Below are positions 1-64,000 of a stretch of 64,000 bases of DNA, piece after piece. Position numbers and translations under genes: made by a program. Numbering within the stretch: the stretch's first letter is position 1; each line of letters starts with the position of its first letter. This DNA is from Roseithermus sacchariphilus. Its GTDB lineage: Bacteria; Bacteroidota; Rhodothermia; Rhodothermales; MEBIC09517. The stretch is taken from positions 1,960,501 to 2,024,500 of the forward strand of contig CP030158.1 in assembly GCA_003285105.1 (NCBI GenBank), given 5' to 3'. The notes below the pieces were generated by a model. That model saw only the letters and a list, made by a program, of their open reading frames with translations, searched no databases and was not told the DNA's origin.

Positions 1-695
1 TAGGCAATGCCCTGCGGCCAGATGGGCCGGTTCGTCCAGATGTGGGCTTCGTGCACCGGCCCGATGGCGCCTGCCCAGACCCATTCCAGCAGCCGCCGGC
101 CGTCGTCGCCGGAGTGGCCCTGGTTGCCCATCTGCGTGACGACGTTCATCTCGGCGGCGATCTCGCGCAACCGGCGCGCCTCGTGGACGGAGTAGGTCAG
201 CGGCTTCTCGCAGTAGACGTGCTTGCCCATGCGCATCGCCATGGCCGCCGCCACGGCGTGTACGTGGTCCGGCGTGGCCACGACCACGGCGTCGATGGTA
301 CGGCCTTCGCGGTCGAGCATCTCCCGGAAATCCGCGTAGCGCGTGGCCCCGTCGTAGGCGTCCTTCAGGGCGACGTACTCGGGGCGGGGGGTGCCCTGCT
401 GATCCGTCATCCGCCCTTCGACGGTCCGCTGCACGTAGCCGAAGTCGACGTCGCACAGCGCCACGATGTTTTCGCTGGTCAGCGCGGACATGACGCTGGC
501 GCCGCGCCCGCCGGCACCGACGACGGCGATGTTGAGGGTGTCGCTCGGGGCCTGGAAGCCCGGCCCGCCCAGCACGTGGCGCGGCAGGACGGTCGCCGCA
601 AACGCACCGGCGGCGGCCCGGCCCAGGAAGGTCCGGCGAGAGATCGAACGAGGCGTGGAGGGGGAGGGAGAGGAGGCGGGGAGCGGCGTGTGCAT
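1..695 (-). CDS. Gfo/Idh/MocA family oxidoreductase, Tat-exported, 3'-truncated by window
   Basis: Reading the minus strand from an ATG at 695 gives 231 residues that run off the window edge. Residues 19-25 (SRRTFLG) followed by an Ala-rich stretch form a twin-arginine signal. A Rossmann nucleotide-binding motif GAGGRG lies at 60-65, and further on come a [11 protein letters not shown] segment and an EKPLTYS motif typical of the family. The last visible residues ([11 protein letters not shown]) match the secreted, Tat-dependent branch common in Bacteroidota and Planctomycetota. Such proteins are NAD(P)-dependent sugar or inositol oxidoreductases or hydrolases acting in the periplasm; the substrate cannot be read here. 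The C-terminal alpha/beta domain is missing only because the window starts inside the gene. Confidence 0.9.
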
Positions 696-866
696 GACGG
701 GTCGTGAAGTGCGGAGGGGGATGAAGAAAAGGCGTGCATATCTTTTTGCATCGCCTTATGATGGTACACGATGAGCCCGTGACCTGCAAGCGCTTCCGCC
801 GGCCGTTTCGCGGTACGGCGGGATGCGCCGGGTGCGGCGCGTTTTTCTCCCTGTCTGCTTTCCCCG

Positions 867-1718
867 ATGCGTTGCCTGCTGTTTCCGATGGTGTTGCTCC
901 TGGGTGCCTGTGCGGCGGCGCCGCCCGCCCCCGCGCCCATGATCGTCATGACCTACAACATCCGCTACGACAATCCGGGCGACGGCCCGCATGCCTGGCC
1001 CCACCGCCGGGATCAGGTGGCCTCCCTGATCCGGTTCCACGGGGCGGATCTGATCGGGGTGCAGGAGGCGCTGCGGGGGCAGATGGACGACCTGGCGGCG
1101 CGCCTGCCGGATCACGCCTGGCTCGGCGTCGGGCGCGACGACGGCCGCGACGCCGGCGAGTTCTCGGCCATCTTCTACCGGGCGGACCGCTTCGAGGTGC
1201 TCGACCACGGCACGTTCTGGCTCTCCGAGACGCCGGAGGTCGTCGCCAGCAAGAGCTGGGATGCCGCCATCACCCGGATCGTCACCTGGGCGCGGTTCCG
1301 TGATGGGGCTACGGGGGCCGTCTTCTATCACGTCAACACCCACTTCGACCATCGCGGCGCGCAGGCTCGCCTGGAAAGCGCCCGGCTGCTGACGGCGTGG
1401 ATCGCCGAGACGGCCGGCGACCTGCCCGTCCTCGTCACCGGCGATTTCAACCTGACGCCGGACGACCCGCCCTACCCGGTGCTGACGCAGACGCTGACGG
1501 ATGCCTACCACGCTTCGGTGTTGCCGCATCACGGCCCGGACGGTACCTTTTCGGGGTTCGAGGTGCGTCCCGTCGACGACGGCCGCCGCATCGATTACAT
1601 CTTCACGCGGGGGCCCGTGCGCGTCCTGCGTCACGGCACCCTCTCCGATCACTACCCGCGCGGCTTCCCGTCGGATCACCTCCCGGTGCTGGCCGAGGTG
1701 GTGCCGGGAGGGGAGTAG
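867..1718 (+). CDS. endonuclease/exonuclease/phosphatase-fold lipoprotein
   Basis: A protein of 283 residues with a lipoprotein signal peptide ending in LLGAC (Cys15), so it should be anchored in an envelope membrane. The mature part has the EEP (DNase I-like) fold: TYNIRYDNP near the start, GVQEAL (metal-binding Glu), a central VTGDFNLTPDD and a terminal SDHLPVLAEV with the catalytic Asp-His. Exported EEP proteins of this size in Bacteroidota hydrolyse phosphodiesters of nucleic acids, phosphoinositides or sphingolipids; the substrate is not determinable here. The ATG at 867 is chosen because it starts the signal peptide. The stop codon at 1716-1718 abuts the first unit of a heptanucleotide repeat array. 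Confidence 0.85.
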   Translation: MRCLLFPMVLLLGACAAAPPAPAPMIVMTYNIRYDNPGDGPHAWPHRRDQVASLIRFHGADLIGVQEALRGQMDDLAARLPDHAWLGVGRDDGRDAGEFSAIFYRADRFEVLDHGTFWLSETPEVVASKSWDAAITRIVTWARFRDGATGAVFYHVNTHFDHRGAQARLESARLLTAWIAETAGDLPVLVTGDFNLTPDDPPYPVLTQTLTDAYHASVLPHHGPDGTFSGFEVRPVDDGRRIDYIFTRGPVRVLRHGTLSDHYPRGFPSDHLPVLAEVVPGGE

Positions 1719-1813
1719 CCGTCAGCGGTCAGCCGTCAGCCGTCAGCGGTCAGGTGTCAGCCAGCAGCCCGTAGCCCGTAGCCCGCAGCCAGCCGCCCGA
1801 AGCCAGCCGTCAG

Positions 1814-1969
1814 ATCCTCCCCTTGCGAAGGGGAGGTGGCCCGCAGGGCCGGAGGGGTAGCCCCCGGCGTCGACGGCGATGCGACGGGTCTGACCCCCTT
1901 CCCCCCTCCGGGGACCTTCCCCCTGCCTGGCCTGCGGCCAGGGGGGAAGAACCTGGGGTCACACGAAAC
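1814..1969 (+). repeat. dispersed repeat core, copy 1
   Basis: The core begins with a perfect hairpin at 1816-1836 (arms CCTCCCCTT/AAGGGGAGG, loop GCG). A GGCCC/GGGCC hairpin follows, and a CCTGGCC/GGCCAGG hairpin lies near its end before a G-run. It is the reference copy for those at 2036, 11621 (inverted) and 26424 (degraded). Confidence 0.85.
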
Positions 1970-2035
1970 CAGCAGCCAGAAGCCAGCAGCCAGAAGCCCG
2001 TAGCCCGCAGCCAGCCGCCCGAAGCCAGCCGTCAG

Positions 2036-2190
2036 ATCCTCCCCTTGCGAAGGGGAGGTGGCCCGCAGGGCCGGAGGGGTAGCCCCCGGCGTCGACGGCG
2101 ATGCGACGGGTCTGACCCCCTTCCCCCCTCCGGGGACCTTCCCCCTGCCTGGCCTGCGGCCAGGGGGAAGAACCTGGGGTCACACGAAAC
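2036..2190 (+). repeat. dispersed repeat core, copy 2
   Basis: Nearly identical to copy 1 at an offset of 222 then 221 bases because of a one-base deletion in a G-run. The near identity of both core and intervening heptads points to a recent tandem duplication. Confidence 0.85.
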
Positions 2191-2283
2191 CAGCAGCCAG
2201 AAGCCAGCAGCCAACAGCGATCCGCGAAGATTTTCTGACGGCTGACCGCTGAACGCTGACCGCTGAAAGCAGAAGACCCACCG

Positions 2284-2814
2284 ATGGCTCCACGTCTCCG
2301 TCCTCGTTTCGAAGTGGAAGTGGCCCGTGCGCCGCAGCAGGTGTTGCGGGGGCTTGAAGCGGCTCTGGCCGATCCGGACGGGCCGTGCCGGGGGCGCATC
2401 GTCGGGCGGCACGCGCTGCTGCACGTGCGCGAGGACCTGCGCCACACCTGGTCGCCGTACCTGGATCTGGAGGTCGAGCCGTGGGGGGAGGGGGCGCTGC
2501 TACGCGGGCGGTTCGGGCCGCACCCGAGCATCTGGAGCTTCTTCGCGGCGCTCTACGCGATCTGCGCGTTCGTGGCCCTGGGCGGGCTGGTGGTGGGACT
2601 GTCCCAGCTCAGCCTCGGCTTTCCGGCGTGGGGGCTGTGGGCCGTGCCCGGCGCCCTCGTGCTGGCCGCCGTGGTCTACGTCGTAGCGCTGACGGGGCAG
2701 CGGCTGGCGCAGGCGCAGATGCACGCGCTCCGGGACGTCGTGCACCGCGCCGCCGGCCTGGCCGAATCGGCGGCGCCGGCTCAGTCCAGCCCCGACACCG
2801 CTGCCCGCACCTGA
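2284..2814 (+). CDS. hypothetical two-helix membrane protein
   Basis: A protein of 176 residues I cannot assign to a family. Residues 1-75 form a soluble, Arg-rich domain with alternating hydrophobic strands. Two hydrophobic segments follow at roughly 82-105 (FFAALYAICAFVALGGLVV) and 115-138 (LWAVPGALVLAAVVYVVAL), joined by a short loop, and then a soluble tail. The start ATG sits just after the heptad repeat. The last 34 bases overlap the 3' end of the convergent phosphatase gene, so the Ala/Ser-rich C-terminus may not be under strong constraint. Function unknown. Confidence 0.65.
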   Translation: MAPRLRPRFEVEVARAPQQVLRGLEAALADPDGPCRGRIVGRHALLHVREDLRHTWSPYLDLEVEPWGEGALLRGRFGPHPSIWSFFAALYAICAFVALGGLVVGLSQLSLGFPAWGLWAVPGALVLAAVVYVVALTGQRLAQAQMHALRDVVHRAAGLAESAAPAQSSPDTAART

Positions 2815-3872
2815 TCGACGGCGTCGGGCGCGACGAGGCCCGCCCGGGCGGCGTGCGCGGCCATCACCTCGGTGGTCGGCGCGAGGATGAGGTCGACGCC
2901 CTGCCGGTGGATCTCCGCGGCCAGCGCCTGCACGGCCGCGTCGCGCTCGGCGCCGCTCACGTCGCGGATGTAGACGGCGCGGATGCGGCCGGGGAAGTCG
3001 TGCACCACGTCCCGGTAGATCTCCGGGTCCTTCTGCCCGCTGTCCCCGATGAGCAGGAACGGCAGATCGGGGTAGGTGTGCAGGAGCCGGCGGATCCAGG
3101 CGAGTTTGTGGGTTTCGTGGCGTCCCGCACCCACCTGCGCCCGGCTGAGCCCGAGGTCCCGCAGGAACAGCGGCCCGTCCGGAAGGCCGTGATGCCGGAG
3201 GAAGTCGACGAGAAAGTCGTAGAGGTTCCACGGGCTGCTGGAGACGTAGAAGAGCGGGTTGGCCTGCCCACCTCCCGGTCCGTCGTGCAGGGCCTGATAG
3301 AAGGCGCCCACGCCGTCGAAGGGCCGGCGGGTGCGGGCGTTGCCCAGGAGCGTCCGGCGCGCCATGGTGCGGAAGCGCGTCGCGCCGGTTTGCAGCACCG
3401 TGTCATCGAGGTCGCTGATGATGCCGAGGCGGGCCGAGGGGGGCGGCACGAGCACCTGCCCCGTCGTGGGCGTGCCGCCACCGGCCGGCTCCAGCGTCGC
3501 CTCGTGCCAGCTCCGGTCGCCGGGCAGCGGTTCGGGCAGGGTGAGACGTGCCCGGACGTAGCCCTCGTCGTCGGCCACGACCTCGACGGACCGGCCCTGG
3601 AGGCTCACCCGCACGGCCGCCCCCGGGACCTCGTCGCTCTCGAACCGCCGCAGCATGGCCCACGCGTTGCGCCAGGCGGGGTCGTCGTCCCGCGGCGGAG
3701 GCGGCAGCCGGTTACGCAGCACCCGCGCGAGCACGTGCACCTCCACGGGCGTTCCGTAGCCGCGATAGGCCTGGATCCACACCGGCCGGCGGTCCCACCG
3801 GCTCCTCAGGCGGTATCGGATCGCGTCGGCCCGGTGTTCCAGGTGTTCCAGCCAGGGCAGCAGGCGGTTCAT
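2781..3872 (-). CDS. APP1-type phosphatidate phosphatase domain protein
   Basis: A protein of 363 residues with a C-terminal HAD-like phosphatase domain of the App1/DUF2183 type. The nucleophile motif D154-L-D156-D-T158 is followed by YVSSSPWNLYDFL, LIGDSGQKDPEIY and a final AVYIRDV strand, as in yeast App1p, which dephosphorylates phosphatidate. The N-terminal 140 residues form the beta-rich domain usual for bacterial members. There is no signal peptide, so it is probably cytoplasmic or membrane-peripheral. The ATG at 3872 gives the family's usual length; the frame stays open further upstream, but that extension lacks conserved features. It is convergent with the membrane protein at 2284. 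The bacterial substrate is inferred. Confidence 0.85.
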   Translation of the reverse strand: MNRLLPWLEHLEHRADAIRYRLRSRWDRRPVWIQAYRGYGTPVEVHVLARVLRNRLPPPPRDDDPAWRNAWAMLRRFESDEVPGAAVRVSLQGRSVEVVADDEGYVRARLTLPEPLPGDRSWHEATLEPAGGGTPTTGQVLVPPPSARLGIISDLDDTVLQTGATRFRTMARRTLLGNARTRRPFDGVGAFYQALHDGPGGGQANPLFYVSSSPWNLYDFLVDFLRHHGLPDGPLFLRDLGLSRAQVGAGRHETHKLAWIRRLLHTYPDLPFLLIGDSGQKDPEIYRDVVHDFPGRIRAVYIRDVSGAERDAAVQALAAEIHRQGVDLILAPTTEVMAAHAARAGLVAPDAVDQVRAAVSGLD

Positions 3873-4011
3873 GGGCGGGGGCGAGGCGGCGGGCGGTGAT
3901 CTGCGAGGCCGGACGGGCATCGTCACGGCGCTCTCGCACGATAGCGCTTGACCCTCCCTCGCGCAACCCGCATCTTCCCGGATGACCCCTTCCACCTGAC
4001 CCCGATCCCCC

Positions 4012-4911
4012 ATGCTGTTCGGCGGCATCGAAGCCGGCGGGACGAAGTTCGTCTGCGCCGTCGGCACCGGCCCGGACGATCTCCGCGCGCTCACGTCGTT
4101 CCCGACGACCACGCCCGGGGAGACCCTGGAGCGGGCCATCGCCTTTTTCCGGGACCAGGAGACGCCCCCGGAGGCCGTCGGCATCGGCTCGTTCGGCCCC
4201 GTCGACCCGGACCCGGCAAGCCCGCGGTACGGCACCATCACCACCACGCCCAAGCCCGGCTGGGCGAACACCGACTTCGCCGGTACGATCCGGCGGGCGC
4301 TGGGGGTGCCGGTCGCCTTCGACACGGACGTGAACGCGGCGGCGCTGGGGGAGCATCGCTGGGGGGCGGCGCAGGGCCTGGACACGGTGCTGTACCTGAC
4401 CGTGGGCACGGGCGTCGGCGGCGGCGGGCTCGTGGGGGGGCAGCGGCTGCACGGGCTGGTCCACCCGGAGATGGGCCACGTCTTCGTGCCGCGCCACCCG
4501 GACGATCCGTTCGGCGGCACCTGCCCCTTCCACGGTGTCTGCCTGGAGGGGATGGCCTCCGGCCCGGCCATCGAGGCCCGCTGGGGCCAGCCCGGCCGCG
4601 AACTGCCGCCCGACCATCCGGCCTGGGACATCGAGGCCCACTACCTCGCCTACGCCGTCGTCAACTTCATCGTCACCCTCTCGCCGCAGCGCGTCATCCT
4701 CGGCGGCGGGGTGATGCACCAGACGCACCTCTTCGGACGCCTCCGCACGAAGGTGCAGCAGATCCTCAACGGCTACGTGCAGGCTCCGGCCCTGCTCGAC
4801 GAGATCGACGCCTACATCGTCCCGCCCGGCCTCGGCGACCGGGCCGGGGTGCTGGGGGCCCTCGCTCTGGCGCAGGAAGCCGTGGCTGGCGCAGGAAGCC
4901 GTGGAGGGTGA
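4012..4911 (+). CDS. ROK-family sugar kinase (fructokinase/mannokinase type)
   Basis: A protein of 299 residues beginning with the ROK phosphate loop GIEAGGTKF. It carries the catalytic aspartate in [11 protein letters not shown] (D106), the glycine-rich [10 protein letters not shown], and a zinc-binding His/Cys segment ([12 protein letters not shown]...[10 protein letters not shown]). That pattern is shared with Bacillus GmuE/YdhR-type fructokinases, so it should phosphorylate fructose or mannose with ATP. The 3' end carries a perfect 19-bp tandem duplication (4867-4904) that shifts the frame, so the protein ends AGAGSRGG. Without the duplication the same DNA would give ...[12 protein letters not shown] and stop. 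Confidence 0.9.
4867..4904 (+). repeat. 19-bp tandem duplication in a gene 3' end
   Basis: Two perfect adjacent copies (4867-4885 and 4886-4904) of a 19-bp unit beginning CTGGCGCAGG. Because 19 is not a multiple of three, the C-terminal residues of the ROK kinase are rewritten. Confidence 0.95.
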
Positions 4912-5047
4912 AACAGAGCGGTAGGCCGAAGGCAGATCCGGGCGGCGTCAACGCCTCGTTACGCGACCGGCGAAACCCCGGCGGGGGCCTGCCCGTGGGC
5001 GTCGGGTAGCAGAGATCCACCATCGAGGTTCACCATCGAGACGTGCC

Positions 5048-6523
5048 ATGCCGGCCGACGCAGCAGCCCGACCCACCGTGGCCATCGCCGGGGCCACCGG
5101 CTTTGTGGGCCGTGCCCTGTGCACGGCCCTGGCGGCCGACTACCGCGTCGTCGCGCTGACCCGCTCGCCGTCGTGGGCTGCACAGCAGGACCCCGCCGAT
5201 CCGGTCGAGTGGCGGTGCTGCGATCTGTTCTCGCTGCTGCAGGTCGAGCAGGCGTTGCGCGGGGCCGACTATGCCGTGTACCTGGTGCATTCGATGCTGC
5301 CCTCGGCCCGGCTGACGCAGGGCACCTTCGCCGACCTGGACCTCATCCTGGCCGATAACTTCGCGCGGGCAGCTTCCCGTGCCGGGGTCCGGCAGATCCT
5401 CTACCTCGGCGGGCTGCTGCCTCCGGACCGGAGCGACCTCTCGCTGCACCTGGCCAGCCGCCTGGAGGTGGAGACCACGCTGGGCAGCGGCACGGCCGCG
5501 CTGACGGCCCTGCGGGCGGGGCTCATCGTCGGCGCCGGCGGCTCGTCGCTGCGGATGCTGGTCAACCTCGTCCGGCGCCTGCCGGTGATGATCCTGCCCC
5601 GGTGGACCCGCTCGCGCACGCAGCCGATCGCGCGGGACGACGTCGTGCGGGCCGTCCGCTACGTCCTCGCCAACCCCGAGGCGTTCGGGCAGACGTACGA
5701 CATCGGCGGGCCGGACGTGATGACCTACAAGGAGATGATGCAGCGGACCGCACGGGTGCTGGGGCTGCGCCGCGTCATGCTCGACGTGCCGGCGTTCTCG
5801 CCGAGGCTCTCGAAGCTCTGGGTGTCCGTCTTCAGCGGGGCCTCCCGGGCGCTGGTCGATCCGCTCGTGGAGAGCCTGCGGCACGACATGGTCGCCGCCG
5901 ACAACCCGCTGCAGCGCCGGCTGGCACCGGAGGCCCTCGGCTTCGAGGCCGCGCTCCGAAAGGCCCTGGACGACCGGGGGCGCCTGAAACGCGATCCCCG
6001 ACAAGCGCTCCGCAAGAAGGATGGCAAGGCCATCCGGGCCGCCCGCCGGGTGCGCTCCGTGCAGCGCCTGCCGCTGCCGCCTGGCTACGACGCCCACGAG
6101 GTGGCCCGGGCCTATCTGCGGTGGCTGCCCCGGTACGTCGGCCCGCTGATCCGGGTGAGGGTGGACGAGGCCGGCGTGGCGCGTTTCTTTCTGCGGGGGA
6201 TGCAGCGGCCGCTGCTGGCGCTGCGCTACGCCCCGGAGCGCAGCACCCCGGACCGGGCCCTGTTCTACATCACCGGCGGCCTGCTGGCCGAGGTCGAGGG
6301 GCAGCCCGACCCGCCGGGGCGGCTCGAGTTCCGGGAGGCGCCGGGGCAGCGGTTCGTGCTGGCCGCCATCCACGACTTCGCGCCCCGGCTGCCGTGGTAC
6401 GTCTACAACGCCACGCAGGCCCTGGCGCACCTCTGGGTCATGCGGGGCTTCCGTCGCCATCTGCACGCCACGGCTTCCGCCCGGCAGGCCGACGCCGTCC
6501 GGGCCCGGTCGCAGCCGGCCTGA
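5048..6523 (+). CDS. NAD(P)-binding SDR-like protein with C-terminal DUF2867 domain
   Basis: A protein of 491 residues. The N-terminal 300 residues are an atypical extended SDR Rossmann domain with GATGFVG at 15-21. The usual Tyr-x3-Lys catalytic pair is replaced (HLASRLEVE), as in NDUFA9- or isoflavone-reductase-like members that bind a nucleotide without classical dehydrogenase chemistry. Residues of about 340-491 (FYITGGLLAEVEG, GRLEFREAPG, LPWYVYNATQALAH) resemble the DUF2867 domain that often follows this Rossmann domain. No signal peptide is visible. It may act on lipid or quinone substrates, but this is not shown by the sequence. Confidence 0.75.
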   Translation: MPADAAARPTVAIAGATGFVGRALCTALAADYRVVALTRSPSWAAQQDPADPVEWRCCDLFSLLQVEQALRGADYAVYLVHSMLPSARLTQGTFADLDLILADNFARAASRAGVRQILYLGGLLPPDRSDLSLHLASRLEVETTLGSGTAALTALRAGLIVGAGGSSLRMLVNLVRRLPVMILPRWTRSRTQPIARDDVVRAVRYVLANPEAFGQTYDIGGPDVMTYKEMMQRTARVLGLRRVMLDVPAFSPRLSKLWVSVFSGASRALVDPLVESLRHDMVAADNPLQRRLAPEALGFEAALRKALDDRGRLKRDPRQALRKKDGKAIRAARRVRSVQRLPLPPGYDAHEVARAYLRWLPRYVGPLIRVRVDEAGVARFFLRGMQRPLLALRYAPERSTPDRALFYITGGLLAEVEGQPDPPGRLEFREAPGQRFVLAAIHDFAPRLPWYVYNATQALAHLWVMRGFRRHLHATASARQADAVRARSQPA

Positions 6524-6675
6524 GCCCGATCCGGCTGCTTCGGGTTTCGGCCATTTTTTTGTATCATGCGGACAGGCCACGGCCTCCGATCTCCATTCCA
6601 GCCTTTTTGCCCCGTCCGACGCGCATGAGCCTTCGCTACGGTCCGTCGTAACCGTACATTTTTCCCTCGGGTCCG

Positions 6676-8067
6676 ATGTTGCAGGAGCAAAGCCGCTTCT
6701 ACCAGCGCCTGCTTTTTTTCGCGGACTGCGTGCTCGTCACCACGGCCTGGATCGCGGCCTATTACATCCGCTTCGAGCTGCTCACCCCGCCGGAATGGCT
6801 GCCGCTGAGCCGGTACCTGGGCTTCTTGCCGTGGGTGCTGCTCGTCTCCATGTTCGTCTTCTGGGCCTCCGGGCTCTACCACGCCGACCGCGCCCAGCGC
6901 CTCACCCGGCTGGTCTACGCCGTCGCCCGGGCCGTCGCCCTCGGGCTGCTGGTCGTGACGGCCTCGCTGTCGTTCTATCGCGAGCTGTATTTCTCGCGGC
7001 TGCACATGATCCTCTTCGGCGTCCTGACGCCGACGCTGATGGTGACCGTGCGGCTGATCCTCTACTTCTTCCTCCGCCGGGCCCGGCTACAGGGCAAAAA
7101 CCTCAAGCGCGTGCTGATCGTCGGCGCCGGCGTGGCCGGGCGGCGCCTGGAACACGCCTTCCGGCAGTACCCCTGGATGGGCTTCGAGGTGGTCGGCTTC
7201 CTGGACGACCACAAGCCCGACGCGTCGGGCGTCATCGGCCCGACGCGCGAGACGGCGGCCCTCGTCGATCGCTTCGCGGCCGAAGGCCAGCCGATCGACT
7301 ACGTCTACCTCGCCCTCCCGCTCAATGCGGCCGCCCGCATCGAGCAGATCGCCGGCGACCTCTCGACGCGCCTCACCCACGTCTGCCTCGTGCCGGACTT
7401 CCTCCACCTCGACATCCTCAACAGCCGCGTCACCGACGTCGACGGCCTGCCGGTCATCCACCTCATTGACGAGGCGCCGCTGGAATTCCGGCAGGTGATG
7501 AAGCGGGCGGTGGACATCGTCTTCTCCCTCGCCGTGCTGACCGCGACGGCTCCGCTGATGCTCGTCATCGCCGTGGCGGTGAAGCTCTCCTCGCCCGGCC
7601 CGGTCTTCTACAGGCAGGAGCGCATGGGGCTGAACGGCCACACCTTCCAGATGCTCAAGTTCCGCTCGATGCCGGTCGACGCCGAGGCGAAGACGGGGGC
7701 CGTCTGGGCCCGGCCGGGCGAGGACCGCGCCACTCCCGTGGGCAAGTTCCTCCGCCGCACGTCGCTCGACGAGCTGCCGCAGTTCATCAACGTGCTCAAG
7801 GGCGACATGTCGGTCGTCGGCCCGCGCCCGGAGCGGCCGGTGTTCATCGAGCAGTTCAAGGAGCGCGTCCCGAAGTACATGCTGCGGCACAAGGTGAAGG
7901 CGGGCATCACCGGCTGGGCGCAGGTCAACGGCTGGCGCGGCAACACCTCCATCGAAAAGCGCATCGAGTACGACCTCTACTACATCCAGAACTGGTCCCT
8001 CAAGCTCGACTTCAAGATCATGCTGATGACCGTCTGGAAAGGCTTCGTCCACGAGAACGCGTACTGA
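6676..8067 (+). CDS. undecaprenyl-phosphate glycosylphosphotransferase (WcaJ-like)
   Basis: A protein of 463 residues with the full polyprenyl glycosylphosphotransferase layout. Four hydrophobic helices lie in the first 130 residues, followed by a CoA-binding-like Rossmann segment (LIVGAGVAGRRLE). The bacterial sugar transferase domain starts near residue 275 (KRAVDIVFSLAVL...). Catalytic-domain motifs are LKFRSMPVDAE, RRTSLDELPQFINVLKGDMSVVGPRPE and GITGWAQVNGWRG. It should transfer the first sugar-1-phosphate (probably glucose) to undecaprenyl phosphate and so start a repeat unit. It lies 22 kb before the main polysaccharide locus, which shows no other initiating enzyme within the window, so it may serve that locus. 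Confidence 0.9.
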   Translation: MLQEQSRFYQRLLFFADCVLVTTAWIAAYYIRFELLTPPEWLPLSRYLGFLPWVLLVSMFVFWASGLYHADRAQRLTRLVYAVARAVALGLLVVTASLSFYRELYFSRLHMILFGVLTPTLMVTVRLILYFFLRRARLQGKNLKRVLIVGAGVAGRRLEHAFRQYPWMGFEVVGFLDDHKPDASGVIGPTRETAALVDRFAAEGQPIDYVYLALPLNAAARIEQIAGDLSTRLTHVCLVPDFLHLDILNSRVTDVDGLPVIHLIDEAPLEFRQVMKRAVDIVFSLAVLTATAPLMLVIAVAVKLSSPGPVFYRQERMGLNGHTFQMLKFRSMPVDAEAKTGAVWARPGEDRATPVGKFLRRTSLDELPQFINVLKGDMSVVGPRPERPVFIEQFKERVPKYMLRHKVKAGITGWAQVNGWRGNTSIEKRIEYDLYYIQNWSLKLDFKIMLMTVWKGFVHENAY

Positions 8068-8081
8068 CCACCCCCGGAGGG

Positions 8082-8109
8082 CCGGATTCGTCGGCCCGGA
8101 TTCGTCGGC
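8082..8109 (+). repeat. 14-bp tandem duplication
   Basis: Two perfect copies of CCGGATTCGTCGGC in the 78-bp gap between convergent genes. Like the larger array at 23078, its period is 14. Confidence 0.9.
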
Positions 8110-8145
8110 AGGGCCGAGTTGGGGAAGGGGCGGATGGGGCCGTGC

Positions 8146-8655
8146 TCAGCGGAACAGCCGGCCGGCGGCGTAGCCGATGCTTACGCCGACCATGGGCCGC
8201 ACCGCCGACCCGTCCCACGCCGGCGTGAAGCCGGCGCGCACCACCAGCCCTCGCTGCGGTGGCTGGTACCGGTACCCGAGGGTCGCCGTCAGCGCGGGGG
8301 ACGATACGGGAGCCGACAGGGGTTCCTCCCACGATCCGACGAGGAGCCCGGCGCCCGTTTCCAGGTGGTGCCGCCCGGAGCCGTGGAGCCCGTTCAGCAT
8401 GAGGAGGAGCGAAAAGCCTTTCTGATCGGCCACGTACTCGCCGAAGGTCCGGCTGAAGCGCGCCTCGGCGCCGCTGATGAAGCCGATCCGGAAGCCGATC
8501 CCGCTGGGGAAGACGACGTCTACGTTGAACGAATGCGCTCTGGTATTGCCGAACAGTTCGACGTAGAGGCTCTCGATGGGGATGGGCCGTGCTTCCTGGG
8601 CGGTGGCGAGGCCGGGGCCGGCCAGCAGGAGGATCAGGCACGCCGTGCGCATCAT
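8146..8655 (-). CDS. secreted beta-barrel-like hypothetical protein
   Basis: A protein of 169 residues with a clear Sec signal peptide (MMRTACLILLLAGPGLATAQ). The mature part alternates hydrophobic and polar residues with aromatic strand ends (LYVELFGNTRAHSFNVDVVF, GFRIGFISGAEARFS, ALTATLGYRYQ, LVVRAGFTPAW, VGVSIGYAAGRLFR). That pattern suits a small outer-membrane barrel of about eight strands ending in an aromatic residue near the terminus (LFR). I recognise no specific family. It is convergent with the glycosylphosphotransferase gene. Confidence 0.75.
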   Translation of the reverse strand: MMRTACLILLLAGPGLATAQEARPIPIESLYVELFGNTRAHSFNVDVVFPSGIGFRIGFISGAEARFSRTFGEYVADQKGFSLLLMLNGLHGSGRHHLETGAGLLVGSWEEPLSAPVSSPALTATLGYRYQPPQRGLVVRAGFTPAWDGSAVRPMVGVSIGYAAGRLFR

Positions 8656-8813
8656 CAGGCACCGTTTCGTTCAGGGGGCTACCGGGAGAGCCGCGGCGGA
8701 AACGCCGGAGGTAACATCCCGTTGCAGGATCCCGGTTCCGGGCCGGCCCGGAGCCGCTGAACTCTCGCCGGGTTCGGGAGTACGTCCCCCCGGTTTTCTC
8801 CTCCGGCACCGTC

Positions 8814-10850
8814 ATGATCCAGCTCCACAACGTCTCCCTCTCCTTCGCCGGCCGGCCCGTCCTCGACGGCGTGACGTGGACCGTCCGGCCGAACCAGCGC
8901 ATCGGGTTGATCGGCCCGAACGGCGCCGGGAAGTCGACGCTGCTCCGCGTGATCGCCGGCCTCCACACGCCCGATGCGGGCACCGTGTCGATGAGCGGCG
9001 AGACGACGCTGGGCTACCTGGCGCAGGACGTGCAGGAGACGCCGACGGATCAGACGGTGCGGGATGCGGCGATGGAGGCGTTTGCGGAGGTGCTGGCGCT
9101 GCAGGAGGAGGAGCAGCAGATCGCCGACGCGCTGGCGGCCGAGGCGGATCACACGAGCGCGGCCTACGAGAAGCTGCTGCACCGCCTGGAGCGCGTCCAC
9201 GCCGAGCTCACGGCCCGCGAGGCGCACCGGATCCGCCCGAAGACGGAGGCCGTCCTCACCGGCCTCGGCTTCGACCCCGACGCGCTCGACCGCCCGCTGC
9301 GCACCTTCTCCGGCGGCTGGCGCATGCGCGTGGCCCTCGCCCGCATCCTCCTCCGCGAACCCGACTTCCTCCTGCTCGACGAGCCGACGAACCACCTCGA
9401 CATCGACAGCATCGACTGGCTGGAGGGCTACCTGAAGGCCTACCAGGGCACCGTCGTCATCGTCAGCCACGACCGCTACTTCCTCGACCGCATGGTGACG
9501 ACCATCGCGGAGATGGCGCACGGCCGCGTGACCGAGTACGCCGGCAACTATGCCTTCTATCTGGAGGAGCGCACGGCCCGGCGGGCGCTGCAGCAGGCCG
9601 CGTACGAGAACCAGCAGAAGGAGATCGCCGAGACGGAGCGGTTCATCGAGCGGTTCCGGTACAAGGCCACGAAGGCACGGCAGGTGCAGAGCCGCATCAA
9701 GATGCTGGAGAAGCTGGAACGCATCCCCCCGCCGCCGTCGGAGGACGCCGCCATCACGCTGCGCTTCCCCGAGCCCGAGCGCTCCGGGCGGGTCGTCCTG
9801 GAGCTGTCGGCCTTCTCCAAGCACTACGACACCGCCGAGGGCCGGATCGAGGTGTTCGACCAGGCCGGCCCGCTCACCATCGAGCGCGGCGACAAGATCG
9901 CCCTGATCGGCCCCAACGGCGCTGGCAAGTCCACCCTCGCCCGCATCCTGCACGGCACGGAACCCTTCGAGGGCACGCGCACGCTGGGCTACCGGGTGTC
10001 GATGGGCTTCTTTGCTCAGCACCAGGCCGACACGCTCAACCCGGAGCACACGCTCGTCGAGGCGCTCTACGAGGTCGGTCCGGGCAAGACGGAAACCGAG
10101 CTGCGCACCCTCCTGGGCGCCTTCCTGTTCACAGGCGACGACGTGTTCAAGAAGGTCGGCGTGCTCTCCGGCGGCGAGAAGAGCCGCGTGGCGCTGGCCC
10201 GCACCCTGCTCAACCCCGCCAACTTCCTCATCTTCGACGAGCCGACGAACCACCTCGACATCCAGTCGATCAACGTGCTGATCGAGGCGCTGCGGCAGTA
10301 CACCGGCACGTTCGTCGTCGTCAGCCACGACCGCCACTTCCTCGACCAGGTCGTCAACACCGTCTGGCGCGTCGAGCACGGGCAGGTGATGACCTATCCG
10401 GGGACGTACTCCGAGTATCAATGGCGGCTCCGCCAGCAGCCCGGCCCGGCGGAGGCCGGTTCGGCCGGGCCGCCGCCCGAGCCGACGCGGACCGAGGCGA
10501 CCCGGCCGGCGCCGGCAACGGGCGGCCCGAAGACGAAGGAGCAGAAACGCCGTGAAGCCGAGGCGCGCAACCGCCGCTACCGGGCGCTGCAGAATGGCGA
10601 GGCGGTCGGGCTCGAGGCCTTCACCCCCCATCAGCTTCGAAAGGCGCTGAAGGAGGTGGAAGCGAAGGTCCTGGCGCACGAGGAGCGCCAGGCCGAGCTG
10701 GAAGCCGCGCTGGCCGACCCCGACGTCTATCAGGACGGTGACCGTGCCCGCCGGCTCACGCTCGACTACGAGGCGGTCCAGGCCGAGCTCGAAACGTTGT
10801 ACGCCCGCTGGGAGACCCTTGCCGAGCACGTGGCCGCGCTGGACGGGTAG
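8814..10850 (+). CDS. ABC-F family ATPase
   Basis: A protein of 678 residues with two ABC ATPase domains and no membrane segments. Both Walker A motifs read GPNGAGKST; the signatures are FSGGWRMRVALARILL and LSGGEKSRVALARTLL, and both Walker B motifs read FDEPTNHLDI or LDEPTNHLDI. An interdomain linker rich in charged residues (QQKEIAETERFIERFRYKATKARQVQSR) and a C-terminal coiled coil (about 560-678) complete the ABC-F layout. ABC-F proteins bind the ribosomal E site and relieve stalling or protect against antibiotics. The C-terminal coiled coil recalls Uup, but I would not assign a subfamily. It is probably cytoplasmic and constitutive. Confidence 0.92.
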   Translation: MIQLHNVSLSFAGRPVLDGVTWTVRPNQRIGLIGPNGAGKSTLLRVIAGLHTPDAGTVSMSGETTLGYLAQDVQETPTDQTVRDAAMEAFAEVLALQEEEQQIADALAAEADHTSAAYEKLLHRLERVHAELTAREAHRIRPKTEAVLTGLGFDPDALDRPLRTFSGGWRMRVALARILLREPDFLLLDEPTNHLDIDSIDWLEGYLKAYQGTVVIVSHDRYFLDRMVTTIAEMAHGRVTEYAGNYAFYLEERTARRALQQAAYENQQKEIAETERFIERFRYKATKARQVQSRIKMLEKLERIPPPPSEDAAITLRFPEPERSGRVVLELSAFSKHYDTAEGRIEVFDQAGPLTIERGDKIALIGPNGAGKSTLARILHGTEPFEGTRTLGYRVSMGFFAQHQADTLNPEHTLVEALYEVGPGKTETELRTLLGAFLFTGDDVFKKVGVLSGGEKSRVALARTLLNPANFLIFDEPTNHLDIQSINVLIEALRQYTGTFVVVSHDRHFLDQVVNTVWRVEHGQVMTYPGTYSEYQWRLRQQPGPAEAGSAGPPPEPTRTEATRPAPATGGPKTKEQKRREAEARNRRYRALQNGEAVGLEAFTPHQLRKALKEVEAKVLAHEERQAELEAALADPDVYQDGDRARRLTLDYEAVQAELETLYARWETLAEHVAALDG

Positions 10851-10876
10851 CCCCCCGGGCGATGCGCTGGCCGGGG

Positions 10877-11332
10877 TCAGGCCACCGGACGGCTCTTCAG
10901 CAGATCCCGGATTTCGGCGAGCAGCTTCTGCTCGGGCGTGGGTTCCGGTGCGGCTTCCGGCGCCGGTGCCTCGGTGACCTCGGCCTCCTGCTCGCGCTTG
11001 AGGCGGTTGATGGCCTTCACCACGAAGAACACGGCCAGGGCCACGATCAGGAAGCTGATGACGGTGTTGAGAAACACCCCGAGGTTCATCGTCACCGCGC
11101 CGGCCTCCTGCGCGGCCGCGAGCGTCTCGTACGGCCCGGGCGGCGTGCCCTCCTTCAGCGTCAGGAACAGGTTGCTGAAGTCGACGCCGCCGAGCAGCAG
11201 CCCGATGGGGGGCATGATGACGTCCTTGACGAGCGACTGGACGATCGTGCCGAAGGCCGCACCGATGATGATGCCGACGGCCATGTCGACCACGTTGCCC
11301 TTGACCGCGAACTCTTTGAACTCTTTCAGCAT
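10877..11332 (-). CDS. mscL: large-conductance mechanosensitive channel MscL
   Basis: A protein of 151 residues. The N-terminal amphipathic helix ([24 protein letters not shown]) leads into TM1 with the [19 protein letters not shown] constriction segment. A periplasmic loop follows, then TM2 ([20 protein letters not shown]) and an acidic, Pro/Ala-rich C-terminal bundle. This is the full MscL architecture; the pentameric channel in the inner membrane releases solutes on hypo-osmotic shock. The start at 11332 gives the classical N-terminus, although the frame stays open into the upstream repeat region. Its promoter region borders the heptad array at 11425. Confidence 0.95.
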
Positions 11333-11424
11333 GGCTGGGGACGGGTTGTTGGGGAGACAGGAGGCTACGGCGGAAAAAGATAGGCGCCGAAACCCGTTCA
11401 CGCATGCGCCAAATGGGACGAATG

Positions 11425-11620
11425 GGCTGCTGGCTGCGGGCTGCGGGCTTTGGGCTGCTGGCTGTTGGCTGCTGGCTGCTGGCTGTTGGCTGCGGGCTTT
11501 GGGCTGCTGGCTTCGGGCTGCTGGCTTCGGGCTGCTGGCTGACGGCTGACCGCTGACGGCTGACCGCTGACGGCTGACCGCTGACGGCTGACCGCTGACG
11601 GCTGACCGCTGCTGGCTTCG
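11425..11620 (+). repeat. perfect-phase heptanucleotide array, 28 units
   Basis: Exactly 196 bp that divide into 28 consecutive 7-mers with no phase slip. Units are GGCTGCT, GGCTGCG, GGCTTTG, GGCTGTT and GGCTTCG, then alternating GGCTGAC/CGCTGAC. The first four positions (GGCT or CGCT) are nearly fixed and the last three vary. Together with the adjoining core (11621-11769) and more heptads (11770-11840) it fills most of the 626-bp gap between mscL and the FG-GAP gene. Confidence 0.95.
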
Positions 11621-11769
11621 TGCCGGAACGAGTTCTTCCCCCTGGCCGCAGGCCATGCAGGGGGAAGGTCCCCGAAGGGGGGAAGGGGGGCAGACCCGCC
11701 GCATCGCCTTCGACGCCGGGGGCTACCCCTCCGGCCCTGCGGGCCACCTCCCCTTCGCAAGGGGAGGAT
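11621..11769 (-). repeat. dispersed repeat core, copy 3 (inverted)
   Basis: The reverse complement closely matches the cores at 1814 and 2036. It includes the CCTCCCCTT/AAGGGGAGG hairpin and the GGCC-rich hairpin, but the far end reads AAGAACTCGTTCCGGCA instead of AAGAACCTGGGGTCAC. Copy 4 at 26424 has the same variant end, so there are at least two subtypes. Confidence 0.85.
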
Positions 11770-11840
11770 CTGACGGCTGGCTGCTGGCTTCGGGCTGTTG
11801 GCTGACGGCTGACCGCTGACCGCTGACGGCTGACCGCTGC
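11770..11840 (+). repeat. heptanucleotide array, right flank of copy 3
   Basis: After one partial unit, heptads of the same family (GGCTGCT, GGCTTCG, GGCTGTT, GGCTGAC, CGCTGAC) continue in the same orientation as the left flank to about 11840. The remaining bases to the next gene are unique sequence with a possible promoter. Confidence 0.85.
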
Positions 11841-11880
11841 GGCCTTCGTTTCCGGTCGAGCAGGGCTGGAACGTGGATTG

Positions 11881-11888
11881 TACCTTGG
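11881..11888 (+). promoter_or_regulatory. possible Bacteroidota -7 element (TACCTTGG)
   Basis: TACCTTGG resembles the Bacteroidota -7 consensus TAnnTTTG and lies 70 bases before the FG-GAP gene start. No convincing -33 TTTG is visible at the right distance, so this is tentative. Confidence 0.3.
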
Positions 11889-11958
11889 CAGCGGCGGCCG
11901 GGTCGCTCGCTCGACGGGCGGCTCGCCGCGTCCGATGGATGGCTGCTTTTCACCCCGC

Positions 11959-13206
11959 ATGCACCGTTTCATGGTCTTCCCCGTCCGGCCTGTCCGGTTC
12001 CGTCTCGTCCGCCGCTGTCTGGTGGCGTGGGCGGTGCTGGCGACGATCCTGAGCGCCGGCCCCCTCCGGGCGCAGATCGTGCGGCTGCCCTACCCGGATA
12101 CGACGGCCGGCAACTTCTTCGGCGTCTCGGTCGCCATCGAGGGGGATCGGGCCGTGGTGGGGGCCAGCAGCGAGGACGCCTGCGGCCCCAACAGCGGCGC
12201 CGCCTACGTCTTCGAGCGCGACCCGCAGACCGATACCTGGGCGCCGGCAGCCCGGCTGCTGGCCGATGACTGTGCCGGCGGCGACTATTTCGGCCGCAGC
12301 CTCGACCTCAGCGGGGACCGCATCCTCGTGGGGGCCGCTCGCGGCATCCTCAACCTGCAGGCCGGCAATGCCGCCTACGTCTTCGAGCGCGATACCCTCA
12401 CCGGCACCTGGGTGCAGACCGCCAAGCTGGAGGGCGACCCCGAGGCCGAAGCCACGGAAGGCGCCTTCGCCACGTCCGTCTCGCTCGACCACGACCGCGC
12501 CCTGATCACCACCTCCGGCGACCCCTCCGACGGGCGCTCCCACGGCGCCGCCTACGTCTTCGAGCGCCGCCCCGACGGTTCCTGGCGGCAGGCCGCCCGG
12601 CTCACCGGCAACGGCCCGCTCCGAACCGGCATCTTCGGCGGCAACGGCGTCATCGAGGGGGACCGCGCCGTGGTCGCCGCCTCGACGTATTTCGCCTATC
12701 GTCCCGGCTCGATCTACGTCTTCGAGCGCGACCCGGCCACGAACACGTGGCGGCCCGTCCGCCGCTTCGGCGGCATCGACGACTTCTTCATCTCGCTGGA
12801 TCTCGACGGGGACCGGATCCTGGTGGGCGAGAGCAAGGGCGGCCGCCGGCAGTCCGGGGAGGCCTCGCTGTTCCAACGCACCGCGGACGGCACCTGGGAG
12901 GCGGCCGACACCATCCGCCCTGCCACTCCCTACGACCACGGCGCCTTCGGCGCGACCGTGGCCCTCCAGGGCGACCGGCTGCTCGCCACCGGCTATGACG
13001 AACAGCTTCAGTTCGACTTCAACATCGACCGGGTGGTCTATGTCTTCGCCCGCGACGCGCAGACCGGTTCCTGGCGGCAACGCCATGTCATCGACATCGG
13101 CGCCGTGGCCTTCGGCACGGCCATCGACCTGGACGGCCCCTATGCCATCATCGGCCAGGCGTCGGACGATGCGCCGGGGGCTGCCTATATCGTTCGGATA
13201 CGATAG
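11959..13206 (+). CDS. secreted seven-bladed FG-GAP-like beta-propeller protein
   Basis: From the ATG at 11959, 415 residues. A Sec signal peptide (core AWAVLATILSAGPLRAQ) is followed by seven repeats of about 50 residues. Each has a strand such as GDRAVVGAS or GDRILVGAA, and most have a YVFERD strand and a Gly-x-Trp motif (TGTWVQ, DGSWRQ, TNTWRP, TGSWRQ). Seven repeats fit a closed seven-bladed propeller of the integrin/FG-GAP type, an exported binding or scaffold domain. There is no C-terminal sorting domain, so it may be periplasmic or released. ATG 11971 is an alternative start; the frame is open further upstream but gives no better signal peptide. Confidence 0.8.
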   Translation: MHRFMVFPVRPVRFRLVRRCLVAWAVLATILSAGPLRAQIVRLPYPDTTAGNFFGVSVAIEGDRAVVGASSEDACGPNSGAAYVFERDPQTDTWAPAARLLADDCAGGDYFGRSLDLSGDRILVGAARGILNLQAGNAAYVFERDTLTGTWVQTAKLEGDPEAEATEGAFATSVSLDHDRALITTSGDPSDGRSHGAAYVFERRPDGSWRQAARLTGNGPLRTGIFGGNGVIEGDRAVVAASTYFAYRPGSIYVFERDPATNTWRPVRRFGGIDDFFISLDLDGDRILVGESKGGRRQSGEASLFQRTADGTWEAADTIRPATPYDHGAFGATVALQGDRLLATGYDEQLQFDFNIDRVVYVFARDAQTGSWRQRHVIDIGAVAFGTAIDLDGPYAIIGQASDDAPGAAYIVRIR

Positions 13207-13236
13207 CTGAGGGGCGCAGGCGAGGGGCGTGCCGGG

Positions 13237-14823
13237 TTACTGCGTGCCGTAGAGGGCGCGGGCGGCGGCCTCGTAGGGGTCGCCCGGCGTCCAGGTCGGG
13301 CGTTCGGCTGCGTTGGCGATCAGCCGAGCCGTGTGGGTGTAGGCCTGCGTGAAGCGGAGCAGATAGGCGAAGTCGAAGTCGTCGTTCGCTTCGTCGGTGG
13401 GGCGGTGGTAGTAGTGGGCGACGCCGGGATCGCTGAAGGCCCGGAAGCCGGGACTGAAGGTAGGGGCGGGGATGCCCCGGGCAGCGAAGTGGACGTTGTC
13501 CGAGCGGTCGAAGAGGTTCTGCTCCGGCGCGGGGTCGGGGATGACGTCCAGGCCGAAGGTGGCGGCGCCCTGCCGGATGAGTGGATCGGCGGTGGTGCGG
13601 CCCAGCCCGATGAGGGTCACGGCGCTCGTGTCGGAGTAGCCGGCGCCGTCCACGTTGAGGGCGTAGACCATCTGGTCGAGGGGCAGGAGCGGGTGTTCGG
13701 TGTAGTACCGGCTGCCGAGCAGGCCGCTTTCCTCGCCGGTGAAGGCCATCAGCAGCACGGAGCGGTCCGGCGGTACCGCAGCCAGGGCATAGGCGGCGTT
13801 CAGCACGGCCACGACCCCCATGGCGTTGTCCCGCGCGCCGTTGAAGATGCTGTCGGCCGGGGTAGCGCCGGGGCCGTTCGCCCGTCCGGCGCCGAGGTGG
13901 TCGTAGTGCGCCGTCAGCACGACGAACTCGTGGCGGCGTTCGGGGTGGCGGCCTTCGATCCAGCCGAGCACATTGCGCGAGGTGACGCGAATGCGGCGGA
14001 AGCCGCCGGAGCGAAGCGCGAGCGGCATACCCTGGCCGTGCTGGAGGCGGTCGGCATAGGTCCCGTCGGAGTCATGCAGCCAGAGGTGGGGCAGGGAGGC
14101 CGCTGGTGGTGCCTCGTCCAGCGCGAGGCGCGGGCGGCTCAGGTAGCTCACCAGGGTGGGCCAGGGAAGGGCGCCGCGGTACAGCTCGACCAGGGCGAGC
14201 GCGCCGTGTTCGGCGGCGGCGGCGCGTTTCTCGGCCGCGGCCCGGAGGGCGGCCTGCACGTTGCCGTCCCCGGGCCGCCCGGCGCGGACCACGACGATCT
14301 TCCCGGCCACGTCGAGCCCGTCGTAGTCGTCCGGCAGGCCGTGGCCGGCATAGACGGCTTCCGCCTCGGCGTCGATGGGCGGGCCGTCGAGGACGAGCAG
14401 TTCATCGCCCTGCCGCAGGGTCTGGTCGAAGAGGGCGAGGTGGGCCTCGGCGGGGGGGACGGTGCGGAGGAAAGGGACGGGCTGGGCGTAGTCCTCGGCC
14501 CCCGGCACGGGGCGCAGGCCGGCGGCGCGGAAGTGCTCGGCGATGAAGCGGGCGGCGACGTCGGCGCCGGGTTCGCCGGTGAGGCGGCCCATCAGCTCGT
14601 CGGCGGCCTGGAAGCGGAGTTGCGCTTCCAGCGTGCGCGCGTCGAACCGGGCTTCCGGCAGCGGTCCGGGGGGGTGCGATGAGCCGGGGTGCAGCGCCGG
14701 GGTGGTGCTACAGGCGGCGGACAGCACGGCCGTCAGTACGGCGGTCAGGGCGGCCATCGGCACGGCGACGCGTGGGGTGGGGGCGAAGGGGGAGGGGGGC
14801 ATGGGCAGGGGAGGCGAAGACAT
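13237..14823 (-). CDS. M28-family zinc aminopeptidase, probable lipoprotein
   Basis: About 528 residues from the ATG at 14823 (14802 is an equally plausible start). The signal peptide ends in LSAAC, a lipobox. A protease-associated (PA) domain occupies the first half ([24 protein letters not shown]). The M28 peptidase domain carries the di-zinc ligands in order: [16 protein letters not shown] (bridging Asp), FTGEESGL (catalytic and ligand Glu), ALNVDGAG and a late HYYHRPTDE. All key residues are present, so it should be active as an envelope aminopeptidase feeding on extracellular peptides. It is convergent with the FG-GAP gene, 30 bases apart. Confidence 0.9.
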
Positions 14824-14999
14824 CCGGCGGACGAGACGAACAGACCCGGTACGCTTCGGGGCGTTCCCGCCGGGCAGGCACGCCGGGACGGGGCCGGGGC
14901 ACCGGGGGAACCTGCTTCGGGGCGGGGCGTGCAACCGCGCCCATGCTCATACCGGCGGAGGTCCGGTGGGGCTCCGGCACACCTCAAACGCTTCGATTC

Positions 15000-15302
15000 A
15001 TGGCTATCAAGACGCTGGACATCAACCTCCTGGCTGCGCAGACGGGCAACGTGTACGAGACGGTTGCCATCCTGTCCAAACGGGCGCGCCAGGTGGCCAC
15101 CAACATGAAGGCGGAACTGGACGAGAAGCTCTCCTACTTCGAAGGGTTCGAGGCCGAGCTCGAGGATCCGCGCTTCCAGGAAGAGCAGGCCCGGATCTCC
15201 ATCGAGTTCGAGAAGAAGCCCGAGCCGACCGAGATCGCCATCAACGAGATGCTGGCCGGCGAGATCTACTTCCGCGACCCCTCGACCGAGTCGAGCGAGT
15301 GA
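15000..15302 (+). CDS. rpoZ: DNA-directed RNA polymerase omega subunit (Bacteroidota type)
   Basis: A protein of 100 residues. The segment [28 protein letters not shown] has the Rpb6/omega signature (helix with KRARQ). The acidic tail and the [14 protein letters not shown] motif match the divergent omega of Bacteroidota. It binds the beta-prime C-terminus and helps assemble RNA polymerase. The ATG at 15000 is chosen because the conserved region begins soon after it. uvrA follows on the same strand after a 274-bp gap that shows no clear feature. Confidence 0.85.
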
Positions 15303-15576
15303 CCGGCTGACCCCGGCCGCGCCGTTTTTCCACGCCTCCCGTGCTCCGGCAGGGGAGGCGTTTGCGTGTGGGGCGGCGTGTGACGGGCGGCGGTCGGAAG
15401 GGGAACCGGGGCGAGACACCGCCCCTCGCCACCGTGCCCTTCGCCGTTCGACGAGGCCGGTCTGCTGCGTGCCGGTGTTCCGCCGCGTGGAGGCGAAACG
15501 AAAGCGGGGCCGTCCGGGTAGGGAAGGATCCGCCCTTCGTTTTTTCTTCCGCCCAGCCCTGCCCCCCGGATCGCGC

Positions 15577-18546
15577 ATGGACGAACGCATCATCATCCGC
15601 GGCGCCCGCGAGCACAACCTCCAGGACATCGACCTCGACATCCCCCGGGAGCAGCTCGTCGTCATCACGGGGCTGAGCGGGTCCGGCAAGAGTAGCCTCG
15701 CCTTCGACACGATCTACGCCGAGGGGCAGCGGCGCTACATGGAGAGCCTCAGCGCCTACGCCCGGCAGTTCCTCGGCATGATGGAGCGGCCCGACGTCGA
15801 CTTCATCGACGGCCTGAGCCCGGTCATCGCCATCGAGCAGAAGACGGTCAGCCGCAACCCGCGCTCGACGGTGGGCACGGTCACGGAGATCTACGACTTC
15901 CTGCGGCTGCTCTTTGCCTGCGCCGGGGAGGCCTACTCGTACGTGACCGGCCACCGGATGCGCAAGCAGTCGGACGACGAGATCGTCGACGGCATCCTGG
16001 CCTTCCCGGAGGGGACGAAGGTGATCCTGCTGGCGCCGGTGGTGAAGGGGCGGAAGGGCCATTACCGCGAGTTGTTCGAGCAGATCGCCCGGCAGGGTTA
16101 CGAGCGCGTGCGGGTGGACGGCACGCTGCGGGAGATCGAGCCGGGCATGAAGCTGGACCGCTACAAGACGCACGACATCGAGGTGGTGGTGGACCGGCTG
16201 GTCATCAAGGAGGGCCTGCGGCCCCGCGTGAGCCAGTCGGTCGAGGCGGCGCTGGGGCTCGGCTCGGGCACGCTGATCGCGGCGGTGGTGGGCGGCCCGG
16301 AGGGCGTCGAGGTGCGGGATCACACCTTCAGCCGGCATCTGTACGATCCCGAGAGCGGGCTGTCCTACGACGAGCCGTCGCCGAACACGTTCTCCTTCAA
16401 CTCGCCCTACGGGGCCTGCCCGGAGTGCAACGGCCTGGGCACGCGGCAGGAGGTGGACCCCGACCTCATCATCCCGAACCCCGAGCGGACGATCGCCGAG
16501 GGCGGGCTCGCCCCGCTCGGCAAGCCGCGCGACATCTGGATCTTCAGCCAGCTCCGCGCCGTGGCCGCGGTCTACGGCTTCGACTTCGACACGCCGCTGG
16601 CCGACCTGACGGAGCGGCAGCGGGCGGTGATCCTGGAGGGAGCCGGGGACGAGCAGTTCGACATCGTCTACACGTACAAGAACCGCGAGGTGCGCTACCA
16701 GCATCGCTTCGGCGGTCTGATTCAGCACCTCTGGCACACGTACGAGAACACCGGCTCGGCGTCGCAGCGGAAGTGGGCCGAGGCGTTCATGCGGCAGATG
16801 CCGTGCCGGGCCTGCGGCGGCGGCCGCCTCAAGCCGGAGGCGCTGGCCTACCGGGTGGGCGGCCGTACCATCGCCGAGCTGGTGCAGATGGACCTGGCCT
16901 CGCTCCGGGCCTTCTTCGAGGCCGTCTCGTTCGAGGGGCAGCAGGCCCGCATCGCCGCGCCCATCGTCAAGGAGATCCGGGAGCGGCTGGATTTCCTGCT
17001 GAACGTGGGCGTGGGCTACCTGAACCTGGACCGCCCGGCCCGGTCGCTCTCGGGGGGCGAGAGCCAGCGCATCCGCCTGGCCACGCAGATCGGCACGCAG
17101 CTCACCGGGGTGCTCTACGTGCTCGATGAGCCGTCGATCGGGCTCCACCCGCGGGACAACGACCGGCTGATCGGCAGCCTCGTGCAGCTCCGCGACCTGG
17201 GCAACTCGGTGCTCGTCGTCGAGCACGACCGGGAGATGATCGAGGCGGCGGACTTCGTGGTGGACCTGGGGCCGGGCGCCGGGGAGGAGGGAGGCCGGGT
17301 GCTGGGGGCCGCGCCGCCGGAGCACCTGCCGCTCCAGACGAACGGGTACACGAGCCTGACGGCCGCCTACCTCCGCGGCGAACGCCACATCCGCGTCCCG
17401 CAGGAGCGGCGCACGGGCAACGGCCACACGCTGACGCTCCACGGCGCCACCGGCCACAACCTCAAAGGCGACCCGCTCTCGCTGCCGCTGGGCACCTTCA
17501 TCTGCGTCACCGGCGTCTCCGGGTCGGGCAAGAGCAGCCTCGTCAACCAGACGCTCTACCCGATCCTGGCGCAGCACTTCCACAACGCCCGGCTCACGCC
17601 GCTGCCCTATCGCCACATCGAGGGCCTCGAGCACATCGACAAGGTCATCGACATCGACCAGAGCCCCATCGGGCGTACGCCGCGCTCGAACCCGGCCACC
17701 TACACGGGGCTGTTCACCTACATCCGCGACCTCTTCGCGCAGCTGCCGGAGGCGAAGCTGCGGGGGTACAAGCCGGGGCGCTTCTCGTTCAACGTCAAGG
17801 GGGGACGGTGCGAGGCGTGCAAGGGCGCCGGCATCGTCAAGCTGGAGATGAACTTCCTGCCGGACGTCTACGTGGAGTGCGAGACGTGCAAGGGGCGACG
17901 CTACAACCCCGAGACGCTCCAGGTCACCTACCGCGGGGCCTCCATCGCCGACGTGCTGGAGATGACCGTGAGCGAGGCGCTGGCCTTCTTCGAGGCCGTC
18001 CCGCGCATCGAGCGGAAGCTGCGCACGCTCCAGTCGGTCGGCCTCGGTTACATCCGGCTCGGGCAGCAGGCGACGACGCTCTCCGGCGGCGAGGCGCAGC
18101 GCGTCAAGCTGGCGAAGGAGCTGTCCCGCCCCGGCACCGGGCAGACGCTCTACATCCTGGACGAGCCGACCACGGGGCTGCACTTCGAGGACATCCGGCA
18201 TCTGCTGAACGTGCTCAAGGCGCTCGTCCGCAAAGGCAACACGGTGCTGGTCATCGAGCACAACCTGGACGTGGTCAAGGTGGCCGATCACGTGATCGAC
18301 CTCGGCCCGGACGGTGGAGAGGCCGGCGGGCACATCGTCTTTGCCGGGACGCCCGAGGCGCTGGCCGCGCAGGAGACCCACACCGGGCGGTTCCTGAGGG
18401 AGGAACTGGCACGCTGTGCACGCCTGCGGGGCGACCTAGAGGAGGATGAGGAGCTGGACCTGGATGCGCTGATCGGCGACGACGATCCGGGGGAGGAGGA
18501 GGACGCTGTGGACGAGGATGAAGAGGCCGGTGCGCCCGTCGGCTGA
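15577..18546 (+). CDS. uvrA: excinuclease ABC subunit A
   Basis: A protein of 989 residues with the complete UvrA layout. The first ATPase half begins [22 protein letters not shown] with Walker [11 protein letters not shown] zinc module follows (CPECNGLG ... [14 protein letters not shown]), then signature [16 protein letters not shown] and Walker [17 protein letters not shown]. The second half has Walker [10 protein letters not shown], zinc module CEACKGAGI...[10 protein letters not shown], signature [15 protein letters not shown] and [14 protein letters not shown]. It is the damage-recognition ATPase of nucleotide excision repair. The C-terminus carries an extra acidic tail of about 35 residues (Asp/Glu-rich). 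The ATG at 15577 matches the family start [15 protein letters not shown]. Confidence 0.97.
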
Positions 18547-18631
18547 GGCGCGGCGGCCCCCCGGCCGGAGAAATCGGTGGAGCAGGCGCGGCGGCCCGAA
18601 CCTTCGTTCGGATTAAACGTGAATTCTTTCT

Positions 18632-18639
18632 TACCTTGG
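18632..18639 (+). promoter_or_regulatory. possible Bacteroidota -7 element (TACCTTGG)
   Basis: TACCTTGG sits in a locally AT-rich stretch (18611-18639), 47 bases before the histidine kinase start. A TTCG about 21 bases upstream could be a weak -33 element. Tentative. Confidence 0.35.
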
Positions 18640-18686
18640 TGCCCGAATCCAGGGAAGCCCACGGCGTTATCCAGGCATTCACGGCC

Positions 18687-21359
<2,673 letters not shown>

Positions 21360-21486
21360 GCGCCGAACCATCGGCGGGCACCCCGGCTTCCGGCGGACTT
21401 CATGCGGCGGGAGAGAACCCGGCCCGGCCGGGGGTCGTTGGAGCGCCCGTCCAACCCGTGTTGGGCGTCGTCATCCCTGACCGTTC

Positions 21487-21918
21487 ATGCCTCGCCCGTT
21501 CATGGAGCCCTCGTTCGTCCCGGAATACGACAAGCCGGAGGCCCCCGGCGTCTGGATGAACTTCGACAACACCGTCTCGCTCTATCACATCGTAGAGCCG
21601 GAGGACAGCTTCGAGCAGGCGGCGCAGGCGTTGTTCGCGCTGCTGCGCGAGGCGCAGACCCGGTTTCCCGACTGGCCCCGCATCCTCTACCTCGACATTC
21701 GCGGGCACCGGGGCGACCGCGCCGGGTTTGACGCGGATTTCTTCGAGTTTCAGCAGGACTTCCTGTTCGCGACCGTCGCGCCCTTCACCACGGCCATCGA
21801 TACGCCGCTGACGGGGCCGCTGCTGAACCCGGACGTCCAGCGTAACGACGTGCCGGATCAACTCGTCATCGGCCCGCCGGAGAGCGGCTCGCCGGAGGAA
21901 GGCACCCCGGCTCCGTGA
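21487..21918 (+). CDS. hypothetical protein, 143 aa
   Basis: A soluble protein I do not recognise. It has a compact, strand-rich middle (MNFDNTVSLYHIVEPED, ILYLDIRGHRGD) with an amphipathic helix (FEQAAQALFALLREAQTRFPDW), and a Pro/Ser/Glu-rich tail of about 20 residues that is probably disordered. No signal peptide or membrane segment. The LDIRGHRG segment might suggest a nucleotide-binding or antitoxin-like fold, but this is not supportable. It lies downstream of the kinase on the same strand and ends only ten bases from the convergent sorting-domain gene. ATG 21502 is an alternative start. Confidence 0.6.
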   Translation: MPRPFMEPSFVPEYDKPEAPGVWMNFDNTVSLYHIVEPEDSFEQAAQALFALLREAQTRFPDWPRILYLDIRGHRGDRAGFDADFFEFQQDFLFATVAPFTTAIDTPLTGPLLNPDVQRNDVPDQLVIGPPESGSPEEGTPAP

Positions 21919-21927
21919 GGCGGGTCC

Positions 21928-22710
21928 TCACTTGAGGAGGATCATCGTTCCGGTGTGCTCCTCCGAGCCGGCACGGAGGCGGTAGAGGTACAGCCCGCTC
22001 GGCAGGCTCGCAGCCTCGAACGTGACCTCGTGGTACCCGGCGTCCTGCCGGCCGTCGACCAGCAGCGCCACGCGCCGGCCGACGGCATCGTACACGGCCA
22101 GCTCCACCTCGGCGGCTTCCGGCAGGCCGTAGCGGATCGTGGTGGTGGGGTTGAAGGGATTGGGATAGTTGGGCTTCAGCACGAAGGACGCGGGGAAGGG
22201 GCCGTCCTCGGCGTAGCCGTTCGTCAGCGGGCGCACGCGCAGGGATTGCACCACGAGGATCGCATCTTCCTGATACCGTCCCTCCGGCAGCGGGGCCTGG
22301 CTCAGGTCGGTGAACGTGGCGTCGAGGGGCAGGTAGGTATCCGTCGCAGCGCGGTAGAGCCAGAGCGTGAGCGGCTCGTCGGGGCGCAGCCCGTCGCGGT
22401 CCTCCGTCATCTCGTCATCTCCCCAGGCGACCAGCGAGGCCGGGGTACCGCCGTTCCAGGTCATCGAGCCGGCGCAGTATCCGGTTGCTGTGTGGAGGGT
22501 CAGGCGGTCTCCCGGCGCCAGCGTGAGCGTGCCGAGGTCGTGGACGGCCGGTTCCAGGAAGAGCAGCGTGGCGTTCTGGCCGGTGTTGTGGGAGCAGGCC
22601 GGCTGTGCCCGGGCCTGTCCGAGCGGCAGGCCGATGAGGAGGAGCAGTAACAGGCAGGTGAGGCGGAGACGGGTCGGGCGGGCGGATACGGCGGTGGCAG
22701 CAAGCCGCAT
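21928..22710 (-). CDS. secreted protein with type IX secretion sorting domain
   Basis: A protein of 260 residues. The Sec signal peptide (LTCLLLLLLIGLPLGQARA) precedes a domain of about 150 residues with two cysteines (PACSHNTG, GYCAGSMTWNGG) and a TEDRDGLRPDEPLTLWLYRA strand pair. The last 80 residues are a classical type A T9SS sorting domain: NYPNPFNPTTTIRYGLPE, VELAVYDAVGRRVA, the GYHEVTFEA strand, LPSGLYLYRL and a short final strand ending ILLK. It should be exported through the outer membrane by the type IX system and anchored or released. The N-terminal domain resembles the short modules often found once or repeated ahead of such tails; its ligand is unknown. Confidence 0.9.
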   Translation of the reverse strand: MRLAATAVSARPTRLRLTCLLLLLLIGLPLGQARAQPACSHNTGQNATLLFLEPAVHDLGTLTLAPGDRLTLHTATGYCAGSMTWNGGTPASLVAWGDDEMTEDRDGLRPDEPLTLWLYRAATDTYLPLDATFTDLSQAPLPEGRYQEDAILVVQSLRVRPLTNGYAEDGPFPASFVLKPNYPNPFNPTTTIRYGLPEAAEVELAVYDAVGRRVALLVDGRQDAGYHEVTFEAASLPSGLYLYRLRAGSEEHTGTMILLK

Positions 22711-23050
22711 GGGCACGCGGGGGGTGAAGGGTGATCGGTTGTGGGGAACCCCGGCGGGAGAAGCCGTGCACGGTGCCGGGATGCCTGAAACGGCGATGCG
22801 CCAGACGGAGACAGCGCCGCGCCGAAGATACATCCGATATGCGCCAGAGGACACCTTCCCGGCGCAGGAAAAGCGCGTGTCCCGGCAATCGTTACGATGG
22901 GTGCGAGGGGCTGTTATAATAGGCGAGATGAGGCAGAACCGGAGCGCCGTGCTCCGGGGCGGGTCGTCGCCGGCGGTGGCGAGATCGGATCCGCCCGGCG
23001 GACCCGGAGCCGGCGGGCCGGGCCGGGAGAAGATGTCGGGCAGGCCGTCG

Positions 23051-23058
23051 TATCTTGG
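23051..23058 (+). promoter_or_regulatory. possible Bacteroidota -7 element (TATCTTGG)
   Basis: TATCTTGG resembles TAnnTTTG. If used, transcription would begin just before the 14-bp array and the array would form part of the M24 mRNA leader. No clear -33 element. Tentative. Confidence 0.3.
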
Positions 23059-23077
23059 CGATGGCGCTGTGCGCCGC

Positions 23078-23210
23078 GAACCGGCTCCTGCGAACCGGCT
23101 CCTGCGAACCGGCTCCTGCGAACCGGCTCCTGCGAACCGGCTCCTGCGAACCGGCTCCTGCGAACCGGCTCCTGCGAACCGGCTCCTGCGAACCGGCTCC
23201 TGCGAACCGG
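23078..23210 (+). repeat. 14-bp perfect tandem array, 9.5 copies
   Basis: Nine identical copies of GAACCGGCTCCTGC (23078-23203) followed by a half copy GAACCGG (23204-23210). There is no sequence variation between units, which indicates recent expansion. The array lies 55 bp before the start of the M24 peptidase gene. Confidence 0.97.
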
Positions 23211-23265
23211 TTTCCTGGCCGGTGGCCCCGGCTTCTCTCCCGCATCCTGATCCCCTGTTGCCGTG

Positions 23266-24633
23266 ATGAGTGCTTTCCGCTCCCTGCCGTTCGTCGTCGT
23301 TCTGTTGCTGCTGGCCTGGATGCCGCCCCCGGTACAGGCTCAGCCGGCCATGCCCGTCATCCTGCCCATGCGCGAGCGCGCCGAGGTGCAGGACCGCTGG
23401 CTCCAGATCCGCCTCGACACCGTCGTCCCCCGGCTCATGCGGCGCGAGGGGATCGACCTGTGGGTCATCAGCGCGCGCGAGTACAACGAGGACCCGGTCA
23501 TCGAGACGATGCTGCCGGCCACGTGGCTGAGCGCGCGGCGGCGCACCATCCTGGTGTTCCACGACCGCGGCCCGGACGAGGGCGTCGAGCGGCTGGCCAT
23601 TGCCCGCTACGCCGTGGGCGAGGCCTTCCCCGCCTCCTGGGTGCCCGAGGAGCAGCCCGACCAGTGGGCACGCCTGGCCGAGGTCATCGCCGAGCGGGAC
23701 CCCCGCCGCATCGCCGTCAACCGCTCCGAGACGTTTGCCCTGGCCGACGGGATGACCGACACGGAGTTCGACGGCTTTCTGAAGGCGCTCCCGGCCCGCT
23801 ATCACGACCGCATCGTCTCGGGCGAGAACCTGGCCGTCGGCTGGCTGGAGACGCGCATTCCCGAAGAGATGCAGGTCTACCCGACGATCGTACGCATCGC
23901 CCGGCGGATCATCGCCGAGGGCTTCTCGGAGCAGGTCATCCAGCCGGGGGTGACGACGACGGAGGATGTGCAATGGTGGTACCGCGACCGCATCCGGGCG
24001 CTGGGGCTGGTGACCTGGTTCCACCCGAGCGTGTCCGTGCAGCGGGCCGAAACCGGGGGGCGGTCCAACGACTTCTCCGCCCGGCCCGGTGAGACGCGCA
24101 TCCTGCCGGGCGATCTGCTGCACGTGGATTTCGGCATCACCTACCTGGGCCTCCACACCGACACGCAGGAGCATGCGTACGTCCTCGCGCCCGGCGAGAC
24201 CGACGCCCCCGAGGGCCTGCGGCGCGCGCTGGCCGTGGGCAACCGCCTGCAGGACATCCTGACGGCGGAGTTCGCCGAGGGGCGGACCGGCAACGAGATC
24301 CTGGCGGCCGCGCTGGCCCGGGCCGAGCAGGAGGGGATCGAGGCCACGATCTACACCCACCCGATCGGCTTCCACGGCCACGGCGCGGGGCCGGCCATCG
24401 GGCTGTGGGACCGGCAGGACGGCGTGCCCGGTGCCGGCGATTATCCGCTCTACGCGAACACGGCCCACTCCATCGAGCTGAACGCTGCCGTCCCGATTCC
24501 CGAGTGGGGCGGGCAGGAGGTGCGCATCATGCTGGAGCAGGACGCCTTCTTCGACGGCACGGAGACCTGGTACATCGGCGGCCGGCAGACGGCGCTGCAC
24601 CTCATCCCCCGGACCCCGTACGGCGCTGAATAG
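23266..24633 (+). CDS. secreted M24-family metallopeptidase (Xaa-Pro aminopeptidase-like)
   Basis: About 455 residues from the ATG at 23266 (a GTG lies just before it at 23263). The Sec signal peptide is SLPFVVVLLLLAWMPPPVQAQ. An N-terminal creatinase-like domain is followed by the pita-bread domain with the five metal ligands in order: HVDFGITY (Asp), HTDTQEHAY (Asp), THPIGFHGHGAGP (His), HSIELNAAVP (Glu) and MLEQDAFF (Glu). All ligands are present, so it should be an active di-metal proline-specific aminopeptidase in the envelope. The upstream leader holds a 14-bp tandem array. No downstream gene on this strand follows closely. Confidence 0.92.
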   Translation: MSAFRSLPFVVVLLLLAWMPPPVQAQPAMPVILPMRERAEVQDRWLQIRLDTVVPRLMRREGIDLWVISAREYNEDPVIETMLPATWLSARRRTILVFHDRGPDEGVERLAIARYAVGEAFPASWVPEEQPDQWARLAEVIAERDPRRIAVNRSETFALADGMTDTEFDGFLKALPARYHDRIVSGENLAVGWLETRIPEEMQVYPTIVRIARRIIAEGFSEQVIQPGVTTTEDVQWWYRDRIRALGLVTWFHPSVSVQRAETGGRSNDFSARPGETRILPGDLLHVDFGITYLGLHTDTQEHAYVLAPGETDAPEGLRRALAVGNRLQDILTAEFAEGRTGNEILAAALARAEQEGIEATIYTHPIGFHGHGAGPAIGLWDRQDGVPGAGDYPLYANTAHSIELNAAVPIPEWGGQEVRIMLEQDAFFDGTETWYIGGRQTALHLIPRTPYGAE

Positions 24634-24665
24634 GGCGGGCGGTGCGGAGGATGCCGGCGAGGCCC

Positions 24666-25343
24666 TCAGCCGGCGGCGTCGCTCCTGAAGCCGACCGTGC
24701 GGTGCGAGCCGTCGCAGAACGGCTTGTTGTGCGAGCCGCCGCATCGGCAGAGGGCCGCCTTGCGGCCATGCACGGCGGTGGTTTCGTCGTCGCTCAGGAG
24801 GGTGACCGGCCCCTGGAGCAGCAGCGGGCCGTCCGTGGCCGGCGTGATGCGCAGCGGCTCCCCATCGGCGTCGTCGGCATCGGCAGGGCCTTCGGGCAGG
24901 GGGCTCGTGCCCAGGGTGCCGGCGTCGTCCCAGTCCAGATGCTGGTGGCTGTTGTCGCAGAACGGCTTGTTCTGCGAGGCCCCGCATCGGCAGAGCGCCA
25001 TCCGGGTCTCTTCCAGCCGCGTCTCCCCCTGCTCGGTCGTCAGCACCAGACGGCCGCGGGCGAAGAGCGGACCCCCCTGCACGACCCGGACGGTGTTCCG
25101 GGTGGGGACGGGCTCGGGCGGTCCGCCATCGTGGCGGGTGTAGTGCAGCGCGCCGGTCGGGCAGCGGTGGATGACGGCGGCGATGGCATCGGCATCGGCC
25201 GCGTCGGGGTCGATCCACGGTGTGCGGTCGGGGTCGAACACCGCCGGCAGGCCGCGCACGCATTCGGCCGCGTGGATGCAGCGCGCGAGGTCGTAGGTGA
25301 TGGTGAGGGCGTCGCCGGGGTAGCGGAAGGTTTTGTCGGCCAT
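24666..25343 (-). CDS. triple Fe-S protein: Fer4_19 plus two CDGSH domains
   Basis: A protein of 225 residues. Residues 1-70 form a short divergent 4Fe-4S domain of the Fer4_19 type (YDLARCIHAAECVRG ... IHRCPTGALHY). Two CDGSH domains follow: LCRCGASQNKPFCDNSH near residue 120 and LCRCGGSHNKPFCDGSH near residue 205. Each has the C-x-C-x2-S-x3-P-x-C-D-x2-H ligand set for a 2Fe-2S cluster. An acidic linker of about 25 residues rich in Asp and Ala separates them. It is probably a cytosolic redox or iron-handling protein. It lies next to the MBL-fold gene on the same strand, 48 bp apart, so they may be co-transcribed. Confidence 0.9.
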   Translation of the reverse strand: MADKTFRYPGDALTITYDLARCIHAAECVRGLPAVFDPDRTPWIDPDAADADAIAAVIHRCPTGALHYTRHDGGPPEPVPTRNTVRVVQGGPLFARGRLVLTTEQGETRLEETRMALCRCGASQNKPFCDNSHQHLDWDDAGTLGTSPLPEGPADADDADGEPLRITPATDGPLLLQGPVTLLSDDETTAVHGRKAALCRCGGSHNKPFCDGSHRTVGFRSDAAG

Positions 25344-25391
25344 GGTCCGGTGGGAGCGCGTGAGGAGAGATCCGAGGGGGCGTGCCGGGGG

Positions 25392-26285
25392 CTAGGGGTC
25401 GCCGCGGAGTTCGCGGTAGGCCACGCGCAGCGCGATGGGGATGGCCTCGGGCCAGGAGTCGCGGTAATACGTCGGGAAGTCCGGTAGCCGCTGCGTGCGG
25501 GCGAGTTCGTCCTCCGTCTGGCCGGCGTCGAGGGCCGCCTGCGCGAAGGCCAGCAGGCCGTCCAGGAAGTCCCGTATGGCCAGCAGGTCGGCGCGGGGCC
25601 CGGTGATGGCATGGCCTTCGCCGGCATGGCCGAAGATGAAGATCGTCTCGTCCGAGAAGGCGGCATGGACCTGTTCGAGCGTGTCGATCCAGCCCCGGAC
25701 CGAGGCGCCGCCGGGGCCGTCCACGAAGGGGGGCATACGGTTGAAGACGAGGTCGCCCATGTGGACGACGTCGGCCTGGACGAAGTGCACGACCGAGTCG
25801 CCGCCGGTGTGGGCCGGGCCGTAGTGGCGCAGGCGGATGGTTTCGTCGCCCAGGTCCTGCTCCCAGGTTTCTTCGTAGCCCAGCGTGGGCACGGTGGGCT
25901 CGGTGTCGGTGCCACGCTGCGCGGCGGCCTGGCGTTGCAGGGCCGGCACGTTGCGATGGGCGACGTGCTGCCGGGCGTGGGGCTGGAGGACGCCGTTGCC
26001 GCCGGTATGGTCGCCGTGGTGGTAGGTGTTCACCAGCAGGTCCAGCGGGCGCGTGGTGCGCTCGCGGAGGCCGGACCAGCACGCCTCGGCCGTGTCGGGG
26101 TACTGGGTGTCCACCACCACCAGCGCGTCGTTCGTGGCCAGGTAGCCGATGGTCCCGCCCCGGCTCGTGAAGACGCCGACGCCTCGGCGGAGCGGCTGGA
26201 AGGGGAGCGGGGCGGCCGTGGCCCGGCGGAGGGTGGGCCAGAGGGCGGCGCAGGAGGCGGCGGCAAGAAAGCGGCGGCGGTTCAT
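25392..26285 (-). CDS. Tat-exported metallo-beta-lactamase-fold hydrolase
   Basis: A protein of 297 residues. The N-terminus NRRRFLAAASCAALWP is a twin-arginine signal. The MBL core shows NTYHHGDHTGGN (metal-binding HxHxDH-type motif with the first His shifted), then GPAHTGGDSVV (third His), ADVVHMGDLVFN (bridging Asp) and IFIFGHAGEGHAI (last His). It should bind one or two zinc ions in the periplasm. The layout resembles the SoxH/quinoprotein-relay branch more than lactamases, but the substrate cannot be told. ATG at 26285 starts the Tat signal. Probably the first gene of a two-gene unit with the CDGSH protein. Confidence 0.87.
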   Translation of the reverse strand: MNRRRFLAAASCAALWPTLRRATAAPLPFQPLRRGVGVFTSRGGTIGYLATNDALVVVDTQYPDTAEACWSGLRERTTRPLDLLVNTYHHGDHTGGNGVLQPHARQHVAHRNVPALQRQAAAQRGTDTEPTVPTLGYEETWEQDLGDETIRLRHYGPAHTGGDSVVHFVQADVVHMGDLVFNRMPPFVDGPGGASVRGWIDTLEQVHAAFSDETIFIFGHAGEGHAITGPRADLLAIRDFLDGLLAFAQAALDAGQTEDELARTQRLPDFPTYYRDSWPEAIPIALRVAYRELRGDP

Positions 26286-26372
26286 GGCGCAGTAGCGGAC
26301 GGTGAGCAAAGCAGGTAGAAGCAGGTAGACGATACAGGAATGCCGTTACGGAGCAGGGGACGACCCGGTTCG

Positions 26373-26410
26373 GCCGTCAGCGGTCAGCCGTCAGCGGTCA
26401 GCCGTCAGGA
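26373..26410 (+). repeat. heptanucleotide array, left flank of copy 4
   Basis: About five CCGTCAG/CGGTCAG heptads, identical in type to those at 1719, leading into the degraded core copy 4. Together with the core, right-flank heptads to about 26570 and the feo operator, this describes the 494-bp gap 26286-26779. Confidence 0.85.
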
Positions 26411-26423
26411 TATGTGCGGCGAG

Positions 26424-26535
26424 GATCCCTCTCCCCGGGCGAGGGCGACGCAGCGGCAGGTCGTGACCCCCTTCCCCCTTCGCGGACTTCCCCCTGTGCG
26501 GCCTGCGGCCAGGGGGAAGAACTCGTTCCGGCACG
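26424..26535 (+). repeat. dispersed repeat core, copy 4 (degraded)
   Basis: Only the downstream two thirds match: GACCCCCTTCCCCCTTCG, the GGCCTGCGGCC hairpin before a G-run, and the AAGAACTCGTTCCGGCAC end shared with copy 3. The diagnostic CCTCCCCTT hairpin is replaced by CTCTCCCCGGGCGAGG. Confidence 0.75.
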
Positions 26536-26703
26536 ATGTCCGCAGCGTTCAGCCAGCAGCGTTCAGCCAGCAGCCCACTACAAAGTGCGAGGTGCGAGGC
26601 CTCCGTGCAACGTTCGCCATGTAACGTTTCCACCCCCGCGAAAGAAGATGGCGGCATGATGCCGCGCTTTTGGGAATATTTGATGATCCACTTGCCTTTC
26701 CTG

Positions 26704-26720
26704 TATAAACTTAGTCTATA
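26704..26720. promoter_or_regulatory. 17-bp palindromic operator candidate upstream of feoAAB
   Basis: TATAAACTTAGTCTATA is an inverted repeat in which seven of eight base pairs around the central T match. It sits in an AT-rich island 59 bases before the first feoA start. TTTG sequences at 26669 and 26679 lie upstream at roughly -33 spacing from TATAAACT, so a bound repressor would cover the -7 region. The size and AT-rich symmetry suit a metal-dependent DtxR/MntR- or Fur-type repressor, consistent with iron uptake genes downstream. The regulator itself is not in the window. Confidence 0.55.
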
Positions 26721-26779
26721 TTACCGGCGTTAAAGCCCGGGTTGCTTCCCCGATCCTTCCTCCGAACCCTCGCCGTGTC

Positions 26780-27010
26780 ATGCCGCCGGATGCGTCTCCA
26801 CTGACGACCTTCGCGCGCGGGCAGCAAGCCCGCATCGCGTTCCTGGGCCTGGCCGACGCCGAAGCCCAGCGCCTGCGCGAGCTCGGCCTCTGTGAGGGCT
26901 GCCAGGTCTGCGTCATGATGAACGCGGACAAGTGCGTGCTCGGCCTCCAGGCGGCCCGCATCGCCCTGCAACGGGAGGTCGCCATGCAGTTGTTCGCCGT
27001 TCCTGCCTGA
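26780..27010 (+). CDS. feoA: FeoA-domain protein (first)
   Basis: A protein of 76 residues with the SH3-like FeoA fold: LTTFARGQQARIAFLG, then RLRELGLCEGCQVCVMM and a final strand pair. It is the first gene of an iron-uptake operon. FeoA proteins interact with FeoB at the cytoplasmic face and are needed for ferrous iron transport. Three cysteines occur close together (LCEGCQVC), unlike the second FeoA, which has none; a metal-sensing role is possible but only inferred. The second feoA follows after seven bases. Confidence 0.88.
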   Translation: MPPDASPLTTFARGQQARIAFLGLADAEAQRLRELGLCEGCQVCVMMNADKCVLGLQAARIALQREVAMQLFAVPA

Positions 27011-27017
27011 GTTCCCC

Positions 27018-27251
27018 ATGCCGACCCTGCGCGATCTCGACCCCGGCGACCGCGGCACGGTGACGGGCTACGTGGCCGACGATCCCCCCGGCCGCCTCCT
27101 GGAGATGGGCCTGCTGCCCGGTACCCTCGTCGAAGTCGTGCGCCGCGCGCCCCTCGGCGATCCCATCGACCTGAAGATCCGGGGCTTCCACCTGTCGATC
27201 CGAAAACACGAGGCGGCGGCGATCCTGGTGGAACGAGTGCCGGCTTCGTAA
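27018..27251 (+). CDS. feoA: FeoA-domain protein (second)
   Basis: A protein of 77 residues with a more typical FeoA sequence: LRDLDPGDRGTVTGYV, RLLEMGLLPGTLVEVVRRAPLGDPIDLKIRGFHLSIRK and a final AAAILVERV strand. Two separate FeoA proteins before FeoB are common in this phylum and may form a hetero-oligomer. It lies seven bases after the first feoA and 98 bases before feoB. Confidence 0.92.
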   Translation: MPTLRDLDPGDRGTVTGYVADDPPGRLLEMGLLPGTLVEVVRRAPLGDPIDLKIRGFHLSIRKHEAAAILVERVPAS

Positions 27252-27349
27252 GGCCCGTCGCTCGCGGCCCCGCGCCCGATCCTCCGCCCGGCTCCCCGCC
27301 CGCGCCCCCACCGTGGCCTGCCTCCCTGCCGTTTCGTCCCTCCGCCGCC

Positions 27350-29629
27350 GTGCCTGTTTCCGTCACCACCGTTCCCCAGCGCATCGCCCTCGCCGGCAAC
27401 CCGAACGTCGGCAAGACCACGCTGTTCAACCTCCTGACGGGGTTGCGGCAGAAAGTGGCGAACTACCCCGGCGTGACGGTCGAGCGCAAGAGCGGTCGCC
27501 TGGCCGGGGATGGTCCGGCTACCGGGGCGGAGGTCGTCGACCTGCCGGGCACGTACAGCCTCAACCCGAAGAGCCTGGACGAGCGGGTGGCCTATGACGT
27601 GCTGGTGGGGCGGATGCCCGGGGAGCCGGTGCCGGACGTCGTCGTCTGCGTGGTGGATGCGACGAACCTGGAGCGCAACCTCTACCTCGTCACGCAGATC
27701 CTGGACCTGGGCCTGCCCGTCGTCGTGGCGCTGAACATGATGGACGCCGCCGAGGCGGCCGGGCTGGAGGTCGATGCCGACGGGCTGGCCGACCGGCTCG
27801 GCGTGCCGGTGGTGCCCATCGTGGCGCGGGACGGGCGCGGCCTGGAGGCGCTCCGGCAGGCGCTGGCCGAGGTGCCCGCGCCGCCGGATCGGCCGGGCTG
27901 GACGCTGATGCCGGCCGTGGCCGAGGTGGTCGACCGGCTTGCCGCGCAGCTCACTGACGAGGTGCCGGACCTGCCGCCCCGCCGCGCACGCTTCGAAGCC
28001 CTGGGCGCGCTCACCAGCGATCCGCTGCTGGCGCCCTGGAAGGAGCGGGCGCCGGGCTTCCACGCGGCCGTCCTCCAGGCCCGGGCCGCGCTGGAGGAGC
28101 GCAAGGTTCCCTACCGGCAGGCCGAGATGATGGGCCGTTACGGCTGGCTGGGCCCGCTCGTGCAGTCCGTCGTCACCCGCCACAAAGATCCCTCCGAGGC
28201 CACGCTCTCCGACCGCATCGACGCCGTGCTGACCCACAAGGTCGCCGGGCCGATCCTCTTCGGAGGCGTTCTCCTGCTCATCTTCCAGGCCGTCTTCAGC
28301 TGGGCCACCCCGGCCATGGACGCCATCGAGGCGGGCGTGGTGCTCCTGGGCCAGGGCGTGCGCGCCGTCATGCCCGACGGCTGGCTCGAGGACCTGCTGG
28401 TGGAGGGCGCCATCACGGGCGTCGGCAACGTGCTCGTCTTCCTGCCGCAGATTCTGCTGCTGTTCTTCTTCCTGGGGCTGATGGAGGACACCGGCTACAT
28501 GGCCCGGACGGCGTTCATCATGGATCGCCTGATGCGCCGGATGGGCCTGAGCGGGGCCTCGGTCGTGCCGCTGCTCTCGTCCTACGCCTGCGCCATCCCC
28601 GGCATCATGGCCGCCCGCACGCTGGCCAACGAGCGCGACCGCCTCATCACGATCATGGTGGCGCCCCTGATGAGCTGCTCGGCGCGGCTGCCCGTCTACA
28701 CCCTCTTCATCGCCGCCTTCATCCCCTCCGGGGCGCTCTTCGGTGTGCTCGGCTACCAGGGGCTGGCCATGGTCGCGCTCTACGTGCTGGGCACCGTCAT
28801 GGCCTTCGTGGCGGCGTGGGTGCTGAAGACGTTCGTGTTCAAGGGGGATGCCTCGATGTTCGTGATGGAGCTGCCTCCGTACCGCCTGCCGCGCCTGCGG
28901 CAGGTGTTCTGGCGGATGATCGACCGCGCGAAGGCGTTCGTCGTGCGGGCGGGCAAGATCATCTTCGGCCTGAGCATCGTGCTCTGGTTCATGGCGAGCT
29001 TCCCGCAGGCCGACCCCGATCCGCTCCTGGAGGCCCGGCGCGAGCAGGCCGAGGCGACCTTCACCGCGCGTCTGGACAGCATCGCCGCGGCCGAGGGGCT
29101 CTCGGCCGCCGAGGTCATCACCCGCGGACCGATGGAGGCGGTACAGGCCGCCGACGCCGAGCGGCAGGCCGTGCTCGACGCCGTCGCCGCCGAGGAGGCC
29201 GGGCGGCAGATCCGGCAGAGCCTCATCGGCCGCATCGGCCGGGCCATCGAGCCGGTCATGCGCCCGCTCGGGTTCGACTGGAAGATCAGCGCGGGCATCC
29301 TCAGCGCCTTCGCTGCACGCGAGGTCATCGTCAGCACCCTCGCCACGCTCTACAGCGTCGGCGAAGACGACGGCGAGCCGGTGATGCTGCGCGAGGCCCT
29401 CAAGGCAGACCGCTACCCGGACGGTCGCCCCGTCTACACGCCGCTCGTGGCCGTGAGCCTGCTGGTGTTCTTCGTCTTCGCGCTGCAATGCATGAGCACC
29501 CTGGCCATCGCCCGCCGTGAGACGAACACGTGGAAATGGCCCGCCGTGATGTGGCTCTACATGTTCGCACTTGCCTACGGCTTCTCGCTGCTGGTCTACC
29601 AGGGCGGGCAGGCCCTCGGGTGGGGGTGA
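27350..29629 (+). CDS. feoB: ferrous iron transporter FeoB
   Basis: A protein of 759 residues starting at GTG 27350. The N-terminal G domain has G1 GNPNVGKTT (16-24), the PGVTVERK switch, G3 DLPGTYSL, and a G4-like NMMD. A GDI-like helical segment follows. The membrane half has GVGNVLVFLPQILLLFFFLGLMEDTGYMARTAF, the conserved Cys-containing VVPLLSSYACAIPGIMA and LMSCSARLPVYTLF gates, and the second Gate motif FAAREVIVSTLATLY. A periplasmic or cytoplasmic insert of about 100 charged residues (ARREQAEATFTARLDS...) is usual in Bacteroidota FeoB. It imports Fe2+ through the inner membrane, driven or gated by GTP hydrolysis. Confidence 0.96.
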   Translation: MPVSVTTVPQRIALAGNPNVGKTTLFNLLTGLRQKVANYPGVTVERKSGRLAGDGPATGAEVVDLPGTYSLNPKSLDERVAYDVLVGRMPGEPVPDVVVCVVDATNLERNLYLVTQILDLGLPVVVALNMMDAAEAAGLEVDADGLADRLGVPVVPIVARDGRGLEALRQALAEVPAPPDRPGWTLMPAVAEVVDRLAAQLTDEVPDLPPRRARFEALGALTSDPLLAPWKERAPGFHAAVLQARAALEERKVPYRQAEMMGRYGWLGPLVQSVVTRHKDPSEATLSDRIDAVLTHKVAGPILFGGVLLLIFQAVFSWATPAMDAIEAGVVLLGQGVRAVMPDGWLEDLLVEGAITGVGNVLVFLPQILLLFFFLGLMEDTGYMARTAFIMDRLMRRMGLSGASVVPLLSSYACAIPGIMAARTLANERDRLITIMVAPLMSCSARLPVYTLFIAAFIPSGALFGVLGYQGLAMVALYVLGTVMAFVAAWVLKTFVFKGDASMFVMELPPYRLPRLRQVFWRMIDRAKAFVVRAGKIIFGLSIVLWFMASFPQADPDPLLEARREQAEATFTARLDSIAAAEGLSAAEVITRGPMEAVQAADAERQAVLDAVAAEEAGRQIRQSLIGRIGRAIEPVMRPLGFDWKISAGILSAFAAREVIVSTLATLYSVGEDDGEPVMLREALKADRYPDGRPVYTPLVAVSLLVFFVFALQCMSTLAIARRETNTWKWPAVMWLYMFALAYGFSLLVYQGGQALGWG

Positions 29630-29831
29630 CGGCCGCCGCACGGGGCGAAGGCGGGTCGAAGGCCGAAGGGGGCCGGGATGGGTAGGGGCCGGCGGGTCCG
29701 CGCGCGCCGGAACTGAAGCGGGGGGCCGGGCGTGGGGGAAGCGCGGCACGGAAATCGCTCGGCCCGGCGGTGCATGGCTCCGGCCCGGCTCGGACGTGCC
29801 GGAGCGGCCGGTCACCTGAAACCCTTTCCTC

Positions 29832-30896
29832 ATGGCAGCACAGACGCTTCTCATCACCGGCGGGGCCGGCTTCATCGGCTCGGCGCTCGTCCGCCACCTG
29901 ATCCGCGAGACGGACTACCACGTCGTCAACGTCGACAAGTTGACCTATGCCGGGCATCTGAGCACCGTCGAACCCGTGGCGGACAGCCCCCGCTACACCT
30001 TCGAGCAGGTGGACATCGCCGACGCGGGGGCCGTCGAGCGGCTCTTTGCCACGTACCGGCCCGACGCCGTCCTGCACCTGGCGGCCGAGTCGCACGTCGA
30101 CCGCTCGATCGACGGGCCGGCGGCGTTCATCCAGACGAACATCGTGGGCACCTACACGCTCCTGGAAGCCGCCCGCGCCTACTGGCGCACCCTGGAGGCG
30201 CCGCGCAAGGAGGCCTTCCGCTTCCTGCACGTGTCGACGGACGAGGTCTTCGGTGCCCTCGGGGAGACGGGCTTCTTCACCGAGCAGACGCCCTACGCGC
30301 CCAGTTCCCCCTACTCGGCGAGCAAGGCGTCGTCGGATCACCTAGTGCGGGCCTGGCACCACACCTACGGCCTGCCCGTGCTCGTGACCAACTGCTCCAA
30401 CAACTACGGTCCCTACCAGTATCCGGAGAAGCTCATCCCGGTCGTCATCCTCAACGCCCTGGACGGCCGCCCCATCCCGGTCTACGGACGGGGCGAGAAC
30501 GTGCGGGACTGGCTCTACGTGGACGATCACGTCCGTGCGCTCGTCACGGTGCTGGAAAACGGGACCCCCGGTGAGACGTACGCCATCGGCGGGCACAACG
30601 AGCGGCGGAACCTGGAGGTGGTGCAGACGATCTGTGCGCACCTGGACGAGCTGGCGCCGAACCCGGCCGGAGGCTCCTACGCGGACCTGATCACGTTCGT
30701 CGAGGACCGGCCCGGCCACGACTATCGCTACGCCATCGACGCCTCCAAGATCGAGCGCACGCTCGGCTGGCGGCCGGCCGAGACGTTCGAGTCCGGCCTG
30801 CGCAAGACCGTCCGGTGGTACCTGGAGAACCGGGCCTGGTGTGACCGTGTCACGCGCGACCGCTACCAGCGGGAGCGCCTTGGCCTGACGGTCTGA
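29832..30896 (+). CDS. rmlB: dTDP-glucose 4,6-dehydratase
   Basis: A protein of 354 residues with the extended SDR layout: GGAGFIGS at 10-17, [24 protein letters not shown] (catalytic Thr-Asp-Glu) and the YSASK active site in [12 protein letters not shown]. The specific [14 protein letters not shown] and [12 protein letters not shown] motifs identify RmlB. It converts dTDP-glucose to dTDP-4-keto-6-deoxyglucose, the second step of dTDP-L-rhamnose synthesis. It is the first gene of rmlB-rmlD-rmlA and opens the polysaccharide locus. Confidence 0.96.
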
Positions 30897-30919
30897 GGCC
30901 GTCCGATCTGCCGCGTGTG

Positions 30920-31840
30920 ATGGCTTCCGATGCACCTCCGATCCTGCTGCTGGGCGGCCAGGGCCAGGTAGGCTGGCACCTGCGCCGGGCGCTGGCGCCG
31001 CTGGGGCCGGTCGTCGCTCCCTCCCGCGCCGAGGTGGATCTGACGGACGAGGCGGCGCTGCGGGCGCTCGTGGCGCGCCTGCGGCCCGGCTGCGTCGTCA
31101 ATGCCGCCGCCTACACGGCGGTGGACCGGGCCGAGCAGGAGCCGGACCGCGCCCATGCCGTCAACGCCCGGGCGCCGGCCGTGCTGGCCGAGGCGGCGCG
31201 CGACGCCGGGGCGCTGCTGGTCCACTACTCGACCGACTACGTCTTCGACGGCACGGCGGACCGGCCCTACACCGAAGCCGACCCGACGGCCCCGCTGAAC
31301 GTCTATGGCCGGACGAAGCGGGCCGGGGAGGAGGCCGTGGTGGCCGCCGGCGGGGCGTACCTGGTGCTGCGCACGAGCTGGGTCTACGGCCTGCGCCGCC
31401 ACAACTTCTTCCTGACGATGCTGCGGCTGGCCCGGCAGGGCGGCCCGCTGCGGGTCGTCTCGACCCAGGTCGGCGCGCCGACGCCCGCCTGGCTCATCGC
31501 CGAGGTGACCGCGCAGGTGCTGGCCCGCCGGCAGACCCTGCCCGAAGATCGGCGCCCCGTCGGCCTCTTTCACCTGACGGCCGGCGGGCAGACCTCGTGG
31601 CACGGCTTTGCCGAGGCGCTGCTGCAACGGACCCTCGGCCCGGAGGCCCCGCCCGTCCTGCCCATCACCCCGGACGCGTACCCGACCCCGGCCGCCCGCC
31701 CGGCCTACTCCGTGCTCGACACCACCCGGATCCGGCAGACCTTCGGCGTGCATCTGCCGTCCTGGGAGGACGCCCTCCTGCCCGTGTGCGAGGCGGCCCG
31801 GGAGTGGCGTAGCCTGCCGCCCTTCTTGCTCGGCGCGTGA
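30920..31840 (+). CDS. rmlD: dTDP-4-dehydrorhamnose reductase
   Basis: A protein of 306 residues from the ATG at 30920 (a GTG precedes it). The RmlD sequence GGQGQVGWHLRRAL at the start, VNAAAYTAVDRAE, YSTDYVFDGT, the YGRTKRAGEE active site and RTSWVYG are all present. It reduces dTDP-4-keto-L-rhamnose to dTDP-L-rhamnose with NADPH. It lies 23 bases after rmlB. The 3,5-epimerase RmlC that should act before it is not encoded in this window. Confidence 0.95.
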   Translation: MASDAPPILLLGGQGQVGWHLRRALAPLGPVVAPSRAEVDLTDEAALRALVARLRPGCVVNAAAYTAVDRAEQEPDRAHAVNARAPAVLAEAARDAGALLVHYSTDYVFDGTADRPYTEADPTAPLNVYGRTKRAGEEAVVAAGGAYLVLRTSWVYGLRRHNFFLTMLRLARQGGPLRVVSTQVGAPTPAWLIAEVTAQVLARRQTLPEDRRPVGLFHLTAGGQTSWHGFAEALLQRTLGPEAPPVLPITPDAYPTPAARPAYSVLDTTRIRQTFGVHLPSWEDALLPVCEAAREWRSLPPFLLGA

Positions 31841-31941
31841 CCCGGGGCGCCGAAGGCGTCCGCCCTTCAGGCAACCTCATCCAGAAGTGGATCCTTTCGT
31901 GGGGAGACGAGCGATGGCCTCGGCGCGTGCTCCTCGTATCT

Positions 31942-31949
31942 TACCTTTC
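31942..31949 (+). promoter_or_regulatory. possible Bacteroidota -7 element (TACCTTTC)
   Basis: TACCTTTC within GTATCTTACCTTTCG lies 35 bases before the rmlA start, in the 144-bp gap after rmlD. It could give rmlA and the following genes their own promoter. Tentative. Confidence 0.3.
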
Positions 31950-31984
31950 GACGCTCGACCCCCGGCATCCGTCCATAGCTCCTC

Positions 31985-32884
31985 ATGCGCAGAAAAGGCA
32001 TTATCCTGGCCGGTGGCTCCGGCACCCGGCTGCATCCCATCACTCTGGCCGTGAGCAAGCAGCTCGTGCCGGTCTACGACAAACCCATGATCTATTACCC
32101 GCTGAGCACCTTGATGCTGGCGGGCATCCGGGATGTGCTGGTGATCTCGACGCCGCAGGACCTGCCCCGCTTCCGGCAACTTCTGGGCGACGGCAGCCAG
32201 TGGGGGCTCTCGCTCCACTACGCCGAGCAGCCCCGGCCCGAAGGGCTCGCACAGGCTTTCATCATCGGGCGCGACTTCGTCGATGGCGATCCGTCCTGTC
32301 TGATCCTGGGGGACAACATTTTCTACGGGCGTGGGCTGAGCGCCATGTTGCAGCAGGCCGCGGATCGCCCCGCGGGCGCCACCGTCTTCGGCTACTACGT
32401 GAAGGACCCCGAACGCTACGGGGTCGTGGAGTTCGACGAGGCCGGGCAGGCCGTCAGCATCGAGGAGAAACCGGCGCGGCCGCGCTCGAACTACGCGGTG
32501 ACGGGGCTGTATTTCTACGATGCGCAGGTGCTGGACATCGCCGCCGGGCTCAGGCCCTCGGCACGGGGCGAGCTGGAGATCACCGACGTCAACCGCATCT
32601 ATCTGGAGCGGGGGCAGTTGCAGGTCGAGGTGATGGGGCGCGGCACGGCCTGGCTCGACACCGGGACGCACGACTCGCTGCTGCAGGCCTCGAACTTCGT
32701 GCAGACCATCGAGGCCCGGCAGGGCCTCAAGATCGCCTGCCCCGAGGAGATCGCCTTTCTCAAGGGGTGGATCTCCGCGGAGGAACTGGCCCGGCAGGCC
32801 GAGGCCTTCGCCAAGAGCGGCTACGGGGCATACCTCCAGGCGCTCCTGGAGGGCCGCGGCCATCCGACGCTCCGCGACCTGTAA
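31985..32884 (+). CDS. rmlA: glucose-1-phosphate thymidylyltransferase
   Basis: A protein of 299 residues with the nucleotidyltransferase signature [16 protein letters not shown], the [16 protein letters not shown] substrate loop, LGDNIFYG and the [20 protein letters not shown] and [12 protein letters not shown] motifs typical of RmlA. It makes dTDP-glucose from glucose-1-phosphate and dTTP, the first and usually feedback-regulated step toward dTDP-rhamnose. Its stop codon shares one base with the next gene's ATG (TAATG), which implies translational coupling. Confidence 0.96.
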
Positions 32885-34083
32885 TGACGGCCCGACCCCC
32901 GCGCATGACGACCGCGTACGAACTGGTGCGATGCAGCCTGCAGGTGGCCTGGAACCCGGCCGCCCGCGAGCAGCTGCCCGAACGGGCCGCCGGGGTGGAC
33001 TGGGAAGAGGTCGTCCGCGTGGCCGAGACGGAAGGCGTGTGGACGGAGGTCTCTCGCACGCTGCTGGCTACCGAAGGGGTGGCCGTGCCGAAAGCGCTGG
33101 TGCGGCCCTGGACGCTGCAACATGCCCGCCTCAAGCTGCGCCGTGCCGAGCAGGCCGCCGCCGCGGCCGCCCTCGTCGATCACCTGGCCGCCCGCGGCAT
33201 CCCGTCGCTGGTCCTCAAAGGCATCGTCCTGGAGCAGCAGGTCTACGGCGAGACCGGCTGGCGGGCCACATCCGACATCGACCTGCTCGTGGACGAAGCC
33301 CGCTTCGCCGAGACGGAGCAGGCGCTGTTCGACGCCGGGTATGGCTATCCCGGAGATCGCCGCCGGGCCGACGGCGCCGTCGGCGAGGCCAACCCGCGTC
33401 GTCACATCAAGGAAGCCGTCCTGTACCTGTTCGGCGAGCGCGCGTACGTCTCGGACGAGACGACCGAGGTGACCATCGACCTGCACGTGTTGCCGCTCGA
33501 CCGGCGCTTCACGTTTCGCCGGGCCTTCGAGGCGCTGTATGCCGACCGTCGGCACGTCACCGTCGAGCAGCACGCCCTGCCGACGCTCAGCCTGCCCGAT
33601 ACGATGATCTACACGGCGTACCGGGGGCTGGATAGCGCCTGGCGGCTCAAATACACCCGCGACATGGCCGGCCTGATCCATCGGCACGAGGTCGACTGGC
33701 CGGCGCTCGCGGCGCACGCCCGCCGCTGCGGCGCGCAGCGGGTGCTGGCGTACATGCTGGGCGAGGTCCAGCAGCGCCTCGGCCTGCCGCTGCCGCCCGC
33801 CGCCCGCGCCCTCGTCGACCCGGACTGGTGGCAGGCGATGGCGGCACGCTATGGCGAGGATCGCCGTGCGCAGGAGCCGGGCTGGGATCGCCTCCGCCGG
33901 TACCTGGCCTTCATGGACGATACCCGCGCCCGGCTGCGGTTTCTCTGGTTCGTCGGCCTGCACCGGGGTGTGTATGAGCCCGTCGTGGCGCTGCGTCGGC
34001 TCCTGCGGCCCGTCCCGCCACCGCCCGTTCCGGACCGCCCCGGCGTCGGCCGTCCGGGCGGGGCGGCGCCGGGTGCACGATGA
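32884..34083 (+). CDS. nucleotidyltransferase-family protein (PF14907-like), rmlA-coupled
   Basis: A protein of 399 residues resembling the NTP_transf_5 family. A helical N-terminal part is followed by LVLKGIVLEQQVYGETGWRATSDIDLLVDEA, which has the G-x-R-x3-D-x-D metal site of nucleotidyltransferases (D131, D133), and then EVTIDLHVLP with the third acidic residue. A helical C-terminal half follows. It starts at ATG 32884, overlapping the rmlA stop by one base; ATG 32905 is an alternative. A second member of the family lies in the RiPP cluster at 50108. These proteins are commonly found in lasso-peptide and polysaccharide loci; their substrate is unsettled. Confidence 0.8.
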   Translation: MTARPPRMTTAYELVRCSLQVAWNPAAREQLPERAAGVDWEEVVRVAETEGVWTEVSRTLLATEGVAVPKALVRPWTLQHARLKLRRAEQAAAAAALVDHLAARGIPSLVLKGIVLEQQVYGETGWRATSDIDLLVDEARFAETEQALFDAGYGYPGDRRRADGAVGEANPRRHIKEAVLYLFGERAYVSDETTEVTIDLHVLPLDRRFTFRRAFEALYADRRHVTVEQHALPTLSLPDTMIYTAYRGLDSAWRLKYTRDMAGLIHRHEVDWPALAAHARRCGAQRVLAYMLGEVQQRLGLPLPPAARALVDPDWWQAMAARYGEDRRAQEPGWDRLRRYLAFMDDTRARLRFLWFVGLHRGVYEPVVALRRLLRPVPPPPVPDRPGVGRPGGAAPGAR

Positions 34084-35252
34084 CCCGTCCTCTCGCCCTC
34101 AGGCATACGCCCATGCTACGTACCGTCTTCGTTTTACTGATCGGCGTGTCGAGCGCCGCCGTGGCCCTCGCCCAGCCGGCGTCGCCGGAGGCCGCCGTGG
34201 CGGCTCTACAGCGGGCCGGGTTCGAATCGGTGCGCGCCGAGGCCGGCCCGGAGGGGTGGGTGCTGGGCTTCGAGAACCGCCGCTACCGGTATGACGTCCG
34301 CGCCCTTTCCGTGGCCCGTGAGATCGTGCCGGAGGCCCGGCGTGTGGTGCTCTACCGGCGAGGCTGGCCCCTGGTGACGCTGGCCGAGGCCGGCGACGGC
34401 TGGGTGTTGCAGGACGTGGCGCCGGAGGGGCCGTCCGCGCCCGCCCGCGCCCCGGCCCGGTGGACGCTCGACCTGCTGCTGCGTCCGCAACTGGCGGCCG
34501 AGTTCGGAAATTTCGACGATCCGGTGGAGTCTCAGGTCAACGTGGTCCCCGAGGCCGCGCTGCAGCTCTGGAAGGGGGCGCTGGCGCGGATTCAGTGGAT
34601 CATTCCGCTTCAGAACGAGCTGGGCGACGAGGGCGATGAGATGCGTCCCGGGCTGATGACGCTGGGGCAGGTCTGGCGTTTCCCCGGGGCGATCTGGGCG
34701 TCGGCGTCGGCCGGGGTGTTCACCCAGAAACGCTACGGCCTCGAGCTCGAGACGCTGCGGTTCTTTGCCCGGGGGCGGCTGGGGATCGGGGCACGGCTGG
34801 GCTATACCGGCTATCTGGCCTACCGCGACCGCACCTGGCTCTACGACGATCTCGACACGGTCACGTGGTCCCTGTACGGGACGGCGGCCCTGTGGCCGGC
34901 GCTGGGCCTCGCGGCCCACGTGGGCGTGAGCCGCTTCCTGGACGGGGATAGCGGGCTGGAGGTGGCGGTGCGCCGCGCCTTCGGGGAGGTCGAAGTGGCC
35001 TTCCGGGGGGTACACACCACCGCCGGCACCAACGCCGGCTTCACGATCGGCGTGCCGCTGCCGGTGGGACGTCATCTGGCGCCCCGGCGCGTGCGCCCCC
35101 GTACGGCGGAGCGGCTGGCCTGGACGTACTGGTATCGCAGCCTGCCGGACGTCGGCCGCACCTATGCCACCGGGCAGCGCCTCGACGCGTTCTGGGAGGA
35201 TCTGCACCCGGCCTATCTGCCGGCCCGGTTGCACCGGGAGGCCCGACGCTGA
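34080..35252 (+). CDS. YjbH-like outer-membrane protein, C-terminal-half type
   Basis: About 390 residues (ATG 34080 overlaps the preceding stop as ATGA; ATG 34113 gives a tighter signal peptide, LRTVFVLLIGVSSAAVALAQ). The segment ALQRAGFESVRAE...ENRRYRYDVRALSVA resembles the middle of YjbH-family proteins. It is followed by a long run of amphipathic strands with aromatic ends (LRPQLAAEFGNF, AALQLWKGALARIQW, FARGRLGIGARLGYTGYLAYRD), as expected for an outer-membrane barrel. The N-terminal YjbH domain is absent here but present as a separate protein at 36560. A role in exopolysaccharide export or modification is inferred from the family and location. Confidence 0.65.
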   Translation: MTRPLALRHTPMLRTVFVLLIGVSSAAVALAQPASPEAAVAALQRAGFESVRAEAGPEGWVLGFENRRYRYDVRALSVAREIVPEARRVVLYRRGWPLVTLAEAGDGWVLQDVAPEGPSAPARAPARWTLDLLLRPQLAAEFGNFDDPVESQVNVVPEAALQLWKGALARIQWIIPLQNELGDEGDEMRPGLMTLGQVWRFPGAIWASASAGVFTQKRYGLELETLRFFARGRLGIGARLGYTGYLAYRDRTWLYDDLDTVTWSLYGTAALWPALGLAAHVGVSRFLDGDSGLEVAVRRAFGEVEVAFRGVHTTAGTNAGFTIGVPLPVGRHLAPRRVRPRTAERLAWTYWYRSLPDVGRTYATGQRLDAFWEDLHPAYLPARLHREARR

Positions 35253-35450
35253 GCCACGCGCGGGCCGGCCATCCCGGGCACCAGCGCATCCACGATGGCG
35301 CGTCCGTTCAGGTTTCGGTGTAACCAGAACGCATGCCGGATGCTCTAGAAGCGCATGGCCGGCCCCACAGGGCGCCGTATGTTTACGCTTGCCCAGATAG
35401 GCGCCCCGGCGCCCGTTCGTAGTTCCCCCTCTCCAGACCGGCACATCATC

Positions 35451-36548
35451 ATGACGCGTCGCTTCCGCATGTACCCGCTCTCGCTGCTGGTGGGGCTGGG
35501 CCTGATCCTGACCAGCTGCGATTTTACGCACGTGGACGAGGCCGCCCGCACCCCGGTCGAGGACCTGGCCGTGGCGCTCGCCACCGCCGATACGCCCGAC
35601 AAGGCCCGCGTGGCCATCGACAACCTCTTCCGCAAGGCCGAGATCGGCGTGGACTGGAAGGAAGGCACTTTCAGCGCCTACGTCTTCAGCCGGGAAGACC
35701 TCGACCAGCTGGCAGAGGTGCAGGCGCACTTCGTGAAAGGGGAGGACGAGGGTGCGACCATGGAAGCCGCCTACGAGCGCCTGCTGCGGAGCCAGGCCGC
35801 CACGCGCAATGCCGACCTGTGGGACAAAGGCCCGGATCGGTCGGTGACGGCCGATTTCGATGCCATCACGGCCATGTTCCGCGCCTCGCTGCGCAGCGCC
35901 CTGGCGCAGCCGGAGTCGCCGGGCAGCGCGCTGCTCTTCGCCGTCGCCGCCGACGCCGACGGCCGGGTCCCCAGCGTCTGGTTCGATGAGGAGGCGGCGG
36001 CCTCGAAAGGAGGTAGTTACTATCGTACCAGAAAGCTGTCCCCCGCCCAGTGGGCGCTCTATTTCATCTGGCTGCACAAGTATGCCTGGGCCTGTGGTGG
36101 TGGAAATGGCGGGGGGAGCAATCAGTGTCCTAAGGGCACCGAGTTGATCGCCAAGTATGAGTACGAGGGCGGCTCCTGGGTCTTCGAGAAGCCGGACGGC
36201 AATGAGGGGGTAATCTCCGTTACGGGGGACGACGACGAAGTCGAATGGACCCTGACGACCTCCGACTACCGCGTCGACGTCATCCAGGTCAAGGCCGCGA
36301 CGGTGGTCACCACGGTGGCCCAGACAGCCGATGAGGCTGGTGAGGGAGGCGTCATAGAGAAAGACCGACATGGCCTCTCCAACATCGTTTTCTGTGGGGA
36401 AGATGAGAAAGGCTGCTGGCTGGATTGCAAGGCGCAAGAAGCCGCCTGCCTGGCCAACCCGTACAAGGACGAATCGTATTGCCATTACAAGTTCAAGAAG
36501 TGCGACCTGGGATGTCACGATCAGGGCTCCGGCGGGACCGGAGGGTGA
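35451..36548 (+). CDS. hypothetical lipoprotein with Cys-rich C-terminus
   Basis: A protein of 365 residues. The signal peptide ends in LILTSC, a lipobox. Residues of about 25-200 are helical and unrecognised. After a Gly-rich linker (ACGGGNGGGSNQCPKG), a beta-sandwich-like domain follows: SVTGDDDEVEWTLTTSDYRV, DVIQVKAATVVTTV and GLSNIVFC. That pattern recurs in secreted proteins of many phyla as a small carbohydrate-associated domain ending in an S-x-(I/V)-x-F-C strand. The final 45 residues carry seven cysteines (FCGEDEKGCWLDCKAQEAACL ... YCHYKFKKCDLGCH), which could form disulfides or bind metal. It lies between the two YjbH-type genes, recalling the lipoprotein in enterobacterial yjb operons. 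Confidence 0.7.
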   Translation: MTRRFRMYPLSLLVGLGLILTSCDFTHVDEAARTPVEDLAVALATADTPDKARVAIDNLFRKAEIGVDWKEGTFSAYVFSREDLDQLAEVQAHFVKGEDEGATMEAAYERLLRSQAATRNADLWDKGPDRSVTADFDAITAMFRASLRSALAQPESPGSALLFAVAADADGRVPSVWFDEEAAASKGGSYYRTRKLSPAQWALYFIWLHKYAWACGGGNGGGSNQCPKGTELIAKYEYEGGSWVFEKPDGNEGVISVTGDDDEVEWTLTTSDYRVDVIQVKAATVVTTVAQTADEAGEGGVIEKDRHGLSNIVFCGEDEKGCWLDCKAQEAACLANPYKDESYCHYKFKKCDLGCHDQGSGGTGG

Positions 36549-36559
36549 GCGGCAGAACG

Positions 36560-37270
36560 ATGACATCTGGTAGACATCGTAGGATCGCCGCCGGGCTCGT
36601 GTGTCTGGCGGCGATCTTTTTTGGGGTGCCGCGCGTGACGGCCCAGTCCTTGACGGGCATGACCGGCCTGATCACGATTCCCACGGCAGCGATGCAGCCG
36701 GATGGGAGCGTGCTGGTCGGAGCCGGTCGCGTCCATCGAGAGGCCGTGACCGTGCCGGACGCCGATCATCACGTCGCGCCCTTCTATGCCGCCATCACCT
36801 TTCTGCCCATGGTGGAACTGGGCTTCCGGTTTTCGCCCCAGATCGGGGTAGACCGTGACGCGCTTGGAGATCGGACGTTGATGGCGCGCGTGCAGGTGCT
36901 GCCCGAACGGGGAAGATGGCCGGCCGTCGCGCTGGGAGCCCACGACTTCCTCAAGAGCTCCGGCAGCGAAACACGGCGGTATAATGCGCTCTACGTGGTG
37001 GCTTCGAAGCACGCCGTCCCGCTCGGCGTTCCCACGGCGGTGCATGGGGGCTACGGCACCGACGTGATCGATGCCAAAGGGCACCAGTTCGTGGGATTCT
37101 TCGGAGGGGTGTCCATAGCGCCGCATCCTGTGGCCGAGGTGATGGCCGAATACGACGGCACGCAGGTGCTGGTAGGCGGGCGCATCACGGTGCGCGGCAT
37201 CTACCTGGTCGGCGGTCTGGCGTCGTTCCGCTATGGCCTGGGCGGCATGGGCCTGCGGTGGAGGCTGTGA
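36560..37270 (+). CDS. YjbH-family N-terminal-domain protein
   Basis: A protein of 236 residues with a signal peptide (IAAGLVCLAAIFFGVPRVTAQ). It has the start pattern of YjbH: GMTGLITIPTAAMQPDGSVLVGAG, APFYAAITFLPMVELGFRFSP, RVQVLPERGRWPAVALGAHDFLKS, YVVASKHAV and GYGTDVIDAKG. Full-length YjbH of Enterobacteria is about 700 residues, so this is only its N-terminal half. The likely C-terminal partner is encoded upstream at 34080. It starts 12 bases after the lipoprotein gene. Probably an outer-membrane or periplasmic part of the exopolysaccharide machinery. Confidence 0.78.
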   Translation: MTSGRHRRIAAGLVCLAAIFFGVPRVTAQSLTGMTGLITIPTAAMQPDGSVLVGAGRVHREAVTVPDADHHVAPFYAAITFLPMVELGFRFSPQIGVDRDALGDRTLMARVQVLPERGRWPAVALGAHDFLKSSGSETRRYNALYVVASKHAVPLGVPTAVHGGYGTDVIDAKGHQFVGFFGGVSIAPHPVAEVMAEYDGTQVLVGGRITVRGIYLVGGLASFRYGLGGMGLRWRL

Positions 37271-37499
37271 CGCCCCGCCGAGGAAACGATCACGCAGGTT
37301 CGATGGCGACACCGTTTTCAGGAAGAGTCATTGAAAAATCCAGAAGGAGTAGGCCGACGTCGCACAGGTACATGCGCCATACCTCCCGGCGATCCGGCAG
37401 ATTCGGTTCCTATCATGCGTCATAGGCATCGCACATCCATCGTCCATTGAAGGAACGAACTGCTGCAGAGTCGCTCCGACAGTATCCGAGTACAGAGGT

Positions 37500-38528
37500 A
37501 TGATCTACCAGGAAAACGAAGCAAAGGCCGGGACGTGCATCCCGTCGGGGCGTGCCGCGCTGGTGACGGGTGGGGCCGGTTTCATCGGTAGCCATCTGGT
37601 GGATCGCTTGCTTCGCGAGGGATGGCAGGTCACGGTCGTGGATAACTTCGATCCCTACTATGATCCGGCGGTGAAGCGAGCGAACCTGGCTTCTCATCGG
37701 GGCCATCCCGGCTTTCTCCTGATCGAAGCCGACGTGCGGGATCGGGAAGCATGGTGGGAAGTACCTGGCTCCTACGATGTCATCGTACATCTGGCGGCCC
37801 GCCCGGGCGTGCGAGCTTCCCTGGAAGATCCTGAAGGGTACGAGGCCGTGAACGTAGGCGGTACCCGGGCCGTGCTGGACTGGGCCGTCGAGCGTGGGAT
37901 CCGGCAGTTCGTGCATGCCTCGTCCAGCAGCGTGTACGGTGTGAATCCGAATGTGCCCTGGCGTGAGGATGACCCGCTGCTGCTGCCGGCCAGCCCCTAT
38001 GCTCGAACCAAAGTACAGGCCGAAGAACTCGGACGTACCTATGCCGAGCAGTACGGGCTTCGGTTCATCGCGCTTCGGTTCTTTTCGGTCTACGGCCCCC
38101 GCCAGCGCCCTGATCTGGCCTTTACCAAGTTTGCACGCCGCATGCTGGCCGGTGAGCCGATTCCGGTCTACGGAGACGGAAGCTCACGGCGGGATTATAC
38201 CTATGTCGGGGATATCATCGAAGGGGTTCGGGCCGCGATGGACTTCACCGATGCCTCGTGCATGGCGTTCAACCTGGGGAACTGCCATACGCACAGCCTG
38301 CGGGAGATGATCGAAGCGCTGGAAGCCGAACTCGGCGTGGCGGCCCGCTGGCAACGCCTGCCCGAACAACCGGGCGACGTGCCGCAGACGTGGGCAGACA
38401 TCACCCGTGCCGAACGGCTGCTGGGCTATCATCCGCGTACGTCGCTGCGCGATGGGTTGCGGGAACTCCATGCCTGGCTTCGAACCCGGCCGCTTCCGCT
38501 CCCCTTGAGGAAGCCCTGTGCAGCCTGA
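37500..38528 (+). CDS. NAD-dependent sugar-nucleotide epimerase (UDP-glucuronate 4-epimerase-like)
   Basis: A protein of 342 residues. [15 protein letters not shown] near residue 24, the YYDPAVKRANL segment, HLAARPGVRASLEDP, HASSSSVYG and the YARTK active site (SPYARTKVQAEE) identify an extended SDR epimerase. FYSVYGPRQRPD-like and RDYTYVGDIIEGV motifs are also seen. The DPYYD and ARPGVR residues are typical of UDP-glucuronate/UDP-galacturonate epimerases (Cap1J/WbpP relatives), so it probably supplies galacturonate. The N-terminus has an extra 18 residues before the Rossmann strand. The 229-bp gap upstream shows no clear gene. Confidence 0.85.
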   Translation: MIYQENEAKAGTCIPSGRAALVTGGAGFIGSHLVDRLLREGWQVTVVDNFDPYYDPAVKRANLASHRGHPGFLLIEADVRDREAWWEVPGSYDVIVHLAARPGVRASLEDPEGYEAVNVGGTRAVLDWAVERGIRQFVHASSSSVYGVNPNVPWREDDPLLLPASPYARTKVQAEELGRTYAEQYGLRFIALRFFSVYGPRQRPDLAFTKFARRMLAGEPIPVYGDGSSRRDYTYVGDIIEGVRAAMDFTDASCMAFNLGNCHTHSLREMIEALEAELGVAARWQRLPEQPGDVPQTWADITRAERLLGYHPRTSLRDGLRELHAWLRTRPLPLPLRKPCAA

Positions 38529-38573
38529 GGATCTGCGGGCCGGCGCGGTGCGCCAGGCGCTCGACGGCATGCC

Positions 38574-39383
38574 ATGATCCTGATCGACGGGCACGTTCAT
38601 CTGCGCCGGTGCTTCGACCCGCAGGTCTTCCTGACGGCGGCAGCCGCCAACATGGAGCAGGCGGCCCGCAGGCTTGGGGTCGCGGAGGCCGTGGATCGGG
38701 TCCTGTGTCTGACGGACATGCCGGACGAAGCCGGGTTCGAGCGGCTGCGTGACCTGGAACCCACCGGTGCCGGTGACTGGCAGAGCCGTCCTGCGGAGGA
38801 TGGCCGCTCGTTGTGGCTGAGTGCATCCGGCCAGCGCCCGCTGCTGGTGGTGGCCGGCCGGCAGATCGTGACGGCCGAACGCCTGGAGGTGCTGGCGCTG
38901 GGCACGCCCTGTCCCATCCGGGACGGTCAACTGATCACCCATACGCTCCGAGAGGTGCATCGGCAGGAGGCTCTGCCCGTCCTCCCCTGGGGGTTCGGAA
39001 AATGGATCGGGCGTCGTGGTCGGGTCGTGCATGAGCTTCTATCCGATGCGGCTGCCCCATCGTTCTGGCTCGGGGATACCGCCAATCGCCTCCATCACGG
39101 ACCGCGGCCCGGGCTGCTGCGCCGGGCCGCGCGCGAGAAACGACCGATCTTGCCGGGCAGTGACCCTCTGGCCTGGCCCTCGGAGGTCACGCGCGTGGGG
39201 CGGTACGGGGCCTCCTATCCCGGGCGCCTCCACCCGGAGCAGCCGGCTACCGAGCTCATCCGGAGGCTGCGAGGCCAACCAGAGCATCTGCAGCCCTACG
39301 GTCAGGGCGAGCGTCTGTGGCGATTCGTCGTGAACCAGGTGATCAGCCAGTTTGTCAAACAGCCGGTTCCGGGGAGCAGGTAA
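38574..39383 (+). CDS. putative metal-dependent hydrolase (amidohydrolase/PHP-like), unassigned
   Basis: A protein of 269 residues beginning MILIDGHVHLRRCFD, the H-x-H motif that opens amidohydrolase- and PHP-type barrels. Later histidines (REVHRQEA, RLHHGPRP) and DTANR, GSDPLAWPSE could complete a metal site: a late Asp in a GSDPL context is the usual last ligand. There is no signal peptide. Small hydrolases with this start are found within polysaccharide clusters of several phyla, but I know no assigned reaction. It follows the epimerase by 45 bases and is probably in the same operon. Confidence 0.65.
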   Translation: MILIDGHVHLRRCFDPQVFLTAAAANMEQAARRLGVAEAVDRVLCLTDMPDEAGFERLRDLEPTGAGDWQSRPAEDGRSLWLSASGQRPLLVVAGRQIVTAERLEVLALGTPCPIRDGQLITHTLREVHRQEALPVLPWGFGKWIGRRGRVVHELLSDAAAPSFWLGDTANRLHHGPRPGLLRRAAREKRPILPGSDPLAWPSEVTRVGRYGASYPGRLHPEQPATELIRRLRGQPEHLQPYGQGERLWRFVVNQVISQFVKQPVPGSR

Positions 39384-39457
39384 GCGTCGGCGAGGCCGTG
39401 CGCACGCGCCCCGGGCTTTCCCCTCCGCCGCTTCCGTTTCGTTCGTGGCGCCGACCC

Positions 39458-40372
39458 ATGCCCAATCTGCTCGTCCATCTGGGGGTACAGGGTGCGCTAT
39501 CCAGCGTGGCCGTACGGGATGTCGACCTCAAGTGGGTCTATGCCGGTGCCGTCGTGCCGGACGTGCCCTGGATCGTGCAGCGGGCCGTGTTGACGCTGGC
39601 ACCGGGAGTAGACCCCTATGCCCTGCGTTATTACGTGGACGTGCAGGCATCGCTGATCGTCAGTCTGCTGTGTGCAGGGGCTCTGGCGATGCTCGCCGCC
39701 GCACCCCGAAGGGTGGCGGTCGTGATGGGGTTCAACATCGGGTTGCATCTGATCCTGGATGCGCTCCAGATCAAATGGGGCAACGGAGTGCATCTGCTGG
39801 CCCCTTTTTCGTGGGAACTGGTAAACTGGGGGGTGTTCTGGCCCGAGAGCCCGCTCAACGTTGTTCTCACGCTGGCCGGCCTGCTCTTCGTGATCCTGAC
39901 GGCGCACCGGGTCGTGCGCCACGGCGTGCCGCTGCAGAAGCCGGACCGGCGTCGGGCCGTCGCATTCGGCCTGCTGGCCGGGGCGTATCTGCTGCTCCCG
40001 CTGTGGTGGCTGGATGGGCCGCGTGAGGCCAACGTGCACGATCTGGAGACGCTGCGCGTACCGGAGCGCCGCCCCGGTCAGTACGTGGAGTTCGATCGGA
40101 AATCATGTGTTCCCCTCGACGCCGAGGCCTGCCTGCTCCTGGGCACGTTTCGCGCGGAGGGGCTGCCGCTGGAGCGAGAAGCGAGGGTGTCGGTGCGCGG
40201 GGTGTTCGTCGACATGGAAACAATCCGGGTCCTCGAGGCTCATGTGCACCATCCCTGGTTCCGGGACCTGGCCTCCTACCTCGGGCTGCTCGGGGTCCTG
40301 CTGATATGGATGGTATGGTTTATGCTTTCCCGGCGCGAAGCGCGCTCGCAGTCTGCCCCCGACGCCGGATGA
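39458..40372 (+). CDS. polytopic membrane protein, YdjM/DUF457-like
   Basis: A protein of 304 residues starting at ATG 39458. The first 20 residues (MPNLLVHLGVQGALSSVAVR) and AGAVVPDVPWIVQR have the His and Asp-Pro pattern of the YdjM-type membrane-bound metal-dependent hydrolases. Hydrophobic helices lie at about 65-85, 90-110, 130-160 and 180-200. A soluble domain rich in strands (about 205-275) precedes a final membrane helix (LLGVLLIWMVWFML) with a basic tail. Catalytic function is unproved for this family. It lies between the hydrolase-like gene and the GT2 pair. Confidence 0.65.
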   Translation: MPNLLVHLGVQGALSSVAVRDVDLKWVYAGAVVPDVPWIVQRAVLTLAPGVDPYALRYYVDVQASLIVSLLCAGALAMLAAAPRRVAVVMGFNIGLHLILDALQIKWGNGVHLLAPFSWELVNWGVFWPESPLNVVLTLAGLLFVILTAHRVVRHGVPLQKPDRRRAVAFGLLAGAYLLLPLWWLDGPREANVHDLETLRVPERRPGQYVEFDRKSCVPLDAEACLLLGTFRAEGLPLEREARVSVRGVFVDMETIRVLEAHVHHPWFRDLASYLGLLGVLLIWMVWFMLSRREARSQSAPDAG

Positions 40373-40477
40373 CGGCGGTGCACGCCGTCGTTCTGGACAT
40401 TCATAGATACCGTGGCGTATCGTGACCGGAGATCGTTTCTTGCTCCTTCTATTCACCCGTACTGCTCGCAGCGTGTG

Positions 40478-41464
40478 ATGCGCGTCGCCGTCACAGAAGC
40501 CGATCGGCTGGATCTGTCCGTGGTCATTCCTTTTCTGAACGAGGAGGAATCCATCGGGCTGCTGTGTGAGAAGGTGGCGGCTGCCCTCGATCCGATGGAG
40601 GTCCGTGCCGAAGTCATTCTGGTCGACGACGGCAGCACCGATCAGACGTTTGCGCGCGCGGCGGCCATCGCGGACCGAGATCCCCGGTTCCGCGTGATCC
40701 AGTTGCGCCGTAATTTCGGGCAGACGGCGGCCCTCAGCGCCGGTATCCGGCACGCGCGGGGCGAAGTGATCGTCACCATGGACGGAGATCTGCAGAATGA
40801 TCCCCGGGACATCGAAACGCTGCTCGACAAGATGCACGAGGGCTACGATGTCGTCATTGGATGGCGTGAGCAGCGACAGGATAAGCTGATCACCCGGAAG
40901 ATCCCCTCGATCCTGGCCAACGGCTTGATCCGGTGGGTGATGGGGACCCAGATCCGGGACAACGGCTGTGCCTTGCGTGCGTATCGGGCCGATCTCCTGC
41001 AGGCGCTGCCGCTCTACTCCGAAATGCACCGGCTGTTGCCGACGATCATGACGCTCTCCGGAGCCCGGCTGGCGCAGGTCAAAGTGCGGCATCACTCCCG
41101 TCAGTATGGAGCTTCCAAGTATGGTCTGTCGCGCATCTACAAAGTGCTGATGGATCTGCTCGCCCTGAAGTCCGTGCTCGGGCTGGTGCATCTGCCGTTT
41201 TTTGGTTTCGGGGCTGCTGCCGTGTTGTTCGGTCTGGGAGCGGGCCTCGGGTTTGTCGTGACGCTGCTGTATCTCGTAGTCGGTTTGCCCATCGTGGTCA
41301 TGGCCGGCGTCACGCTGTTGCTGAGTGCTCTGAGTTTGTTCATGCTGATGCTGGGCATGTTGAGTGAACTCATCTACCGGCAGGGACCGCTCAAACTCGA
41401 ACACACCTTGAAGATCACCACCGTGGCCCCTCGTGAGGGGGGCGCGTCCCTTCATGTCTCCTGA
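40478..41464 (+). CDS. family 2 glycosyltransferase, polyprenyl-phosphate type (active)
   Basis: A protein of 328 residues resembling dolichyl-phosphate-mannose synthase/ArnC-type enzymes. Residues 18-220 are a GT-A domain with VVIPFLNEEESI, VILVDDGSTD (D50, D51), RNFGQTAALSAGI, the metal site MDGDLQNDP (D102, D104) and DNGCALRAYR. Two C-terminal membrane helices follow (about 230-255 and 265-295). It should transfer a sugar from a nucleotide to polyprenyl phosphate at the inner membrane. ATG 40478 is chosen; an upstream GTG at 40412 is possible. The following gene overlaps by 11 bases and encodes a paralogue that has lost these aspartates. Confidence 0.9.
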   Translation: MRVAVTEADRLDLSVVIPFLNEEESIGLLCEKVAAALDPMEVRAEVILVDDGSTDQTFARAAAIADRDPRFRVIQLRRNFGQTAALSAGIRHARGEVIVTMDGDLQNDPRDIETLLDKMHEGYDVVIGWREQRQDKLITRKIPSILANGLIRWVMGTQIRDNGCALRAYRADLLQALPLYSEMHRLLPTIMTLSGARLAQVKVRHHSRQYGASKYGLSRIYKVLMDLLALKSVLGLVHLPFFGFGAAAVLFGLGAGLGFVVTLLYLVVGLPIVVMAGVTLLLSALSLFMLMLGMLSELIYRQGPLKLEHTLKITTVAPREGGASLHVS

Positions 41465-42593
41465 TTCCATGTACGACCCCCGCCTTTCTCCGGCTTCCTC
41501 CGCCACGTCCCCGGCAACGGCCGTCGGGTCCCTGGATCTGTCGGCCATCATCCCGGTGCACGGGGTAGACGGGGCGCGCGTCCGCCGCGTGATCGGGGAG
41601 TACCGGGCGGTGCTGGACACCCTGGATCTGACCTACGAGGTGATCGTCGTCGTCAGCGGCCGGGACCCCGATCTGACGGAGGCGATGACGAACCTGGCTC
41701 GCGAAGGAGCGGTGCGGGTCATTGTGCTCGGGGCCTGGCCGGGTGCCGCCACGGCGCTCTCGATCGGCTTCGCCCACAGCACCGGCCGGCTCCTGCTGAC
41801 GTTGCCGCCGCTGCATCAGGTGGCGGTCGAGGCTCTGCCGGAGTTGATCGGGGCGCTCGGGGAGCGGGATATGCTCGTGGTACGCCGGTGGCCGCGGCGG
41901 GACGGGCGGCTCAAGCAGTTGCAAACGCGTGCCTTTGCCTTCTTCCTGCGCACCACGCTGCGCCTGCCCTTCAAGGACCTGGGCTGTGGCGTGCGGCTGT
42001 TCCGCCGCGACGTGCTCGACACGGTCTACATCTACGGCGACCAGCAACGGTTCCTGCCCGTGCTGGCCGAACGGTACGGGTACCATGTGGCCGAGGTAGA
42101 CCTGCCGCAGGCCCCGCGGGGCGAAGGCGGTGGCCCTCGTGCCTCGTTCCTGCCGGCGGCCTACGTGCGGCGCTTGCTGGATCTGCTCTCGATCTTCTTT
42201 CTCGTCAACTACACCATCAAGCCGCTGCGCTTTTTTGGCCTGACGGGGCTCGTCACGTTTCTGGCCGGGACGATCATGACGCTGTATCTGGCGGCCGAGC
42301 GGGTGTTCATGGATGAGTCCCTTGCCGACCGGCCGCTGCTCCTGCTGGGGCTCCTGCTCGTGGTGCTGGGCGTGCAGCTCTTTGCGATCGGGCTGATCGG
42401 AGAGCTGATCATCTACATCCACGCCCGCAACCTCACCACTTACACCATCGAGCGGCTCGTAGGCTTCGAGGCCTCTGCGGAGGAGGATGCCGGGGCCATG
42501 TCGGCCATGTCGGGCGGCGTTACGTCCGCGTCGGATGAGGCGTCCGGTGGCGAAGCGCGAGCCCTGCACCCGGCAGCAGACCGGCCACGCTGA
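41454..42593 (+). CDS. degenerate family 2 glycosyltransferase paralogue
   Basis: A protein of 379 residues with the same architecture as the preceding GT2: a GT-A-like domain and two C-terminal membrane helices. The catalytic landmarks are changed. The DDGS site reads VVSGR (V67, S68) and the metal site DGD is replaced by PPL (P118 and L120), while downstream KDLGCGVRLFRRDV, RRLLDLLSIFFLVNY and the helices are conserved. It is therefore unlikely to transfer sugar itself and may act as a partner of the active enzyme. ATG 41454 overlaps the upstream gene; ATG 41469 is an alternative. Its 3' end overlaps the convergent VanZ gene by 74 bases. Confidence 0.85.
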   Translation: MSPDSMYDPRLSPASSATSPATAVGSLDLSAIIPVHGVDGARVRRVIGEYRAVLDTLDLTYEVIVVVSGRDPDLTEAMTNLAREGAVRVIVLGAWPGAATALSIGFAHSTGRLLLTLPPLHQVAVEALPELIGALGERDMLVVRRWPRRDGRLKQLQTRAFAFFLRTTLRLPFKDLGCGVRLFRRDVLDTVYIYGDQQRFLPVLAERYGYHVAEVDLPQAPRGEGGGPRASFLPAAYVRRLLDLLSIFFLVNYTIKPLRFFGLTGLVTFLAGTIMTLYLAAERVFMDESLADRPLLLLGLLLVVLGVQLFAIGLIGELIIYIHARNLTTYTIERLVGFEASAEEDAGAMSAMSGGVTSASDEASGGEARALHPAADRPR

Positions 42594-44037
42594 GCAGGTA
42601 GGCCGGCCCGAAGGCCAGCGCGTCGGGATGGAAGCTGAGCCATCCGAGCAGGGGGAGCGGCAAGACGGCGATCAGGAGCGCGAGCCGCCGCCGCCTGATC
42701 CGGTGCTCCTGCATCTGCCAGAGCGGAGCCAGCAGCAACCCCGTCAGCCCGAACACCAGCAGGTAGTACGCGGCCGTCCAGTACGGCACCATCGGTTCGG
42801 CCAGGTCGACGACGATCGAGCCGAGCCCCAGGGCCATCGGCAGGCTGCTCAGGATGCTCATCTCAGGGGTGATGGCGGCCGTCCGGGGATCGGGTCGGCG
42901 GTGATCGTAGACGGTGAGCCGGCCGGTGTCGTAGGAGACGACGAAGGCGACCGACGTGTCGGCATCGAAGAAGTGGGGGAGCCGCCAGGTCAGCCGGGTG
43001 CCGTTGTCGCCGGCCCGGGGCGTCCGGATGCGAATCACCAGGGCGTTGTCATCCTGTCCGACGGTGAGGTTGCGCAGCGAGGCGTTGATCGACAGCGACA
43101 CGAGCCGGGCCGGGCCGCTTTGCCGGAGGTGAGCGGGCGTCGCGACGATACCCAGCGTGAAGGCCGAGCGAGATCGGGCCGCCTCGGTGAAGCGCCGGGG
43201 GTGCTCGAGGCTCCGCAGCCAGGCCGTGCCGTCGAACCGGAGGCATCCGTCGGCAGGTGGCGGCGGGAAGGGGTGCCATGCCAGGGGCGGCAGGTTCGCC
43301 TGCACGTCGGCATAGGGAGCCGGTCCGGTTAGCGGGAACCGGGCGGCCTGGTCCATGGCGAAGGCAGAGGGGCGGGTCGGGGCGGCCAGCGAGGCCAGGA
43401 GCGAGGCGGCCGCCGGCGGGTCCAACGCATACGGCACCAGCACGACGTCGCACATCGTGCCGTGCCAGGGGCGGTCGCCGGTGGCCTCGTTGGCCAGCAC
43501 CAGCGGGTAGTCCGTGTCCCAGTTTGCCAGGCTCCAGCCCGGATCCCGGCGTCCCAGGAGCCCGCTCAGCAGGGCGAGGGTTGCGTAGACGGTCAGGATG
43601 GTTGCCAGGCGCCTGCGGCGCTGGGGCGGACCGGGCGCCGTGTAGCGGGTCCTGTACCACCGTGCCCAGGCCAGCGCTCCGATGAGGCTGCCCGTACCGT
43701 TCATGAGCACGTCCCGCAGGCTCGGGTGCCGGTCCGGCAGTGCGACCTGCAGCACCTCGACGCCCAGCGAGAGCCCCGCCCCCAGCAGCCCGGCGAGCAA
43801 GACGCCGGCGTCCGGGAAACGCCGGAGGCTACGAGCGATGAAGAACCCCAGCGGGACGAACAACAGGATGTTGAGGATCGGTTCCACCAGGTTCTCCGTG
43901 CCTACCTGCTCGAAGTAGTGTAGCGCGTGTGGCAGGCGGTCGGCGTGGCGAAAATCGAAGGGCGCCAGCGTGACGACCAGAATGGCGAGGACGCTGAGAA
44001 CCAGGCCGAAGCCGACGGGAGGGGTGCGGTAGGGCAT
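42520..44037 (-). CDS. VanZ-like membrane protein with extracytoplasmic LamG-like domain
   Basis: A protein of 505 residues, the only minus-strand gene in the polysaccharide locus. The N-terminal 140 residues have a VanZ-like fold: LVLSVLAILVVTLAPFDFR, a long LNILLFVPLGFFIAR helix, SLGVEVLQVALPDRHPSLRDVLMNGTGSLIGALA. After a helix (TILTVYATLALLSGLLG) comes a soluble domain of about 230 residues with a concanavalin-like pattern (LRFDGTAWLRS, FTLGIVATPA, LVSLSINASLRNLTVGQDDNALVIRIRT). Two or three more membrane helices close the protein. The domain probably lies outside the cytoplasm and may bind glycan. ATG 44037 starts the first helix. Confidence 0.75.
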   Translation of the reverse strand: MPYRTPPVGFGLVLSVLAILVVTLAPFDFRHADRLPHALHYFEQVGTENLVEPILNILLFVPLGFFIARSLRRFPDAGVLLAGLLGAGLSLGVEVLQVALPDRHPSLRDVLMNGTGSLIGALAWARWYRTRYTAPGPPQRRRRLATILTVYATLALLSGLLGRRDPGWSLANWDTDYPLVLANEATGDRPWHGTMCDVVLVPYALDPPAAASLLASLAAPTRPSAFAMDQAARFPLTGPAPYADVQANLPPLAWHPFPPPPADGCLRFDGTAWLRSLEHPRRFTEAARSRSAFTLGIVATPAHLRQSGPARLVSLSINASLRNLTVGQDDNALVIRIRTPRAGDNGTRLTWRLPHFFDADTSVAFVVSYDTGRLTVYDHRRPDPRTAAITPEMSILSSLPMALGLGSIVVDLAEPMVPYWTAAYYLLVFGLTGLLLAPLWQMQEHRIRRRRLALLIAVLPLPLLGWLSFHPDALAFGPAYLLSVAGLLPGAGLALRHRTPHPTRT

Positions 44038-44318
44038 GGAAGCCGGGTTTGGCCGGGGCGTGCAGCGGTGGAACGAAGTGTGTTGCTCAAGCCTCGCTGA
44101 GCGAATGTGCGCCATAGGTGGACGGTTGGTCCATGGCAGATCGCCATACCCGTAGCTACGGCGAAAAGCGATCTTTGGTGAAGCGTGCAGGACGAAGGGC
44201 CTGTGGGGTAAGAAGCATCTGTGGAATCATTTGGTCCCGCAGACGTTGAACCGAGTGCCTGTTCCAGGGTGCTGCAAGGGGCATCACCGGTGTTAGAATC
44301 TCACGATACGGACTACAC

Positions 44319-44594
44319 ATGATCGATACGACGCGCACCGTTTCGGCCAGGGCCGATGTTACGATGGCTGATCTGGACGATGAGGCCGTCCTGCTCGATG
44401 TGGTGACCGGTCATTACTTTGGCCTCAACCCCGTAGGCCGACGCATCTGGACGCTGCTGGACCAGCCAAGGCGGATCGAGGAGCTGGTGGATGCGCTGGC
44501 AGATGAATACGAGGTGCCTCGTGCCGATCTGCAACGTGATGTCGTGGCGTTCCTGGAGCGGCTCCACACCAAAGGATTGATCACCCTCTCCTGA
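44319..44594 (+). CDS. PqqD-family RiPP recognition element (lasso B1-like)
   Basis: A protein of 91 residues with the PqqD winged-helix layout: strands DVTMADLDDEAVLLDVVTG and HYFGLNPVGRRIWTLLD, then RIEELVDALADEYEVPRADLQRDVVAFLERLHTKGLI. Stand-alone PqqD proteins bind the leader of a RiPP precursor and deliver it to processing enzymes; in lasso systems this is the B1 protein. It is the first gene of the cluster, 79 bases before the asparagine-synthetase-like gene. The 281-bp gap before it shows TTTG motifs but no promoter I can defend. Confidence 0.92.
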   Translation: MIDTTRTVSARADVTMADLDDEAVLLDVVTGHYFGLNPVGRRIWTLLDQPRRIEELVDALADEYEVPRADLQRDVVAFLERLHTKGLITLS

Positions 44595-44673
44595 ACAGGC
44601 TGCCACGAGCAGGCCGGCACGGGGCTATCTGCACGATGCTATCTGGCGATACACTGGGTTCGGGAGACGACGC

Positions 44674-46740
44674 GTGAGCGGCATAGTAGGGGTTTTTCAT
44701 CGAGATGGCGCTCCGGCCCGGCCGGACGAGTTGGAGCCGATGCTGGCCGCGATGGCACATCGCGGTCCTGATGGGATGCACCAGCACCTCGACGGACCCG
44801 TGGGCATGGGGCACGCCATGTTGTACACGACCCCGGAGTCGCTCCATGAACGGTTGCCGATGACCGATCCGAGCGGTCGTTACCTCCTGACCGCGGATGC
44901 TCGCGTCGATAACCGGGAGGAGCTGGCGCGCCGGCTCGGGTGGCCTGCGGGACGACTCACGGATGCGGTTCCGGATAGTCAGTTGATTCTGGAGGCGTAC
45001 AAGCGCTGGCAGGAGCGCGCCCTGGAATACATCCTGGGTGACTTTACGCTGGCTGTCTGGGACCGGATCGAACGACGGCTGGTGCTGGCTCGCGATCATC
45101 TGGGCATCCGTGTGCTGTACCTCTACTGTGCTCCTGATCTGCTGGTATGGGGCACGGAGATCAAGGCTGTACTGGCCCATCCACGGGTGCCCCGCTCCGT
45201 CAACGAGGCCCAGCTGGCCCGCTACCTGGCCGACGACTTTTCGCATCGCACCGAGACGGTCTTTCAGGGCATCGAGCGCGTTCCGGCGGCTACGATGGTG
45301 GTCGTCGAGCCCGGCCGGAGACAGCAGCGCACCTACTGGGAGTTGTCGATCCCTCCCGAAGACCCGTCCCTCAAAACTCCGGAAGACTATGTGGCGGCGT
45401 TTCGGGAGCATATGATGGAAGCCGTCCGCTGCCGTCTGCGCAGTGCGTATCCCGTAGGAACGCAACTCAGCGGGGGGCTCGATTCCTCGGTGGTGGCTGT
45501 TGCCGCGCGATGTGTTTTAGCGCAGACGGATCCGGCGGCGGCGTTGCGGACGTATTCTACCGTATTCGAGCGCGTCCCGAAGTCGGACGAACGGCCCTAC
45601 ATTGAGGCCGTGCTGGCAACCGGCGGTTTCGATCCGCGCTTCGTAGCAGGGGATGTTCCTGGTTTCATGGCCTGGCAGGATACGTTGTGGCGCTACGAGG
45701 ATGAGCCGCTCGTCAACCCCAACTACTACCTGACGTATGGCCTCAATGAACGGGCCCGGGCCGACGGGACGCGGATCATGCTGGGCGGTTTTGACGGCGA
45801 TACCGTGGTAGGCTACGGTCTCGAACGGTTCGCGGAGCTGGCCCGGCAGGAAGACTGGGCCGCGTTCGTGGGTAACGCCGACGCCGTTGCCACGCGCCGC
45901 CAGTGGGGCCCTCGGCGAGCCCGAGCCTTCTACTTCGAACGTTATGGCGGGTGGTATCTGGAAGATCTCGTGCGTCAAGGCCGCTGGTTGCGCTGGTGGC
46001 GGAACGTTACGGCGGTGGCCCGAGCAGCGGGGATGTCCCGGCGCTGGTTGGCGGTGCAGTATGGTGTTGATTCGCTGGCCAGGCATCTGATGCGCCGCTC
46101 GCAGGATGTCGTATCGGATGCGCCGGATCTGCTTCGGGAGGAGACTATAAAGCGCTATGGACTACGCCAAAAGCGCACCCCGATTGTCCGGAAGGCAGAT
46201 TTTTTTTCGGGTGATCTGCGCGATCTTCATCTACGTAAGTACGAGAACCCGTTCTTTTCCATTGGCCTGGAAGGCATCGAGCGCGCCTACGCAGCGTTCG
46301 GCATCGAAGCCCGGCATCCGTTCTTCGATATGCGGCTCGTGCAGTTCTGCCTGGGCATTCCGCCCGCCTGCAAACTGCGCGAGGGTTGGACCCGCTGGAT
46401 CCTGCGCGCAGCCTTTCGGGACTTCCTGCCGGCCATCGTCGTCGATCGCCCGCAAAAAGCCAGCCTGGCTCACAACTTCGTGTTCCAGGTCGGGCACGTC
46501 GAGAAAGAGGCGTTCGCCGGTGCGCTGAACACGGTGCTCGAGGAGGGTGCCGGCGGCCTGCTGCAGGCGGCGCCCGTGCGGAGTGCGTACGAACGGATCC
46601 GTCAGGGCCGTCCCGAGAGCGGCGATATCGGGCGCTTGTCCCGCGTGATGCTGGTTGCCGAGTGGCGCCGCCGCCATCCTGCGGTCGGCAACGCCGTGCA
46701 GCGCGCCACGCCGATGCCTTCTGGGACAACCGTGCATTAG
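44674..46740 (+). CDS. asparagine-synthetase-like macrolactam synthetase (lasso C-like)
   Basis: A protein of 688 residues from GTG 44674. It has the N-terminal class II glutaminase fold (SGIVGVFHRDG, HRGPDGMHQHL, GDFTLAVWD) and a C-terminal asparagine synthetase domain with the pyrophosphate loop SGGLDSS (S266-S272). The N-terminal Cys nucleophile of AsnB (MCGI) is Ser here (MSGI), so glutamine hydrolysis should not occur. Loss of this Cys is expected for lasso cyclases, which adenylate an Asp or Glu side chain and close a ring with the core's N-terminal amine. PqqD upstream and a precursor downstream support this role. A role in polysaccharide amidation is the main alternative. Confidence 0.88.
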   Translation: MSGIVGVFHRDGAPARPDELEPMLAAMAHRGPDGMHQHLDGPVGMGHAMLYTTPESLHERLPMTDPSGRYLLTADARVDNREELARRLGWPAGRLTDAVPDSQLILEAYKRWQERALEYILGDFTLAVWDRIERRLVLARDHLGIRVLYLYCAPDLLVWGTEIKAVLAHPRVPRSVNEAQLARYLADDFSHRTETVFQGIERVPAATMVVVEPGRRQQRTYWELSIPPEDPSLKTPEDYVAAFREHMMEAVRCRLRSAYPVGTQLSGGLDSSVVAVAARCVLAQTDPAAALRTYSTVFERVPKSDERPYIEAVLATGGFDPRFVAGDVPGFMAWQDTLWRYEDEPLVNPNYYLTYGLNERARADGTRIMLGGFDGDTVVGYGLERFAELARQEDWAAFVGNADAVATRRQWGPRRARAFYFERYGGWYLEDLVRQGRWLRWWRNVTAVARAAGMSRRWLAVQYGVDSLARHLMRRSQDVVSDAPDLLREETIKRYGLRQKRTPIVRKADFFSGDLRDLHLRKYENPFFSIGLEGIERAYAAFGIEARHPFFDMRLVQFCLGIPPACKLREGWTRWILRAAFRDFLPAIVVDRPQKASLAHNFVFQVGHVEKEAFAGALNTVLEEGAGGLLQAAPVRSAYERIRQGRPESGDIGRLSRVMLVAEWRRRHPAVGNAVQRATPMPSGTTVH

Positions 46741-46818
46741 GTATGGCCGACCCGGCTATTGTAGCAGGGTTACACCGCCTCCTGCGCGGCCCCCCTGATC
46801 ACCGAAACCGATAACCCC

Positions 46819-46837
46819 ATTCGTGATCATCACGAAT
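46819..46837. promoter_or_regulatory. 19-nt palindrome upstream of the precursor gene
   Basis: ATTCGTGATCATCACGAAT is a perfect inverted repeat with 8-bp arms around TCA. It lies 36 bases before the precursor ATG, in the gap after the synthetase gene. It could be an operator for a dimeric regulator or a hairpin in the mRNA leader; it has no T-tail and is not a terminator. Confidence 0.5.
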
Positions 46838-46863
46838 ACGTCACACCACCCCTAACCATTTAC

Positions 46864-46869
46864 GAGGTG
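46864..46869 (+). promoter_or_regulatory. ribosome-binding site of the precursor
   Basis: GAGGTG, four bases before the ATG at 46874. Strong Shine-Dalgarno sites are rare in this window, so its presence here suggests efficient translation of the precursor. Confidence 0.55.
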
Positions 46870-46873
46870 CTTC

Positions 46874-47101
46874 ATGAAGCAGTACGACACACCCCGTCTC
46901 ATCGAGTACGGTGAGGTACACAGCCTGACGTTCGCCTACGGTATCAACGGAGCCGAGGACTTTGTGTTTTCGGATCTGGACAGCGACGGCGAGTTCGATC
47001 CCGGCGAACCGACGGCCCCGACGCCCGATCTGCCGGGTTACTCGGGTTCGCAGCCCGGCTGCCTTTCGCCGGGTGGTGTGCCCTGCACTCCCAACCCCTG
47101 A
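46874..47101 (+). CDS. lasso-like RiPP precursor with EF-hand loop
   Basis: A peptide of 75 residues. The leader Y4-x2-P7-x-L9-x3-G13-x5-T19-x matches the lasso leader pattern YxxPxLxxxGxxxxxTx at every fixed position. Cleavage after F20 would give a core starting A21 with E28 and D29 at positions 8 and 9, the normal ring acceptors. The core would be 55 residues, far longer than the usual 15-25. Residues 34-45 (DLDSDGEFDPGE) form a canonical 12-residue EF-hand loop: acidic at 1, 3, 5, 7, 9 and 12, Gly at 6, Phe at 8. A Pro-rich tail with Cys63 and Cys71 follows. Two hairpins directly follow the stop codon. Confidence 0.85.
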   Translation: MKQYDTPRLIEYGEVHSLTFAYGINGAEDFVFSDLDSDGEFDPGEPTAPTPDLPGYSGSQPGCLSPGGVPCTPNP

Positions 47102-47116
47102 GACGGGTAGGTTCCT

Positions 47117-47142
47117 CGTGTATCCGGTCGTACGGGTACACG
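47117..47142 (+). other. stem-loop directly 3' of the precursor
   Basis: Arms CGTGTATCCG and CGGGTACACG pair over ten positions (one G-U) around a 6-nt loop. It has no U-tract and abuts the intrinsic terminator, so it may protect the precursor mRNA 3' end. Confidence 0.6.
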
Positions 47143-47144
47143 CA

Positions 47145-47180
47145 GCAAAAACCCCGGGTAGTCATGCCCGGGGTTTTTGC
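47145..47180 (+). terminator. intrinsic terminator between precursor and kinase genes
   Basis: A perfect 14-bp stem (arms GCAAAAACCCCGGG and CCCGGGGTTTTTGC) with an 8-nt loop; the T-run lies inside the second arm. It should terminate most transcripts after the precursor and, being symmetric, could work in both directions. Downstream genes would then be read by read-through or a separate promoter. Confidence 0.88.
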
Positions 47181-47298
47181 TGTTCTATCGGTATGTGCCG
47201 GGCGTAGACGTTCGTGGCGGAGCAGAGGCTTACGGGCGTGGATCTCCGGTTGTGGGTTTATTGTTTCTCCATCGGAGCCGATAAAAGGGGGGTTGGGG

Positions 47299-48225
47299 AT
47301 GGGCTCATCACAAGATCGGATCATGCATTTCTACCGCGCCTTCGGGCTTGCCATTGCGTCGGAAATCGAACTGCCGGAATTGCCGGTGAACGATGAGGGA
47401 GAACCTGACCTGTGCATTCGCAAGGCCCCCCTGTCCATCGAGGGCACGCTGGAACGGGGGCATCGTGTCGTCGGTACGTACGAAGCGTTTGGCAACATCT
47501 GGATCGATCGAGGGCGTGAGATCGTCATAGATCCCCATCCATCCATCGATCCGGCGAAGGTGCGCGTGGTGGTGCTGGGTCCGTTGCTGTCCATTGCGCT
47601 TCGCCAGCGAGGCTACATCGTGCTCCATGGAGGGTGTGCCGTGGTCCGGGGCCAGGCCGTGTGCTTCCTGGGGGACATGGGAGCCGGCAAGTCGACGACG
47701 ACGGCCGCGTTCTACAACGCAGGTTATTCCATCATGTCGGACGACGTGGTGGCGATCCGGGAGGAGGGGCGCCAGTTGCTCGTCTACCCCGGGTACCCCA
47801 GTATCAAGCTGCGCCCGGATGCGGCTCCGCACGTGCTTCACGACGGCGAGGAGGCGCCCTGGCTCTATCCCGAGGGCGTCCGGCGTCTCAAGCAAGCGGC
47901 TGCGTCGTTCCCGGACCGTCCCTGTTCTCTGCGCAAGGTGTATCTGCTGGGATGGGGGCCTGCGCTTTCCGTGGAGCCGGCCGGTGCGCAGGTAGCGTTG
48001 ATCAGCGTGCTCAAACATACCCGGGCGCTGCCCCACCTCGTGGATGCCGAGTACCGCACCCGGCATCTGCGCCAGAGCCAGCGACTGGTTCGGCGCGTGC
48101 CGGTAGCCCATCTGCGCCGCCCCCGCGACCTTGCCGTCCTGCCCGATGTCATTCGGGCGGTCGTAGAGGATGTGCAGTCCACCACGGGGCCTTCGGTGGC
48201 GTGCGTCAACGAAAGGAACCCCTGA
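47299..48225 (+). CDS. HPr-kinase-like P-loop protein (lasso kinase-like)
   Basis: A protein of 308 residues. The C-terminal half has the HprK fold with Walker A GDMGAGKST (125-133), then YSIMSDDVVAIREEG, which resembles the catalytic Asp region of HPr kinases. The N-terminal half (FYRAFGLAIASEIELPELPV) lacks the HprK regulatory domain and matches the pattern of RiPP-linked kinases. In paeninodin-type lasso clusters a related enzyme phosphorylates the C-terminal Ser of the peptide. The precursor here ends in Asn-Pro, so the target would have to be another residue (for example S57, S59 or S65). ATG 47299 follows an AAAAGGGGGG tract; ATG 47323 is an alternative. Confidence 0.85.
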   Translation: MGSSQDRIMHFYRAFGLAIASEIELPELPVNDEGEPDLCIRKAPLSIEGTLERGHRVVGTYEAFGNIWIDRGREIVIDPHPSIDPAKVRVVVLGPLLSIALRQRGYIVLHGGCAVVRGQAVCFLGDMGAGKSTTTAAFYNAGYSIMSDDVVAIREEGRQLLVYPGYPSIKLRPDAAPHVLHDGEEAPWLYPEGVRRLKQAAASFPDRPCSLRKVYLLGWGPALSVEPAGAQVALISVLKHTRALPHLVDAEYRTRHLRQSQRLVRRVPVAHLRRPRDLAVLPDVIRAVVEDVQSTTGPSVACVNERNP

Positions 48226-48239
48226 TAGCCACCGCTGCC

Positions 48240-50111
48240 GTGCGTATTCAGCAGAAAGGTCGAGAGGTACTGAATCAGCTTGCCCTCGTGCGGCCGGCGT
48301 TGGGCCTGATCTGGTCCTCGGCACGCGGATGGACCGTGATCTGGTTCGGGTTGCTGCTGCTACAGGGCGCCATTCCGGCCGGCATCGTGTACATGACCAA
48401 GGCCGTCGTCGATGCGGTGGCCGCCGTCGTGGGGGCGGGCGCCAGCGTGGATCTGGCCGGGACGCTGGCGATGCCGGTGCTGGCCATGGGAGGGTTGTTG
48501 CTCGCCCGGCAGCTCGTCGGCAGTGCCGCGCAGTACGTCAACACGGTGCAGAGCGAACTGGTGACGGACTTTGTCAAGGACCTGATCCATGCGAAGGCCG
48601 GGTCGGTGGATTACGGGTTCTACGAGTCGGATCGCTACTACGATCTCCTGGAACAGGCCAACAGCCAGGCCAGCGGAAGCGCGCTGGCGCTGTTGCAGAA
48701 CCTGGGCGGGTTGCTTCGCAGCGGGATTACGTTCGTCTCGATCGCGGCGCTGCTGATGACCTATAGCCTGTGGTTGCCGCTGGTGCTGGGCATCAGCACC
48801 ATTCCGGCGTTCGTGATCCTGGTGCGGCACAACCGGTATCATCACGACTGGTGGGAGCGCACCACGGCGGACCGTCGTCGTGCGAAGTACTACGACATCA
48901 TGTTAACCCAGCAAGCGGCCGCTGCGGAGGTACGCCTTTACAACCTCTCGGAGGTCTTTCGGGAGGCCTACCAGGCGGTTCGACGGCGGCTCCGCGCCGA
49001 GCGCCTGGCCCTGCTGCGCCGGCAGATGGCGGCGGGGCTGGGCGCCTCGCTGGTGGGGTTGGTCGTGACGGCCGGCACCATGGCCTGGATCGGGTGGAGG
49101 GCCGTGCTGGGGCTGGCCACACTGGGCGATCTGGCGCTCTTCTATCAGGCCTTCAACCAGGGGCAGAGCCTCATGGGGGCGCTCCTCAACAACATGGGGC
49201 AGATCTACACCAATACCCTTTTCATTCAACACCTCACCGACTTCCTCGATCAGGAAGCCCGGCTCATCGCGCCCGCCCGGCCCGTTCCCTTCCCGACCCC
49301 GATCCGTCAGGGCATCCGGTTCGAAGGCATCACCTTCCGCTATCCGGGGGCGGAGCGTCCGGCGCTGGACGCCTTCGACCTGGAACTCCCTGCTGGACAG
49401 ATCACGGCCATCGTGGGGGAAAACGGAGTCGGCAAGAGCACACTCATCAAGCTGCTCTGTCGTTTCTACGACCCGGAAGCCGGGCGGATCACCGTGGACG
49501 GCATCGATCTGCGTGATTTCGATCCGTGGGACCTGAGGCGGCATCTGTCCGTGATGTTTCAGTTTCCCGTGCGCTACCAGATGACGGCGCGGGAAAACAT
49601 TACGCTGGGGGACACCGAGCGGCCGGCCGATCTGGAGGCCATCCGGGGTGCGGCCCGCGAGGCCGGAGCGGATGAGTTCATCGAGCAAACGGCCCGTCAG
49701 TACGAGACATTGCTGGGGCGATGGTTCGCCGGGGGGACCGAACTCAGCGGCGGCCAGTGGCAGCGCATCGCCCTGGCTCGTGCCTTCTGGCGTCAGGCCC
49801 CCGTGCTGATCCTGGACGAGCCGACGAACTTCATGGATGCCTGGGCGGAGACCGAATGGGTGCGTCGCTTCCGTCGGCTGGCCCACGGACGGATCTCGCT
49901 GATGATCACCCATCGCTTCACCAGCGCCATGTATGCCGATGTCATCCACGTCATGGATCACAGCGGGATCGTGGAATCGGGTACGCACGATGAACTGGTA
50001 GCGCTCGGAGGGCGTTATGCAGCATCATGGAACGAACAGATGCAGGCACGCCGCCCGGACAAAGAGGCGTCCGCCGTGGAGACCGTGCCGCCCATCCGGC
50101 AGGACGCATGA
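48240..50111 (+). CDS. ABC exporter, fused permease-ATPase (lasso D-like)
   Basis: About 623 residues from GTG 48240; an upstream CTG at 48222 spaced from GAAAGGA is an alternative start. The N-terminal 320 residues hold about six membrane helices (VIWFGLLLLQGAIPAGIVYMTKAVVDAVA onward). The ATPase domain has Walker A GENGVGKST (K399), signature LSGGQWQRIALARAF (from L502) and Walker B VLILDEPTNFMDAWAE. There is no C39 peptidase domain, so it cannot remove the leader itself. In this context it should export the mature peptide. It follows the kinase gene by 14 bases and its stop overlaps the next start. Confidence 0.9.
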   Translation: MRIQQKGREVLNQLALVRPALGLIWSSARGWTVIWFGLLLLQGAIPAGIVYMTKAVVDAVAAVVGAGASVDLAGTLAMPVLAMGGLLLARQLVGSAAQYVNTVQSELVTDFVKDLIHAKAGSVDYGFYESDRYYDLLEQANSQASGSALALLQNLGGLLRSGITFVSIAALLMTYSLWLPLVLGISTIPAFVILVRHNRYHHDWWERTTADRRRAKYYDIMLTQQAAAAEVRLYNLSEVFREAYQAVRRRLRAERLALLRRQMAAGLGASLVGLVVTAGTMAWIGWRAVLGLATLGDLALFYQAFNQGQSLMGALLNNMGQIYTNTLFIQHLTDFLDQEARLIAPARPVPFPTPIRQGIRFEGITFRYPGAERPALDAFDLELPAGQITAIVGENGVGKSTLIKLLCRFYDPEAGRITVDGIDLRDFDPWDLRRHLSVMFQFPVRYQMTARENITLGDTERPADLEAIRGAAREAGADEFIEQTARQYETLLGRWFAGGTELSGGQWQRIALARAFWRQAPVLILDEPTNFMDAWAETEWVRRFRRLAHGRISLMITHRFTSAMYADVIHVMDHSGIVESGTHDELVALGGRYAASWNEQMQARRPDKEASAVETVPPIRQDA

Positions 50112-51223
50112 GAGGGATGACGGACCGCCACGCCTCGAGCGATCATGCCGTGGACCGACCTGCGTTTCAGGCGGTGGTGCTGGCTGCTCGGACCGTCCTG
50201 TCCGAAGCGGAGCAGGAACGATTGCGGTGTCTGGCAGCGGGGCCGCTGGACTGGAACGAGGTGGTGTGGTTGACGGGATACCATCAGGTAACGCCGCTCG
50301 TTTTGCGCAACCTGGAGCGCTACGTACGGGCCGCCGTTCCGGGCCGTCACCTGCGTGTGTTACAGGCAGAAACGCGTCGTATTGGCGTGCAGGGGCAATT
50401 CCTCCTGCAGGAACTGGGGCGCTTGATGCAGCGCTTCGAGGCGGCCGGCCTGCCGATGCTCGTGCTCAAGGGTCCGGTCATCGCACAGGTGGCCTACGGA
50501 CATCTCGGGCTACGGGCCTTCAAGGACATGGATATCCTCGTGCGTCCGGCGGATTATCCCGCGGTGCGCGCGTTGCTCGAACGGGAAGAGTACGTCCCCT
50601 TTCCGCAGGTGGCAGAACGGGCGCGCTGGCAACAATGGCTGCATCGCTGGTATGTGCGCCAGGTGCCGTTCATGCGGGGAGTCAAGACGTTCTATGTAGA
50701 CCTCCATCTGGCTCCGCTTCCCGCGCTGTACTATTTCCCGCTGGACGTGGAGACGTTGATGGAACGCGGTTCCAGCGAATCTATCGGACGGTTCGCTGTG
50801 CCGGTTCCGAAGCTGGAGGATCACCTCCTGATCCTGTGCTATCACGGCGAGAAAAACCGATGGGAACGCCTCAAATACGTCTGTGATCTGGCGGAACTGC
50901 TGAGGCGTCATGAGGACCGCATCGATTGGGATGAAATCGAAACCGTGACGCGCCGCATTCAGGGGCGGCGTATCGTGGGAATGGCCCTCTGGCTGGCCCG
51001 TGAGCTGATGGACGCTCCGGTACCGCCGGCCTTGCTGGCCCCGGTCCGGACGTCGCAGGCCGTGCGTGACCTGGGCAGCGAGTTGGTCCGGCGTCTTGCC
51101 GAACAGCGTGACACCGGCTTGTTGCCTTTTTCGGAGCGCGTCGCCCTGCACTGGCACCTTCAGGACTCGATCCTGAACAAACTGCGCTATGCGTTCTTTT
51201 CGATGGTTCGAACCATGTCTTGA
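50108..51223 (+). CDS. nucleotidyltransferase-family protein (PF14907-like), RiPP-linked
   Basis: About 371 residues; ATG 50108 overlaps the exporter stop as ATGA, and ATG 50117 is an alternative. The family signature is MLVLKGPVIAQVAYGHLGLRAFKDMDILVRPADYP, with the D140-x-D142 metal pair, followed by TFYVDLHLAPLP carrying the third acidic residue. It is related to the protein at 32884 in layout and motif. Genes of this family occur in many lasso clusters with HPr-type kinases, where a nucleotidyl transfer to the phosphorylated peptide or a carrier has been suggested; the reaction is not established. It is the last gene before a 368-bp gap. Confidence 0.82.
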   Translation: MRGMTDRHASSDHAVDRPAFQAVVLAARTVLSEAEQERLRCLAAGPLDWNEVVWLTGYHQVTPLVLRNLERYVRAAVPGRHLRVLQAETRRIGVQGQFLLQELGRLMQRFEAAGLPMLVLKGPVIAQVAYGHLGLRAFKDMDILVRPADYPAVRALLEREEYVPFPQVAERARWQQWLHRWYVRQVPFMRGVKTFYVDLHLAPLPALYYFPLDVETLMERGSSESIGRFAVPVPKLEDHLLILCYHGEKNRWERLKYVCDLAELLRRHEDRIDWDEIETVTRRIQGRRIVGMALWLARELMDAPVPPALLAPVRTSQAVRDLGSELVRRLAEQRDTGLLPFSERVALHWHLQDSILNKLRYAFFSMVRTMS

Positions 51224-51591
51224 ATCCGCGTGTACCATCGTTTCAGACCCGTACGGGAACTATTCTACGGCTTGCCGAAAGAATACGGGGCGCTCGCGGA
51301 GGACGCGGGGCCGCCCGTTCCGCGAGCGCCAGCATCCGGATTCGAATCATCAGCCCCCGGGGCAGGCCCGGGCGCGATCCGGTGCGCTGGTCGGTTCGTG
51401 GTCCCTCCTCCTTTTCTCCTCGCCGCTCGCCGTTGTCTGAAAAGAAATGCAGCGGGGTAGGTACCTTTAGCTAACACCCGATGCGCGAGTGGATGACGGC
51501 TTCCCGGTCCCGGGCGCGCTTAATTAGGTTTCGGGCAACGGGAAACCTCGCTGCTCGCATCACACAGAAGGCCACCCTACGGTAACAACGT
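51224..51591. other. intergenic region with hairpin and possible promoter
   Basis: A 368-bp gap between the RiPP cluster and the tyrosine kinase. It contains the hairpin at 51289-51330, and TACCTTTA (51472-51479) and TAGGTTTC (51525-51532), either of which could be a -7 element for the downstream operon. I see no supportable gene. Confidence 0.5.
51289..51330 (+). terminator. GC-rich stem-loop after the RiPP cluster
   Basis: Perfect 12-bp arms GGCGCTCGCGGA and TCCGCGAGCGCC around an 18-nt loop, 66 bases after the nucleotidyltransferase stop. There is no T-run, so intrinsic termination is uncertain; it may be a processing or pause structure. Confidence 0.4.
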
Positions 51592-54000
51592 ATGTACGGG
51601 GATCGCAGCAACCATCCGGGGTTTCCCCAGCGTCATCCGGGCCTGCCGCCCATGCCGCCCGTGCCGGGCACGAACGGCCGGGCCGGCTGGTACCGTTCCG
51701 GCAAGCAGCAGGTCGAGCTGGTCATCGACCTGCTCTACCGGCGCCGCTGGAGCATCCTGATGGTGTTCCTGCTGGTGGTGGGCGGCACCGCCGCCTACAC
51801 CTTCACGCGCGTGCCGCAGTACCAGGCGACGAGCTACGTCATGATCGACCTGGCGCAGACCGGCGGGCGGGGCACCTCGTCGGCGAGCGGGATGATGCCG
51901 GGCGTGGCCGGGCAGAGCAGCAACCTCTTTGCCACGGCCCGATCCATCAGCAGCGAGATCCAGCTGCTGCAGATCTCGGATGAACTCCGCAGCCGGGTCT
52001 ACGACCGCTTCGAGGCCATGCGCGAGGACACCGTCGATGGCCGGCCCGTGCCCCGTGGCACCGTCAGCTTCGGCGAGTTGCGCGGCGGCAACAACATCAT
52101 CCAGATGACCGGCACCAGCGCGCGCCCCGAGGATGCCGCCATTCTGGCCAACCTCTACGCGCAGGAGTACGTGCTCCTGACGCGGGAGTCCAACCGCAGC
52201 TACATCACCTCGCTGCGGAAGTCCCTCGAAGAACGGGAGCGCCAGCGCCGGGCCGAGCTGGACGAGATCGAGGCCCGCATGCAGCGGTACGTCATCGAGA
52301 ACGGCGCCGTGAACCTGGACCAGGGGGCCATGGGCCTCGTCATGCAGATCGCCAATCTGGAGTCGGAGCTGGACAAGGCGCAGATCGAGTTGCAGGCCCG
52401 CCGGAAAAACCTGGCGACGCTGGAGGAGGAGCTGAAAACCACGGACGAACGGGCGCTGACGCGCATGACGTCGAACGCGGACGCGCGCATCCAGCAACTG
52501 CAGACGCGCATCGCGGAGCTGGAGGCCCAGCGATCGGCCATCCTGCTCAACAACCCGGAACTGCGCGAGAACCCCACCGAAACCCCGTCCTCCGTGGACC
52601 AGCAGCGGCTGGCCAACATCAACCAGAGCATCCAGACCCTGCGGCGGGAGCTCACCGAGCTGACCGAGCAATACCTCCAGGAGGTCGAGGCCACCGAAGG
52701 CAACCGCGATGGGCTGACCTTCCTGGTCAGCAAGCGCCAGCAGGTCAATGTGGCGCGCCACAAGGTCGACTCGCTGGAGACGCAGGTGAGCCAGATCCAG
52801 AACCGGCTGGCCGAGTACGAAAAGGAGATGGACCGCGTGCCGCAGCAGACCATCGAGTATGCCCGGCTGGAACGGGAGCGGCTGCATGCGGAGCAGATGT
52901 ACAACTACATCGTCAACCAGCTCCAGCAGGCCCGCATCCAGGAAGAAGCCGAGCCGGGCTACGCGCGCATCCTGCGCACCGCCACGGTCCCCTCCGAGCC
53001 GGTCTACCCGGACAAGCCGCGCAACCTGATCCTGGGGGCGTTCCTGGGACTGCTCTTCGGGCTGGGGCTGGGCATCCTCCGCGATAAGCTGGACGGCCGC
53101 ATCTTCAAGCCGGATCAGCTCCGGGACAAAGGGTATACCGACCTCGGGATTATTCCCAACCTCAAGCCGCTGATCAAGGAGGATTTCCAGAAGCGGGAGT
53201 TTCTGGAGTACCGCGGCAAGACCTACGCCACGAGTCTGGTGACGCTGTTCAACCCGATGTCGGCGCCGGCCGAGGCATACCGGCACGTACGGACCCACCT
53301 CAAGCATCTCTCGCCCGAGGCGGAACCCCGGACGATCCTCGTCACGAGCGCGAGCCCGTCGGAAGGCAAGTCGCTCAACGCGGCCAACCTGGCGATCACC
53401 ATGGCGCAGGCGGGCAAGCGCACGCTGCTGATCGACGCGGACCTGCGGCGGCCGCAGCAGCACCGGCTGCTGGGGGCCGAGCCGGCGCCCGGGCTGGCGG
53501 AGATCCTCCACGGGAAGGTGGAGTTCAGCGGAGATCTGCTCCGTACGGACATCGACCACCTGTATCTGATGGTGGCCGGAAGCTGCGCGATGGAGCCGGA
53601 CGAGAACGAGCCGTCGCTGCATCCGGAGGAGCCCGTCTTCAAGCCGGCCGAACTGCTCAACTCGCCGCGTATGGAGACGCTGCTGGAGACGGCGGCCGAG
53701 GCCTTCGACGTGGTCATCATCGATTCCCCGCCGGTGCTGGCCACGGCCGATCCGGCCATTCTGGCCCCGCTCTGCGATGTCACGGTGATCGTGGTACGGG
53801 CCGGTGAGACCCGCGAGGCCGAACTCGACCAGGCCGTCGAGGCGCTCACGCGCGTCCGGGCACGCGTCGGGGGGATTCTCTTCAACGGCTTTGCGCTGGA
53901 GATGGCCTACGGGACCAAGTACCGGTACAAGAGCTACTCCAAGTACGGGCCGTACTCGAAGTACGGCTATTACGGCTACCGCAAAAAGACCCCGGCCTGA
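51592..54000 (+). CDS. Wzc-type polysaccharide co-polymerase and tyrosine autokinase
   Basis: A protein of 802 residues. The Wzz domain is framed by two membrane helices (SILMVFLLVVGGTAAYTF near 60 and LILGAFLGLLFGLGLGIL near 480), with a long periplasmic coiled coil between them. The cytoplasmic BY-kinase has Walker A SEGKS (K593), Walker A' TLLIDADLRRPQ and Walker B VVIIDSPP. The last 30 residues contain ten tyrosines (YRYKSYSKYGPYSKYGYYGY), the autophosphorylation cluster. It should control polymer length and export through cycling of oligomers. It is the first gene after a 368-bp gap and likely begins a new transcription unit. Confidence 0.95.
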   Translation: MYGDRSNHPGFPQRHPGLPPMPPVPGTNGRAGWYRSGKQQVELVIDLLYRRRWSILMVFLLVVGGTAAYTFTRVPQYQATSYVMIDLAQTGGRGTSSASGMMPGVAGQSSNLFATARSISSEIQLLQISDELRSRVYDRFEAMREDTVDGRPVPRGTVSFGELRGGNNIIQMTGTSARPEDAAILANLYAQEYVLLTRESNRSYITSLRKSLEERERQRRAELDEIEARMQRYVIENGAVNLDQGAMGLVMQIANLESELDKAQIELQARRKNLATLEEELKTTDERALTRMTSNADARIQQLQTRIAELEAQRSAILLNNPELRENPTETPSSVDQQRLANINQSIQTLRRELTELTEQYLQEVEATEGNRDGLTFLVSKRQQVNVARHKVDSLETQVSQIQNRLAEYEKEMDRVPQQTIEYARLERERLHAEQMYNYIVNQLQQARIQEEAEPGYARILRTATVPSEPVYPDKPRNLILGAFLGLLFGLGLGILRDKLDGRIFKPDQLRDKGYTDLGIIPNLKPLIKEDFQKREFLEYRGKTYATSLVTLFNPMSAPAEAYRHVRTHLKHLSPEAEPRTILVTSASPSEGKSLNAANLAITMAQAGKRTLLIDADLRRPQQHRLLGAEPAPGLAEILHGKVEFSGDLLRTDIDHLYLMVAGSCAMEPDENEPSLHPEEPVFKPAELLNSPRMETLLETAAEAFDVVIIDSPPVLATADPAILAPLCDVTVIVVRAGETREAELDQAVEALTRVRARVGGILFNGFALEMAYGTKYRYKSYSKYGPYSKYGYYGYRKKTPA

Positions 54001-54191
54001 GCGTGCCGGAGTTGGGTGCTTCGAGCGGGGCGGCTGTATGCGCTCCCGGAGGGCCGGTCATCGTACCGGCCCTCCCGATGTCGGCCCCCTTCGCCCCCGG
54101 TGTGCGCTCGCAGGGGCCCTCTCGTCCCACGGACGACGCCACATGCAGGCCCGTCCTTAAGAAACCGTTCAGCCGGTCGAAACGCAGGAGC

Positions 54192-54707
54192 ATGAAGAAC
54201 GCCGCACGTATCTGGGTACTCGTCCTGCTCGGGATGGCCGGGCTGCAGGGGCCGGAGGCCCGGGCCCAGGAGTTTGGCCGCATCGGAGATTATGAGATCC
54301 AGGGTGTGCCGTACGTCGTGTTCGCCAAGGTCGGCGAGCCCACGGTGCAGGTGTATGTGGTCGGCACGGCCGGGACGGGCCTGTACGAGGTGGGGGCGTC
54401 GACGGACCTGGTGCGGCTGTTCACCTTTGCCGGGGGTACCGTGCCGGCCAACACCCGCACGGTCCGGCGCGAGGTGACCGTGCGGGTGTATCGCCTGCAG
54501 GGCGGCGTGCGCCAGGTCGTCTACGAAGCCCCGGCGCTGGAGATGATTTCCCAGCCGGGCGGGACACCGGCCCTGCAGGACGGCGACGTGATGGTCATCG
54601 AGGCGGTGGAGGAGCCGAAACAGCGCTTCACCTGGCGCGAAGGGCTCCAGATTCTGACCTCGGCGGCCTCCATCGTCTTGCTCATCGATCGGCTGCGCCG
54701 GCTGTAA
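54192..54707 (+). CDS. SLBB-domain exported protein
   Basis: A protein of 171 residues with a signal peptide (IWVLVLLGMAGLQGPEARA). The middle has an SLBB-type beta-grasp pattern: VQVYVVGTAGTGLYEVGASTDLVRLFTFAGG, then VTVRVYRLQGG and PALQDGDVMVIEAVEEP. A C-terminal hydrophobic segment (LQILTSAASIVLLIDRLRRL) may anchor it. SLBB domains form the periplasmic wall of Wza-type export channels. This protein lacks the Poly_export domain of Wza, so it may be an accessory ring subunit. It lies between the Wzc kinase and the ABC transporter. Confidence 0.7.
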   Translation: MKNAARIWVLVLLGMAGLQGPEARAQEFGRIGDYEIQGVPYVVFAKVGEPTVQVYVVGTAGTGLYEVGASTDLVRLFTFAGGTVPANTRTVRREVTVRVYRLQGGVRQVVYEAPALEMISQPGGTPALQDGDVMVIEAVEEPKQRFTWREGLQILTSAASIVLLIDRLRRL

Positions 54708-54753
54708 CCACGAAACGATCCATTCATCGAGCAGACTATCTTCGGCGGCGCGA

Positions 54754-56559
54754 ATGCGTGATCTGATCCGGGAACTGAATCGACTGCGGCCGCTGTTCTC
54801 GCGGGCCGAGAAGATGCGGTACGTCTGGTTGCTGGCGCTGATGATCGGCGGGGCGCTGCTGGACGTCGTCGGGATCGGGGCGGTGCCGGCGTTCGTGGCC
54901 ACGCTGGCCGTGCCGGACAAGGTGCTGGCCTTCCCGGTGGTGGGCGACGGGCTGCAGGCCCTCGGCATCACGACGAGCCGCGAGCTGGTGCTCTGGGGCG
55001 CGGCGTTTCTGATGACCGCCTTCGTGGTCAAGAACGGTTACCTCATCGGAGTATACTACCTGATGGTGCGTACCGTGGAGTACCACCGGGTACGGATGGC
55101 CGACCGGCTGTTCACGGCCTACATGCGGGCGCCCTACACGTTCATCGTGCAGCGCAACTCGGCCGAGCTGCTGCGCAACGTCAACGAAGAGACCAAGGAG
55201 ATCATCACGGGGGTCATCAACCCGCTGCTCGGGCTGGTGATGGCTTTCCTGATGACGGTCTTCACCGCCGCACTCATCGTCGTGGCAACGCCCTGGACGG
55301 GGGTGCTGGGCATCGTGCTCATCGGAGGCGCCAGCGCCCTGTTCTTCCGGCTGGTGCGGGAGCGGTTGCAGCGATACGGCGTGACCGCCAAAGCGGAGCG
55401 GAAAGAGAGCATTCAGGCCATTCACCAGGGCCTCGGGGCGTTTGCCGACGCCCGCGTGGCCGGGCGCGAGCAGCACTTCACCAGAGCGTATCGGCAAAGC
55501 CTGAAGACCTTCGCGCGGGTGACGCGCCTGCGCCAGGTCATCGCGAAGGCAGCACCGCATCTGCTGGAGACCATCGCTGTGGCCGGCATTCTGGGCATCG
55601 CGGTCGTGCTGGTGCTGACCGGCACGGAGCCCATGGTGCTGGTGCCCATGCTGGCGCTCTTCGGGACGGCCGTGGTACGGCTGCGGCAGTCCATCGGCCA
55701 GATCGTCGGGTCGCTGAGCCAGATCCAGTACAGCGTGGCTGCCATTCCCAATGTCGTCGACGACCTGCAGGCGCTGGAGCCGGCCATCGTGCGGGGGGAC
55801 CGCGAGGCGCGGAAGGCCCCGCCGCTTTCCTTCGATCGGAACATCTCGGTGGAGGGGCTGACCTACACCTACCCCAACGCCGACGTGCCGGCCCTGCGGG
55901 AGGTCTCGCTGGAAATCCGAAAGGGGGAAGCCGTGGCCTTCGTGGGGAGCACGGGTTCGGGGAAGTCCACACTCATCCATGTGATCCTGGGGCTGCTGGA
56001 GCCGCAGCAGGGGGAGGTATGCGTGGACGGGGTCCCGATCCGCCGCAACCTGCGGGGATGGCTCGACCGGGTCGGCTACATTCCCCAGCACATCTACCTG
56101 GTGGACGATACGCTGCGGCGGAACATCGCGCTGGGGGTGCCGGACGGGCAGATCGACGACGAGCAGGTGTGGCAGGCCGTCCGGGCGGCGCAGCTGGAGG
56201 AGTTCGTTCGGGGACTTCCCGACGGGCTCGATACGAGGGTGGGAGAGCGGGGCGTCCGTCTCTCGGGGGGACAGCGGCAGCGCGTCGGGCTGGCGCGGGC
56301 CCTCTATGGCAACCCCGAGGTGCTGGTCATGGACGAGGCGACGTCCGCGCTGGACAACCGGACCGAGAGCCTGGTGATGGAGGCGCTGGAGACCCTCCGG
56401 GAAGGGCGTACCTTCATCATGATCGCGCACCGCCTCAGCACCGTACGACGCTGCGATCGGTTGTACTTCCTCCAGGACGGCCGCATCGAAGCCGCCGGAA
56501 CCTTCGACGAACTGGCCCAGCAACATGAGGCCTTTCAGGAGATGGCCGAGGTGGGGTGA
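54754..56559 (+). CDS. ABC transporter, fused permease-ATPase (exporter/flippase-like)
   Basis: A protein of 601 residues. Six membrane helices span about 25-310 (YVWLLALMIGGALLDVVGIGAVPAFVATLA onward). The ATPase domain has Walker A GSTGSGKST, signature LSGGQRQRVGLARALYG, Walker B VLVMDEATSALDNRTE and the switch His in MIAHRLSTV. This is the type IV exporter layout shared by MsbA- and PglK-type flippases. With no Wzx in the window, it could move lipid-linked sugar units, as PglK does; lipid or peptide export is possible. It starts 46 bases after the SLBB gene. Confidence 0.9.
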   Translation: MRDLIRELNRLRPLFSRAEKMRYVWLLALMIGGALLDVVGIGAVPAFVATLAVPDKVLAFPVVGDGLQALGITTSRELVLWGAAFLMTAFVVKNGYLIGVYYLMVRTVEYHRVRMADRLFTAYMRAPYTFIVQRNSAELLRNVNEETKEIITGVINPLLGLVMAFLMTVFTAALIVVATPWTGVLGIVLIGGASALFFRLVRERLQRYGVTAKAERKESIQAIHQGLGAFADARVAGREQHFTRAYRQSLKTFARVTRLRQVIAKAAPHLLETIAVAGILGIAVVLVLTGTEPMVLVPMLALFGTAVVRLRQSIGQIVGSLSQIQYSVAAIPNVVDDLQALEPAIVRGDREARKAPPLSFDRNISVEGLTYTYPNADVPALREVSLEIRKGEAVAFVGSTGSGKSTLIHVILGLLEPQQGEVCVDGVPIRRNLRGWLDRVGYIPQHIYLVDDTLRRNIALGVPDGQIDDEQVWQAVRAAQLEEFVRGLPDGLDTRVGERGVRLSGGQRQRVGLARALYGNPEVLVMDEATSALDNRTESLVMEALETLREGRTFIMIAHRLSTVRRCDRLYFLQDGRIEAAGTFDELAQQHEAFQEMAEVG

Positions 56560-56677
56560 GAAGATGGATGGATAAAGGGAAAGCCATCCTCTAAGTATTG
56601 TAGGGCCTGTATTTGCTAGGTGAAGAGCGATTGGATGTATTTCTTTGCATTTGATCAGGAAATGAAAAGATCTTGAG

Positions 56678-57520
56678 ATGTTGATGACATTGAGTGGACT
56701 TGACAGGAAACCTCAGGTGTTTTTGAGCAGGCTTATGGCTCTTGTGCCTGGTCTGTGGATTGATACGCCAGCAGTGTTTGTACTGTCGACAGGCAGAACG
56801 GGCACTGAAACACTAACCCGATTGCTTGACTTGCATGATTCTATTGATGCTTATCATGAGCCCCATCCGCAACTTCTTGTTGAGCGCAAGAAAGCACGTC
56901 TAGAAGTATATGCCAATCCGAAAAGATATCAGCGTATTTTTTGTCATTCAAGGGCGGCTCTAATTTTGAAGTCGAGGATGCGTGGTAAATTGTATGCGGA
57001 AACATCGGCACGTTTGACCTTTTTTGCGCCAGTAATATCATCGCTGATGCCTAATGCTAAATTTGTATATATGCACAGGCATCCAGGGGATGTTGTGCGT
57101 TCGGGAATGAGGCGGGGATGGTATGTCAATCATCCAGCAGATTATGCGCGAATTGAGCCGGGTCCACAGGAAGAAGCCCATCGTCATTGGCATTCATGGG
57201 GGGCGTTTGAGAAGATTTGTTGGTACTGGGATGCATATAATCGCTTTGCGCTGAACTTTATGGATTCGATGCCTGATAACAGAATATTTGTAATGCCTTC
57301 AGAGATGCTATATCAAGGAAGGGGTGTCGGGACGCTCTTTGAATTCATGGGTTTAGATAAACCTGATGATCAAAAAATTGAAGACGTGTTGCGTCATAAA
57401 TACAATAAGCAAACCAAATCATCATTTCCTAAATTTGATGATTGGGATTCTGAAATGAAGCAGACTCTTTATATGCTTGCCGGAGATACTATGCGGCGAC
57501 TCGGGTATCCTGTGATGTAG
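56678..57520 (+). CDS. sulfotransferase-family protein in an AT-rich island
   Basis: A protein of 280 residues with the PAPS 5'-phosphosulfate loop STGRTGTET (37-45) and the 3'-phosphate motif YMHRHPGDVVRSGMRRGW, which place it in the sulfotransferase superfamily. It should transfer sulfate from PAPS to a glycan or other acceptor. Base use differs sharply from its neighbours: in the 60 bases from 57301 only 26 are G or C, and codons ending in A or T dominate. The gap before it (56560-56677) is AT-rich too. It is probably a recent acquisition. ATG 56684 is an alternative start. Confidence 0.85.
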   Translation: MLMTLSGLDRKPQVFLSRLMALVPGLWIDTPAVFVLSTGRTGTETLTRLLDLHDSIDAYHEPHPQLLVERKKARLEVYANPKRYQRIFCHSRAALILKSRMRGKLYAETSARLTFFAPVISSLMPNAKFVYMHRHPGDVVRSGMRRGWYVNHPADYARIEPGPQEEAHRHWHSWGAFEKICWYWDAYNRFALNFMDSMPDNRIFVMPSEMLYQGRGVGTLFEFMGLDKPDDQKIEDVLRHKYNKQTKSSFPKFDDWDSEMKQTLYMLAGDTMRRLGYPVM

Positions 57521-57540
57521 ATGTTAAGGTGTGAGAAAAG

Positions 57541-58695
57541 ATGGAAGTCTCGTCGAAGGTAAAGTGGCGAGAGGTGGTACCTCGGGATTCCAGGGAGGAT
57601 ACTACTTCAGAGAAAACGAAAAAAAAAGAAAAAAGCCGTGTGCGTGCTGCCCTGGAGCGCCGGTTGCGGCGAATCTGGCAGCGGCTGGAACCCCGCTTGA
57701 TGCGTCTGGCTGCGAGGTCGAGTCGTCTCAGTTCATGGTATTACGCACTCTTCGATCACAGTTTCGACCGGGAGCATCGCGCCGTGTTGGTGGGACGTCT
57801 GGCGTGGGAGGAGAGCAAGCAGGCCGCCGGGAAGACGTCGAGCCTGCTGCGACGTAACATCCATCGCCTGGAGAAGGGACTGTTGATGCGTCCCAGGCGT
57901 CCCATTTTTGCTCTGGATTATATCGGGGAGACGTTCGCGTTTTACGAGTCAGCCATTCAGTCTGATGGCTCGGTTTCCATAACCGGAGAAGAACTCCACT
58001 GGGCGTATGATGTGCTCAGTGAGTATTTCTCTGTGACGGGATCTCATCCCCGTATCGATCCCCTGCGAGAACGTTTCCAGTCCCTGCCGGTCCCGCCCGG
58101 CGTGAACGGACAGCCCTGGCGTCCTTATAAGCGAGACCTTTCAAAGCCTCCTTCGGTCGGATATGAGGATTTGCTTGCGCTCGCCTGGCGGCGGCGATCC
58201 GTGCGCTGGTTTCTACCCGAACCGGTTCCGCGTGAACTCATCGAGAAGGCCATCGAGGTAGCCAAACTGTCTCCGAGTGCCTGTAATCGCCAGCCTTTTC
58301 AGTTCCAGGTATTCGATGATCCGGACCTCGTGCCAGAGGTAGCGTCGTTGCCTGGAGGTACCGCCGGGTTCTCCCATCAGTTTCCGGCCATTGTCGTGCT
58401 GGTTGGCGAGCTCAGGAATTATTACGGAGAGCGGGATCGACACCTGATTTACATCGATGCTTCTCTGGCGGCGATGAGCTTTGTCTTTGCCTGCGAGACC
58501 CTGGGCCTCGGGACGTGCTGTATCAACTGGCCGGATATCGAGGAGGACGAGAAACGGGCCGACGAGGTTTTGCAACTGGAACCGGATCAGCGGCCCATCA
58601 TGTTCATCGCTGTGGGTTTCCCGGACCCCGAGGGAATGGTGGCGTACTCTCAGAAAAAGCCCAATTCGCAGATCTGCCGGTACAACTTCGAATGA
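57541..58695 (+). CDS. nitroreductase-family protein, EPS-associated
   Basis: A protein of 384 residues. A basic, helical N-terminal extension of about 200 residues includes LLRRNIHRLEKGLLMRPRRPIFALDYIGET, which is characteristic of nitroreductases found in polysaccharide clusters. The FMN-binding domain follows with RRSVRWFLPEPVPRELI, LSPSACNRQPFQFQVF, YIDASLAAMSFVFACETLGLGTC and a final PNSQICRYN. It may reduce or oxidise a sugar intermediate with FMN; the reaction is not known. Its stop codon overlaps the start of a pyruvyltransferase gene (ATGA). Confidence 0.85.
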   Translation: MEVSSKVKWREVVPRDSREDTTSEKTKKKEKSRVRAALERRLRRIWQRLEPRLMRLAARSSRLSSWYYALFDHSFDREHRAVLVGRLAWEESKQAAGKTSSLLRRNIHRLEKGLLMRPRRPIFALDYIGETFAFYESAIQSDGSVSITGEELHWAYDVLSEYFSVTGSHPRIDPLRERFQSLPVPPGVNGQPWRPYKRDLSKPPSVGYEDLLALAWRRRSVRWFLPEPVPRELIEKAIEVAKLSPSACNRQPFQFQVFDDPDLVPEVASLPGGTAGFSHQFPAIVVLVGELRNYYGERDRHLIYIDASLAAMSFVFACETLGLGTCCINWPDIEEDEKRADEVLQLEPDQRPIMFIAVGFPDPEGMVAYSQKKPNSQICRYNFE

Positions 58696-59822
58696 CCCTC
58701 GGCATCGTTGGAACCAATGCCTGGAACAAGGGGGCCGAGCTGATGCAGGTCGCCCTTCAGGAGCACCTGCGTCGCCGGGATCCCGGGGTGGTGCTGGCGG
58801 TGCCGGGCGACTTCGGCTCATTCGAGGAGCGGGCGCAGTACCGCCTGCGCTACATGCTTCCGCCGTTGCGCAAGGGACGCGCCTGGCTGGCCCTGCAACT
58901 CCTGCCTATGTCGCTGCGCCGGTCGTTTGGCGTCGTCGTCGAGGACGAGGTCGACGCCATATTGGACGCCTCCGGGTTTGCCTTCGGGGACCAGCACCCG
59001 CTCCAGCGCACGGTGCGCTTTGCGGAGGACGTGGAGCGGTGGCGGCGGCAGGGGAAGCCGGTCGTGCTGCTGCCTCAGGCGCTGGGGCCGTTCGAGCAGC
59101 CGGCCATGCGGGCGGCCTTCGCCCGGGTGCTGCGGGCGGCGACGCGGGTCTACGCGCGGGATCCGATCTCGCTGGAGCATGCCCGATCGGTGGCCCCCGA
59201 TGCGGAGAACCTGCGCCTGGCGCCCGACTTCACAAACCTCGTCAAGCCGCTGGAGCCGACGCAGATCGGTTCGCTGAACCGGGCCTGCATCGTGCCGAAC
59301 CAGCGGATGATCGAGAAGGCCGCGAGCCGGGAAGAGGCCGACGCCTATGTGCCGCTGCTCGGGACGGTCGTCCGGGCCGTGGAGGCGCACGGGGTGGAGC
59401 CGGTGTTGCTGATCCACGGCGCGCACGACGCCCCGCTGGTGGAGGCCGTGCAGCAGCACCTGGGCCGTTCGCTGCCCGTGATCGAGGAGCGAGACCCGGT
59501 CCGGATCAAGGCCGAGCTGGGCCGGAGCCGGCTGGTGGTGGCCTCGCGCTTCCACGCGCTGGTGAGCGCGCTGACACAGGGCGTACCCGCCATCGCCACG
59601 AGCTGGAGCCACAAGTACGAGATGCTCTTCGCTGACTACGGCTGCCCGGATCTGGTGCTGCCCGTCCCGGCCGAGGCGGAGCAGGTCCACGCTGCGGTGA
59701 CGCGCACGCTCGGCGCTGGGCGGGAGGACCTGGTCGAGACGCTACAGGCCCGCGCGGAGGCGTTCATGGCGCAGACGCGGGAGATGTGGCAGGAGGTGGA
59801 GGAGGTGCTGGGGATGAAGTGA
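58692..59822 (+). CDS. polysaccharide pyruvyl transferase family protein
   Basis: A protein of 376 residues that starts at ATG 58692 inside the nitroreductase stop. Family features include TLGIVGTNAWNKGAELMQVALQEHLRR at the start, ILDASGFAFGDQHP, VVLLPQALGPFEQPAMRAAF, YARDPISLEHARS, and the C-terminal SRLVVASRFHALVSALTQGVPAIATSWSHKYEML, which matches the GT-B-like second domain. Such enzymes add a pyruvate ketal from PEP to a sugar, giving the polymer negative charge. Coupled translation with the nitroreductase suggests the two act together. GC returns to the usual high level here. Confidence 0.88.
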   Translation: MTLGIVGTNAWNKGAELMQVALQEHLRRRDPGVVLAVPGDFGSFEERAQYRLRYMLPPLRKGRAWLALQLLPMSLRRSFGVVVEDEVDAILDASGFAFGDQHPLQRTVRFAEDVERWRRQGKPVVLLPQALGPFEQPAMRAAFARVLRAATRVYARDPISLEHARSVAPDAENLRLAPDFTNLVKPLEPTQIGSLNRACIVPNQRMIEKAASREEADAYVPLLGTVVRAVEAHGVEPVLLIHGAHDAPLVEAVQQHLGRSLPVIEERDPVRIKAELGRSRLVVASRFHALVSALTQGVPAIATSWSHKYEMLFADYGCPDLVLPVPAEAEQVHAAVTRTLGAGREDLVETLQARAEAFMAQTREMWQEVEEVLGMK

Positions 59823-59902
59823 CAACGGACAGCCGCATGAAAGACCTGTTTTCGGAAGTCTCGCCGATGAAAAGATAGTACCACCTTAAACTGGAGCTTG
59901 AT

Positions 59903-61597
59903 ATGAAACGCGGTTTGCTGAAAAGCAAGTATCTGTTGATTTTGTTTTTTGTGAGCACTCTTGTGTTCAGCTTTTCGTATGGCATCCTTGTTGGAAGATT
60001 TAAGATATTTCCCTACGACAGCTTGAAAAATGTCTGGTCTTCAGCATCGGGTGTGAAGAAGGTGGTAGCGCCCGCATTGGAGGGTACGGTCAGTGGTCAG
60101 GAGAAATCAATGATTGAAACCAATCTTATGGTGATAGAAGCCCATAAGTACAATATTATGGGTGAACATGGTTTGATGGGTGACGGAGGAGCTCTAGAAA
60201 AGGTGGGTGATGTGGTGCTAGGTGTTGATAGGGAGGGTAGCTTCTTTTCCTATGAACCAGGAGGGGTTGTTGTCAAAATGAATATCAATGTTGATATGAA
60301 TAAAAATTCCTTCCTGGATTATATGCAGGGGCATATAGAAAGGGAAGGGACGAGGCGGAACGCGGATCGGTATTTCAGGGTGCTGGATCTGGCGGCAAGG
60401 GAAACCGAAAGAGGGGTAGAGTTGGTGGTTTCTCATCATTACTGGGATGACGAGGCACAGGGTAAGCGGATGCGTGTTTCGCGTCTGCTGGTGAATGACA
60501 TGCGGGTTTTGCTCGAAGGACAACGTGTCGGGGCTGAGGCATGGGAAGTGCTTTATGAAAGCTATCCACCCATTCCGTTTGGTGACCCACCACATAAAGC
60601 GATCATAACCAATCATACCGGTGGCCGAATGGCCTTTGATCGTCGGGGGAATTTGATTGTTGGTATAGGGGAGCACCGGTTCGACGGAATATCGTATCCA
60701 CAGATTGCTGCTCAAGACGACACAAGCAGCTATGGCAAGTTGATTCGAATCGACCTTGAGACAGGACAGACCGGCGTCTATGCCAAAGGAGTGCGTAATC
60801 CTCAGGGTATGTTGCTAGACCGAGATGGGAATCTATGGGAGTCCGAGCATGGTCCCCGGGGAGGCGATGAGCTAAACCTGATCCATGAGGGAGGTAATTA
60901 CGGATGGCCATTTGTTACTTATGGGACCGAGGAAAACGCATTTGCGTGGCCACACAATAAGCGGCAGGGTCATCATGATGAATATGTGCGGCCCGTATAT
61001 GCCTGGGTGCCTTCAATAGGCATTTCTAATCTGATACAGGTTGATAACGCTGCGCATCCCTGGGATGGAGATCTCTTGGTGTCCTCGCTTGCTGGTTTGA
61101 CCCTGTACAGGCTACATGTCCGGGAGGGACGCGTAGTGCTTGCTGAGCCGATTCGTATCGGCGAGCGGATACGTGACCTGCTGATGCTTGATGATGGTAC
61201 GATTCTTCTCTTTGCTGATAATGCCAGGTTTATTGAGTTAAAGCCTGCCAGCCAGGAGGAAGAAAGTGTTGCCTTTCAGTTTACTGCACAGGAGCGAGAA
61301 ATGGGCCTGGATGAAGTGATAAATTACTGTGCCACCTGTCATAGCTTCAGCAGAGCAGCAGGGGGAGGTAGTGCTCCGCCGTTGTGGGGTGTATGGGGGC
61401 GCGATATTGCTGGATCCGAGTATCCAAACTATTCCGGTGCGCTTCGCCGTGTTGAGGGAGTTTGGAATGAAGAGGCGTTGGTGGCATATCTTACCAATCC
61501 ACAACGTTTTGCGCCAGGCACAACGATGCCCGATCCCGGACTTGTAGACGAGGCAACGCTGAAGGCCGTAGTGGATTATCTGAAGCGCCTCCGGTAG
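59903..61597 (+). CDS. PQQ-type sugar dehydrogenase fused to c-type cytochrome
   Basis: A protein of 564 residues. One N-terminal hydrophobic helix (YLLILFFVSTLVFSFSYGILVG) acts as signal or anchor. The propeller domain has GRMAFDRRGNLIVGIGEHRF, SSYGKLIRIDLETGQ, KGVRNPQGMLLDRDGNLWESEHGPRGGDELNLI and NYGWPFVTYG, typical of the glucose/sorbosone dehydrogenase family. The C-terminal 100 residues hold one haem-c site, C476-x2-C479-H480, and a likely distal Met in PGTTMPDPG. It should oxidise a sugar or aldehyde in the periplasm and pass electrons to the fused haem. The gene is AT-richer than its neighbours (27 of 60 G/C from 60301). Confidence 0.85.
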   Translation: MKRGLLKSKYLLILFFVSTLVFSFSYGILVGRFKIFPYDSLKNVWSSASGVKKVVAPALEGTVSGQEKSMIETNLMVIEAHKYNIMGEHGLMGDGGALEKVGDVVLGVDREGSFFSYEPGGVVVKMNINVDMNKNSFLDYMQGHIEREGTRRNADRYFRVLDLAARETERGVELVVSHHYWDDEAQGKRMRVSRLLVNDMRVLLEGQRVGAEAWEVLYESYPPIPFGDPPHKAIITNHTGGRMAFDRRGNLIVGIGEHRFDGISYPQIAAQDDTSSYGKLIRIDLETGQTGVYAKGVRNPQGMLLDRDGNLWESEHGPRGGDELNLIHEGGNYGWPFVTYGTEENAFAWPHNKRQGHHDEYVRPVYAWVPSIGISNLIQVDNAAHPWDGDLLVSSLAGLTLYRLHVREGRVVLAEPIRIGERIRDLLMLDDGTILLFADNARFIELKPASQEEESVAFQFTAQEREMGLDEVINYCATCHSFSRAAGGGSAPPLWGVWGRDIAGSEYPNYSGALRRVEGVWNEEALVAYLTNPQRFAPGTTMPDPGLVDEATLKAVVDYLKRLR

Positions 61598-61633
61598 TGC
61601 CTCCGACGCAGTAAGGCAGTTGGTTGGAACGGA

Positions 61634-62464
61634 ATGGTCTATATACATATCGGGATGTCAAAGGCCGACTCTTCGGCGATCCAGCAGGCGCTGGTGGACA
61701 ATGATGAGATGCTCCGTGCATCCGGAATCATCTATCCCCGGGCAGGCAGGCGTGGGGTGGCCCATTACAAAATCAATGCAGACCTCCGACGCCGGGGAAG
61801 CACTGCGCAGCTTCGGATGGCTCTCGATGAAGCTGCCCCCTTCAGGACGGCCGTGCTGAGTTGTGAAGGATTCTGGCTTTTTTCGGACGACGAGGTATCC
61901 CGGTTGCGAGAAGGATTTGGAGATCGAGAGGTTGAAGTGATCCTCTATCTGCGCAGGCCGGCGAGCTATCTGCCGTCTTCGTATCGCCAGGGTATCAAAC
62001 AGCGTGGGCGGTCGGAATCTGTGCTGTCTTATCTGGCCGGAGTACAACGCGAAAGTCGGATGAACTATCCTCGCCTGCTGGAGCGGTGGGGGCGGCATTT
62101 TTCGCTCCGCGTGCGGGCCTACGAGGCGGTGCGTGGCGCTATCGAAGCCGACTGCATGCAGGCCATCGGTGCCCCGCTCGATCGGATCGACGTGCGGCGC
62201 CGCGTGGTCAACGTGACCCCGTCGGACGGGGCGCATCAGGTCATGCTCTGGGCCAACCGGTTGTTGCCTGCTTTCCTGGCTCGGAGGGTACGCCTGGCTG
62301 TTCGTCGTTCGGGGTGGCGCTTCGACGTTCTGCCTCCGATCGATGACGAACCGCTTCGCCGGTACGGCCGGGAGGTGGTACAGACGTGGGATCTGGACGT
62401 GATGCGTCGCTATGTGCCGGAGGAAGACCTGAAGGTGTTGCTGGCTACGGAGGAGGGGGTATGA
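61634..62464 (+). CDS. sulfotransferase-like protein with degenerate PAPS loop
   Basis: A protein of 276 residues. The start VYIHIGMSKADSSAIQQAL aligns with the H-x-G-x-x-K-T-G-T-T-x-x-Q opening of P-loop sulfotransferases, but the loop reads KADSS. The second motif, EVILYLRRPASYLPSSYRQGIKQRG, keeps the Arg and Ser of the 3'-phosphate site. The middle (MNYPRLLERWGRHFSLRVRAYE) and C-terminal helices fit the family. Activity is doubtful because the 5'-phosphate loop is altered. Its stop overlaps the next start by ATGA. Confidence 0.7.
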   Translation: MVYIHIGMSKADSSAIQQALVDNDEMLRASGIIYPRAGRRGVAHYKINADLRRRGSTAQLRMALDEAAPFRTAVLSCEGFWLFSDDEVSRLREGFGDREVEVILYLRRPASYLPSSYRQGIKQRGRSESVLSYLAGVQRESRMNYPRLLERWGRHFSLRVRAYEAVRGAIEADCMQAIGAPLDRIDVRRRVVNVTPSDGAHQVMLWANRLLPAFLARRVRLAVRRSGWRFDVLPPIDDEPLRRYGREVVQTWDLDVMRRYVPEEDLKVLLATEEGV

Positions 62465-63312
62465 CAAGAAGCCTGCGTGATCGTGTCCGGGAAGGCGTCG
62501 AGCGGATCCACCTTCGGTTTGCCCTGCGCGATGTGGAGCGCCGGAGCCCGATTCTGGTCTACCAGATGGGGAAGGTCGGATCGAGCACGGTGACGCGAAC
62601 CCTGGCGTCGCTGGGCCTGTCCGAGCCGGTGTTGCATCTGCACACGCTCAACCCGGAGACCCTGCGCCGGGCCGTCGAACGACAGCGTGCGTCGGTGCAG
62701 CCTCGGCTCCACACGCATTTGCTGGTCTCGGAGCGTCTCATCCCGCGGCTGCCGTTTCCGTGCCGGGTGATCACGCTGGTGCGTGACCCCGTCGCACGAG
62801 CGATTTCGTTCGTGTTCGAGGATCGCTGGAAGAAAGTCCCCGAGGCGGTACAGGGCGACGGATCGGTAGACGCCGGCCGGGTCCGGCACAAGGTGCTCGA
62901 ACTGCTGGAAGGAGAGAACGGTATTGCAGATCCGACACGCTGGTTCGAGAGCGAACTGCACGAGATGCTGGGCATCGACGTGTTCGCGCGGCCGTTCGAC
63001 CACGAACCGGGATACCAGATCCTGGAGCAGGGTGGTGTCTCGGCCCTGGTGTTGCGGCTGGAGGACCTGAACCGGGTGCTGGCGCCGGCCCTGGCGGCGT
63101 TTCTGGACTTGCCCGAGGAACGCATCCAGGTGGCCCGGGCCAATGTGGGTGAGGGCAAGGCCTACGGTGCATCGCTCCGGGAGGTGAAGGCGACGTTGCA
63201 ATTGCCGGAGGCGCTGCTGGATCGTATCTATGCTACGCGCTATGCCCGGCACTTCTATGCCGAAGAGATCGAGGCCTTTCAGGATCGATGGAGGCGCCGT
63301 GACGAGACCTGA
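62461..63312 (+). CDS. sulfotransferase-like capsular polysaccharide protein
   Basis: A protein of 283 residues with ILVYQMGKVGSSTVTRTL (K38, S41-T43), the P-loop of the putative capsular polysaccharide synthesis/NKWYS group. CRVITLVRDPVARAISFVFEDRW supplies the second motif, and the WFESELHEMLGIDVF segment recurs in that group. These proteins are thought to be sulfotransferases or related group-transfer enzymes on surface glycans. It overlaps the preceding gene by four bases and the following glycosyltransferase by 14, so three proteins are tightly coupled. ATG 62461 is chosen. Confidence 0.8.
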   Translation: MTRSLRDRVREGVERIHLRFALRDVERRSPILVYQMGKVGSSTVTRTLASLGLSEPVLHLHTLNPETLRRAVERQRASVQPRLHTHLLVSERLIPRLPFPCRVITLVRDPVARAISFVFEDRWKKVPEAVQGDGSVDAGRVRHKVLELLEGENGIADPTRWFESELHEMLGIDVFARPFDHEPGYQILEQGGVSALVLRLEDLNRVLAPALAAFLDLPEERIQVARANVGEGKAYGASLREVKATLQLPEALLDRIYATRYARHFYAEEIEAFQDRWRRRDET

Positions 63313-64000
63313 TTCGGCAGGGCGGGTGCTGCTGGTACAGCACAGCGCGTCGCGGGACGGCTCCACCTTCAGCGGCTTGCTGCTGGCCGACGGGTTGCGG
63401 GACGCCGGCTGGGCGTTGCGCGTGGTCTTTGGACACTCCGGCCCCATGGAGGCTGTCTATGCCGAGCGCGGACACGCAACGTCCGTGGTGCCGCACAAGA
63501 ACTGGTTGCGCCGGGCGCATCCGGCGAGGTTCATGAACGACGTGATCACCGAATACCGGCGGGCGAGCGCCTTCGACCGGTGCATCGCGCAGGTGCGGCC
63601 GGACGTCGTCTACGTCAACAGCGTCGTGAGCCTGGCGGCCGTGGTGGCCGCGCGGCGGGCCGGGGTGCCGGTCGTCTGGCACCTGCGTGAGCTGTTCGCC
63701 GATGTCGGCGGGGAGATGCACGCGCCGGGGTGGGCGAAGCCGCTCGTGCGTCGGCTCATCGCCCGTCTGCCGGATCGGCTCGTGGCGCCTTCCCGGGCCA
63801 TCGCGGAGAACCTGCTGAGTGCAGCGGCGGACCGAGTGACCATCGTGCCCAATGCCGCGGGACGGCGGTTCTTCGAGGAGGAGCGCACGAGGGATGAGGC
63901 GCGCCGGAACCTTCAGTTGCCGGCCGATGGTCCGATACTGGGCGTACCGGGGACATTGCGCCCCGTGAAAGGGCATATGTTCTTTTTCGACGCGGTGGCG
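63299..64000 (+). CDS. family 4 glycosyltransferase, 3'-truncated by window
   Basis: From GTG 63299 the frame gives 234 residues before the window ends. It has the N-terminal GT-B domain of GT4: VLLVQHSASRDGSTFSGLLLADGLRDAGW, VRPDVVYVNSVVSLAAVVAARRAGVPVVWHLRE, APSRAIAENLL and VPNAAGRRFF. The start of the second domain is GPILGVPGTLRPVKGHMFFFDAVA, with the usual Arg/Lys of the donor site. It should add a sugar to the lipid-linked repeat. No other start gives an N-terminal Rossmann strand, so GTG is preferred despite the 14-base overlap. Confidence 0.85.
   Translation, partial: MTRPDSAGRVLLVQHSASRDGSTFSGLLLADGLRDAGWALRVVFGHSGPMEAVYAERGHATSVVPHKNWLRRAHPARFMNDVITEYRRASAFDRCIAQVRPDVVYVNSVVSLAAVVAARRAGVPVVWHLRELFADVGGEMHAPGWAKPLVRRLIARLPDRLVAPSRAIAENLLSAAADRVTIVPNAAGRRFFEEERTRDEARRNLQLPADGPILGVPGTLRPVKGHMFFFDAVA

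Follow-up and report, generated by a model that had tools for sequence, protein, structure and literature searches.

A kinase-bearing lasso-type gene cluster in a polysaccharide locus of Roseithermus sacchariphilus, with a probable leader peptidase gene unlinked to it

Lasso peptides are usually regarded as antibiotics or signals. In Roseithermus sacchariphilus, a set of lasso-type genes is embedded among genes for polysaccharide synthesis and export and lacks a leader peptidase gene (B2) of its own. From the analysis of a stretch of 64,000 nucleotides (hereafter the window), of the remainder of the genome and of related loci, we consider it fairly probable (roughly 0.7) that the cluster serves the biosynthesis of a lasso peptide, that the gene for the leader peptidase has moved out of it, that it belongs to a branch recurring in polysaccharide loci and that its product acts at the surface. 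The gene identities, the leader and core marks of the precursor, the missing local B2, the clade of the orphan B2 and the polysaccharide (EPS) neighbourhood with its recurrence are established at the level of sequence.

The genes B1, C, A, K, D and N are six consecutive plus-strand genes with open and intact frames within a polysaccharide locus (Table 1), present in exactly the order given in the original prediction. Its description of the set as a lasso-like RiPP cluster with a tailoring kinase is borne out by a cyclase above the model cut-off, an RRE, a leader and core, a kinase with His-Lys-Asp-Asp and a B2 elsewhere in the genome; the position of the precursor gene after C, taken there for an oddity, is the usual order in relatives. 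In all 64 loci whose two flanks each extended to 5 kb or more, K was located within 8 kb of C; B1 was so located in 62 of them, B2 in 52, D in 50 and N in 41. L119 and L158, which duplicate L038 and L053, respectively, were excluded from the locus counts (Wzc, 8-kb) and from the C and B2 trees, and are still included, together with L065 (an orphan B2 only, without a cluster), in the count of leader-like ORFs given below. A sigma-70 scan, which is uninformative for this bacterial group, gave 0 promoter-like sites.

Table 1 Features of the lasso-type cluster and its polysaccharide neighbourhood (window coordinates)
Feature	Position	Strand	Evidence
Two GT2 glycosyltransferases, upstream of the cluster	40412..42593	+	PF00535 8.2e-33 and 5.7e-8
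VanZ-domain protein, between the GT2 genes and B1	42520..44115	-	PF04892 1.8e-15
B1, PqqD-like RiPP recognition element (RRE), putative leader binding	44319..44594	+	PF05402 4.2e-25
C, lasso cyclase, asparagine-synthetase-like, GTG start	44674..46740	+	PF00733; NF033535 583.6 bits, cut-off 525
A, 75-aa precursor	46874..47101	+	NF033528 30.1 bits, leader/core marks, relatives
Hairpin between A and K, ends A- and T-rich	47142..47183	+	Fold energy versus shuffles
K, HprK-like kinase, conserved His, P-loop Lys, Asp-Asp	47299..48225	+	PF07475 2.7e-5 (below cut-off); motif
D, MsbA-like ABC exporter	48240..50111 (start uncertain, 48222 to 48240)	+	PF00005 3.3e-33
N, nucleotidyltransferase	50108..51223 (4-base overlap with D stop)	+	PF14907 2.1e-51
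Wzc-like chain-length/tyrosine autokinase	51592..54000	+	TIGR01007 138.9 bits, cut-off 108
SLBB-like small export protein, after Wzc also in relatives	54003..54707	+	Homologues
Second MsbA-like ABC transporter, polysaccharide block	54754..56559	+	PF00005 5.8e-31, PF00664 9.2e-10

Downstream of N follow genes for Wzc, the SLBB-like protein, the second MsbA-like ABC transporter, a sulfotransferase and a pyruvyltransferase, and the Wzc adjoining N is the sole TIGR01007 match in the genome. The SLBB-like protein is 31-33% identical to its homologues of L038, L043 and L056; its label is carried over from homologues only, since PF10531 matches two of the four aligned members (best E 1.5e-4) and not the window protein, and its predicted structure (pLDDT 44.6) is too poor to use. 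The EPS setting noted originally stands for the GT2 genes, Wzc and the export block, with SLBB assigned via homologues; the label "YjbH" found no Pfam support among the genes scanned. The survey of co-occurrence with EPS genes that had been suggested gave a positive outcome, Wzc adjoining such clusters in members of two further Rhodothermales families as well as many cyanobacterial clusters. Of 30 cyanobacterial genomes, 12 have Wzc at most 10 kb from C, with 0.76 expected, and the C-Wzc distance is at most 6.5 kb in the genomes G000, G008, G021 and G046 (chance 0.003-0.007 each); as many of the EPS-linked loci are closely related, these counts are not independent. Wzc is placed downstream in the window, upstream in L038, L043 and L056, and divergently upstream in Nostocales. 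In Bacilli, lasso clusters inside capsule loci were published in 2026 (PMC13381572, excerpt), so that the theme as such is known.

The strongest competing explanation accepts the lasso cluster as described and holds its EPS placement to be functionally meaningless, both being variable, horizontally moved modules in shared hot spots; we give this somewhat less than even odds. It is favoured by the Rhodothermales genomes in which C and Wzc share a contig, nine of which have the two genes 30-205 kb apart and four within 7 kb (13 of 29 genomes, the other 16 comprising two without a TIGR01007 match and 14 in which the two genes fall on separate contigs), by the long-core loci with full flanks, 7/17 of which are without Wzc within 10 kb, and by the patchy occurrence of the bacillar relatives, with many gains and losses (PMC13381572, excerpt). 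Against it, C and Wzc adjoin much more often than chance would allow in two phyla, whose arrangements differ, and EPS and lasso genes are jointly up-regulated in P. alginolyticus (PMC13381572, excerpt). Because the cluster branch recurs in polysaccharide loci, the cell surface is the probable site of action of its product; that the product is matrix-bound, glycan-associated or linked to the polymer is a guess.

The precursor A consists of a leader (residues 1-20) with Y4 and P7 (Y4DTP7, YxxP), G13 and T19, the Thr standing at position -2 and T19-F20 forming the end, and of a core (residues 21-75) of 55 residues with a net charge of -9. E28 and D29 correspond to core Glu8 and Asp9, the putative ring acids; Cys43 and Cys51 (core numbering) are located close to the C terminus, and the protein terminates with ...CTPNP, Pro being last and a C-terminal Ser being absent. 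A is the sole match of the lasso_cyano model (NF033528) in the whole genome (30.1 bits, 3.5e-7; cut-off 33), which covers the leader and the core start (A.G.....DF.F) up to core residue 12. A leader-like ORF at most 3.5 kb from C is present in 103 of 113 locus entries; homologous clusters devoid of a precursor, named in the original prediction as its possible refutation, are thus not the rule. Judged by the model match and the equivalent ORFs at the same place in relatives, A is a real precursor rather than a chance ORF.

Features of A recur among the 147 anchored precursors of the window and its relatives, from which one without an anchor and identical copies were excluded. An acidic residue occurs at core positions 7-9 in 114 of them (shuffled mean 45, maximum 61), and Thr at -2 in 144, a count partly built in since the leader-search seeds came from a Thr-containing pattern, which leaves the acid count unaffected. 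None of 36 long cores, the window's included, ends in Ser, as compared with 37 of 96 short ones; from the long-core set, nine loci with other kinds of long cores were taken out manually, and an Asp rule removed the Rhodothermus cores. Homology of A to the long cyanobacterial cores over the whole core was rejected, as a profile built without the window gave 930 of 1998 shuffled versions of its core a score equal to or above that of the real one. The score of the core start of A is reached by 12/20000 shuffles (75/20000 with Asp9 fixed) and by 4/96 short cores, and its tail pattern by 236/20000 shuffles, 17/35 long cores and 0/96 short cores; both patterns were drawn up after looking at the sequences, and these similarities are therefore leads only.

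It is unlikely that the peptide is linear or partly processed, phosphorylated and glycosylated, with C forming another bond or none and the long acidic core itself being functional. The 55-residue core with its charge of -9 and the absence of a local B2 would fit such a product, and the linear polyphosphorylated peptides (LPPs) of Bacillota use the same RRE-K-N-D set (PMC13381572, excerpt); however, C is intact and above the lasso-cyclase cut-off, Asp at core position 8 or 9 is enriched across the family, and the LPP leader YxxPxVLxHQxIxFETxxS, described in the same excerpt for systems without C, differs by eye from the window leader.

Known lasso kinases modify a C-terminal Ser, and the lack of this residue in A raises the question of the real target of K; for the modified residue our guess is Ser39 (core numbering), which lies in GSQPGC. 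A pattern search revealed the motif HGG...GDMGAGKST...SDD in K, but the strict K-residue pattern fits only 60 of 103 K proteins and the motif is therefore claimed for the window K alone. D shares 58-59% identity with D of L038 and L043, and no peptidase family was present among its Pfam matches; the closest relatives of N are those of L038/L119 and L043. Between A and K, the segment 47120-47190 folds with -47 kcal/mol compared to a shuffle mean of -18.8 (z -10.1), and similar hairpins follow A in L038, L056, L047 and L050. This hairpin is a probable terminator or attenuator; it was not among the sites listed by a consensus terminator scan.

A local B2 was not found in positions 27001-64000 of the window, a gap that had gone unnoticed in the original prediction, whereas L038, L043 and L056 keep B2 between B1 and C. 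The sole PF13471 protein of the genome is encoded 1.72 Mb from the cluster; it scores 58.7 bits with NF033537 (cut-off 33) and retains the Cys and HAWV. In the B2 tree it clades with six Rhodothermus orphan B2s (support 100/99), and the lasso-type clusters accompanying those are likewise without a local B2. Within the order, PF13471 was detected in 28 of 29 C-positive genomes versus 7 of 70 C-negative ones. Beyond B2 and its antisense frame, no gene neighbours are common to the orphan B2s of R. sacchariphilus and Rhodothermus, and the CYTH gene beside the former was not found at the other B2 loci compared. A second, lone PqqD is located at C1:4081956 and could be the partner of the orphan B2 instead of B1. 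As the core of a second lasso cluster this site was rejected, a pattern search of 18 kb having yielded no leader-like ORF and inspection by eye neither C nor B2 among the listed ORFs.

The same observations bear on the view that the cluster is decaying, B2 having been lost and the product no longer being made. The empty place between B1 and C and the long branch of the window C, which has no supported placement in the C tree, would agree with it; yet the six frames are open with their motifs intact, the post-A hairpin is preserved, and B2 is present in trans, an arrangement common to Rhodothermus, so that we rate decay as improbable, at about one chance in ten. Genome miners could score clusters without a local B2 as broken; the present set looks complete when the whole genome is considered.

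The nearest PDB structure to B1 is that of the lasso B1 protein TbiB1 (5v1u, 1.8e-18), and the model NF033536 (lasso_PqqD_Bac) gave 71.6 bits, under its cut-off of 80. C, for which no further match in the genome was obtained at E<=1e-3, lacks the N-terminal glutaminase Cys (it starts MSGIVG...), and the SGGLDS ATP motif and Ser2 are conserved across six aligned C proteins. That C is an EPS amidotransferase acting on a glycan and A an incidental ORF, a possibility foreseen in the original prediction and in keeping with the EPS locus and with the Asn-synthetase-like enzymes known from EPS systems (model TIGR03108), is most improbable, as C lies far under the TIGR03108 cut-off (191 versus 817 bits) and below those of the other XrtA/EPS amidotransferase and HPr-rel-A models (TIGR04352, 31.8/200; TIGR04353, 30.4/35), exceeds that of NF033535 and has leader-like ORFs beside it in 103 of 113 locus entries.

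In the preferred lasso pathway, B1 would bind A via its YxxP leader, and the orphan B2 would cleave A after T19-F20. Going by knowledge of the respective families, K would phosphorylate a Ser of A, N would attach a nucleotide or, by glycosylation, a sugar to the phosphorylated Ser, C would, after the cleavage, close the ring by linking core Ala1 to Asp9 (or Glu8), with a 46-residue loop and tail threaded through it, and D would export the product; outside the cell, the two tail Cys may pair. Against this pathway speak the size of the core, whose 55 residues far exceed characterised lasso peptides, and the missing C-terminal Ser. So do the failure of the long-core profile to rank the whole window core above its shuffles, the long and unsupported branch of the window C, the lack of gene neighbours common to the orphan B2s, and the lone PqqD as an alternative partner of B2. 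A bolder version, in which a widespread class of giant lasso peptides with a tail disulfide carries a phosphate on a conserved Ser inside the core, is glycosylated by N at that residue and anchors or caps EPS as a working part of its assembly in Rhodothermales and Nostocales, one Rhodothermales lineage using a B2 in trans, appears unlikely. With a kinase-bearing lasso branch recurring in polysaccharide loci of unrelated bacteria, a structural or surface role becomes open to testing, and its long cores would be larger than any lasso peptide size given in a 2026 review (PMC13352647, excerpt).

Among known systems, the cyanobacterial NF033528/NF033535 clusters (lasso_cyano/lass_lactam_cya) share the order B1-(B2)-C-A-K-D-N, a cyclase above the cut-off, the leader and the core start with the window, which differs in having B2 1.72 Mb away, an A 3 bits under the cut-off and a whole core unrecognised by the profile of the long cyanobacterial cores. 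The paeninodin/pseudomycoidin type (PMC8498205 and PMC9266682, excerpts) likewise has B1, C, D, N and a K with His-Lys-Asp-Asp, the four kinase residues being named in PMC9266682; in contrast, the window A has a core of 55 residues without a C-terminal Ser, and its cluster is without a local B2. The capsular lasso/LPP clusters of Bacilli (PMC13381572, excerpt) resemble it in the RRE, HprK-like kinase, NTP transferase, MsbA-like exporter and polysaccharide locus. Atypical bacillar clusters described there contain B2 and a SipW-like peptidase, whereas the window belongs to another phylum and has an unlinked B2, and no SipW-like peptidase was seen among those of its genes that were scanned. Class IV lasso peptides (pandonodin) also possess two tail Cys and a possible tail-tail disulfide; pandonodin, whose tail of 18 of 33 aa is the longest quoted in the 2026 review (PMC13352647, excerpt), compares with 55 predicted core residues and a putative disulfide here. 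The citrulassin pathway (PMC12971885, excerpt) also needs a lasso enzyme encoded elsewhere in the genome, there the tailoring enzyme PAD and here the leader peptidase. The cluster is best filed among the phosphorylated lasso clusters, a known kind of system, as a variant in which the trans-encoded B2 and the long core, with its two tail Cys and no C-terminal Ser for K, look new.

The six consecutive plus-strand genes named in the original prediction, which encode B1 (PqqD/RRE), the cyclase C, the precursor A, the HprK-like kinase K, the ABC exporter D and the nucleotidyltransferase N (PF14907), were confirmed in place and order. Judged from sequence, they form what is predicted to be a real lasso cluster, which needs an enzyme encoded elsewhere in the genome to be complete and which lies in a polysaccharide setting that is recurrent. 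C reaches 583.6 bits against the NCBIfam lasso cyclase model NF033535 (cut-off 525) and just 191 bits against TIGR03108 (EPS amidotransferase, cut-off 817), which upholds a RiPP role against that of a glycan-acting relative of asparagine synthetase. Its N-terminus reads MSGIVG and so lacks the Cys that serves the glutaminase of asparagine synthetase B; Ser2 is invariant across six aligned C proteins. The closest structure to B1 is that of TbiB1, a lasso B1 (5v1u, 1.8e-18).

Genes of the predicted lasso cluster and their Pfam/NCBIfam matches
Gene	Position	Strand	Match
B1	44319-44594	+	PqqD
C	44674-46740	+	Asn_synthase
A, precursor	46874-47101	+	
K	47299-48225	+	HprK-like P-loop protein
D	about 48240-50111	+	ABC exporter
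N	50108-51223	+	NTP_transf_5

The precursor is composed of the leader MKQYDTPRLIEYGEVHSLTF, with the residues Y4xxP7, G13 and T19 (position -2), and the core AYGINGAED FVF...GSQPGCLSPGGVPCTPNP, with the acidic residues Glu8 and Asp9. The NCBIfam model lasso_cyano (35 positions) matches residues 2-32, i.e. the leader and core residues 1-12, with 30.1 bits, just below the cut-off of 33, and A is its sole match genome-wide at E <= 1. A strong hairpin (about 47142-47183, z -10.1) is located 3' of A, as also in the related loci L038, L056, L047 and L050, and would permit production of A above the levels of K, D and N.

Matches to NF033535 (E <= 1e-100) occur in 29 of 99 genomes of the same order, the Rhodothermales, and are above the cut-off in 24 of the 29; a scan with the C alignment yielded 79 named loci, mostly from cyanobacteria. 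Of 113 locus entries, 103 have a leader-like ORF no more than 3.5 kb from C, as expected if homologous clusters encode a precursor, and Asp or Glu is present at core positions 7-9 in 114 of 147 distinct anchored precursors (1000 shuffles: mean 45, maximum 61). Where C has flanks of 5 kb or more on both sides (64 loci), K is found no further than 8 kb from C in all 64, B1 in 62, the leader peptidase B2 (PF13471) in 52, D in 50 and N in 41, figures which cover one branch and not lasso clusters generally, since the loci were retrieved via C. The typical order is B1-B2-C-A-K-D-N, so that a precursor behind C, originally regarded as an oddity, is normal for these clusters. Five possible lasso loci of Rhodothermus (L034-L037, L041; family f3) have the order K-C-A(2-3 copies)-D-B1, with lasso-type WxxP leaders and cores (e.g. 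GxCWYGKxGG..YDADLGP.TLSDCR, SGWGxPPGLP..) without Asp or Glu at 7-9. Lasso-type C and K are also present in records labelled archaeal (L138, L151, L154, L125: Methanobacteriaceae, Natronoglomus, Halorientalis, and for L125 Euryarchaeota); all but L125, which has no leader match, also carry leader-like ORFs.

No B2 gene is present within window positions 27001-64000, and the gap between B1 and C, where L038, L043 and L056 carry B2, measures about 80 bases. The one PF13471 match in the genome, which is a single 4.81 Mb contig, is at C1:3726713-3727027; it reaches 58.7 bits against the lasso B2 model NF033537 (cut-off 33) and retains the Cys and HAWV. Among the 99 genomes, PF13471 is present in 28 of 29 with C (the exception being 83% complete) versus 7 of 70 without C. 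PF13471 proteins with no strong lasso-cyclase match in the same genome occur in G018, G029, G032, G039, G072, G081 and G090. In Rhodothermus genomes B2 is likewise distant from C or on a separate contig, and a tree of 102 B2 proteins, built on few columns and with some long branches, places six such orphans in one clade (100/99) with that of the window genome; the latter shares no gene neighbourhood with the Rhodothermus orphans. The simplest reading is that these unlinked B2s are a single lineage working in trans; against this, the true partner of the orphan B2 could be a second lone PqqD-like RRE of this genome (G000:C1:4081956-4082156; L185 7939-8274, minus strand), near which a pattern search found no leader-like ORF.

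The shortest core has 14 residues and the longest 56, a second group lying between 38 and 56 (one row of 133 residues is a run-on frame). The 36 long cores with Asp8/9, that of the window included, contain exactly two Cys in 29 cases and none in 7, and a C-terminal Ser, described in PMC8498205 and PMC9266682 as the site modified by known lasso kinases, is found in 0/36 of them versus 37/96 short cores. K retains His, Lys and Asp-Asp, which suggests that it is probably functional, with a target site other than the C-terminal Ser. In 34 of 35 long cores [GDNH][ST] is followed within 1-3 residues by Asp or Asn; the window core has GSQPGC at the matching place, ahead of the first Cys, and Ser39 of the core may be guessed at as a candidate acceptor. 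A whole-core profile did not recognise the window core, so that common descent with the long cyanobacterial cores is unsupported.

The block flanking the cluster contains rmlB/rmlD-like genes, two GT2s, the sole TIGR01007 match in the genome (the chain-length protein Wzc), and genes for an SLBB-like protein, an MsbA-like ABC protein, a sulfotransferase, a pyruvyltransferase and an NKWYS capsule protein. A second PF14907 protein (31837-34083, 748 aa) lies within the block, its family match confined to the C-terminal half. At 56678-59822, genes for a sulfotransferase, a nitroreductase-family protein and a polysaccharide pyruvyltransferase are consecutive, so the polymer may carry sulfate and pyruvyl groups. 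Wzc lies directly upstream of B1 in L038 and L043 (both family f9) and in L056 (f12), together with an SLBB-like gene and a PF00953-type GT4 transferase, the last so labelled by Pfam on the L038 copy only. In Nostocales-type loci, Wzc is located about 1.5-5 kb upstream of B1, pointing away, in 5/5 inspected (L100, L104, L105, L107, L109), and GT1 glycosyltransferases follow N in 4/4 with a downstream scan (L100, L104, L105, L109). The proposed co-occurrence with EPS genes is seen in two other Rhodothermales families and also in cyanobacteria, where Wzc lies within 10 kb of C in 12 of 30 genomes (0.76 by chance). Among 55 loci with long flanks, which share ancestry and so are not independent, Wzc is nearby in 10 of the 17 with long cores and in 3 of the remaining 38 (Fisher p 1.2e-4).

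Among the literature matches listed, there is no account of such clusters in Rhodothermales or in cyanobacterial EPS loci, nor of an unlinked lasso B2. The longest-tailed lasso mentioned in a 2026 review has 33 residues in all (PMC13352647). A 2026 paper, which leaves their role open, describes lasso clusters, along with linear polyphosphorylated peptides, in capsule loci of Bacilli (PMC13381572).

Follow-up and report, generated by a model that had tools for sequence, protein, structure and literature searches.

A 75-residue open reading frame of Roseithermus sacchariphilus likely codes for a long-core RiPP precursor of the lasso type, and its identity as a lasso-type precursor is well supported by sequence comparison. 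The gene lies in a stretch of 64,000 nucleotides, here called the window, of the single 4.8 Mb contig of the host genome, and the enzyme families encoded around it are those of lasso biosynthesis and syntenic with related loci. Its leader and the acidic residue D29 are conserved in relatives, from which the calcium-like loop of its tail is absent. Going by the protein families, B1 (RRE) would bind the Y-P-L-G leader and a B2 cysteine protease, whose gene lies 1.7 Mb from the cluster, would cut after F20; the cyclase would close a nine-residue ring between the amino group of A21 and the D29 side chain, leaving a tail of 46 residues. The HprK-like kinase and the nucleotidyltransferase may decorate the product, which the ABC transporter would export. 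The DLDSDGEFDPGE segment of the tail would be an elaboration, specific to the lineage, of the turn or linker that follows the ring; it resembles extracellular Dx[DN]xDG calcium loops and could bind Ca2+ weakly, and it is not the family's conserved functional core. The features are listed in Table 1.

Table 1. Features of the precursor gene and its surroundings (window positions unless another contig or locus is given).
Feature	Position	Strand	Basis
B1, PqqD/RRE-type leader-binding protein	44319..44594	+	Pfam PqqD 4.2e-25; best NCBIfam model lasso_PqqD_Bac NF033536
C, predicted lasso macrolactam (isopeptide-forming) cyclase, asparagine-synthetase family	44674..46740	+	NF033535 583.6 bits, cut-off 525
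Ribosome-binding site GAGGTG	46864..46869	+	read from sequence; 4 nt before precursor ATG
A, putative precursor peptide, 75 aa	46874..47101	+	NF033528 30.1 bits; leader and D29 columns in alignment
Leader, residues 1-20 (Y4 P7 L9 G13 T19)	46874..46933	+	invariant or nearly invariant alignment columns
Predicted nine-residue macrolactam ring, A21 to D29	46934..46960	+	D29 invariance; D at core 9 in 93/101
Dx[DN]xDG-type loop, residues 34-45, core 14-25	46973..47008	+	translation, motif scans
C-terminal cysteine pair C63...C71	47060..47086	+	pair recurs in Rhodothermales and cyanobacterial relatives
19-pair hairpin, U-run within 3' arm	47142..47183	+	region z -7.85; just 3' of precursor gene
HprK-like kinase	47299..48225	+	weak family scores; relative in 72/79 cyclase loci
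ABC exporter	48225..50111	+	start codon provisional; 59% identity to transporter of Rhodothermales locus L261
NTP_transf_5 nucleotidyltransferase-like protein	50117..51223	+	Pfam PF14907 2.5e-51; start by eye, ORF open from 50027
Wzc/Wzz-type polysaccharide co-polymerase, tyrosine autokinase domain	51592..54000	+	family matches; comparison with L261-L263
Conserved protein beside Wzc, no Pfam family	54003..54707	+	also adjoins lasso clusters of L261-L263
Stand-alone lasso B2 peptidase	G000:C1 about 3726695-3727222 (L150 5696-6223)	minus	NF033537 match

The precursor gene and its cassette

Translation of the window gives exact coordinates for the precursor gene (46874-47101, plus strand) and the product MKQYDTPRLIEYGEVHSLTFAYGINGAEDFVFSDLDSDGEFDPGEPTAPTPDLPGYSGSQPGCLSPGGVPCTPNP. 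GC content by codon position is similar to that of the adjoining genes, and the open reading frame is very probably a real gene. Sequence searches, plasmids included, revealed nothing closely homologous to this particular precursor; plasmid sequences searched with the precursor gave no convincing match, and Pfam and PDB searches with the core or the loop gave none. The hairpin downstream of the gene is a probable terminator or processing signal, which the terminator scan missed because the U-run sits within the stem. Being very stable and located between the precursor and kinase genes, it may perhaps tune precursor over enzyme expression.

The cassette in the window has the order B1–cyclase–A–HprK-like kinase–ABC–nucleotidyltransferase. 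Across 79 loci surrounding relatives of the cyclase, which are mostly cyanobacterial but come in part from several further phyla and from archaea, relatives of B1 were present in 75, of the HprK-like kinase in 72, of the ABC transporter in 53 and of the nucleotidyltransferase in 35. As a single-sequence query the cyclase had no match in the genome contigs, whereas an alignment query did find relatives. The cyclase exceeds the curated cut-off of the lasso model NF033535, carries Ser2 instead of the glutaminase Cys, and has S266, G267, G268, D270 and S271 in invariant columns of the cyclase alignment. Three asparagine-synthase-like genes are located elsewhere in the genome, in which only one gene matches the lasso cyclase model strongly. 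B1 passes the Pfam PqqD cut-off and falls short of the lasso-specific NCBIfam models (71.6 bits against a cut-off of 80 for lasso_PqqD_Bac, NF033536). A similar PqqD protein (TIGR04353, 30.4 versus a cut-off of 35) and kinase (TIGR04352, 31.8 versus a cut-off of 200) are known from the HPr-rel-A system, both scores lying under the cut-offs; unlike that system, the window encodes a lasso cyclase and a precursor.

The B2 peptidase is absent from the window cluster. In relatives it is often placed between B1 and the cyclase, as in the Rhodothermales locus L261, where the open reading frame at this position scores 86.9 bits as lasso_biosyn_B2. The gap between B1 and the cyclase in the window is merely 79 bp, so B2 is not located there. 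The sole B2 over the cut-off in the host genome (NF033537, 58.7 bits), 1.7 Mb from the cluster, would then serve it in trans. This lone gene, at about 3.7267 Mb, adjoins cytochrome oxidase-like genes, the neighbours being named by sequence.

Leader, ring acceptor and long core

From the loci analysed we collected 166 distinct precursors by leader pattern and an acidic residue at core positions 7-10, a pattern-based selection that may include a few false entries. Their cores comprise at least 30 residues in 101 cases, referred to here as long-core precursors, and at least 40 in 69. An alignment of 21 long-core members, picked by hand, confirmed the original prediction of a lasso leader: M1, Y4, P7, G13, T19 and D29 are invariant and L9 is nearly so. 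The precursor has the conserved Y..P and G of lasso leaders, Thr at position -2 and, with D29 at core position 9, an acidic acceptor within core positions 7-9. Both E28 and D29 had been put forward as ring acceptors. D29 is invariant in the 21 sequences, and Asp occupies core position 9 in 93 of the 101 long-core precursors, in a collection that demanded D or E at core 7-10, which together identify D29 as the likely acceptor. E28 is not conserved in the 21-member alignment and was ruled out.

Characterised lassos are short and have been studied mostly as antibiotics. The 55-residue core had been considered far beyond normal lasso size, which is correct in comparison with these peptides but not within the subfamily, where cores of 40-58 residues are common. 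With cores of at least 40 residues in 69 of the 166 collected precursors, a long core is thus a habit of the subfamily and not a peculiarity of the window. In long-core tails, an F-x-F-x-[ND]G turn usually follows the ring; a variable linker comes next, then GSxD and often two cysteines. The closest described group is NF033528 (lasso_cyano), whose cyanobacterial members share with the window precursor the leader pattern, Asp at core position 9 and a long core with GSxD and a Cys pair, and whose clusters share the B1-(B2)-C-A-K-ABC-NTP neighbourhood. The window member differs from them in its Rhodothermales host, a cluster without B2 and the sole DxDxDGxxDxxE string. By its score of 30.1 bits over residues 2-32, under the curated cut-off of 33, it falls outside formal membership of NF033528.

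Instead of the full-length core, the mature product might consist of the ring and a short tail, the acidic, Cys-containing rest being a follower removed after export or threading. Characterised lassos are far shorter, and many relatives of the cyclase act on cores of 15-30 residues. However, long-core members from different phyla share the GSxD and Cys-pair region, dispersed precursor copies in two Rhodothermales genomes (G008 and G031) keep the core better than the leader, and no additional protease was seen in the cluster, which makes such trimming unlikely. It is quite unlikely, too, that the peptide is cyclised and remains unthreaded as a branched-cyclic product. Threading is unreadable from sequence, and such a long tail might not stay through the ring, but to our knowledge this cyclase family has yielded lassos wherever its products have been characterised.

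Modification of the proposed long-core lasso peptide may differ from known examples. HprK-like kinase and NTP_transf_5 genes also lie by the lasso genes in paeninodin- and pseudomycoidin-type clusters; HprK homologues of known lasso clusters phosphorylate a C-terminal Ser, and the pseudomycoidin nucleotidyltransferase adds hexoses (PMC8498205). Unlike the Ser target of these clusters, the window core ends in ...CTPNP, and the HprK-like kinase must therefore have a different target or role. The last residue of long-core precursors is Pro in 28 and Ser in only seven of 101.

Scattered precursor copies were observed on several contigs (L216-L219, L256, L266 at 8384 and 15626, L259, and L272 at 10285), with five dispersed copies in G008, three in G031 and one in G021. 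In the two surroundings examined (L266 and L272), neither cyclase, B1, B2 nor exporter was found. The cores of the dispersed G008 and G031 copies are nearly identical, whereas their leaders are divergent.

The calcium-like loop in the tail

Residues 34-45, which read DLDSDGEFDPGE and were originally described as a textbook EF-hand loop, have ligand-type residues at loop positions 1, 3, 5, 9 and 12 and Gly at position 6. When the tail was shuffled, the strict string DxDxDGxxDxxE did not arise (0 of 200,000) and a relaxed EF-like string arose in 0.15%, for a motif chosen post hoc. The back-translated pattern D.[DN].[DN]G..D.GE gave seven matches in the genome versus none when reversed. The matches outside the precursor are found in open frames of 212-1012 codons, and one such large-protein site, FSDLNENGEWDEGEP, resembles FSDLDSDGEFDPGEP of the window precursor. 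Given the rarity in shuffles, the genome matches and the similar host sites, the string resembles a true Dx[DN]xDG-type loop.

While the string itself stands, its sequence and modelled structure indicate that it is not a canonical EF-hand. Position 8 of EF-hand loops is usually Ile, Leu or Val. The window loop has F at this position, P and G at 10-11 and P after E12; PROSITE PS00018 does not match the precursor, being broken by the F at position 8 and the P after position 12. Besides the lack of a Pfam match, no helix flanks the loop in the AlphaFold model, which is of low confidence in this region (pLDDT about 50). The motif Dx[DN]xDG occurs in many non-EF-hand contexts and binds Ca2+ there (PMC3123361). 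Loops of this kind, in thrombospondin type 3 and subtilisin insertions, agree with the window at D34-x-D36-x-D38-G39 and in having acidic residues at positions 9 and 12 (PMC3123361); they differ from it in that the putative loop has no surrounding folded domain, carries Phe at position 8 and is unconserved.

DxDxDGxxDxxE was found in one of the 101 long-core precursors, the window's own, among relatives that include no other genome of the host's own family. The Rhodothermales relatives G008 and G031 have DQSFDVDGNVIEEG, and a G021 copy distant from its own cyclase has DVLVDVNGTVIATD. No calcium-like motif was detected in G046 or the remaining G021 copies, and relatives closest to the window within Rhodothermales show a DV[DN]G turn at most. 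The alignment of this region is ambiguous: as computed, GEFD of the window faces GSxD of the relatives, whereas by eye DxDG pairs with the [DN]G turn after the ring. Among the precursors collected, the loop is a genuine sequence feature private to the window precursor. Since no relative has the motif, a calcium-binding role is just a possibility.

Similar strings occur in Moorena paralogues, many copies of which, probably of one origin, carry C-terminal DCDNNGNCxPF or DCDNNGNCDPF at core position 31, and in a precursor of Calothrix PCC 7103 (DTNGDGVNDAIT at core position 25). They occupy other tail positions and are not necessarily related to the window loop, and a conserved calcium loop was accordingly ruled out. 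An excess of Dx[DN]x[DN]G across the family (12 versus 1.1 expected) was set aside as evidence, being mostly due to the Moorena-type paralogues. In the tandem copies of this type (L041, L042, L220, L223, L224 and L246), DCDNNGNC places two Cys inside the DxDxNG string.

If the tail truly bound Ca2+ through the DxDxDG loop, the macrolactam peptide might be secreted into acidic exopolysaccharide and bridge it. Such a role would fit the rarity of the string by chance, the same loop type in large host proteins such as the one with FSDLNENGEWDEGEP, the binding of Ca2+ by Dx[DN]xDG loops in many non-EF contexts (PMC3123361) and the position of the cluster inside a polysaccharide locus with Wzc, pyruvyltransferase and sulfotransferase. 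We nevertheless regard it as very unlikely, because none of the other collected precursors has the loop, Rhodothermales relatives of the same locus type show DVDG or nothing, known Dx[DN]xDG loops belong to folded proteins, and the window loop has F at position 8, P and G at 10-11 and, in a model of low confidence, no secondary structure on either side. The comparison of homologues proposed with the original prediction supports conservation of the leader and not of the acidic loop positions, and the idea of a new, calcium-binding type of peptide is unproven and weakened. The loop would matter only if binding were shown.

Linkage to polysaccharide export

In the three other Rhodothermales whose long cores adjoin a cyclase (L261, L262 and L263), the gene order is Wzc–conserved protein–B1–(B2)–cyclase–precursor–kinase–ABC–NTP, and a Glycos_transf_4 (WecA-like) protein precedes B1 in two of the three. 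In the window, Wzc and the conserved protein of the same type were found downstream of the cassette. Linkage of this kind is present in all four of the examined Rhodothermales that have long-core clusters, the window included, and no Wzc match was found in the short-core Rhodothermales clusters examined. Among contig-collection loci that span 13 kb or more, six of 14 long-core and one of 23 short-core clusters have a Wzc relative nearby (Fisher p = 0.007, uncorrected for shared ancestry).

The linkage to Wzc hints at a role of long-core products on the cell surface or within the exopolysaccharide layer or matrix, and is perhaps more telling than the calcium loop. The literature searched, with few subscription papers in scope, reported neither a calcium-binding lasso nor a lasso cluster tied to Wzc. 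With its GSxD, Cys pair, Asp9 ring and linkage to polysaccharide export, the widespread long-core group would indicate that lasso chemistry can serve a structural or surface role. It is highly unlikely that the window product is a long-core macrolactam peptide whose tail carries a working calcium loop and which serves as a structural or regulatory matrix component from an exopolysaccharide export locus. For the acidic matrix that had been envisaged, linkage to the export locus provides only circumstantial backing, and the window region additionally carries a sulfotransferase, a polysaccharide pyruvyltransferase and a capsule-type protein.
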